A stretch of 33,366 bases of DNA from Clostridium sp. (lineage in GTDB: Bacteria > Bacillota > Clostridia > Clostridiales > Clostridiaceae), in NCBI RefSeq assembly GCF_021443865.1, contig NZ_JABUTB010000007.1, forward strand, positions 36,656 to 70,021, in the 5' to 3' direction. The position numbers and the translations under genes are program-made. This document shows, one piece after another, positions 1 through 33,366 of this stretch. The notes beneath the pieces are model-generated. The model did no database searches, was not told the DNA's origin, and saw only the letters and a list, made by a program, of their open reading frames with translations. Position 1 is the stretch's first letter. Each line of letters starts with the position of its first letter.

Positions 1-378
1 AGTGAAGAAATAAGTAAAGAGCTTAGAGAACAATATATAAATACCTTTGAAGAATATAATGAAAAGTTTATAGCAAAGTATAGCTATATTTTTGAAAATT
101 ACTTAGTAAATTTTATGTACAACAATATTTTTCCATTTTCTGAATCTGAATCAATATTTGATGGGTATATTTTGCTTTTAACTAGATATTCATTTATTAG
201 ATTTTATTTAGTTGGTAAATATCTTTATAATAAACAGGAAAGTAAAGAAAGCATAGTTGATTTTATTCAAGTTTTCTCTAAAACTATAGAGCATCATAAT
301 AGTTATTTAATTGATTCATTAGAGTATATAAAAGAAAATGAATTTGATAATATGGAATTTGCTAAAGTTCTTTTATAG
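1..378 (+). CDS. fliB: Flagellin lysine-N-methylase (FliB-like), C-terminal part
   Basis: The frame is open from the first base of the window to a TAA at 376-378, so 125 C-terminal residues are visible and the start lies outside. The ATG at 115 is an internal methionine: the frame upstream continues without a stop and carries family-like sequence. The segments ENYLVN, IFPFSES, SIFDGY and FSKTIEHHNSYL resemble, from memory, the conserved tail of clostridial flagellin lysine-N-methylases, which methylate surface lysines of flagellin. The Cys-rich Fe-S part of that family would lie upstream and cannot be checked. A terminator follows at 446-482. If the call is right, the organism is flagellated. 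The alternative is an unknown protein of similar tail composition. Confidence 0.6.
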   Translation, partial: SEEISKELREQYINTFEEYNEKFIAKYSYIFENYLVNFMYNNIFPFSESESIFDGYILLLTRYSFIRFYLVGKYLYNKQESKESIVDFIQVFSKTIEHHNSYLIDSLEYIKENEFDNMEFAKVLL

Positions 379-445
379 GCAGGGAAAATTCTTAGCTTAT
401 GCTTTTGCTAAATATACAATTAAAACTGAAGACAAATATTAATTA

Positions 446-482
446 ATTGGTGGGGAATTAAAAACCTCACTAATATTTTTTT
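446..482 (+). terminator. Rho-independent terminator after the methylase fragment
   Basis: A 10-bp stem, ATTGGTGGGG (446-455) with CCTCACTAAT (465-474), includes two G-U pairs and a 9-nt A-rich loop. It is followed by A and seven T (476-482). It separates the methylase gene from the importer operon. Confidence 0.8.
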
Positions 483-591
483 GCTTATATTAATAAAAAA
501 GCTAGAATTTATAGAGGAAAATATCTTGAATTTTTAGGGTATTTTTATAAAAGAATTTGATATAGAATTTAGCTAGATAGAGTAGTATTAA

Positions 592-606
592 ATGAAATCG
601 ATTAAG
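592..606 (+). promoter_or_regulatory. Candidate CcpA (cre) site
   Basis: ATGAAATCGATTAAG matches the Bacillus/clostridial cre consensus WTGNAANCGNWNNCW at all but the last two defined positions. It lies about 100 nt upstream of a putative carbohydrate importer operon, where carbon catabolite control would make sense. In AT-rich DNA such partial matches occur by chance. Confidence 0.25.
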
Positions 607-650
607 TTATATTATAAGTCGATGTAAAGGTATACTATTAAATCTAAAAA

Positions 651-659
651 TGGTATAAA
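651..659 (+). promoter_or_regulatory. Candidate extended -10 promoter element of the importer operon
   Basis: TGGTATAAA fits a TGn extended -10 element and would start transcription about 25-30 nt before the lipoprotein ATG, just upstream of its Shine-Dalgarno sequence. No good -35 hexamer is visible at 16-18 nt. A second -10-like hexamer (TATACT, 631-636) also lacks a -35. Confidence 0.3.
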
Positions 660-694
660 AGATAATTACAAAAACTATTTAGGGGGAAGAGATT

Positions 695-2410
695 ATGAAA
701 GTCAAAAAAATCATTAGCCTTATTTGTACAGTAGTTGTTGCTACAAGTCTATTAATAGGCTGTAAATCAAATGGAGGAGACAGTGGTAAAACTGAAGAAA
801 ATACAAAACCAGCAGCTTTAACAATTTTACAAGAATCCTCACAAGGATGGGTAAGAAACTTTAACCCATATAACAAACCAACTCAATTTATTCAAGGATT
901 TATGTACGAGCCATTAGTTATTTTTGATGCCAATAATGGTGGAAAAGAAACAATGTGGTTAGCTGAAGATATAGTAAGCGAAGCAGATAACAAAACTATC
1001 ATAGTAAAAGTAAGAAAAGACGTTAAGTGGAGCGATGGTGAAGAATTTAATGCTGATGACGTTGTATTCACATACACTTATTCAAAGGACAATCCAGAAA
1101 TTGATACAACTGGTAACTGGCATGGAGATAGTCCAAAGCTACAATCAGTTGAAAAGGTAGATGATCATACAGTTAAATTTGTAATGTCAAAGCCTAACGT
1201 ATTTAGCAGAAAAGATATATTTTTCCAAACTTGGGTGATTCCAGAGCATGTATTCTCTAAAATTTCTGATCCAGCTACAGCAATAATAGATAATCCAGTT
1301 GTTACAGGATCTTTCTCAGAAGTAAAAGATTATACTCCTGAAATGGTTGTTTTAGGTAAAAATCAAAACTATTGGAAAGCTGATGACTTAAAAGTAGATG
1401 AATTAAGAATACCACAATTTGATGGAAATGATGCTGCTTTAGCATTATTGGAAGAAGGAAATATTGACTGGGCATATATTATGATTCCAGACATTGAAAA
1501 CACTTATGTAAAAGGCGATGCTCATAAGAAATATTGGTATGGTAGAAATGATGCTATAAGATTAAGCTTTAACTATATGACTAAAAATGAAAACAATAAG
1601 AAGGCTTTTGAATCAGTAGACTTTAGAAGAGCTGTATCTTTAGCAACAGATAGAAATACTATTAATAAATCTGCAGCATTTGGTTATTTAAGTGAAGAAA
1701 TACCAACTGTTACTGGATTACCACCAATGTTATCAGGCTATATAAATAAAGATGCAAAAGCACTTTCAGATCCATATACTAAATTTGATTTAACTGAAGC
1801 AGCAAAAGTTCTTGATGCAGCAGGTTTTGTGGATAAAGATGGAGATAAGTTCAGAGATAATCCAGATGGAACTCCAATCAAATTTGATATAATCTCCCCT
1901 GCAGGATGGTCAGATTGGAATGCAGGAGCACAAATAGTTGCAGAAAACTTACAAAAAATTGGTATAAATGCTACAAATGCACCTAAGGAACTTGGAGTTG
2001 TTACAGAAGCTTGGGGAACTGGTGAATTTGATATGTTATATACAGCTTATGGACAAAACACAAACATTTGGAAGTATTATTTTGACACAATTGGAGATCA
2101 ATCAAGATTCTTAACAAGTACTTGGTGGTCAACTTGTCAAAATAACTATAAGAATGATGAAATGACAGCTTTAATAGAAGAATTACCAACAGCAAATGAC
2201 GCAAGACAAGCTGAAATAGTAGAAACTGTTGAAAAATTCTTTGCTGAAAATATGATTAGTGTACCAATCTTATTCAATGGTAAGTGGAATATTTATAATG
2301 ATGCTAGATTCACAGGATGGACAACAGAAGAAGGTAAGGGTCCAGATCCATCTAACTGTATACACGATTCTAAGATACTACAATTAATGGAATTAGAACC
2401 AGTAAAATAA
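695..2410 (+). CDS. Extracellular solute-binding lipoprotein, family 5 (Opp/Dpp-like)
   Basis: This 571-residue substrate-binding protein serves the ABC importer encoded immediately downstream. The N-terminus is a lipoprotein signal: basic MKVKK, a hydrophobic core, then the lipobox LLIGC with Cys23 as the likely lipidated residue after signal peptidase II cleavage. A Ser/Gly/Lys linker follows. The body has the family 5 layout and motifs such as DVKWSDGEEFNADDVVFTYTY and FRRAVSLATDR. Family 5 members bind oligopeptides, nickel or beta-linked oligosaccharides. The downstream beta-glucosidase and YesN-type regulator favour a beta-glucoside or cello-oligosaccharide ligand, as in Thermotoga systems, but that is inference. 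The start is supported by the AGGGGGAAGAG ribosome binding site. It is the first gene of a five-gene operon. Confidence 0.85.
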   Translation: MKVKKIISLICTVVVATSLLIGCKSNGGDSGKTEENTKPAALTILQESSQGWVRNFNPYNKPTQFIQGFMYEPLVIFDANNGGKETMWLAEDIVSEADNKTIIVKVRKDVKWSDGEEFNADDVVFTYTYSKDNPEIDTTGNWHGDSPKLQSVEKVDDHTVKFVMSKPNVFSRKDIFFQTWVIPEHVFSKISDPATAIIDNPVVTGSFSEVKDYTPEMVVLGKNQNYWKADDLKVDELRIPQFDGNDAALALLEEGNIDWAYIMIPDIENTYVKGDAHKKYWYGRNDAIRLSFNYMTKNENNKKAFESVDFRRAVSLATDRNTINKSAAFGYLSEEIPTVTGLPPMLSGYINKDAKALSDPYTKFDLTEAAKVLDAAGFVDKDGDKFRDNPDGTPIKFDIISPAGWSDWNAGAQIVAENLQKIGINATNAPKELGVVTEAWGTGEFDMLYTAYGQNTNIWKYYFDTIGDQSRFLTSTWWSTCQNNYKNDEMTALIEELPTANDARQAEIVETVEKFFAENMISVPILFNGKWNIYNDARFTGWTTEEGKGPDPSNCIHDSKILQLMELEPVK

Positions 2411-2440
2411 ATTATTAATTAATGTTAGAGGAGGAGAAAG

Positions 2441-3430
2441 ATGAAATATATTTTGAAACGATTAGGGTTTTATTTTATGGCCTTTATCGGAGCATTTACG
2501 TTAAACTTCTTTCTTCCTCGTCTTATGCCAGGAGACCCAGTCCAAATGAGATTAGGAGAGCTTGCACAACAAGGTGGTAAAATAGATCCAGCCACTATAG
2601 CAGCTATTGAAAAAATGTTTGGAATTAACAGCAATGAGCCTTTAATAGTAACTTATTTTAAAAATTTCGTTGATATATTAAAAGGTGATTGGGGAGTTTC
2701 TTTTACAAATAACCTATATGCAGTAACTGACGTAATAAAAAGACCATTAGGGTGGACAGTATTTTTATGTGGAACAGCATTAATATTATCATTTATTATT
2801 AATACGGCTTTAGGTATATTTGTTGCATGGAGAAGAGGAAGTAGATTAGATACAACATTAACAGTTGGGGGACAAATTATGGCAAATATTCCTGCTGTAA
2901 TTATTGCATTAACTTTAAGTTATACATTGGCTTATAGTGGGATTTTCCCTAAAGGCTATGCAATAACGCCTTTATTATATGCAAAGGGTTTTGCATATGT
3001 TAAGGATGTTGCCTATCATGCCTTCTTACCAGTAACTGCAATTATTTTAAGTAGTTTCGGTGGAATAATGGGTATGAGAGCTAATATGATAAATCAATTA
3101 GGTGAAGATTATATAGTTATGGGAGTTGCAAAAGGCGTTCCTGATAAAAAGATTATGCTTAAGTACTGTGCAAGAAATGCTATGCTACCAGTGGTAACTT
3201 CATTTGCAATGTCAGTTGGATTTTTACTTGGTGGACAATTACTTATTGAAAATATATTTAACTATCCAGGATTAGGAAAGTTAATGATTCAAGCTATTAA
3301 TGGTAGAGACTACCCATTAATGCAAGGTATTTTGCTTATGACTACAATTTTGATGTTGTCAGCTAATTTTATTGCAGATATAAGTGTTTTTATTCTTGAT
3401 CCAAGAATTAGAAGACAATCAGGAGAATAA
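2441..3430 (+). CDS. ABC importer permease, DppB/OppB family
   Basis: This 329-residue integral membrane subunit has about six hydrophobic segments and forms half of the translocation pore. The N-terminal helix followed by FFLPRLMPGDPVQMRLG is characteristic of the OppB/DppB side. The EAA-loop region that contacts the ATPases is visible around MGVAKGVPDKKIMLKYCARN, followed by LPVVTSFAMSVGFLLGG. The length is normal for the family. The ATG is preceded by a GAGGAGGAG ribosome binding site. The gene lies 30 nt after the lipoprotein gene and 26 nt before the second permease, consistent with one transcript. Confidence 0.88.
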   Translation: MKYILKRLGFYFMAFIGAFTLNFFLPRLMPGDPVQMRLGELAQQGGKIDPATIAAIEKMFGINSNEPLIVTYFKNFVDILKGDWGVSFTNNLYAVTDVIKRPLGWTVFLCGTALILSFIINTALGIFVAWRRGSRLDTTLTVGGQIMANIPAVIIALTLSYTLAYSGIFPKGYAITPLLYAKGFAYVKDVAYHAFLPVTAIILSSFGGIMGMRANMINQLGEDYIVMGVAKGVPDKKIMLKYCARNAMLPVVTSFAMSVGFLLGGQLLIENIFNYPGLGKLMIQAINGRDYPLMQGILLMTTILMLSANFIADISVFILDPRIRRQSGE

Positions 3431-3456
3431 TTATAAGGAAAGTATGAGGTTGTAAT

Positions 3457-4413
3457 ATGGGAAAGAAATTATTTAATTCTAAAATAGTTAATTTTTTGAA
3501 AGAGTCTCCTAAAACTACTGTTGGGTTAGTATTAATATTTATTGTATTAGTCTTAACTCTTGGAGCTAACCTATTTACACCATATGAGTCTATGCAAACC
3601 TTTGATGGATTATGGCGTGTACCACCATCATCTCAGCATATTCTTGGAACCACACAAGCAGGTAAAGATGTGTGGGCTCAAACTTTATATGGTGGAAGAG
3701 TATCCATATCAGTTGGGATTTTTGCAGGGACAATAGCAGTTATTCTAAGCTTAATAATTGGAATTACAGCTGGTTATTTTGGTGGAGTAGTAGATAATGG
3801 TATAACAACTACAATAAATATAATTATGGTTATTCCACAAACAGTATTACTATTAATAATTGCATCAATGATAGGGAAAATTTCTCCTATGGCAATTGGA
3901 ATTATAATAGGTCTTACTTCTTGGCCATGGGGAGCTCGTGTTTATAGAGCACAAACTATGAGTTTAAGAAATAGAGAGTTTGTAAAATCAGCTGAAACTT
4001 TAGGTGAATCTAAAATACGTATATTATTTGTAGAAATAATGCCTAATATGTTATCAATGATAACTTCAGGGTTTATAGGAACAATAATATATGCTATTAT
4101 GGCACAATCATTTATTGAATTTATAGGTTTTGGTGATAGAATGTCAGTAACTTGGGGACAAATGTTAAATAATGCCCAAAGTACTGGTGCTTTAAATAGT
4201 GGAGTATGGTGGGAAGTACTTGGACCAAGTGTATTTGTAATATTATTTGGAGCAGGACTTACACTAATTAATTTCTCCATTGATGAGGTATCTAATCCCA
4301 AATTAAGAGCTCAAAGAATTATGAGAAAATACTATAAAGAAAAGAAGAAACAAGAAAGATTATTAAAGAAAGAATTTTCAGGAACTACTACTAGTGAAGG
4401 AGGCGTGAATTAA
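3457..4413 (+). CDS. ABC importer permease, DppC/OppC family
   Basis: This 318-residue second permease has an OppC-type N-terminus: a cytoplasmic leader, one membrane helix, then a periplasm-facing stretch with HILGTTQAGKDVWAQTLYGG, which corresponds to the family's HxLGTDxxGRDxxSR region. The EAA loop is around VKSAETLGESKIRILFVEIM. The C-terminus is unusually basic (KYYKEKKKQERLLKKE) and probably cytoplasmic. The TAA stop overlaps the ATG of the next gene by one base (TAATG), which suggests translational coupling to the ATPase. Confidence 0.88.
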   Translation: MGKKLFNSKIVNFLKESPKTTVGLVLIFIVLVLTLGANLFTPYESMQTFDGLWRVPPSSQHILGTTQAGKDVWAQTLYGGRVSISVGIFAGTIAVILSLIIGITAGYFGGVVDNGITTTINIIMVIPQTVLLLIIASMIGKISPMAIGIIIGLTSWPWGARVYRAQTMSLRNREFVKSAETLGESKIRILFVEIMPNMLSMITSGFIGTIIYAIMAQSFIEFIGFGDRMSVTWGQMLNNAQSTGALNSGVWWEVLGPSVFVILFGAGLTLINFSIDEVSNPKLRAQRIMRKYYKEKKKQERLLKKEFSGTTTSEGGVN

Positions 4414-5390
4414 TGGGAGCAATACTTGAAGTTGAAAATCTTTGTGTTGATTATATAACAGAAAAAGGACATATAAGAGCAGTAGATAACGTAAGCTTTG
4501 TTATTGAAGAAGGAAAAAGCCTAGGCCTAGCAGGAGAGTCAGGTTGTGGTAAAAGTACTATTGCTTATTCATTAATGAGATTACACAGACCTCCAGCACT
4601 TATTACTGGTGGAACAATAAAAATGGATGGAAAAGATATTTTATCCTTACCTGAATATCAATTGCAAGAATTTAGATGGAATAAAATAAGTATGGTGTTC
4701 CAATCAGCTATGAACTGTTTAAATCCAGTAGCTACTCTTGAAAATCAATTTTTTGAACTTTATAAAACTCATGGAATAACTAAAAATAAAAAGGAAGCAA
4801 GAAAGATGGCAGAAGAGCTTCTAGAAATAGTAGGTATTCCAGCAAATCGTTTAGGAGATTATCCACATCAATTTTCAGGTGGAATGAGACAGCGTGCTGT
4901 AATCGCTATGGCACTAGCTTTAAATCCAAGATTACTTATATTAGATGAACCTACTACAGCATTAGACACTGTAGTTCAAAGAGAAATACTTCAAAAAATT
5001 TATGAGTTAAAAGAAAAATTTAATTTTTCAATTTTATTTATCACTCATGATATTAGTTTAATGATGGAATTCTGTGATACAGTAGCAATAATGTATGCAG
5101 GAAAAATTGTTGAACAAGCATCTTCAAAGAAAATATTAAAGAATCCACAACATCCATATGCCTATGGATTAAAGAATTCATTCCCTTCATTGCAAGGTGA
5201 AATAGAATATATGGAAGGGATTCCAGGTTCACCATTAAATTTAAGCTGCATTCCTAAAGGATGTAGATTCCAAGATAGGTGTTTCAAAGCAACTAAAATA
5301 TGCTTTGAAGAAGAACCAAAAAGAAGTTCAAAAGATGATGAATTCTTCTTTTGTCATAATCCATTAGAACTGGTAAAGGAGATAGGATAA
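4413..5390 (+). CDS. ABC importer ATPase, DppD/OppD family
   Basis: This 325-residue cytoplasmic ATPase energises the importer. Walker A is GESGCGKST (residues 41-49), the signature is FSGGMRQR, Walker B is LLILDEPTTALD, and the switch histidine lies in FITHDISL. The C-terminal oligopeptide-transporter extension carries the family cysteine pattern (GCRFQDRC and later Cys residues). In related Opp/Dpp ATPases this region has been linked to an Fe-S cluster, but occupancy here is untested. It starts inside the stop codon of the permease gene and is followed after 3 nt by its partner ATPase. Confidence 0.9.
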   Translation: MGAILEVENLCVDYITEKGHIRAVDNVSFVIEEGKSLGLAGESGCGKSTIAYSLMRLHRPPALITGGTIKMDGKDILSLPEYQLQEFRWNKISMVFQSAMNCLNPVATLENQFFELYKTHGITKNKKEARKMAEELLEIVGIPANRLGDYPHQFSGGMRQRAVIAMALALNPRLLILDEPTTALDTVVQREILQKIYELKEKFNFSILFITHDISLMMEFCDTVAIMYAGKIVEQASSKKILKNPQHPYAYGLKNSFPSLQGEIEYMEGIPGSPLNLSCIPKGCRFQDRCFKATKICFEEEPKRSSKDDEFFFCHNPLELVKEIG

Positions 5391-5393
5391 GAT

Positions 5394-6389
5394 ATGGAAG
5401 AAAAAGAATTAGTACAACCAATATTTAGTGTGAAAAACGTTACAATGGATTTTAAAGTTGCTAAGAAAAGCTTTTTTTCAAAGAAAGGTACTATTCGTGC
5501 TTTAAATGACATATCTTTTGACTTATATCCTGGAGAATCTTTAGCAATAGTTGGAGAATCTGGTTGTGGAAAATCTACAATATGTAGAATTGCTATGAAA
5601 TTCTATGAACCAAGTTCTGGAGCAATGTATTTTGATAATGAAAATATTCATGATTTAAAAGGTGAAAAACTTAAAAATTATAGACAAAAGTCTCAAATGA
5701 TTTTCCAAGATCCTTTTTCATCTTTAAATCCTTTGCACAATATATATTATCATCTTAAAAGACCATTAGAGCTTTATCATCCTTCTGATGAAGAAACAAT
5801 GCATAAAAAGATGGATGAATACTTAACAATGGTTGGATTAACTCCACCTAAGGATCAAGGGGAAAAATTCCCCCATCAACTTTCAGGTGGACAAAAGCAA
5901 AGAGCTTATATTGCAAGAGTATTAGCAGTGGGAGCAGATGTGATTTTTGCAGATGAACCTACATCAATGCTTGATGTATCTATAAGACTTGGAGTTTTAA
6001 ATTTATTAAATAAGTTAAAAAAAGAAATGAAAAAATCTTTTGTATATATTACTCATGATATTGCAACAGCAAGATATTTTGCAGATAGAATAATAGTTTT
6101 ATATGCAGGACATATGGTGGAATGGGGCGATGTAGATAAAGTAATCTGCAATCCAAAACATCCATATACTAAGCTTCTTGTAGCAGCAGCTCCAGATCCT
6201 GAAAGAGATGGGGTAATGGAATTACCTGTTGTAAGAGATAAAGATACAGAAATAAGACAGTGGACACCTGAAAGTAAAGGATGCCCATTTAGAACTAGAT
6301 GTCCAGTAGCACAGGAGATTTGTGAAAGTAAGTTCCCAGAAGCTAGAGAAGTTTCACCTGGACAATTTATTAGATGTATCCATAGTTAG
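5394..6389 (+). CDS. ABC importer ATPase, DppF/OppF family
   Basis: This 331-residue second ATPase forms a heterodimer with the preceding gene product. Walker A is GESGCGKST (residues 54-62), the signature is LSGGQKQR, and Walker B is VIFADEPTSMLD. The C-terminal part has the Cys motif GCPFRTRCPVAQEIC. The insertion between the first strand and Walker A (KKSFFSKKGTIRALND) is typical of the F-type subunit. It is the last gene of the importer operon, with a strong terminator about 150 nt downstream at 6541-6577. Confidence 0.9.
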   Translation: MEEKELVQPIFSVKNVTMDFKVAKKSFFSKKGTIRALNDISFDLYPGESLAIVGESGCGKSTICRIAMKFYEPSSGAMYFDNENIHDLKGEKLKNYRQKSQMIFQDPFSSLNPLHNIYYHLKRPLELYHPSDEETMHKKMDEYLTMVGLTPPKDQGEKFPHQLSGGQKQRAYIARVLAVGADVIFADEPTSMLDVSIRLGVLNLLNKLKKEMKKSFVYITHDIATARYFADRIIVLYAGHMVEWGDVDKVICNPKHPYTKLLVAAAPDPERDGVMELPVVRDKDTEIRQWTPESKGCPFRTRCPVAQEICESKFPEAREVSPGQFIRCIHS

Positions 6390-6540
6390 TTAATTGGATT
6401 TTTCTTATAATAGCAATATAAAAAATATAGGGTTTTATCAATAGATATATAAAATTTATATGAAAGGTTATAAAGAACTAAATTAATATAGTTTTTACAA
6501 TGCTAGAAGGAACACTATATTAAAGGAATTTTTTATTACT

Positions 6541-6577
6541 ATAAATCCTAGAGGTATAACTCTGGGATTTATTTTTT
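6541..6577 (+). terminator. Rho-independent terminator of the importer operon
   Basis: ATAAATCCTAGAG (6541-6553) pairs with CTCTGGGATTTAT (6560-6572), giving 13 bp with one G-U pair and a 6-nt loop, followed by a run of T to 6577. Confidence 0.88.
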
Positions 6578-6634
6578 AGGAAACTTATACTAATTATTAA
6601 GCAAGATAATTACATAAATATTACATTATATATA

Positions 6635-6663
6635 TTTAAAGGTAGTGGTAGAAATTATATAAT
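6635..6663 (+). promoter_or_regulatory. Candidate sigma-A promoter of the regulator/beta-glucosidase unit
   Basis: TTTAAA (6635-6640), a 17-nt spacer and a consensus TATAAT (6658-6663) lie after the importer terminator and about 130 nt before the regulator start. The -35 is only a 4/6 match. Confidence 0.4.
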
Positions 6664-6795
6664 AGTAATATGGTAAATTAAAGGAAAATTTTAAAAGGGT
6701 ATATAAGGAATAATAGTTATGGAATTAAAGTGAAAATTGAATATAGTATAGGGACAAGGGTTTTATTATTTTTTACGATGAGAGGGGGCAATAAT

Positions 6796-7503
6796 ATGCT
6801 AAAGGTACTTATAGCAGATGATAAACCTAATGTAAGAGAAGAATTAAAAAATATTATTAATTGGAATGAATGTGGATTTATTATATGTGGAGAAGGCACT
6901 GATGGTTATGATACTTATGAAAAGATTTTTAATTTAAAGCCAGATTTAATAGTAATGGATATAAAAATGCAAGGGAAATCCGGATTAGATGTTATAAGAG
7001 ATGCAAAGAAAAAAGGGGTTTCAGGAAAATTTATAATAGTAAGCGAGTACTCTGAATTTAATTACTTAAAAAATGCAATGAGATATGGAGCAAAATCCTA
7101 CTTATTAAAACCTATAGATAAAGATGAGTTACTTGAAATTGTTAATGAAGTAAAGAAAGAAATTTTTTATAAAATAAATTTGAATACAAATGTTGAGTGT
7201 GAGCTTGAATTAATAAAAGAATATGCTTTAGTAAGGCTTTGCTTAAATAATTATTTAGAAGAAGCAAGGGAAATCTTAAATTCTATAAATAATAAAAGCT
7301 TATATGTTGCATTGATATCTAATGATAAAGAGAAATTAGATAGTGACAATATAATTGATTTAAAAAAGGCAGTTGAAGAGAATTTAAGTGGAAATAATAC
7401 TAATGTTTTTAGAGTGAAAAATAGAGTTGCAATAATATTTTATGACAAAAGTATTGAGTCCATTAATTCATTATTGAAAAAAATGAAAATACAAATAATA
7501 TAA
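6796..7503 (+). CDS. YesN-type response regulator, N-terminal half (receiver), ends at premature TAA
   Basis: This 235-residue product is a CheY-like receiver: acidic pair D8/D9 in VLIADD, phosphoacceptor D55 in LIVMD, and conserved K105 in YLLKP. The start of the YesN-family middle domain follows. The frame then meets TAA at 7501-7503 and continues without shift as the next gene, which holds the rest of the middle domain and the AraC-type DNA-binding domain. Joined, the two parts give about 510 codons, normal for YesN regulators. I chose the ATG at 6796 over an earlier in-frame codon at 6730 because GAGGGGGC precedes it and the receiver begins directly. No sensor histidine kinase (YesM partner) is in the window. 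The gene is either disrupted or made as two chains. Confidence 0.8.
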   Translation: MLKVLIADDKPNVREELKNIINWNECGFIICGEGTDGYDTYEKIFNLKPDLIVMDIKMQGKSGLDVIRDAKKKGVSGKFIIVSEYSEFNYLKNAMRYGAKSYLLKPIDKDELLEIVNEVKKEIFYKINLNTNVECELELIKEYALVRLCLNNYLEEAREILNSINNKSLYVALISNDKEKLDSDNIIDLKKAVEENLSGNNTNVFRVKNRVAIIFYDKSIESINSLLKKMKIQII

Positions 7504-7518
7504 ATGACAATACAAATT
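7483..7518 (+). repeat. Imperfect 21-nt tandem repeat carrying the regulator's premature stop
   Basis: ATGAAAATACAAATA (7483-7497) and ATGACAATACAAATT (7504-7518) match at 13 of 15 bases with a period of 21 nt, exactly seven codons. The TAA (7501-7503) lies between them. Removing one 21-nt unit restores an open frame reading KKMKIQIEKELKEKLF, which looks like an ordinary YesN linker. A past in-frame duplication is therefore a plausible cause of the break. Confidence 0.55.
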
Positions 7519-8328
7519 GAAAAAGAGCTGAAAGAAAAGCTTTTTATTACAATAGGAGATGAAGTTAGTAATATTAATAAAATTAATTACTCATATGAAA
7601 GTGCTAAGGATTTAATGGATAAGAAGTATTTATATCTTAATCAAGGGATTATTTATAAGAATAAGATAAAGAATACTATTAACAACTCAATTACTGAAGA
7701 ACAAATAATTAATAATTTATATAGATATATAGAAATAGGTGAAGTAGAGGAAATAAAGAAAAGCTTTTCATTATTGGAAAAAATTATATTAGAAAAGAAT
7801 TATAAAGAAGAGCAAATAAAGGCGCTACTAATTACTTACTATATTCAATTAAAAGATAATATTATATCAAACTATAATGTGAAAGAAACCCCAGATATGG
7901 ATAATAAAATAGTTATTGAAGAAATTTATAGTAAAAATAGCTTAAATGAAGTTATTAAGTTTTTAATAGAGAAATTCTTAAATATTTCAAAATATGTGGC
8001 AAGGAACTTTAAGGGGAAAGGCATTAATAGAATAATTAAATATGTAGATAATAAATATTATAGTGATTTAAAATTAGAGGATTTAGCAAAAATGTTTAAT
8101 TATAATAGCTCTTACTTAGGTAAATTATTTAAAGATACTACAGGTACAAGCTTTAATACTTATTTAGATAATGTAAGAATAGAAGAGGCTAAAAAATTGC
8201 TTCTTGAGGATAAATTTAAAGTATATGAAGTCTGTGAAAAGGTAGGTTATAAAAATATTGATTATTTTTATTATAAATTTAAAAAGTATGTAGGTATAAG
8301 CCCTTTAAATTATAAGAAAATAAAGTAA
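7504..8328 (+). CDS. YesN-type response regulator, C-terminal half (AraC-type DNA-binding)
   Basis: This 274-residue product lies in the same frame as the preceding gene, and its first ATG follows that gene's TAA directly. It contains the remainder of the helical middle domain and, at roughly residues 170-274, two helix-turn-helix motifs of the AraC/XylS family (KLEDLAKMFNYNSSYLGKLFK and VYEVCEKVGYKNIDYFYYKFKKYVGISPLNY). I see no Shine-Dalgarno sequence immediately before the ATG, so expression would need reinitiation at the stop-start junction, or readthrough. A free AraC domain could bind DNA without phosphorylation control. Likely targets are the flanking importer and beta-glucosidase genes. 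Only 76 nt without a terminator separate it from the beta-glucosidase gene. Confidence 0.75.
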   Translation: MTIQIEKELKEKLFITIGDEVSNINKINYSYESAKDLMDKKYLYLNQGIIYKNKIKNTINNSITEEQIINNLYRYIEIGEVEEIKKSFSLLEKIILEKNYKEEQIKALLITYYIQLKDNIISNYNVKETPDMDNKIVIEEIYSKNSLNEVIKFLIEKFLNISKYVARNFKGKGINRIIKYVDNKYYSDLKLEDLAKMFNYNSSYLGKLFKDTTGTSFNTYLDNVRIEEAKKLLLEDKFKVYEVCEKVGYKNIDYFYYKFKKYVGISPLNYKKIK

Positions 8329-8404
8329 ATAAAATACTACCTAAATATTTATTAATAAATTAAAAAAGTTGCATTGAGAAAAAATATATTTACTGGAGGA
8401 TAAT

Positions 8405-11188
8405 ATGGGACAATATACATTAGATTTAGAAAATTATGCAAGTATTATAAGGAAGGTAGGAGCTGAAGGTTGCGTCCTATTAAAAAATGATGATAATGCT
8501 CTTCCCCTTAGAAATAATGATAAGGTAGCTGTATTTGGAAGAATTGCTTTTAATTATTATAAAAGTGGACTTGGTTCAGGGGGTCTTGTAAATACAAGAT
8601 ATGTAGTTAGCATTTTAGATGCTCTAAGAGATAATAAAGATATTACTTTAGATGAAGAATTACTAAAAGTATATGAGGAATGGATTAAAGAAAATCCTTA
8701 TGATGAAGGCAAGGGCTGGGGAAATGTACCTTGGTCTCAAAAGGAAATGAAGCTTGAAGATTCAGTAGTACAAGCTGCATCTAATGCAGATATTGCATTA
8801 GTTATAATAGGTCGTACTGCAGGCGAAGATCAAGATAGCAAGAATGAGCCAGGAAGCTATCTTTTAACTGAAGAAGAAGAAATTATGATTGAAAAAGTTA
8901 CTAAGACATTTAAAAGAACAACTGTAATTTTAAATGTTGGTAATATTATAGATATGAAATGGGTAGATAAATATAATCCATCCTCTGTTCTTTATGTATG
9001 GCAAGGAGGACAAGAAGGAGGAAATGCTGTTGTTGATGTTTTAACAGGAAAGGTAAATCCATGTGGAAAATTAACAGATACTATTGCAAGAAATATTGAA
9101 GATTACCCATCAACTGAAAATTTTGGAGACATAGATAGAAATTATTATAAAGAAGATATCTATTTAGGATATCGTTACTTTGAAACTTTTGCAAAGGATA
9201 AAGTTATGTATCCCTTTGGATATGGATTATCTTACACTAACTTTGATGTTAAAGGGAAAATTTTAAAGGTAACAAGGGAAGAAGTGATAGTTGAAGCAAC
9301 TGTAAATAATACAGGAAATCTATCTGGAAAAGAAGTTGTACAAGTATATATAGAAGCACCACAAGGAAAACTTGGAAAACCATTAAGAGCCTTAGTTGGC
9401 TTTGCAAAAACTAATATAATTAATCCCCAGGGGACCAAAAAATTGGAAATAAAAATTCCTAAATATTATATGGCTTCTTATGATGATACTGGAATAACTG
9501 GATATAAGTCATGTTATGTATTAGAAGAAGGTTGTTACAAGGTTTATATTGGTTCAGATGTTAGAAGTGCAAAAATATCTGGAGAATATAATGAAGAATT
9601 TACTGTGTTAGAAAAGTTAGAAGAAGCATGTGCACCTACTGCTTCCTTTGAAAGATTTAAATTAACTCTTAATGAAGATGGAAGTCCTAAGACTATAATG
9701 GAAGATGTTCCTACAAGAACTATAAATCCATATAAAAGAATGGAAGAAAGAAGAGAAGAGGAAATTCCGTATACTGGAGATAAGGGTTACAAACTTGAAG
9801 ATGTATTTAATAAAAAGATAGATATAAATGATTTTGTTGCTCAATTAAGTGATGATGATTTAATTCATATCTTTAGAGGAGAGGGAATGTGCAGTCCTAA
9901 GGTTACACCAGGAACAGCAGCTGCCTTTGGTGGAGTTACAGATGAACTAAGAGGTTTTGGAATACCACTTGCATGTTGTGCTGATGGACCTTCAGGAATA
10001 CGTATGGATTGTGGAACAAAAGCCTGCTCACTGCCAAATGGAACAGCTTTAGGTTGCACCTTTAATATGGAATTAGTAGAAGAACTTTATGAAATGACAG
10101 GAAAAGAGATGAGAAAAAATAAGATAGATTCTCTTTTAGGACCAGGAATGAATATCCATAGAAACCCACTAAATGGACGTAATTTTGAATATATTTCAGA
10201 AGATCCATTATTAACAGGAAAAATAAGTTTAGCTCAAGTAAATGGTATGCAATCACAAGGTGTTTCTCCAACTGTTAAGCATTTCTGTGCTAATAACCAA
10301 GAAGTGTCTAGACACTATGCTGATTCAATAGTATCAGAAAGAGCTCTTCGTGAAATTTATTTAAAAGGATTTGAAATAGTTGTGAAAGAAGGTAATTTAC
10401 GTTCTGTTATGACTAGTTATGGGCCAGTAAATGGTATTTGGACTGCTGGAAATTATGATTTATGTACAACAATACTTAGAAAAGAGTGGGGCTTTGATGG
10501 CATAGTAATGTCAGATTGGTGGGCTAAATCAAATATAGAAGGCGCAAAGGCTACAAAGGAAAATAAGTACCCTATGGTAATGGCACAAAATGATTTATAT
10601 ATGTGTGTATCAGATTCAAAATTAAATCCTGAAAATGATAATGTTAAAGAGGCTTTAGAAAATGGTGATTTAAAGAGAAGTGACTTACAAAGAAATGCAA
10701 AAAATATTTTAAACTTTATAATGAAGTCACCAGCAATTCTACATGAACTAAATCTTATTAGTAAAGAAGAATTAAATGAAATTAATGAAAAAGATGAAGA
10801 TGATTTTGCAATAGAAAATATAGTTTATTATAAAGCTGATAAAGAAACTAATAATATTGTTATTGATGGAAAAGTATTTAAACGTAGTAAAGGCAATTCA
10901 GAGATTTTTGGTATTTCTGTTAATGAATATGGAGTATATGACATTTCAATAAAAATGAAATCAGATCAAGGTACACTAGCACAATTACCTTTATCTATTT
11001 ATTATGATAATGCTTTAAAATATACTATTACTATTAGAGGAACAGAAGGAGAGTTCGTTACAGAAACTAGAGATTTAGGATTTATTTTCGGAAATAATCA
11101 CTATATTAAGTTGTATTTTGGAGCAAATGGCTTAGAGATAGATAATATTACTATTACTCTTAAAGAAAAAGTTAAGATTAATTTTTAA
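8405..11188 (+). CDS. Glycoside hydrolase family 3 beta-glucosidase, permuted domain order
   Basis: This 927-residue enzyme probably removes non-reducing beta-glucose from imported glucosides. No signal peptide is visible, so it is cytoplasmic. The domain order is reversed relative to most GH3 enzymes: first the alpha/beta C-domain (GAEGCVLLKNDDNALPL; likely acid/base E141 in AGEDQD), then a fibronectin III-like domain (about residues 275-400, PFGYGLSYTNF at its start), then the TIM-barrel domain (about 480-760) with KHFCANN (625-631) and nucleophile D704 in VMSDWW. The same permutation is known in Ruminococcus albus and Butyrivibrio beta-glucosidases. About 120 C-terminal residues form a further beta-rich region that could bind carbohydrate. 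The ribosome binding site TGGAGGA precedes the ATG. A terminator follows at 11214-11247. Exact substrate is unknown. Confidence 0.88.
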   Translation: MGQYTLDLENYASIIRKVGAEGCVLLKNDDNALPLRNNDKVAVFGRIAFNYYKSGLGSGGLVNTRYVVSILDALRDNKDITLDEELLKVYEEWIKENPYDEGKGWGNVPWSQKEMKLEDSVVQAASNADIALVIIGRTAGEDQDSKNEPGSYLLTEEEEIMIEKVTKTFKRTTVILNVGNIIDMKWVDKYNPSSVLYVWQGGQEGGNAVVDVLTGKVNPCGKLTDTIARNIEDYPSTENFGDIDRNYYKEDIYLGYRYFETFAKDKVMYPFGYGLSYTNFDVKGKILKVTREEVIVEATVNNTGNLSGKEVVQVYIEAPQGKLGKPLRALVGFAKTNIINPQGTKKLEIKIPKYYMASYDDTGITGYKSCYVLEEGCYKVYIGSDVRSAKISGEYNEEFTVLEKLEEACAPTASFERFKLTLNEDGSPKTIMEDVPTRTINPYKRMEERREEEIPYTGDKGYKLEDVFNKKIDINDFVAQLSDDDLIHIFRGEGMCSPKVTPGTAAAFGGVTDELRGFGIPLACCADGPSGIRMDCGTKACSLPNGTALGCTFNMELVEELYEMTGKEMRKNKIDSLLGPGMNIHRNPLNGRNFEYISEDPLLTGKISLAQVNGMQSQGVSPTVKHFCANNQEVSRHYADSIVSERALREIYLKGFEIVVKEGNLRSVMTSYGPVNGIWTAGNYDLCTTILRKEWGFDGIVMSDWWAKSNIEGAKATKENKYPMVMAQNDLYMCVSDSKLNPENDNVKEALENGDLKRSDLQRNAKNILNFIMKSPAILHELNLISKEELNEINEKDEDDFAIENIVYYKADKETNNIVIDGKVFKRSKGNSEIFGISVNEYGVYDISIKMKSDQGTLAQLPLSIYYDNALKYTITIRGTEGEFVTETRDLGFIFGNNHYIKLYFGANGLEIDNITITLKEKVKINF

Positions 11189-11213
11189 TAAATTGAAATA
11201 AAATTTTAAAATT

Positions 11214-11247
11214 ATAACAGAGTCTAATAAATTGACTCTGTTATTTT
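11214..11247 (+). terminator. Rho-independent terminator after the beta-glucosidase gene
   Basis: A perfect 11-bp stem, ATAACAGAGTC (11214-11224) with GACTCTGTTAT (11234-11244), has a 9-nt loop and is followed by a short T run. Confidence 0.88.
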
Positions 11248-11315
11248 AGTTATAGTATTATTAATAGGATAAAAATATATATTATAATTTTTACAAATAG
11301 GAAGGATATTTTACT

Positions 11316-11999
11316 TTGAGAATAAATAAACTATTAAGCAACTATGGATATTGCTCAAGAAAAGAAGTAAGTAGATTAATTGAGGATAAAAGAATAATTG
11401 TTAATGGAAAGCTATGCGAGCAAGGTCAATGGGTGGAAGAAACTGATTATATATTATTAGATGGAGAAAAAGTTAAACAAAAGGATAGGGTATATATAGC
11501 CTTAAATAAACCTAGGGGAATAGTTTGCACTTCATCAAGAGAAGTAAAGGATAATATAATTGATTTTCTTAATTATAAGGATTATGTTTTTCCAGTTGGT
11601 CGTCTAGATAAGGATTCAGAGGGACTTATATTAATGACTAATGATGGGGATGTTGCTAATAAAATATTATCTTCAGAAAGTTATCATGAAAAAGAATATA
11701 CAGTGACATTAGATAAGAATTTTGATGATGAGTTTATTTATAATATGTCAAAGGGAGTTAATATATTAGATACAGTTACAAGACCTTGTAAGGTAACAAG
11801 AATAAATGATAATACATTTAACATAATATTAACTCAAGGCTTAAATAGACAAATAAGAAGAATGTGTAAGGTCTTTGGGTATAATGTTATTAAATTAGAA
11901 AGAATAAGGATAGTCAGTGTACTTTTAGAGGGAATAGAAGTTGGAAACTGGAGAGAGTTAACTAAAGAAGAAATAGAAAGTTTAATGGAAATAAGCTAG
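11316..11999 (+). CDS. 23S rRNA pseudouridine synthase, RluF/RluB family
   Basis: This 227-residue RNA-modifying enzyme has an N-terminal S4 RNA-binding domain (about residues 1-60, INKLLSNYGYCSRKEVSRLI) and an RsuA/RluB/E/F catalytic domain with PVGRLDKDSEGLILMTNDG. D98 is the catalytic aspartate. The motif GLNRQIRRMCKVFGYNVIKLERIRI is typical of RluF-like enzymes that modify helix 69/74-region uridines of 23S rRNA. The start is TTG at 11316, with AGGAAGGA 9 nt upstream and the S4 domain beginning at once. It stands alone between two terminators, and the second overlaps its stop codon. Confidence 0.88.
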   Translation: MRINKLLSNYGYCSRKEVSRLIEDKRIIVNGKLCEQGQWVEETDYILLDGEKVKQKDRVYIALNKPRGIVCTSSREVKDNIIDFLNYKDYVFPVGRLDKDSEGLILMTNDGDVANKILSSESYHEKEYTVTLDKNFDDEFIYNMSKGVNILDTVTRPCKVTRINDNTFNIILTQGLNRQIRRMCKVFGYNVIKLERIRIVSVLLEGIEVGNWRELTKEEIESLMEIS

Positions 12000-12031
12000 T
12001 ATTACCAAAAGTTATACTAGCTTATTTTTTT
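11991..12031 (+). terminator. Rho-independent terminator overlapping the stop of the pseudouridine synthase gene
   Basis: ATAAGCTAGTAT (11991-12002) pairs perfectly with ATACTAGCTTAT (12014-12025), followed by seven T. The stop codon TAG lies inside the 5' arm, so the 3' UTR is minimal. Confidence 0.9.
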
Positions 12032-12053
12032 ACATAAAATAAGACTTTTTAAT

Positions 12054-12094
12054 TGGTATACTTTAATAGCATTTTTTTGTGGCTTTCATATAAT
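12054..12094 (+). promoter_or_regulatory. Candidate promoter region of the amido synthetase cluster
   Basis: Two -10-like elements follow the preceding terminator: an extended -10 TGGTATACT (12054-12062) and a consensus TATAAT (12089-12094). Neither has a good -35. If the second is used, transcription would begin near 12101, after the ATG at 12099, and the protein would start at a later methionine. Confidence 0.35.
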
Positions 12095-12098
12095 ATCT

Positions 12099-13811
12099 AT
12101 GGAAAATAATCATAGGATGTGTAGAAATATGTCCATTGTAAGCAAAGCTCTTTATAGGACAATGATTGGTTGTGGAGGAATATTAGAAAAGAATTTTAAT
12201 AAGCAAACTAAAAACTTTAAGAAAGTAAACAATGATGTACTATTTAATATTTTAAAGAAAAACGCTAGTAGTGAAATAGGTAAAAAACATAAGTTTAAAG
12301 AAATACTTTCAATAGAGGATTATAAGTCAAAGCTACCATTAACAGAATACTCTTTTTATGAAAATTATATTGAACGTATGGCAAGTGGAGAGAAAAATAT
12401 TTTAATAACAAAAAAAGTTGAATATTTTGGGCATACTTCAGGAACTACAGGTAAGCAAAAATTAATTCCTGTAACAAAGGAAAGTAGGCTTAAAGCTTCA
12501 AAATATATGGCATTATTAATAAATAAATATGCATATAATATCTTTAAAGATAATTGGAATTACGGAAGAGGATTAATGATAGCTGATGTTGTTATGAGTA
12601 CTTATACAAAAGGGGGAACTCCTATTTGTTCAGCTACATCTGGAGGGATAAACAGTATTAAAAACTTTTTGCCTTATTTATATACTTCACCCTATGAAGT
12701 TATGAGCATTAAAGACAAGGAAGTATCTCTTTATTTGCATATACTCTTTGGATTATTAGAAAAGAATTTATTATTCATATCTGCAGTATTTATTTCAAAT
12801 GTTCTAGATTTATTAAGAGTTATGGAAAAGAATTCAGATGATTTAGTTAAGGATATAAGAAAGGGAAGATTAAGCAAAACACTAAATATTGATGAAGAAA
12901 CTAGAAAGACTTTAAATAAATATTTATCACCAAATGCAGCTAGAGCAGAGGAATTAGAAAGAGAATTTAAGAAGGGCTTTAATGGAATTTGTAAAAGAGT
13001 ATGGCCAAAACTTCAATATATTGCTTCTGTTACAGGAGCAAATTTTTCAATTTATAATGATGTAGTTGATTACTATTCTGGAAATATCCCTATATATTCT
13101 CCTTGTTATGCAGCATCAGAAGGAACTATGGGTATAAATCCATATGTTCTTAAGATGAGATATGTAATAATACCAGATACAATTTTTTATGAGTTTATAC
13201 CAGCAGAGGAGGTTGATAAAAAGGAACCTAGAACTCTTTCCTCTGAGGAATTAGAAATAGGAGAAAGCTACGAAATAGTTATTACCACCTATGCAGGACT
13301 TTATAGATATAGATTAGGAGATGTAGTTAAGGTAGTAGGTTTTTACAATAATTCACCAGAAATAGAATTTTTATACAGAAGAAATCAAGTATTAAACATG
13401 GTATCAGAAAAAACCACAGAGGAACATTTAACAAATGCCATTAAAAATACAAAGAATAAGCTTAATATTAATTTAGTAGATTACACTACAGTAACAGATA
13501 ATTTAATAACCCCAGGCAGATATAAATTTTACTTTGAAGTTAAAGGAAAGATTTCAAAAGATGATGTTAGGAAGATGGAAATCACCTTAGATAAAGAGCT
13601 TAGAAATTGTAATTTAGCCTATAACAGATTTAGAAATAAAAATGGACTAGCTATGCCTAAGATAATAATAGTGGAAGAGGGAACCTTTAATAAAGTTAAG
13701 GAGTTTCTATTTAAAAAGGGAATTTCAAAAAATCAAATTAAAATACCAAGAGTAGTTACTACAAATAAAAATATTCTACAAGTAATTGAAGGAAATAAGG
13801 TGTATTATTAG
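12099..13811 (+). CDS. Plant-GH3-like acyl-acid amido synthetase (auxin-responsive GH3 family)
   Basis: This protein of up to 570 residues belongs to the GH3 family of the acyl-adenylate superfamily (not glycoside hydrolase family 3). Plant members activate carboxylic acids such as indole-acetate or jasmonate with ATP and join them to amino acids. The ATP motif TSGTTGK is at residues 113-119, followed by the expected Lys and LIP. The family hallmark GLYRYRLGD is at residues 400-408, with GF shortly after. Substrates of clostridial homologues are unknown to me. The start is uncertain: the ATG at 12099 lacks a Shine-Dalgarno sequence, and ATGs at 12117 and 12129 are alternatives, the latter preceded by AGG. 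The SDR gene follows after 58 nt with no terminator, suggesting one operon. Confidence 0.8.
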   Translation: MENNHRMCRNMSIVSKALYRTMIGCGGILEKNFNKQTKNFKKVNNDVLFNILKKNASSEIGKKHKFKEILSIEDYKSKLPLTEYSFYENYIERMASGEKNILITKKVEYFGHTSGTTGKQKLIPVTKESRLKASKYMALLINKYAYNIFKDNWNYGRGLMIADVVMSTYTKGGTPICSATSGGINSIKNFLPYLYTSPYEVMSIKDKEVSLYLHILFGLLEKNLLFISAVFISNVLDLLRVMEKNSDDLVKDIRKGRLSKTLNIDEETRKTLNKYLSPNAARAEELEREFKKGFNGICKRVWPKLQYIASVTGANFSIYNDVVDYYSGNIPIYSPCYAASEGTMGINPYVLKMRYVIIPDTIFYEFIPAEEVDKKEPRTLSSEELEIGESYEIVITTYAGLYRYRLGDVVKVVGFYNNSPEIEFLYRRNQVLNMVSEKTTEEHLTNAIKNTKNKLNINLVDYTTVTDNLITPGRYKFYFEVKGKISKDDVRKMEITLDKELRNCNLAYNRFRNKNGLAMPKIIIVEEGTFNKVKEFLFKKGISKNQIKIPRVVTTNKNILQVIEGNKVYY

Positions 13812-13869
13812 ATATTATAGGTAATATTTATAATATATACCAAATTAAAAGGGCGAAGGGGTTTTTAAA

Positions 13870-14661
13870 ATGAAGAATGTAGTAATAACAGGAAGTACTC
13901 GTGGGTTAGGTTTTGAAATGGCTAAGAAATTTTTAGAACTTGGGTGTAATGTAACTATTTCTGGCTCAAAGCCTGAATCATTTAATAGTACAAGGGAAAA
14001 GCTTAAGGGGTTTGAGTATAAATATACTTATATTCCTTGTAATGTTACAAATAAAGAAGAGCTTAGAAATTTATGGGCAAAATCAGTTGATAAATGGGGC
14101 TGTGTAGATATTTGGATTAACAATGCAGGGCAAAATTCTCCTCGTGAATTTCTTTGGGATACACCAGATGAGTATATTGATGCAGTTGTAGATACCAATA
14201 TTAAAGGTATTATGTATGGGTGTAAAATTGCTGTGGAAAATATGATTAAGCAGGGGCATGGTCAAATATGGAATATGGAAGGCTTAGGTTCAAATGATAT
14301 TATTATTGAACAAACTATTCTATATGGTACTTCCAAACGTGCACTTACTTATTTTACAAAGGCATTAGCTAAGGAATTAAAGGATTCTGCTATTAAGGTA
14401 GGAAGACTATCACCTGGAATGATGCTTACTGATTTTATTACAAAATCACCTACTGGTGAGCCTTCTTCTGTTGTAGAAGATGATAAATTTAGAAAGATTT
14501 TTAATACTCTTGCAGATAAACCAGAAACAGTAGCTGAATTTTTAGTTCCTAAAATTATTAGTAATAAAAAGCAGGATGCCCATATAGTTTGGCTTACAAA
14601 TATGAAATCAGCTAAAAGATTTATGATGTCTCCTTTTAAGAAGAGAGAGCTTTTAAAATAG
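13870..14661 (+). CDS. SDR family oxidoreductase resembling chlorophyll b reductase (NYC1/NOL type)
   Basis: This 263-residue Rossmann-fold NAD(P)-dependent dehydrogenase has the cofactor motif TGSTRGLG (residues 7-14), NNAG (84-87) and catalytic Y152 and K156 in YGTSK. The serine nearest the catalytic position is S141, 11 residues before the Tyr rather than the usual 13. That spacing, the text MEGLGS, RLSPGMMLTDF and a tail with AEFLVP recall plant NYC1/NOL SDRs, from memory. It presumably reduces a carbonyl or oxidises an alcohol on the intermediate handled by its neighbours. A chlorophyll substrate is implausible here. It lies between the amido synthetase and an FAD oxidoreductase; the gap to the latter is 119 nt with no terminator. 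GGGCGAAGGGG is a strong ribosome binding site. Confidence 0.85.
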   Translation: MKNVVITGSTRGLGFEMAKKFLELGCNVTISGSKPESFNSTREKLKGFEYKYTYIPCNVTNKEELRNLWAKSVDKWGCVDIWINNAGQNSPREFLWDTPDEYIDAVVDTNIKGIMYGCKIAVENMIKQGHGQIWNMEGLGSNDIIIEQTILYGTSKRALTYFTKALAKELKDSAIKVGRLSPGMMLTDFITKSPTGEPSSVVEDDKFRKIFNTLADKPETVAEFLVPKIISNKKQDAHIVWLTNMKSAKRFMMSPFKKRELLK

Positions 14662-14780
14662 ATATAAAAATTAATAAAGAATAAATTTACTATACTTTTA
14701 TATTATATTTAATATTTTCTAAAGCTTACGAATAAGATTATTAATAGAATAATTAATTATAAATTAAGGCGGAATATATT

Positions 14781-16640
14781 ATGTATGATGTAATTATTAT
14801 AGGAGCTGGATTATCAGGACTTACAGCAGCAGCTTTATTAGCAAAAAGAAATTTAAAGGTTTGCCTAGTGGAAGCTCAATATAAACCTGGTGGTTCTTGT
14901 GGTATTTTCAAAAGAGGAGATGTTGTATTTGAGCAAGGTGCAGCAATGATATATGGATTTAATGATAAAGGTTTTAGTCCTCATAGGTTTGTTTTTAATG
15001 CTCTAGAAGAGCCAATAGATATATTAAAGCATGATGCGTTATATGCTATTAATTTTGGAGAACATAGAATAATTTTTCATGAAGATATAGATAAGTTTAT
15101 TGAAGAATTAGTAAAGGTATTTCCAAAAGAAAGAGAGAACTTTAAAAGATTTTATAGTGATTTATCAAAGAGATATTTAAAGATAATAGCAGAAGATCCA
15201 AAGTTCACAACACCAGATGCAATGAAAAAAGAAAAGGGATTAAAATCTTTATTAAAACATCCAATTGAATACATTAGGTTTTTAGGATATATGAACAAAA
15301 ATACAGAAAGTATTTTAAAAAAATATTTTAAAGATCCAGAGGTATTTAATTTATTTGATAAGTTAACCTCTACATACTGTTATACAAATGTTAAAGAAAC
15401 ACCAGCAATATTATCTTCCATTATGTTTGTAGATAATCATTTTGGTGGTAGTTATTATCCAGCAGGCTCCACATTAAATTTAGTTGGTAAGCTTGAAAAG
15501 GTAATAGAAGAGCATAAGGGAGAAATCATATATAACAGAGAAGTAGAGAAAATAATAGTGGAAAATAACACAGCTACAAAAGTACAGATAGATAATGGGG
15601 AATTATTAAGTGCTAAATATATTATAAATTCAGGTAATGTCTGGAACTTATATAATAAGCTATTGAAGTATGATACTACTATAGAAATTAAAAGCTTAGT
15701 AAATAATTTAGAGCCATCATATCCATCAGTAGTAATATTTGCTCTTGTGAAAAAAGAAGTTATTCCAAAGGGGACATTGCCAATTGAAATGCTAATTGCT
15801 GATAAAGATAGATTAGATGAAGGTGAAATTACTGTATATATTTTAAGTATAGATGATAAAACCCTTTGTAATGAAGAGTATCATACAATTATGGCTATAG
15901 GACCTTCCTTTAGAATATGGCCAAAGGGCTTTAAAAATAACTATAAAACAGAAGAATACAAAGGCATGAAGGAAATAGAGAAAAATAGAATGCTAAATGT
16001 ATTAGAAAAAAGATTCCCTGGATTTAAAGAAGGTCTATGTCATGTAGAAATAAGCACTCCAACCACCTTAAATAGATATGTCTTAAAAGAGGGTGGAAGT
16101 GTAGCAGGACCTAAACAAAAATTAGGACAACACATGCTTAAGAGATTAAAGACACAAAGCCATATTAAAAACCTTTATAATTGTGGAGAATCGACTGTTA
16201 TGGGAACAGGAACTCCAGCAGTTACTATATCAGGAATAAGTGCTGCAAATCTTATATTAAGAGACTTAAAGTTAGAGGAATTTGAATATAAAGAAGGAAT
16301 GAAAAACTATGTAAATATAGTTAAAAAGCCATTTCAATATAGTCAAGTTAAAATAGGGAAAAATGAAAAAGAGGACAAGGTTGCAAAACTAGCTTTAGAA
16401 TGTGAATTTTGTGAAAAGCCTTTATGTGAAAGAAAATGTCCATATAAGATTTCCATAAGAGATATAAATAGAAGAGTTGCAGTAGGAAACTTTTATGGAG
16501 CAAAAAGAATATTAAAGTTTAATACTATTAATCCATGCTTAACTTGTGAAAGCAAATTATGTGAAGAAAATTGTATAAGGAATAGAAAATCTAAGGCAGT
16601 TAAAATAAATGAAATAAATACTAAGCTTGAGGAGCTATAA
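14781..16640 (+). CDS. CrtI/CRTISO-like FAD oxidoreductase fused to a two-cluster Fe-S domain
   Basis: This 619-residue protein has an N-terminal FAD-binding motif IIGAGLSGLTAAALL (GxGxxG at 8-13) and a body like phytoene desaturase, carotenoid isomerase and retinol saturase. The second FAD-contact region is GESTVMGTGTPAVTISG near residue 475. After about residue 530 comes an extra domain with two CxxCx4Cx3C motifs: C541, C544, C549, C553 and C586, C589, C594, C598. This resembles the N-terminal bis-[4Fe-4S] domain of glutamate synthase small subunit and dihydropyrimidine dehydrogenase, placed here at the C-terminus. The arrangement suggests electron exchange with ferredoxin or another carrier during saturation, desaturation or isomerisation of an unsaturated substrate. 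The stop is 3 nt from the ABC ATPase start, so the genes are probably coupled. Confidence 0.82.
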   Translation: MYDVIIIGAGLSGLTAAALLAKRNLKVCLVEAQYKPGGSCGIFKRGDVVFEQGAAMIYGFNDKGFSPHRFVFNALEEPIDILKHDALYAINFGEHRIIFHEDIDKFIEELVKVFPKERENFKRFYSDLSKRYLKIIAEDPKFTTPDAMKKEKGLKSLLKHPIEYIRFLGYMNKNTESILKKYFKDPEVFNLFDKLTSTYCYTNVKETPAILSSIMFVDNHFGGSYYPAGSTLNLVGKLEKVIEEHKGEIIYNREVEKIIVENNTATKVQIDNGELLSAKYIINSGNVWNLYNKLLKYDTTIEIKSLVNNLEPSYPSVVIFALVKKEVIPKGTLPIEMLIADKDRLDEGEITVYILSIDDKTLCNEEYHTIMAIGPSFRIWPKGFKNNYKTEEYKGMKEIEKNRMLNVLEKRFPGFKEGLCHVEISTPTTLNRYVLKEGGSVAGPKQKLGQHMLKRLKTQSHIKNLYNCGESTVMGTGTPAVTISGISAANLILRDLKLEEFEYKEGMKNYVNIVKKPFQYSQVKIGKNEKEDKVAKLALECEFCEKPLCERKCPYKISIRDINRRVAVGNFYGAKRILKFNTINPCLTCESKLCEENCIRNRKSKAVKINEINTKLEEL

Positions 16641-16643
16641 AAA

Positions 16644-17573
16644 ATGTACATTCTTCAAATTGAAAATCTCCATAAAAAATATAATGACTTAGAGGCTATT
16701 AAAGGTATAGATTTATCAATACAAAAGGGCGAAATATATGGCTTATTAGGTCCAAATGGAGCAGGGAAAAGTACCTTAATAAAGATTATTTCAGGTATTG
16801 AAGATATGACTTCAGGGAAAATAATATTTGAAGAAAAAGAAACTAATATTAATAAATATAAAAAGAATATTGGATTGTTACCTCAAGATATTGCAATCTA
16901 TGGTGATTTTACAGCTAGGGAAAATGTATCATTCTTTTGTTCATTATACGGCTATAAGGGAAAAGAATTAAAGAAAAGAGTAAATAAGGCTTTAGACTTT
17001 GTTGGTCTTTTAGATTTTCAAAATAAAAAGTCTAGTGAGTTTTCTGGGGGAATGAAGAGAAGATTAAATATGGCATGCTCCATAGCACATAATCCAAAGT
17101 TAATAATAATGGACGAGCCAACTGTAGGAATAGATCCGCAATCAAGAAATCATATCTTAGAATCAGTTAAAAAAATAAATGAAGAAGGAACTACGATAAT
17201 ATATACATCTCACTATATGGAAGAAATCGAAGAACTCTGCAATAATATTTCAATCATGGATAATGGAAAGATAATAGCTAAGGGAACAAAAGAAGCTTTA
17301 AAAGCTAATTTTATTAAAGAAAATATATGTACTATAAATCTTAAAAGAGAAATTTATAATATAAATAAACAACTTAATAGAATACAAGGCATAAAGAAAG
17401 TAGAAGTAAGGAATAAAGAAATAAAGTGTTACTACTCAAAAGATATTAATATCCTTCCTAATATAATGAACACCATATTTAATAATAATGGAATTATAGA
17501 AAGTATAAGAAGTGAAATACCAACATTAGAAAGTGTATTTTTACAGTTAACAGGAAAACAATTAAGAGATTGA
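16644..17573 (+). CDS. ABC exporter ATPase (CcmA/DrrA type)
   Basis: This 309-residue nucleotide-binding subunit has Walker A GPNGAGKST (residues 36-44), the Q-loop in LLPQDIAIYGDFTARENV, signature FSGGMKRRLN, Walker B LIIMDEPTVGID and switch His in YTSHYMEE. The C-terminal extension of about 90 residues is typical of drug, antibiotic and lipid exporters of this type. It begins 3 nt after the oxidoreductase stop, and its ribosome binding site (GAGGAGC) lies inside that gene. Two ABC-2 permeases follow, giving a complete exporter, presumably for the product of the upstream enzymes. Confidence 0.9.
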   Translation: MYILQIENLHKKYNDLEAIKGIDLSIQKGEIYGLLGPNGAGKSTLIKIISGIEDMTSGKIIFEEKETNINKYKKNIGLLPQDIAIYGDFTARENVSFFCSLYGYKGKELKKRVNKALDFVGLLDFQNKKSSEFSGGMKRRLNMACSIAHNPKLIIMDEPTVGIDPQSRNHILESVKKINEEGTTIIYTSHYMEEIEELCNNISIMDNGKIIAKGTKEALKANFIKENICTINLKREIYNINKQLNRIQGIKKVEVRNKEIKCYYSKDINILPNIMNTIFNNNGIIESIRSEIPTLESVFLQLTGKQLRD

Positions 17574-17580
17574 GGTAGCT

Positions 17581-18705
17581 ATGATATTAATTAATTTAAT
17601 AAAAAAAGAAATAGTTTATTTTTTTAGAAATAAGTCTAATGTTGTTACAATGTTTATTTTTCCAATAGTTCTTATATTAATAATGGGATTTTCATTAAAT
17701 GGACTTATGAATGTAGATAAAAATATATTTGAAAATCAAAAGGTCTATTACAAGGTTAATGATTTAAAGGATAATAATAAGTATTTAAATATCTTCTTAA
17801 ACTTTAAAGAAGAATGTGAAAAGCTTATGAAGATAGAATTTATAGAAATAACAGATGATAATGAAGGTAAGCTTAAGGTTAAAAACTACAAAGCCTTAGC
17901 TTATATAAGTATAGAAGAGGGCAATTATAATTTTTACAGAAATGAAAAAAAGGAAAACACAGCACAGAAAATATTTAGAAGCAGCTTTAATAAATTTTTA
18001 GAAAGATACTCATATTTTGAAAAGGTAGCTAATGAAGAACCGAGCTTTATAAAGGAGTTTATAGAGGAAGGAAGTAAGATAAAAATTAAAGAAGGTGGAA
18101 TATCAAGTAGGGGAATAAGCTCCTTTACCTATTATACCTTTGCAGAACTTGTATTAATAATACTTTATATTTCACAGATAACAAGTGTATCTATGTATAG
18201 GGAAAACTTTGAAAATACCTTTATTAGATTAAAAGTTACTAAAGCTAGTAATTTTAGTATTATAATATCAAAAATTATACTAGGAATAATTATAGGTATT
18301 ATTCAAGTAATAATTGTTTACTTAGTTAGTAACTTTATTTTGAGAATAAATTGGGGAGAAAATTTAATAGGAGTAGGAATGGTTTTATTATCTTTAATAA
18401 TATTTAGCTCTGTATTAGGAGTAGCTATAAGCTTAATGTTTAAGGATAATAAGACAGCCAGTAGTTTAATAAATGTACTCTTAATTATTTTTGGGTTTTT
18501 AGGGGGAGCATACCTTCCAATATCACTAATTAAATCAAATATAATTACAAATGCACTATGCCAAGTAACACCAACTTATTGGGCTAATATATCCCTATTA
18601 AGTTTAAGTTCAGGCATTAAAACTAATTATCCAATTATATCAATAGTAATAAGTTTAGAATTATCATTAATATTATTTTCATATTCATTAATAAAAAGCA
18701 AGTGA
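17581..18705 (+). CDS. ABC-2 type permease, first exporter membrane subunit
   Basis: This 374-residue membrane protein has the ABC-2 layout: one N-terminal helix (about residues 20-40), a charged soluble region of about 140 residues presumably outside the membrane, then a cluster of about five hydrophobic helices from residue 185 on. The sequence FLGGAYLPISLI near residue 310 is the usual conserved turn of this family. Its ATG is 7 nt after the ATPase stop, with GAGGTAG as ribosome binding site overlapping that stop. It probably pairs with the next gene product. Confidence 0.85.
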   Translation: MILINLIKKEIVYFFRNKSNVVTMFIFPIVLILIMGFSLNGLMNVDKNIFENQKVYYKVNDLKDNNKYLNIFLNFKEECEKLMKIEFIEITDDNEGKLKVKNYKALAYISIEEGNYNFYRNEKKENTAQKIFRSSFNKFLERYSYFEKVANEEPSFIKEFIEEGSKIKIKEGGISSRGISSFTYYTFAELVLIILYISQITSVSMYRENFENTFIRLKVTKASNFSIIISKIILGIIIGIIQVIIVYLVSNFILRINWGENLIGVGMVLLSLIIFSSVLGVAISLMFKDNKTASSLINVLLIIFGFLGGAYLPISLIKSNIITNALCQVTPTYWANISLLSLSSGIKTNYPIISIVISLELSLILFSYSLIKSK

Positions 18706-18720
18706 AGGTAGGTATTAATA

Positions 18721-19839
18721 TTGATTAAAATAATCATTAACACAATAAAGATACTATTTAAGAAAAAAAGCTTTATTATTATGTCAATAGTGGCACCTTC
18801 CTTAGTTATAGTATTCTTTAGCTTTATTTTTGGAAATAGTATTAATTATAAAGTAGGAATAATAGATAAGGATAAGGATTATTTATCTAATGAAATAATA
18901 AAAAGTATAAATAATATTGAAAATGTGGACATAGTTAATATAACTAATGAAAACTACGAACTTTTAATGGCATCTCACCAAATTCAAATGGTAGTTATAA
19001 TAGAAGAAGATTTTACTTATAAGGTAATAAATTTAGAAGAGGGAGAAATTACATTAAAATCAATTTCTAATAGTGATATTAAGGCAACAATAACATCTAT
19101 TATAAAATCAAAAGTAGATAATTTAAGCCTAATAGCTAAAATAAGTAAAAAGAATATAAATAGCTTTAAAGAAAATAATGAAGGATTTAAAGAAAACTTA
19201 ATTAAATATAATTTAAATAATATTGAAGATACTAGACCTTCTATATCAAATTCATTAGGAATAGTTATAATGATGATTTTAATAACTGGATCATCAATAG
19301 CAAATTTCTTAATTGAAGATGAAGAGTATGGTACAAAGGAAAGGGTTTTAGTTAGTGGAATAAATCCACAAAAATATTATATGGCTTTAATGCTAGTATT
19401 TTATTTATTATCTTCTATAAGCAGTGCTATATATTACATACTTTGTAGATTATTAAAGATAGATTTTGGAATGAGTAATGCTAATTACTTTTTAGCTGTA
19501 ATGTTATTATTAAATTTAGTATCTATAGCCTTAAATTTATTTATTGTAAGCTTTACTAAAAATAGATATATAGCAAGTACAGTAAATATATTAATTATAA
19601 TACCAACCTCTATGATGTCAGGACTATTTTGGGACTTTGAAATTATGCCAAGGTATATTCAAAAAATAGGAAGCTTTTTGCCACAAAGGTATGTGTATAA
19701 AGCTGTTGAAAGTTTGCAAATGCAATGTGGATTAAATTCTATTTATGATTATATTTTTTATATGATAGCTTTATCAATAGGTCTATTTATTTTAAGTTAT
19801 ATAAATTTAGAAAATAAACTATACAAGCTTCACCAATAA
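18721..19839 (+). CDS. ABC-2 type permease, second exporter membrane subunit
   Basis: This 372-residue protein has the same architecture as its neighbour: an N-terminal helix (IIMSIVAPSLVIVFFSFIFG), a soluble region of about 150 residues, and five or more C-terminal helices including PTSMMSGLFWDFEIMPRYIQ. The TTG start at 18721 is supported by AAGGTAGG about 8 nt upstream. A hairpin overlaps its stop codon (19825-19874) and probably closes the cluster before the bile salt hydrolase gene. Confidence 0.85.
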   Translation: MIKIIINTIKILFKKKSFIIMSIVAPSLVIVFFSFIFGNSINYKVGIIDKDKDYLSNEIIKSINNIENVDIVNITNENYELLMASHQIQMVVIIEEDFTYKVINLEEGEITLKSISNSDIKATITSIIKSKVDNLSLIAKISKKNINSFKENNEGFKENLIKYNLNNIEDTRPSISNSLGIVIMMILITGSSIANFLIEDEEYGTKERVLVSGINPQKYYMALMLVFYLLSSISSAIYYILCRLLKIDFGMSNANYFLAVMLLLNLVSIALNLFIVSFTKNRYIASTVNILIIIPTSMMSGLFWDFEIMPRYIQKIGSFLPQRYVYKAVESLQMQCGLNSIYDYIFYMIALSIGLFILSYINLENKLYKLHQ

Positions 19840-19874
19840 CTTTTTAAATAATAGAGAGGTTATAGGTGAAGCTT
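19825..19874 (+). terminator. Hairpin at the end of the exporter cluster, probable terminator
   Basis: AAGCTTCACCAATAAC (19825-19840) pairs with GTTATAGGTGAAGCTT (19859-19874), 16 bp with one mismatch and an 18-nt loop. The stop codon of the permease is inside the 5' arm. The following sequence is only TAATATATTCTT, so termination may be partial and some transcripts may continue into the bile salt hydrolase gene. Confidence 0.5.
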
Positions 19875-19884
19875 TAATATATTC

Positions 19885-19911
19885 TTAATTAAGTATAGGA
19901 TAGTTAATTAA
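19885..19911. promoter_or_regulatory. Paired TTAATTAA palindromes upstream of the bile salt hydrolase gene
   Basis: Two copies of the palindromic octamer TTAATTAA (19885-19892 and 19904-19911) lie 19 nt apart within 70 nt of the bsh start. The spacing of nearly two helical turns could suit an operator, but AT-rich octamers are common in this genome. Confidence 0.2.
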
Positions 19912-19952
19912 AGACATAATAGAAGTATCTAATTTAAATGTGAGGTGGAGTT

Positions 19953-20942
19953 ATGTGTACAGCATTAAGTATAAGTTCAAAGGAAGGTAACTACTACTTT
20001 GGACGTAATATGGATTTAGCCTATACCTTTAATCAATCAGTTATTATGCTTCCAAGGTTATTTGAATTTAAGGATATAGTTACAGGAAATACAATAGTAA
20101 ATAATCGTGCAATACTTGGAATGGGAACAGTTATTGATAATCATCCTACACTGGCAGATGCTATGAATGAAAATGGATTAGCTGCTGCAGGTTTAAACTT
20201 TCAAGGCTATGCATATTTTGAAAAGAAAGTAAGTAAAGATAAGGCTAATATTCCTCCCTATGATTTTATTCAATGGGTATTATCTAATTATGATACTGTA
20301 GAGGAAGTTAAAAATAATCTTCAAAATATAGAATTAGTAGATATTCCAATTAATGAAAAGACGCCCTGTCCAACTCTTCATTGGATGATTAGCGATAAAA
20401 GTGGTAAGTCTATAGTTGTTGAAAAAACAAAGGATAAATTTGTTTTTTACGATAATACTGTAGGAGTACTTACTAATAATCCCACCTTTCATTGGCATTT
20501 AACTAATTTAAATGAATATATCTTTATTACTCCGAATACTCCTAAAAATACTACTTGGAGCAAGCAAAAATTAAATCCTTTAGGAGTGGGAGCAGGAACA
20601 CTAGGAATACCAGGAGATTTTGCATCAGTTTCAAGATTTGTAAGAATTGCGTATATTAGAGCCAATATGCCAGAGATTAATAATGATATAAATGCAGTTA
20701 CTCAATTTTTTCATATGCTTGATTATGTTAAGATGGTTAAAGGTGGAGTTATAACTGAAGATGGATTAGAAGAGTTAACACTATATTCTTCCTGTATGGA
20801 TCAAGAAGAATGTATTTACTATTATAAAAATTACGATAACAATAGAATAAATGCTATAGATATGAAAAAGGAAAAGTTAGAAGGTAATGAATTAAAAATA
20901 TTTGAATATTTAAAAGTTCAAGATATAAATTATCAGAATTAA
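19953..20942 (+). CDS. cbh: Bile salt hydrolase (choloylglycine hydrolase)
   Basis: This 329-residue Ntn-hydrolase cleaves the amide bond of glycine- or taurine-conjugated bile acids. After Met removal Cys2 becomes the N-terminal nucleophile. Other catalytic and oxyanion residues sit at the positions known from C. perfringens CBAH-1: R18, D21, N82 (AGLNF), N175 and R228 (SRFVR). Length and C-terminus (NAIDM, KEKLEGNELK) also match that enzyme, favouring bile salts over penicillin V. No signal peptide is visible, so it acts in the cytoplasm. GAGGTGGAG is the ribosome binding site. It follows the exporter cluster after a hairpin. A sulfonate/taurine-type importer follows after a second hairpin and its own promoter. 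Confidence 0.92.
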   Translation: MCTALSISSKEGNYYFGRNMDLAYTFNQSVIMLPRLFEFKDIVTGNTIVNNRAILGMGTVIDNHPTLADAMNENGLAAAGLNFQGYAYFEKKVSKDKANIPPYDFIQWVLSNYDTVEEVKNNLQNIELVDIPINEKTPCPTLHWMISDKSGKSIVVEKTKDKFVFYDNTVGVLTNNPTFHWHLTNLNEYIFITPNTPKNTTWSKQKLNPLGVGAGTLGIPGDFASVSRFVRIAYIRANMPEINNDINAVTQFFHMLDYVKMVKGGVITEDGLEELTLYSSCMDQEECIYYYKNYDNNRINAIDMKKEKLEGNELKIFEYLKVQDINYQN

Positions 20943-20957
20943 AATTTACTTAATAAT

Positions 20958-21029
20958 AAAAGAAGATAAATATTATATAAGGTGACTTTAGTAAAGAAAT
21001 CACAATAAATATAATATTTATCTTCTTTT
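20958..21029. repeat. 72-nt hairpin with a perfect 21-bp stem, possible bidirectional terminator
   Basis: The 21 bases at 20958-20978 are the exact reverse complement of 21009-21029, beginning AAAAGAAG and ending CTTCTTTT. The loop can form further short stems (GTGA 20982-20985 with TCAC 21000-21003; CTTT 20986-20989 with AAAG 20993-20996). The A-rich outer left and T-rich outer right arms would fit a bidirectional terminator after the bile salt hydrolase gene. The stem is much longer than the other terminators in the window and no long T run follows. Confidence 0.7.
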
Positions 21030-21038
21030 GGGTTAACA

Positions 21039-21067
21039 TTGATGTTCAATATCAGTTGTAGTATACT
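21039..21067 (+). promoter_or_regulatory. Sigma-A promoter of the sulfonate/taurine-type importer
   Basis: TTGATG (21039-21044), a 17-nt spacer and TATACT (21062-21067) form a good vegetative promoter just after the long hairpin. The resulting leader of about 90 nt shows no TPP, SAM or other riboswitch core that I recognise. Confidence 0.65.
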
Positions 21068-21165
21068 AGTTTTTGGAATTAGTCCACTATAGTAAAAAAA
21101 GTCTATGACATTTAAGATGCTTTATTGGAATAATGGATGTAATAATGGAGACGGAGTGTTAATAG

Positions 21166-21930
21166 GTGAATAAGAAAAGAATTATAAAAACATGGATTTC
21201 AATTATAGTATTGCTTTTAATATGGATAATTGTAACTAACCTTAATTTAGTAAGTTCTTATATACTACCATCACCAGCTAAGGTACTTGATAGTTTATAT
21301 AAAATGACTCTATCTGGGGAAATATTTATAGATATATACATAAGCTTTATAAGAGTAATAAAAGGCTTCTTCATAGCAACAATATCCGCATTTATATTAT
21401 CAATGCTTAGGATTATACTTCCTAAATCTACTGATTACTACGAGACTATTGTTCAATTCTTAAAAAATATTCCACCATTAAGTTTAATACCACTATTAAT
21501 TTTATGGTTTGGTATAGGAGAAACTACTAAGATAGCAATTATCGTATTAACATCATTTTTTCCTATATATTTAAATACAGTTAAAGGCTTTATAAGTTGT
21601 GATAATAAGCTTATTGAAGTTGGACAAGTTTATGGATATTCAAGTATTAAAAGTTTTTTTAAAATAAGAATTCCCTATGCTATGTCAGATATATTAGTTG
21701 GTATGAGAATAGGCCTTGGATATAGTTGGAGAGCTATAATAAGTGCTGAAATGATTGCTGCATCAACAGGTCTTGGACATATGATTTTATTTTCTCAACA
21801 AATGTCTAGAACAGATAAGGTTATAGTAGGTATTTTAGTAATAGGGGTAGTTGGTTACATGACAGATAGATTATTTGCCTTTGTAATTAGTAAATCATTG
21901 AAGGGATTAGGTAATAATGGCTGGGATTAA
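21166..21930 (+). CDS. ABC importer permease, SsuC/TauC family
   Basis: This 254-residue permease of the nitrate/sulfonate/taurine class has about six membrane segments. The N-terminal helix is followed by LPSPAKVLDSLYKM, a hallmark of the family. The ATPase-contact loop is around EVGQVYGYSSIKSFFKIRIPYA, followed by GLGYSWRAIISAEMIAASTGLG. The start is GTG at 21166, with ACGGAG about 9 nt upstream. The 3' end overlaps the ATPase gene by 14 nt, implying translational coupling. Family members import taurine, alkanesulfonates, nitrate or thiamine precursors. The adjacent bile salt hydrolase makes taurine an attractive but unproven ligand. Confidence 0.87.
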   Translation: MNKKRIIKTWISIIVLLLIWIIVTNLNLVSSYILPSPAKVLDSLYKMTLSGEIFIDIYISFIRVIKGFFIATISAFILSMLRIILPKSTDYYETIVQFLKNIPPLSLIPLLILWFGIGETTKIAIIVLTSFFPIYLNTVKGFISCDNKLIEVGQVYGYSSIKSFFKIRIPYAMSDILVGMRIGLGYSWRAIISAEMIAASTGLGHMILFSQQMSRTDKVIVGILVIGVVGYMTDRLFAFVISKSLKGLGNNGWD

Positions 21931-22630
21931 GTTAGTAAATGTAAGTAAAGTTTATACTGTTGAAAAAGAAAATATAAAAGCTTTAGATAGTATTAATTTA
22001 GATATACATGAAAATAAAATTACAGTAATTTTAGGAAGAAGTGGATGTGGAAAAACTACCTTACTAAGAATTGTAGCTGGATTAATAAAACCTGATGAAG
22101 GAAAAATAGAAGAAACTGATGTAAATAGGAAAGCCTATGTATTTCAAGAAGATAGATTAATGCCATGGTTAAATGTTAAAAAGAACATTACCTTTGGGAT
22201 AAAGAATAAAAATATAGATGAAGAAAAAATTAATGAAATTATAGAAACTGTAGGTCTTGAAAAGTTTTATAATGCATATCCAAATCAATTATCAGGTGGA
22301 ATGAAGCAAAGAGTATCTATTGCTAGGGCTTTTGCATATGAACCAGATTTTATAATGATGGATGAGCCTTTTTCTGCATTAGATTACTTTACAAGGGAAC
22401 AAATGCAAGAGGAATTAATAAAAATACACAATAAGAGAAATTGTCCAATTTTATTTGTAACCCATAGCATAGATGAGGCATTGGTTCTAGGGGATAGAAT
22501 TGTAGTTTTAGAAAAGGGAAAAATTAAATCTCAATATGAAATGGATGATAAAAATAAAGAAAGAGACCTATTAAGTGATAAGTATTTAAATATTAAAAAA
22601 CAGATAATGAATGACTTAAAAGTTGAATAA
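21917..22630 (+). CDS. ABC importer ATPase, SsuB/TauB family
   Basis: This 237-residue ATPase has Walker A GRSGCGKTT (residues 40-48), the Q-loop in YVFQEDRLMPWLNVKKNI, which is typical of the nitrate/sulfonate/taurine branch, signature LSGGMKQR, Walker B FIMMDEPFSALD and switch His in FVTHSIDEAL. It overlaps the permease gene by 14 nt and is followed after 28 nt by the binding lipoprotein, so the three genes form one unit in the order permease, ATPase, binding protein. Confidence 0.9.
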   Translation: MAGIKLVNVSKVYTVEKENIKALDSINLDIHENKITVILGRSGCGKTTLLRIVAGLIKPDEGKIEETDVNRKAYVFQEDRLMPWLNVKKNITFGIKNKNIDEEKINEIIETVGLEKFYNAYPNQLSGGMKQRVSIARAFAYEPDFIMMDEPFSALDYFTREQMQEELIKIHNKRNCPILFVTHSIDEALVLGDRIVVLEKGKIKSQYEMDDKNKERDLLSDKYLNIKKQIMNDLKVE

Positions 22631-22658
22631 ATAAAATATACAATTGGAGGAAAACAAA

Positions 22659-23627
22659 ATGAAATTAAGAAACAAGGTACTAACATCTATTATAGCAGGA
22701 GCTGTAATTATAACATCTATGGTAGGATGTTCACAAAAAGGAGAGGCTAAAAAATCAGATTTAAGTGAATTAACAATAACTCACGTAACAGCCCCTTTAA
22801 ATGTACCAAGTATAGTACAAAAAAATAAAAATATGATAGAAGAAGAATTTAAGAATAATGGTAAGGACATTACTGTTAAATATGCAGAAATAACATCAGG
22901 AGCAGATCAAACTCAAGCATTAGCATCAGGTGATGTTGATATATTATATGCTCTTGGAGGAACTTCAGCAGTGTTAGCAGCTGCAAATGGTGCAGACATA
23001 AAGGTATTAAATATATATGGAAGATCTCCAGAAGCTTATACTATATATTCAAAGGATGCAAGTATTAAATCAGCAGAAGACTTAAGAGGTAAAACAGTAG
23101 CAGGTCCTGTGGGAACTACTTTACACCAATTATTAGTAGCTTATCTTGAAAAAGCAGGAATGACTATTGAAGATGTAAATTATGTAAATATGTCTATTCC
23201 AGATGCAAAAGCAGCATTAGATGCTGGAAGTATTGATGCAGCATTAGTTGCTGGTGCTACTTCATATAAATCAAAGGAAGAAGGATATAACCTGATAGCA
23301 GATGGAAAGGGCTTAACTGATGGAGTAAATGTAGTTGCTGTTAGAGAAGATTTTTATAATGAACATAAAGAAGAAATAGATTTATTTATTAAGACTCAAT
23401 CTAAGGTTCTTGACTTTATAAATGAAAATCATGATGAAACAATGGAAATAGTTGCTAATGATCTTGGCTTAGAAAAAGCAGCAGTAGAAGAAATGTTTAA
23501 ACAATACGATTTTAATATTGAAATAACAGAAGCTGACCGTGAAGCAATGCAAAATGTAGCAGACTTTATGTATAAGACTAAAATGATAGATAAAGAATTT
23601 AATACAGATTCATTATTTTTAAACTAG
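22659..23627 (+). CDS. Substrate-binding lipoprotein, SsuA/TauA (NMT1-like) family
   Basis: This 322-residue binding protein has a lipoprotein signal: basic start, hydrophobic core, lipobox MVGC with Cys24 as the lipidated residue. The mature part has the family features of ligand-binding proteins for sulfonates, taurine or nitrate: ASGDVDILYALGGTSAVLAAANGADIKVL, then DLRGKTVAGPVGTTLHQLL and ALDAGSIDAALV. I chose the ATG at 22659 because GGAGG (22646-22650) lies just before it; the in-frame TTG at 22644 overlaps that ribosome binding site and would spoil the signal peptide. A terminator follows at 23647-23680. The ligand cannot be assigned from sequence alone. Confidence 0.87.
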   Translation: MKLRNKVLTSIIAGAVIITSMVGCSQKGEAKKSDLSELTITHVTAPLNVPSIVQKNKNMIEEEFKNNGKDITVKYAEITSGADQTQALASGDVDILYALGGTSAVLAAANGADIKVLNIYGRSPEAYTIYSKDASIKSAEDLRGKTVAGPVGTTLHQLLVAYLEKAGMTIEDVNYVNMSIPDAKAALDAGSIDAALVAGATSYKSKEEGYNLIADGKGLTDGVNVVAVREDFYNEHKEEIDLFIKTQSKVLDFINENHDETMEIVANDLGLEKAAVEEMFKQYDFNIEITEADREAMQNVADFMYKTKMIDKEFNTDSLFLN

Positions 23628-23646
23628 TTAATAAAAAATATATTAT

Positions 23647-23680
23647 AAACACACCACTAATTTTAGTTGTGTGTTTTTTT
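23647..23680 (+). terminator. Rho-independent terminator after the binding lipoprotein
   Basis: AAACACACCACTAA (23647-23660) pairs with TTAGTTGTGTGTTT (23663-23676) with one internal C/T mismatch, then seven T (23674-23680). It lies between convergent genes, and AT-rich flanks on the other side may let it act for the minus-strand gene too. Confidence 0.85.
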
Positions 23681-23704
23681 ATCTGCAGTTTTCATAACAG
23701 TACT

Positions 23705-24073
23705 TTACTTTATTGGCTTTCCTAATTTTTTATCCAATCTCCATTTGGGAGGAAAATCATCATCACCAAAATATTCATTAAGTTCTTTGATTTTATTATT
23801 TTCTATTTTGAAAAAAGATGTAGCATGACAAGACATTTCTTCACTGTAAACTCTGGCTACTGTAATAATATTATTTTCAACTTCAATTAAGCGTTCAATT
23901 TCACAACTCCAATTTCCTGGATATTCACAATTGGCAATAATGTATTCATTTAAATTAAATGACTCATTGGTGCAGTGCCATCGAATTATTGCATCTTCCC
24001 AAAAATATTTTCTTAAGTTATCTTTATCTTGAGCAACTACGCTACTCCAAAACTCTCTTATAAATTCTTCCAT
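23705..24073 (-). CDS. NTF2-like/SnoaL-like family protein, small
   Basis: This 122-residue cytoplasmic protein has the pattern of the NTF2-like fold: an N-terminal helix (IREFWSSVVAQDKDNLRKYF), WEDAIIRWHCTNESF leading into the cavity, alternating beta strands (NNIITVARVYS, CHATSFFKIENNKI) and an acidic YFGDDDFPPKWR end. Such proteins are small-ligand binders or enzymes of diverse function, and no catalytic assignment is possible here. AAGGAG lies upstream of its ATG. It is transcribed alone on the minus strand, separated from the ahp genes by a hairpin. Confidence 0.7.
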   Translation of the reverse strand: MEEFIREFWSSVVAQDKDNLRKYFWEDAIIRWHCTNESFNLNEYIIANCEYPGNWSCEIERLIEVENNIITVARVYSEEMSCHATSFFKIENNKIKELNEYFGDDDFPPKWRLDKKLGKPIK

Positions 24074-24113
24074 ATAACAATTCTCCTTTTAAAAAATCTC
24101 ACTATATACTTTA

Positions 24114-24119
24114 ATTATA
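24114..24119 (-). promoter_or_regulatory. Candidate -10 element of the NTF2-like gene
   Basis: On the minus strand a consensus TATAAT lies about 40 nt upstream of the ATG. The hexamer 17 nt further upstream (TTCAAT) is a weak -35 match. Confidence 0.35.
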
Positions 24120-24167
24120 CTATACATAATTTATTAATTGAAATTCTACCTTTGTAAATATATAAAT

Positions 24168-24195
24168 TAAGGGAACTTAAAAGAAAGTTCCCTTA
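24168..24195 (-). terminator. Terminator of the ahpC-ahpF operon
   Basis: TAAGGGAACTT (24168-24178) and AAGTTCCCTTA (24185-24195) form a perfect 11-bp stem just beyond the ahpF stop. On the minus strand it is followed by a T-rich but interrupted tract (ATTTATATATTTAC). Confidence 0.75.
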
Positions 24196-24208
24196 TCAAA
24201 TATGATAT

Positions 24209-25750
24209 TTATATATTTTGCTTATTACGAATAAGATAATCAAAAGCACTTAAGGAGGCTATTGCTCCTGAGCCCATTGCAATGATAATTTGTTTATAAG
24301 GATTATCAGTACAATCTCCAGCTGCAAAAACACCTTCTAAGCTTGTAGCACATTTTTTATCTACAATAATTTCACCTATCTTATTCATTTCTAAAATAGT
24401 ATTAAGCCATTTTGTATTTGGTACTAATCCAATTTGCACAAAGATTCCCTCTAGCCTTATGTTACTTTCTTCATTGGTGTTTCTATCAATATATACTAAG
24501 CCATTTACCTTATTAGTTCCTGTAATTTCTTTTACTTGAACATTTTTTAGCACAGTAACATTAGGTAAGGAATATAACTTTTCTTGTAAAACAGCATCCG
24601 CCTTTAATTCAGGTAAAAATTCTAATACAGTTACATGCTTTACTATGTTAGCAAGGTCAATAGCAGCTTCAATACCAGAATTACCACCACCAACTACAGC
24701 TATATCCTTTCCTTTATAAATTGGACCATCGCAGTGAGGACAATAAGCTACACCTTTATTTTTAAATTCTTTTTCACCTGGAACACCAAGTTCTCTCCAC
24801 TTTGCCCCAGTAGAAATTATAAGAGTTTTACTTTTAAGAGTAGCATTACTTTCTAAAGTAACCTCTATATAATCATTATTTTTAGTTATTGATTTTGCAC
24901 TTTCAGAACTAATAATATCAACATTATAGCTTTTCACATGTTCTTCTAAGTTTCTAGATAGTGTTGGGCCTTCTGTATAAGGAACACTAATAAAATTCTC
25001 AATAGCCATTGTATCCATTACTTGACCACCAAAGCGCTGAACTACAATTCCAGTTTTAAGGCCTTTTCTAGCAGAATATATTGCTGCACTAGAGCCAGAT
25101 GGGCCTCCACCAATAACTAAAACATCAAAAATTCCTTTATCATTAAGAGAAGTACTATCTTTCTTTTCACCAAGCTTTAATAAAATTTCTTCTAGGCTTA
25201 TTCTACCGCTATCAAAAACTTCACCGTTTAAAAATATAGTTGGAACAGCCATAATATCTCTAGCTTCAATTTCTTCTTTAAAGCTTTCACCATCTATCAT
25301 GCTATGAGTGATTTTTGGGTTTAAAATACTCATAAGATTTAATGCCTGAACAACATCAGGGCAATTATGACAACTTAAGCTTATATAAGTTTCAAAATTC
25401 AATTCCCTATCAATAGATTTTATCCTATTTATTATACTTTCATCTACTTTAGGAGGTCTTCCGCTTACTTGTAATAAGGATAAAACTAAAGAAGAAAATT
25501 CATGCCCCAGGGGAACTCCTGCAAAAATCACCCCAGTATCTTCATACATAGAATTAACACTAAAGCTAGGAGTTCTTTGTAAATCAGCATCTTCCATATG
25601 AATTTTAGAAGACATAGAAGCAATTTCATTAAGAAGTTCAGCTACCTCTAAAGAATATTTATCAGTACCTAAATTCTTTTTTATTAAAATATCATTTTCT
25701 AACATATTAAGGTAGGTTAGTAGTTGCTCTTTAAGATTATTATCTAACAT
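24209..25750 (-). CDS. ahpF: Alkyl hydroperoxide reductase subunit F (NADH:peroxiredoxin oxidoreductase)
   Basis: This 513-residue flavoenzyme transfers electrons from NAD(P)H through FAD and two Cys pairs to AhpC. The N-terminal tandem thioredoxin-fold domain (about residues 1-200) carries the redox pair CHNC (C127, C130). A thioredoxin-reductase-like part follows with the FAD motif VIGGGPSGSSAA (from residue 212), the redox pair CPHC (C337, C340), a NAD(P)-binding VVGGGNSGIEAA and C-terminal GVFAAGDC. Length and Cys positions match E. coli AhpF closely. It lies 12 nt downstream of ahpC in the same operon. The role is scavenging of peroxides, useful to an anaerobe under oxygen exposure. Confidence 0.92.
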   Translation of the reverse strand: MLDNNLKEQLLTYLNMLENDILIKKNLGTDKYSLEVAELLNEIASMSSKIHMEDADLQRTPSFSVNSMYEDTGVIFAGVPLGHEFSSLVLSLLQVSGRPPKVDESIINRIKSIDRELNFETYISLSCHNCPDVVQALNLMSILNPKITHSMIDGESFKEEIEARDIMAVPTIFLNGEVFDSGRISLEEILLKLGEKKDSTSLNDKGIFDVLVIGGGPSGSSAAIYSARKGLKTGIVVQRFGGQVMDTMAIENFISVPYTEGPTLSRNLEEHVKSYNVDIISSESAKSITKNNDYIEVTLESNATLKSKTLIISTGAKWRELGVPGEKEFKNKGVAYCPHCDGPIYKGKDIAVVGGGNSGIEAAIDLANIVKHVTVLEFLPELKADAVLQEKLYSLPNVTVLKNVQVKEITGTNKVNGLVYIDRNTNEESNIRLEGIFVQIGLVPNTKWLNTILEMNKIGEIIVDKKCATSLEGVFAAGDCTDNPYKQIIIAMGSGAIASLSAFDYLIRNKQNI

Positions 25751-25762
25751 AATAAGTACCTA

Positions 25763-26326
25763 TTAAATTTTTCCAACAAGATCGAGACCAGGTGTTAATG
25801 TTTTAGATCCTTCTTTCCATTTTGCAGGACAAACTTCCTTTGGATTATTTCTTACATATTGAGCAGCTTTTATTTTATCTACTATAGAACTAGCATCACG
25901 GCCGATATTACCAGCATTAATTTCAATACATTGAATAGTTCCATCTGGATCTATAATAAAGGTACCTCTATCAGCAAGACCAGATTCTTCTATAAGAACG
26001 TCAAAGCTCCATGAAATTGCATGAGAAGGATCTCCAATCATAATATATTCAATTTTACCAATTGCTTCAGATGTATCATGCCATGCTTTGTGAGTAAAGT
26101 GAGTATCTGTTGAAACAGAATAAACTTGAGCACCAAAAGATTTAAGAGTTGCATATTGGTCTTGTAAATCTTCAAGTTCAGTAGGACATACAAAAGTGAA
26201 ATCAGCAGGATAGAAACAAACTACACTCCATTTACCTTTGAAATCTTCTTCTGTTACTTGAATAAACTTTCCATTTTGATATGCATCTGCTCTAAAGGCT
26301 TCAACTTGCTTTCCGATTAATGACAT
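25763..26326 (-). CDS. ahpC: Alkyl hydroperoxide reductase subunit C (2-Cys peroxiredoxin)
   Basis: This 187-residue typical 2-Cys peroxiredoxin reduces hydrogen peroxide and organic hydroperoxides. The peroxidatic Cys47 is in DFTFVCPTE and the resolving Cys166 in EVCPAKW. Start choice: ATG at 26326 gives [11 protein letters not shown], the usual AhpC N-terminus, with AAGGAGAG just upstream; an in-frame ATG 13 codons earlier would place the ribosome binding site inside the gene. It is the first gene of the ahpC-ahpF operon, so AhpF is the dedicated reductant. Control by PerR would be expected in Firmicutes; only a poor palindrome is visible upstream. Confidence 0.93.
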
Positions 26327-26379
26327 ATATAATCTCTCCTTTATATTTATGATAGTTATCAACACATATTATTCGCTAG

Positions 26380-26394
26380 ATAATAAATCATTAT
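26380..26394. promoter_or_regulatory. Weak PerR-like palindrome upstream of ahpC
   Basis: ATAATAAATCATTAT has inverted arms ATAAT/ATTAT around a 5-nt centre, roughly like the Bacillus PerR box TTATAATNATTATAA but with the centre too wide. It lies about 55 nt before the ahpC start. Confidence 0.2.
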
Positions 26395-26411
26395 TCATAA
26401 GGAATTTCTCC

Positions 26412-26429
26412 AAATTAAATAATTAACAA
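26412..26429. promoter_or_regulatory. Weak Rex-like site upstream of ahpC
   Basis: AAATTAAATAATTAACAA matches the Rex consensus TTGTTAANNNNTTAACAA perfectly in the right half (TTAACAA) and in four of seven bases in the left. Rex senses the NADH/NAD+ ratio. Chance is a serious alternative in such AT-rich DNA. Confidence 0.2.
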
Positions 26430-26628
26430 CAGAAGCAATTAATGTAATAATAAGTTATCAAGTTATAAATTCTCTATTAGTCAATAAAAATAAGATAGTA
26501 GTATTTTTATTATTCAAGGTAATTTTTACAGATTAAAAGAATAGTATAGAGTAATAAATACTAGATAGTATCTTACATTATAAAAAAATCTTAAGATAAT
26601 GTCCTAAACAGGAGAGGAGACAAATAAT

Positions 26629-27768
26629 ATGCTTTTACCTATTAATGAAAATAAATTAAGTGAAAAACTAATTAAATATAGAAGAGAATTACATGAAAAT
26701 CCTGAATTATCTATGGAGGAGCATGAAACTACTAAAAGAATTATTAAGTGGTTAAAGGAGGAAAATATAAATATATTAAATTTACCTTTAACAGTTGGGG
26801 TGGTTGCTGAAATAGAAGGAGACTATCCTGGACCAATTATTGCTTTAAGAGCAGATATAGATGCACTTCCTATTATAGAAGAAACAGGTTTAGACTTTGC
26901 TTCTAAAAATTATGGTGTAATGCATGCTTGTGGTCATGATTTTCATACTTCAGCAATTTTAGGAGCAGCTATTATTATAAATAAAAATAAATCAAAATTA
27001 CATGGAAAGGTAAGAATTATATTTCAGCCAGCAGAAGAAAATGCAAAAGGAGCTGAAATCATTATAAATTCTGGAGTCTTAAAGGATGTAAAAGCTATCT
27101 TTGGAATGCATAATAAACCAGACCTTCCAGTAGGAACAATAGGTATAAAATCAGGACCACTTATGGCAAGTGTAGATAAATTTAAAATAGATGTTATTGG
27201 AGTAGGAGGACATGCTGCTATTCCAGAAAGATGTATAGATCCAATTATAGTAGCTAGTGAAATAGTATCTTCATTACAAACAATTATAAGTCGTAATTTA
27301 AGTCCTTTTAATAATACTATTATAAGTATAACTAAGTTTCAATCAGGTAACACCTGGAATGTAATACCTGAAAAGGCTTATTTAGAAGGTACAGTAAGAA
27401 CCTTTCAAAAGGATGTTAGAAAAATAATTCCTGATTTAATTAATAGAAATATAGAAGGAATTGCATCAGCTTTTGGTGCTAACGTAGATTTTAGATGGTA
27501 TCCATATTTGCCAGGAGTTTATAATGATGAAAGCTATACTAAAGTAGTTACTGAAGCTGCAATTGAATTAGGATATAAAGTTGAACTAGCCAAAGAAAGT
27601 ACTGGAGGAGAAGATTTTGCATTATATCAAAATAAAATTCCAGGATTTTTTATTTGGATAGGAGTTGGAGGAACAAAAGAATGGCATCATCCTTCTTATA
27701 ATTTAAAGGAAGAGGCATTAATTATTGCAGCAAAGTATTTTGCTAATTTAGTAATTAAGGCATTATAA
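26629..27768 (+). CDS. M20D family amidohydrolase (N-acyl amino acid/IAA-amino acid hydrolase-like)
   Basis: This 379-residue cytoplasmic metallohydrolase splits the amide of N-acyl amino acids in its family. Metal ligands are visible: C101 and H103 in MHACGHD, E137 following catalytic E136 in PAEEN, H161 in GMHNKP and a late histidine in WHHPSY (H353/H354). The dimerisation domain (about residues 180-290) begins near VDKFKIDVIGVGGHAAIPE. Relatives include hippurate hydrolase, YxeP and plant ILR1/IAR3, which undo the conjugation made by plant GH3 enzymes. The gene stands alone between a divergent ahpC and its terminator at 27798-27851. The substrate is not defined. Confidence 0.85.
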   Translation: MLLPINENKLSEKLIKYRRELHENPELSMEEHETTKRIIKWLKEENINILNLPLTVGVVAEIEGDYPGPIIALRADIDALPIIEETGLDFASKNYGVMHACGHDFHTSAILGAAIIINKNKSKLHGKVRIIFQPAEENAKGAEIIINSGVLKDVKAIFGMHNKPDLPVGTIGIKSGPLMASVDKFKIDVIGVGGHAAIPERCIDPIIVASEIVSSLQTIISRNLSPFNNTIISITKFQSGNTWNVIPEKAYLEGTVRTFQKDVRKIIPDLINRNIEGIASAFGANVDFRWYPYLPGVYNDESYTKVVTEAAIELGYKVELAKESTGGEDFALYQNKIPGFFIWIGVGGTKEWHHPSYNLKEEALIIAAKYFANLVIKAL

Positions 27769-27797
27769 CATTTTATTATTAACAAATATATTAAGAT

Positions 27798-27851
27798 TGT
27801 CCTATGCTATAAAATTAATTAATTTAATTTTGAAGTATAGGACATTTTTTT
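27798..27851 (+). terminator. Terminator of the amidohydrolase gene
   Basis: TGTCCTATGCT (27798-27808) pairs with AGTATAGGACA (27834-27844), 11 bp with one G-U pair. The loop itself can fold through AAAATTA/TAATTTT, making a tall hairpin. Seven T follow (27845-27851). Confidence 0.88.
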
Positions 27852-27987
27852 ATAAATATTAATTATAAAGTAGTTATTAAATTCAAATTTAAAAGGAAAT
27901 TTAATATATAAGATTAATAGAATATTTTTTAATTACATATAGAATGTGTAAAATAATTCAATATTATTGAAATAAATGTAATTAAAT

Positions 27988-28022
27988 GAATAAATTGTTT
28001 TTTTATAATTGTTAATTTATTC
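27988..28022. promoter_or_regulatory. Inverted repeat overlapping the rnf promoter, possible operator
   Basis: GAATAAATT (27988-27996) is the exact reverse complement of AATTTATTC (28014-28022), 17 nt apart. The right arm covers the end of the -35 hexamer and the start of the spacer. TTGTTAA at 28009-28015 is also a perfect single Rex half-site, but no second half follows. Confidence 0.3.
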
Positions 28023-28037
28023 CCTTTGGAATATAAT
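28009..28037 (+). promoter_or_regulatory. Sigma-A promoter of the rnf operon
   Basis: TTGTTA (28009-28014), a 17-nt spacer and the consensus TATAAT (28032-28037) lie about 40 nt before the rnfC start. This is the best promoter match in the window. Confidence 0.75.
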
Positions 28038-28075
28038 TATATTGTTCAAAAATTTAATGGTAAAGGGTTGAGTTT

Positions 28076-29398
28076 ATGAAATTAGGTACATTTAAAGGTG
28101 GTATTCATCCAAGGGATGGGAAAGATATATCAAAAGATCTTCCCATAAAGGAAATTTTACCTAAAGGAAATTTGGTATACCCTATAGCTCAGCATATAGG
28201 AGCACCTGCAAAACCAATAGTTGCTGTTGGAGATAAAGTGTTAGTAGGGCAAAAAATAGCAGAGTCTACAGGTTTTATTTCAGCCAATATTATATCTTCA
28301 GTATCTGGTACAGTAGAAGCTATTGAACCAAAACTTAATGTTTCAGGTAATAAAGTTATGTCGATTATTATTCAAAATGATAACGAATACAGAAAAATGG
28401 ATGGTATTGGCGAAAAAAGAGATTATACTAAACTTTCTAAAGATGAAATAAGAAATTATATTAAAGAAGCAGGCATTGTAGGTCTAGGAGGAGCTGGCTT
28501 TCCAACTCATGTTAAGCTTACTCCAAAGGATGACAATGCTATTGATTATGTAATTGTAAATGCAGTAGAATGCGAACCTTATTTAACTTCAGACTATAGA
28601 GTTATGCTTGAAATGCCTGAAAAAGTAATTGGAGGACTTAAAGTTATTTTAAGTTTATTCCCAAAGGCTAAAGGAATAATTGCCATTGAAGATAATAAGC
28701 CAGAGGCTATAAAAGTTATTAGAAAGGCAGTAGAAGGAGAAGATAATATTACTGTAAGGGTTCTTAAAACTAAATATCCACAAGGAGCAGAACGTTCTGT
28801 AATATTCGCTACAACAGGAAGAAAAATTAATTCAACTATGCTACCAGCAGATGCAGGTTGTGTTGTTGATAATGTTGATACTGTAGTATCAATTTACATG
28901 GCTGTATGTGAATCAACACCTCTTATGAGAAAAATAATTACAGTAACAGGAGATGCTATTAGCAATCCTAGAAACTTTGAAGTAAAAATAGGGACAAACT
29001 ATTCTGAGCTTATAGAAGAAGCAGGAGGGTTTAAAGAAAGACCTGAAAAAGTCATTTCAGGAGGACCTATGATGGGAGTTGCCATATTTAATCTGGATGT
29101 TCCAGTAACTAAAACAACCTCTGCACTTTTATGTTTTCTAGAAGATGAAGTAGCCAAGAATGAACCTACAGCTTGTATTCGTTGTGGAAGATGTGTGGAA
29201 GTTTGTCCTAGCAATCTTATACCTCAAAAAGCAATTGAAACTATAGATGGGTTAGACAATGAATCATTTATAGCTATTAATGGTATGGAATGTTATGAAT
29301 GTGGAAGTTGTACTTATATTTGTCCTGCTAAAAGGAGAATTACACAAGCCTTTAAACAAAGTAGGAAAAGTGTTTTAGATAGTAGAAAAAAGAAGTAA
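28076..29398 (+). CDS. rnfC: Rnf complex subunit RnfC
   Basis: This 440-residue peripheral subunit of the ferredoxin:NAD+ oxidoreductase is where NAD(H) and FMN bind. The N-terminal region begins with the family's FKGGIHP. The nucleotide-binding core contains GLGGAGFPTHVKL and NAVECEPYLTSDYR. Two [4Fe-4S] motifs are near the C-terminus: C367, C370, C373, C377 and C406, C409, C412, C416. Rnf couples electron flow from reduced ferredoxin to NAD+ with Na+ or H+ export, supporting ATP synthesis in clostridia. It is the first gene of the operon in the clostridial order C-D-G-E-A-B. Confidence 0.95.
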   Translation: MKLGTFKGGIHPRDGKDISKDLPIKEILPKGNLVYPIAQHIGAPAKPIVAVGDKVLVGQKIAESTGFISANIISSVSGTVEAIEPKLNVSGNKVMSIIIQNDNEYRKMDGIGEKRDYTKLSKDEIRNYIKEAGIVGLGGAGFPTHVKLTPKDDNAIDYVIVNAVECEPYLTSDYRVMLEMPEKVIGGLKVILSLFPKAKGIIAIEDNKPEAIKVIRKAVEGEDNITVRVLKTKYPQGAERSVIFATTGRKINSTMLPADAGCVVDNVDTVVSIYMAVCESTPLMRKIITVTGDAISNPRNFEVKIGTNYSELIEEAGGFKERPEKVISGGPMMGVAIFNLDVPVTKTTSALLCFLEDEVAKNEPTACIRCGRCVEVCPSNLIPQKAIETIDGLDNESFIAINGMECYECGSCTYICPAKRRITQAFKQSRKSVLDSRKKK

Positions 29399-29462
29399 TA
29401 AAATTTTAATTTATAAAAATACTTAGGGGAAATAAAATTTATGGGGAAAGGAATTATCTAAA

Positions 29463-30476
29463 ATGAGTGAATTATATAATGTATCAGCATCACCTCATGT
29501 AAGAAGTAAAGAAAGTACTAAAACTATAATGGCTGATGTTGCAATTGCATTAATTCCAGCAGGTTTATTTGGAATATATAACTTTGGATTAAATGCATTA
29601 ATAATAATATTAATAAGTGTTGCCACTTGCGTGATTACTGAATATATCTATCAAAAAAGAATGAATAAAAAAATTACAATAAATGACTTTAGTGCAGTAT
29701 TAACAGGTCTGTTATTAGCATATAACTTACCATCTACTGTACCTTTTTGGGTGCCAATAGTAGGGGGAGTTTTTGCAATAATAATTGTTAAGCAGCTATT
29801 TGGAGGGCTTGGACAAAACTTTATGAATCCTGCCTTAGCTGCAAGATGCTTTTTACTTATTTCATTTTCAAGAATAATGACTGACTTTGGGATTGCAGCA
29901 GATAGTACAGTTAAAGGAATTATAATGAATGGACATGCAGCTGTAAATGGATATGCTATGGTGGATGGTGTTTCATCAGCAACTATACTTACAGCAGTTA
30001 AAACAGGAGGAGATTATAATTTATTAAGTATGTTCCTTGGAACAACAGGTGGAACAATTGGAGAAACCTCTGTAGTTGCAATTTTAATAGGAGCAATTTA
30101 TCTTCTTAGAAAAAAAATAATTTCTCTAAAAATTCCTATGACATATATAGGATCATTTATTGGATTTATTATAATAATGAATATTTTAGGTGGAAAAGGT
30201 CTTAACATAGAATATCTTATAGGAAATCTTTTTGGTGGTGGTTTAATGCTTGGGGCCTTCTTTATGGCAACAGATTATGTTACTTGCCCAATAACCCAAA
30301 AAGGAAAGATATACTTTGGAATTTTACTAGGATTTATTACAGCAATATTTAGGTATTATGGAAGTTCAGCAGAAGGAGTTTCCTATGCTATTATATTATC
30401 TAATATGATGGTACCTCTTATCGAAAAATACACTCTTCCAAAGGCATTTGGAAAGGAGGCTACTATAAATGGCTAA
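29463..30476 (+). CDS. rnfD: Rnf complex subunit RnfD
   Basis: This 337-residue membrane subunit of the NqrB/RnfD family has about ten hydrophobic helices. T174 in DGVSSATIL is the expected threonine for covalent FMN attachment (SxAT motif). GGLGQNFMNPALAARCFLL is a strongly conserved family stretch, and the C-terminal half has FFMATDYVTCPITQKGK. It passes electrons across the membrane together with RnfG. The 3' end overlaps rnfG by 8 nt, and the rnfG ribosome binding site (AAAGGAGG) lies inside this gene. Confidence 0.95.
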   Translation: MSELYNVSASPHVRSKESTKTIMADVAIALIPAGLFGIYNFGLNALIIILISVATCVITEYIYQKRMNKKITINDFSAVLTGLLLAYNLPSTVPFWVPIVGGVFAIIIVKQLFGGLGQNFMNPALAARCFLLISFSRIMTDFGIAADSTVKGIIMNGHAAVNGYAMVDGVSSATILTAVKTGGDYNLLSMFLGTTGGTIGETSVVAILIGAIYLLRKKIISLKIPMTYIGSFIGFIIIMNILGGKGLNIEYLIGNLFGGGLMLGAFFMATDYVTCPITQKGKIYFGILLGFITAIFRYYGSSAEGVSYAIILSNMMVPLIEKYTLPKAFGKEATING

Positions 30477-31098
30477 GGGAAAAAATACAATAATTAAAGA
30501 TACAATAATACTTTTAATTATAACTCTTGTTTCTGGATTTATATTATCAACAGTTAACAAGGTTACAAAAGAGCCTATTGCTTATGCTAGAACAGAAGAG
30601 AAAAATAAAGCTTATAGAGGAATGTTTAATGAAGCAGAAACTTTTGAAGCAAATGAAACCTTAGTTAAAAAATGTGAGTCTTCTAAGGATTTTTTAGAGG
30701 AAAAAGGTTTTAATGGAACTACAGTAAATGAAGCTTTAATTGCAAAATCAAAGAATGAAACTATAGGTTATATCATAAATGCCACTTCACCTAATGGATA
30801 TGGTGGAAATATTGAAATTTCCCTTGGACTTGATAAGGAAGGAAAAATTCAAGGCTTTGAAATACTTTCAATTAGTGAAACAGTAGGACTTGGTATGAAG
30901 GCTACTGAAGAAGAATTTAAATCACAATTTGCAGGTAAAAATGTTAAAGAAATAAAATATTCAAAATCAGGTGCATCTAAAGAAGATGAAATTAATGCTA
31001 TAAGTGGAGCTACCATTACAACTTCTGCTGTAACTGAAGCTGTAAATTCAGCATTAGTATTTGCAGAAGAAAATATTTTAGGTAAGGAGGCTTTTTAA
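30469..31098 (+). CDS. rnfG: Rnf complex subunit RnfG
   Basis: This 209-residue protein has one N-terminal membrane helix (about residues 10-30) and an extracytoplasmic FMN-binding domain. T182 in ISGATITTSAV is the flavinylation threonine of the SGAT motif. GYGGNIEISLGLDKEGKIQGFEIL and ETVGLGMKA are conserved in NqrC/RnfG proteins. Covalent FMN needs an ApbE-type flavin transferase, which is not in this window. It overlaps rnfD by 8 nt and is 3 nt from rnfE. Confidence 0.94.
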   Translation: MAKGKNTIIKDTIILLIITLVSGFILSTVNKVTKEPIAYARTEEKNKAYRGMFNEAETFEANETLVKKCESSKDFLEEKGFNGTTVNEALIAKSKNETIGYIINATSPNGYGGNIEISLGLDKEGKIQGFEILSISETVGLGMKATEEEFKSQFAGKNVKEIKYSKSGASKEDEINAISGATITTSAVTEAVNSALVFAEENILGKEAF

Positions 31099-31101
31099 TA
31101 A

Positions 31102-31812
31102 ATGAATAAATGTACAGAACGTATTTATAATGGAGTAATTAAAGAAAATCCTACTTTTGTAATGATGCTTGGATTGTGTCCTACAATGGCAGTTACTACA
31201 GCTGCTATTAATGGAGTTGGAATGGGACTTTCAACAACAGCAGTTTTAGTAGCTTCAAATTTACTTATATCAATGCTTAGAAAAGTTATACCTGATAAGG
31301 TTAGGATGCCTGCATATATAGTTATAGTAGCATCTTTTGTTACAGTAGTAGAAATGCTACTTGAGGCATATTTTTATGAGAGCCTATATAAATCCCTTGG
31401 TATTTATATACCTCTTATAGTTGTTAACTGTATAATCCTTGGAAGAGCAGAAGCCTATGCAGCAAAAAATGATGTGGTGTCATCTATTTTTGATGGAATT
31501 GGAATGGGACTAGGCTTTACCTTAGGACTTTTAGTTATTGGTGCTGTAAGAGAAATAATAGGAAGTGGGCAAGCATTTGGACTTAATATATTACCATCTT
31601 CCTATGAACCAGTATCCATATTTGTACTAGCTCCAGGGGCATTCTTTGTAATTGCATTTTTAACAGCCCTTCAAAATAAATTTAATGCACCTAGTGCTAC
31701 TAATAAGAAGAAGTCAGAAGAGAGCTGCACTTCAAGTTGTGCTGGATGTACTCTTTCAGGCTGTAGTTCAAAAATTGAAATGATTAATGGAATTGATGAG
31801 GGGGGTAAATAA
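31102..31812 (+). CDS. rnfE: Rnf complex subunit RnfE with a Cys-rich C-terminal tail
   Basis: This 236-residue six-helix membrane subunit is homologous to RnfA and NqrD. C26 in GLCPTMAV and C110 in VVNCIIL are the conserved membrane cysteines that, with those of RnfA, hold an Fe-S centre in the related complexes. After the last helix a hydrophilic tail carries four more cysteines, C209, C213, C216 and C221 (CxxxCxxCxxxxC), which the basic six-helix fold does not need. They may bind metal or a cluster on the cytoplasmic side. A strong GTAAGGAGG ribosome binding site lies in the end of rnfG. Confidence 0.93.
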   Translation: MNKCTERIYNGVIKENPTFVMMLGLCPTMAVTTAAINGVGMGLSTTAVLVASNLLISMLRKVIPDKVRMPAYIVIVASFVTVVEMLLEAYFYESLYKSLGIYIPLIVVNCIILGRAEAYAAKNDVVSSIFDGIGMGLGFTLGLLVIGAVREIIGSGQAFGLNILPSSYEPVSIFVLAPGAFFVIAFLTALQNKFNAPSATNKKKSEESCTSSCAGCTLSGCSSKIEMINGIDEGGK

Positions 31813-31814
31813 TT

Positions 31815-32405
31815 ATGATAAAAGATTTAATTTTAGTTTTAATAACTACTATTTTTATAAATAATGTATTACTTAGTCAATTCTTAGGTCTTTGTTCTTT
31901 CTTAGGGGTTTCAAAAAAGACAGAGACAGCAGTTGGAATGGGAGGAGCAGTTATATTTGTTATAACATTCTCTTCTGCAATAACTAATCTTATTTATAAT
32001 TTTATACTTGTGAAAGTTAATCTTGAATATATGAAGACCATTGTATTTATAGTGGTAATAGCTGCTTTAGTTCAATTAGTGGAGATGATTCTAAAGAAAT
32101 ATATACCTAGTTTATATAAAGCTCTTGGAGTTTATCTTCCTCTTATAACCACAAACTGTGCAGTTCTTGGAGTTGCTCTTACCAATGTACAAGTACAATA
32201 TACAAGCAATCTTCAAAGCTTTATTTTTAGTGTAGTATCAGGTCTTGGGACATCTATAGGATATTTAGTTGCAATTTTAATACTTGCAGGAATAAGAGAG
32301 AGAATAGAACATAATGATATACCAGAATCTTTTAAAGGTATGCCTATAGTAATAATATCCGCAGGACTTATGGCAATTGCTTTTATGGGATTCGCTGGGC
32401 TATAA
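31815..32405 (+). CDS. rnfA: Rnf complex subunit RnfA
   Basis: This 196-residue six-helix membrane subunit is homologous to RnfE and NqrE, inserted in the opposite orientation. Conserved cysteines are C27 in FLGLCSFLGVSKK and C115 in TTNCAVLGVAL. The length is normal for the family. The ATG lies 2 nt after the rnfE stop, with GAGGGGGG as ribosome binding site, and rnfB follows after 12 nt. Confidence 0.95.
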   Translation: MIKDLILVLITTIFINNVLLSQFLGLCSFLGVSKKTETAVGMGGAVIFVITFSSAITNLIYNFILVKVNLEYMKTIVFIVVIAALVQLVEMILKKYIPSLYKALGVYLPLITTNCAVLGVALTNVQVQYTSNLQSFIFSVVSGLGTSIGYLVAILILAGIRERIEHNDIPESFKGMPIVIISAGLMAIAFMGFAGL

Positions 32406-32417
32406 GGGGGATATAAA

Positions 32418-33242
32418 ATGGGAGAGATTATAATAGCAACAGCAGTTTTAGGGGGAATTGGAATTATTATTGGTGTTCTTCTTGGAATTGCAGGAGAGAA
32501 GTTGCAAGTAGAAGTAGATGAAAAAGAACTACAAGTAAGAGAACTACTTCCAGGAAATAACTGTGGAGCATGTGGATTTCCAGGATGTGATGGGTTAGCA
32601 AAGGCTATAGCAGAAGGAACAGCTGCTGCTAATAGCTGTCCAGTTGGAGGTGTAACAGTAGCCAATCAAATAAGTGAAGTTATGGGAGTTGCACTAGAAG
32701 AAAGTGAAAAGAAAGTAGCCTTTGTAAAATGTGGAGGCACTTGTGAAAAATCTAAGAAAAAATATAATTATTATGGAACAGAAGATTGTTCTCAAGCTGT
32801 AATTGCCCCAGGGGCAGGAGACAAAGGTTGTTCTTATGGATGTTTAGGCTATGGATCTTGTGTAAGAGAATGTTTATTTGATGCTATTCATGTAATAGAT
32901 GGAATAGCTGTAGTAGATAAAGAAAAATGTGTTGCCTGTGAAAAATGCGTAAAAACATGCCCTAAGAATCTTATTGAAATGATTCCATATAGTGCTGAAT
33001 ATCAAGTTCAATGTATGTCTAATGATAAGGGTAAAGAAGTTAAAGCAGTATGTGATGTTGGTTGTATAGGTTGTAAGTTATGTACTAAAGTATGTGAAAG
33101 CGATGCTATTACAGTTGAGAATAACTTAGCAAAAATAGACTACGATAAATGTATAAATTGTGGAAAGTGTGCTGAAAAATGCCCAGTTAAGATAATTAAG
33201 CATAGTAGTACTATTGATTCAAACATTACCATATCAGTTTAA
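32418..33242 (+). CDS. rnfB: Rnf complex subunit RnfB, ferredoxin-accepting Fe-S protein
   Basis: This 274-residue subunit takes electrons from reduced ferredoxin at the cytoplasmic face. The N-terminal hydrophobic anchor (about residues 4-25) is followed by a [4Fe-4S] motif, C49, C52, C57 and C74, in NNCGACGFPGCDGLA. After a Cys-rich middle section (CGGTC, then CSYGCLGYGSCVREC) come further ferredoxin-type clusters: CVACEKCVKTCP, CIGCKLCTKVC and CINCGKCAEKCP. The many clusters are typical of clostridial RnfB. It is the last operon gene, with the bidirectional terminator at 33264-33306 just downstream. Confidence 0.95.
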   Translation: MGEIIIATAVLGGIGIIIGVLLGIAGEKLQVEVDEKELQVRELLPGNNCGACGFPGCDGLAKAIAEGTAAANSCPVGGVTVANQISEVMGVALEESEKKVAFVKCGGTCEKSKKKYNYYGTEDCSQAVIAPGAGDKGCSYGCLGYGSCVRECLFDAIHVIDGIAVVDKEKCVACEKCVKTCPKNLIEMIPYSAEYQVQCMSNDKGKEVKAVCDVGCIGCKLCTKVCESDAITVENNLAKIDYDKCINCGKCAEKCPVKIIKHSSTIDSNITISV

Positions 33243-33263
33243 TATAATAATCATTTAAATAAA

Positions 33264-33306
33264 AATAAGCTATTAGTTAATTAAATGCTAGTAGCTTATT
33301 TTTTTT
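33264..33306. terminator. Bidirectional terminator between rnfB and a convergent gene
   Basis: AATAAGCTATTAG (33264-33276) pairs with CTAGTAGCTTATT (33288-33300), 13 bp with one G-U pair, flanked by A's on the left and eight T's (33299-33306) on the right. The minus-strand gene's stop codon lies within the right arm, so both convergent transcripts can end here. Confidence 0.88.
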
Positions 33307-33366
33307 GAAGTAGAGATTTAATTTCAATTATTTCCTTGGTTAATTCATTAACTTGTTTTTCTAATG
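33296..33366 (-). CDS. 3' end of an unidentified convergent gene, coiled-coil C-terminus
   Basis: On the minus strand the frame is open from the window edge to a TAA at 33298-33296. It encodes the 22 residues LEKQVNELTKEIIEIKSLLQKK, printed here in two parts: LEKQVNELTKE and IIEIKSLLQKK. Leucine/isoleucine spacing fits a short amphipathic coiled coil. The position of the stop inside the shared terminator supports a real gene end. Nothing more can be said about its identity, since only the tail is in the window. Confidence 0.55.
   Translation of the reverse strand, partial: LEKQVNELTKEIIEIKSLLQKK

What the first reader, a model, noticed from the sequence alone, without database searches (positions are those of the whole stretch)
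12099..19839. Undescribed-looking cluster: GH3-type amido synthetase, NYC1-like SDR, Fe-S-fused CRTISO-like oxidoreductase and ABC-2 exporter
Six co-directional genes with short gaps (mostly 3-60 nt, one of 119 nt) and no internal terminator, bounded by a strong terminator (11991-12031) and a hairpin (19825-19874). The three enzymes belong to families best known from plants (auxin conjugation, chlorophyll b reduction, carotenoid isomerisation/retinol saturation). Together they could activate and amidate an acyl acid, adjust a carbonyl and change unsaturation, with the product exported. No PKS, NRPS or terpene synthase is present, so common genome-mining rules might miss it. The families are read from sequence; the pathway is inference.
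Basis: partly seen in the sequence, partly recalled or inferred. Interest (0 to 1): 0.75.

Follow-up and report, generated by a model that had tools for sequence, protein, structure and literature searches.

The report
Anaerobic lipid-remodelling flavoenzyme with private exporter
A supposed six-gene pathway in a Clostridium genome breaks down into two genes that occur elsewhere in related bacteria plus a conserved block of four genes, in which a predicted iron-sulfur flavoprotein would rearrange or reduce double bonds, likely in a lipid that is not a carotenoid, and an adjoining pump would likely export it.

Summary
The six genes are real and lie as described, but they are not one inherited pathway. 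In every related neighbourhood I read, GH3 lacks the SDR and the CRTISO-like gene nearby (20 of 20), the SDR lacks the other two (11 of 11), and the CRTISO-like gene lacks both (10 of 10). What is conserved is the last four genes: a CRTISO-like flavoprotein with a predicted double [4Fe-4S] domain, an ABC ATPase and two ABC-2 permeases stay together in 4 of 4 other Clostridium genomes, in three different settings. Those genomes show no squalene/phytoene synthase, so a carotenoid role is unlikely. I read the block as an anaerobic enzyme that takes electrons through its own iron-sulfur clusters to isomerise or reduce C=C bonds of a hydrophobic molecule, with its own exporter. The substrate is unknown. 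GH3 is probably an N-acyl-amino-acid synthetase acting separately. Against full independence: all 5 genomes of the genus with the block also carry GH3, and contig lengths hint at GH3-SDR and GH3-CRT linkage in one close relative each. New variant of known families; moderate interest.

The parts
11991..12031 (+). intrinsic terminator ending the upstream pseudouridine synthase gene
   Evidence: read directly; folds at -18.3 kcal/mol with T-run
12129..13811 (+). GH3-type acyl-acid amido synthetase (ORF opens at 12099; likely start 12129)
   Evidence: PF03321/PF23571/PF23572; motifs TSGTT, YAASE, YRYRLGD; no SDR or CRT beside it in 20 of 20 relatives read
13870..14661 (+). classical short-chain dehydrogenase/reductase, patchily distributed
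   Evidence: PF00106; TGSTRGLG and YGTSK; 12 of 206 family genomes at E <= 1e-50; no GH3 or CRT beside it in 11 of 11 read
14781..16640 (+). CRTISO-like FAD oxidoreductase with predicted C-terminal double [4Fe-4S] domain (CRT-FeS)
   Evidence: TIGR02730 262 bits, cut-off 586.9; PF14691; fold nearest to CrtD/CrtI-type enzymes
16401..16574 (+). eight-cysteine motif C-x2-C-x4-C-x3-C ... C-x2-C-x4-C-x3-C (residues 541-598)
   Evidence: present in 115 of the 120 listed rows, one of which is the window's own protein
16644..17573 (+). ABC exporter ATPase (DrrA type)
   Evidence: PF00005; TIGR01188 273 bits, cut-off 312
17581..18705 (+). ABC-2 permease 1 (SagH-like)
   Evidence: PF12698; NF038293 224 bits, cut-off 450
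18721..19839 (+). ABC-2 permease 2 (TTG start)
   Evidence: PF12698
19825..19874 (+). strong hairpin without a T-run at the end of the block
   Evidence: -24.7 kcal/mol

Best explanation
The six genes are two genes (GH3, SDR) that occur apart in relatives, lying upstream of a conserved four-gene block whose CRTISO-like enzyme, with predicted FAD and double [4Fe-4S] sites, is predicted to isomerise or reduce C=C bonds, likely in a lipid that is not a carotenoid and that the adjoining ABC-2 transporter would likely export. Shown here: the partition into three units in the neighbourhoods read, the four-gene conservation, the eight-cysteine motif and the lack of a recognisable squalene/phytoene synthase. 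Inferred: electrons pass from ferredoxin through two [4Fe-4S] clusters to FAD, so that the flavin is reduced in the anaerobic cell and can drive cis-trans isomerisation or saturation; the product, or a toxic substrate, is extruded by the ATPase and its two permeases. GH3 is inferred to act separately, joining a fatty or other acyl acid to an amino acid by adenylation. The SDR's role is unknown and probably separate.
For: The 4 other Clostridium genomes with the enzyme at 78-80% identity have ATPase-permease-permease directly downstream (in one, G060, the ATPase gene looks interrupted), in three different upstream settings. The closest permease relatives (65% or more) occur in exactly the same 5 of 68 genus genomes; the next is 45%. 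No GH3 or SDR in any of 10 other CRT neighbourhoods, no SDR or CRT beside 20 GH3 genes, no GH3 or CRT beside 11 SDR genes. Eight cysteines in 115 of 120 listed rows. PF00494 not found in the 5 Clostridium genomes. Relatives of the exporter sit behind a histidine kinase and response regulator in 6 of 7 stretches read (two scored), as in lnrJKLMN (PMC7472640, passages), or in a PKS/NRPS cluster, i.e. with lipophilic compounds.
Against: No substrate or activity is shown. All 5 genus genomes with the block also have GH3 (24 of 68 do; chance 0.004, ignoring phylogeny). Equal contig lengths suggest that GH3 and SDR share a 16,190-base contig in one relative, and GH3 and CRT-FeS a 73,429-base contig in Clostridium sp. 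AL.422, whose SDR is on another contig. No terminator was listed between the units in this window. The six more distant homologues (49-54%) have no such exporter in the stretch read (one stretch is only 3 kb), and the five whose C-terminus was inspected lack the full cysteine set. One exporter relative on a plasmid has neither context.
Confidence: 0.5

Rival explanations
1. One six-gene pathway: GH3 amidates an acyl acid that the SDR and the CRTISO-like enzyme modify, and the transporter exports the amide. This strain's lineage would have assembled it recently.
For: Co-directional, no terminator listed in the gaps; all 5 block-bearing genus genomes also have GH3; contig-length hints of GH3-SDR and GH3-CRT linkage in one close relative each.
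Against: Units occur apart in all 20 + 11 + 10 neighbourhoods read; the SDR has no match at E <= 1e-50 in the other 67 genus genomes, although Clostridium sp. AL.422, not held there, has one.
Confidence: 0.12
2. The CRT-FeS/exporter block is a detoxification system: the enzyme saturates or isomerises membrane-active polyenes or polyunsaturated fatty acids and the Lnr-like pump removes them.
For: Related exporters in the same genus follow a kinase and regulator in 6 of 7 stretches read, scored as HisKA_3 and LuxR type in two; this is the layout of lnrJKLMN, which answers polyene antibiotics (PMC7472640, passages incl. abstract). Patchy distribution (6 of 206 family genomes, own included).
Against: In this block the two-component genes are missing; no direct comparison with LnrLMN sequences was made; another relative of the exporter lies in a biosynthetic cluster.
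Confidence: 0.25
3. The enzyme is a true carotenoid isomerase or desaturase acting on the cell's own or dietary carotenoids.
For: Best family score is carotenoid isomerase TIGR02730; some distant homologues neighbour CrtO- and GT2-like genes as in staphyloxanthin operons; a carotenoid-isomerase-like gene without a pathway is discussed for Spironucleus (PMC6397501, passages).
Against: Score far below cut-off; no squalene/phytoene synthase found in the 5 Clostridium genomes or in 3 of the 5 distant genomes tested, one of these only 78% complete.
Confidence: 0.08

Closest known systems
CRTISO / carotenoid isomerase (TIGR02730)
   Same: full-length match of the FAD part (residues 2-496), highest of the NCBIfam models
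   Different: 262 bits against a cut-off of 586.9; extra C-terminal dicluster domain; no squalene/phytoene synthase found in the genome
Dicluster domain of dihydropyrimidine dehydrogenase / GltD type (PF14691)
   Same: Pfam match above cut-off and two four-cysteine motifs
   Different: here fused behind a CRTISO-like flavoprotein; that GltD carries such a domain is recalled
LnrLMN polyene exporter with LnrJK (Bacillus subtilis)
   Same: ATPase plus two ABC-2 permeases; other members in this genus carry a kinase-regulator pair (PMC7472640)
   Different: kinase and regulator missing, CRT-FeS in their place; sequences not compared directly
OlsH lyso-ornithine lipid synthetase (GH3 family)
   Same: bacterial GH3 amide synthetase; the only NCBIfam hit (PMC12493201)
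   Different: 121.8 bits against 620; plant GH3 chains of the PDB reach 264 bits in a single-sequence search, a different kind of score
SagH permease family (NF038293)
   Same: 224-bit match of permease 1
   Different: below the 450-bit cut-off; no SagB/C/D-type gene among the six; SagA-like small peptides were not searched for

Membership tests
GH3 acyl-acid amido synthetases | three GH3 Pfam domains above cut-off | tested here: met
   306, 102 and 93 bits
GH3 acyl-acid amido synthetases | three nucleotide-binding motifs | tested here: met
   TSGTT 113, YAASE 337, YRYRLGD 402; motif II read as Y-x-x-S/T-E in 112 of 120 homologues, the pattern catching another site or none in the other 8
GH3 acyl-acid amido synthetases | ATP-dependent amide formation | not testable with these tools
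   needs enzyme assay
OlsH | equivalog score at least 620 bits | tested here: not met
   121.8 bits
Carotenoid isomerase (CRTISO) | equivalog score at least 586.9 bits | tested here: not met
   262.3 bits
Carotenoid isomerase (CRTISO) | carotenoid-forming genome (squalene/phytoene synthase) | tested here: not met
   PF00494 not found in 5 of 5 Clostridium genomes with the block
Double [4Fe-4S] (Fer4_20) domain | Pfam score above cut-off and eight cysteines | tested here: met
   35.0 over 25.8 bits; residues 541-598
SagH permease | equivalog score at least 450 bits | tested here: not met
   224.2 bits
Lnr-type polyene exporter | ATPase and two ABC-2 permeases side by side | tested here: met
Lnr-type polyene exporter | adjacent LnrJK-like kinase and regulator | tested here: not met
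   none among the genes between 11316 and 20942
Lnr-type polyene exporter | exports or resists polyenes | not testable with these tools
   needs experiment
NYC1 chlorophyll b reductase | orthology to NYC1/NOL | not tested
   only general SDR families were scored

The most novel reading that the evidence does not exclude
CRT-FeS is a clostridial polyunsaturated-fatty-acid isomerase/reductase: a single ferredoxin-fed flavoprotein that turns linoleate into conjugated and then trans-monoenoic acids, paired with a dedicated pump that clears these membrane-active lipids. An 80%-identical protein is named as Paraclostridium bifermentans, a species reported (as Clostridium bifermentans) to make trans-vaccenate from linoleate.
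Probability: 0.1. Interest if true: 0.8.

Novelty: new variant of a known kind. Interest (0 to 1): 0.42.

Why it matters
If right, anaerobes have rebuilt a carotenoid-isomerase-type enzyme with its own iron-sulfur electron supply and tied it to an exporter. That would be a lipid- or polyene-handling system which genome-mining rules based on PKS, NRPS or terpene synthases would likely not flag, and a concrete candidate for fatty-acid biohydrogenation or lipid export. It also warns against reading co-directional neighbours as a pathway without synteny.

Tried and rejected
Six-gene pathway: rejected as the main reading because the units occur apart. Carotenoid function: set aside for the Clostridium block because no squalene/phytoene synthase was found. 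OlsH, SagH and CRTISO membership: scores below cut-off. Plasmid carriage: the 20 records with a CRT match and the 13 with a GH3 match are all under 60% identity. Viral carriage: 22 stretches matched a pattern, none confirmed. RNA elements: no Rfam match in the window at gathering scores. Defence genes: 5 of the 6 proteins scanned, only a weak desaturase-like hit. Exporter linkage in Peptostreptococcaceae could not be reached: the single genome-contig scan, made with one sequence rather than an alignment, returned two Clostridium genomes, and the class, phylum and two order draws gave only distant homologues. The CRT-FeS model has mean pLDDT 75.2 with several stretches under 50, so no pocket analysis was tried. 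Papers: PMC12493201, outline with abstract, sections 6 and 8, and the first part of section 9; PMC13365329, PMC6397501, PMC7472640, PMC4478896 and PMC2654759, passages only. Searches for print on this gene block or on clostridial GH3 listed nothing that describes it; the library holds open-licence papers only, so this is no proof of absence.
Full report
What is there. The domain content is as claimed: a complete GH3 protein, a classical SDR, a CrtI/CRTISO-type flavoprotein with a C-terminal Fer4_20 domain, one ABC ATPase and two ABC-2 permeases. The upstream terminator is genuine; the downstream hairpin is strong but lacks a T-run. The next gene is a choloylglycine-hydrolase-family gene, which scores above the NCBIfam bile-salt-hydrolase cut-off (427 over 350 bits). 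The annotated GH3 start is probably ten codons too early.

Testing the cluster. I searched each enzyme separately in the 206 genomes held of the window's family. GH3 has matches in 58 of 206 at E <= 0.001, the SDR in 12 of 206 at E <= 1e-50 and the CRTISO-like protein in 6 of 206 at E <= 1e-60; each count includes the window's own genome. I then fetched stretches of 3 to 18 kb around the matches and compared them with the window's proteins. GH3: 20 of the 57 other genomes with a match were read, none with SDR or CRT in the stretch. SDR: all 11 other genomes were read (a second, partial match in G079 was not), none with GH3 or CRT; for one (L098) I saw only the tblastn result, not the gene list. 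CRT: 10 others were read (5 from the family, 4 from a draw of 391 class genomes, 1 from a draw of 398 phylum genomes), none with GH3 or SDR. In C. nigeriense (G020) GH3 and CRT share a contig but lie about 2.2 Mb apart. In one GH3 relative (G044, L057) the same outer genes, pseudouridine synthase and choloylglycine hydrolase, flank a stretch with GH3 but no SDR and no CRT block. 'Apart' here means apart from the window's other cluster genes; GH3 and SDR have other, varying neighbours.

The conserved unit. Upstream genes differ: a large predicted exported protein (G006), a ParA-like ATPase (G041 and G060) or a flavodoxin-like protein (G020) (read by eye). The closest permease relatives are found in exactly those five of 68 genus genomes; the remaining matches are 45% identical or less. 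In G060 the ATPase gene appears interrupted.

The enzyme. The nearest NCBIfam model is carotenoid isomerase, far below its cut-off; the model's best folds are a gamma-carotene desaturase, an archaeal oxidoreductase and CrtI. Residues 541-598 carry two four-cysteine motifs, kept in 115 of the 120 listed rows, the window's own protein among them (the listing stops at 120 of 1491). The six more distant homologues (49-54%) differ: the five whose C-terminus was inspected keep only part of the cysteines. Five of the six have a second CrtI-like protein beside them, and in L020 also a GT2, a CrtO-type acyltransferase and an MBOAT protein, reminiscent of staphyloxanthin operons; L012 and L021 look alike by eye, and the sixth (G865) has none of these. 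Squalene/phytoene synthase was not found in the five Clostridium genomes nor in three of the five distant genomes tested (one of them 78% complete), and was found in two. Of the five Clostridium genomes the window's own is 89% complete; the other four are at least 99%.

The exporter. Related ATPase-permease-permease sets in the genus are preceded by a kinase- and regulator-like pair in six of the seven stretches read (mostly by eye); in two of them the pair was scored and is HisKA_3 plus LuxR type. This is the layout of B. subtilis lnrJKLMN, whose induction by polyenes is published (PMC7472640, passages). Of three plasmid relatives looked at, one in Paenibacillus polymyxa (ATPase 47% identical) lies in a PKS/NRPS cluster, one in P. 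cellulosilyticus has a kinase and regulator and one in Enterococcus raffinosus has neither. Most of these contexts fit lipophilic cargo; none shows it.

Mechanism. Inferred, not shown: reduced ferredoxin feeds the double cluster, the clusters keep FAD reduced, and reduced FAD isomerises or saturates C=C bonds, as is recalled for plant CRTISO and animal retinol saturase. The window also encodes Rnf-type proteins, which fits a ferredoxin-based metabolism but proves nothing. The fatty-acid reading rests on an 80%-identical protein named as Paraclostridium bifermentans and on a review passage that Clostridium bifermentans, C. sporogenes and C. sordellii make trans-vaccenate from linoleate (PMC13365329); that the first is the same species is recalled, and whether the other two carry CRT-FeS was not tested. 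A purified and sequenced Butyrivibrio conjugated-linoleate reductase is cited in papers seen as passages, but its sequence was not compared.

GH3. The protein matches plant GH3 chains in the PDB with up to 264 bits and the OlsH model with 122 bits, far below cut-off. OlsH forms N-acyl-ornithine, and its authors suggest that other bacterial GH3 proteins make other N-acyl amino acids (PMC12493201). I take that as the likely role here.

Results against my reading. All five block-bearing genomes of the genus also have a GH3 gene while 24 of 68 do (four of the 24 only as fragments), chance 0.004 without correction for phylogeny. Contig lengths, an indirect clue, suggest that GH3 (92%) and SDR (89%) share a 16,190-base contig, and that GH3 and CRT-FeS of Clostridium sp. 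AL.422 share a 73,429-base contig while its SDR is on a 40,690-base one. Linkage may therefore be recent and partial rather than absent.

Verdict. Observation confirmed, pathway not supported, a different and smaller unit found. Interest lies in the CRTISO-like enzyme with its own predicted Fe-S domain and exporter.

Noticed in passing
window 19953-20942: Choloylglycine-hydrolase-family gene (427 bits to the bile-salt-hydrolase model, cut-off 350; 280 to penicillin V amidase, cut-off 600) directly downstream; an amide hydrolase near an amide synthetase.
   Followed up: partly
L009 (G060) about 2472-3110: ATPase gene of the CRT-FeS block seems interrupted: only residues 96-309 align and the ORF is 173 aa; pseudogene or assembly error not resolved.
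   Followed up: no
L020, L021, L012: CRT-FeS homologues beside a second CrtI-like protein, GT2-, CrtO- and (L020, L021) MBOAT-like genes; the three genomes of that group with the gene (G407, G244, G444) show no squalene/phytoene synthase, so what these staphyloxanthin-like operons act on is open.
   Followed up: partly
window 28076-33242: RnfC-, RnfD- and Fer4-domain RnfB-like proteins of an Rnf complex.
   Followed up: no
window 21166-23627: SsuC/SsuB/SsuA-like (aliphatic sulfonate or taurine type) transporter, three genes long.
   Followed up: no
L119/L120 (Paenibacillus polymyxa plasmid p-YT9A): Exporter relative inside a PKS/NRPS cluster with 2-oxo acid dehydrogenase E1/E2-like genes and acyl carrier proteins.
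   Followed up: no
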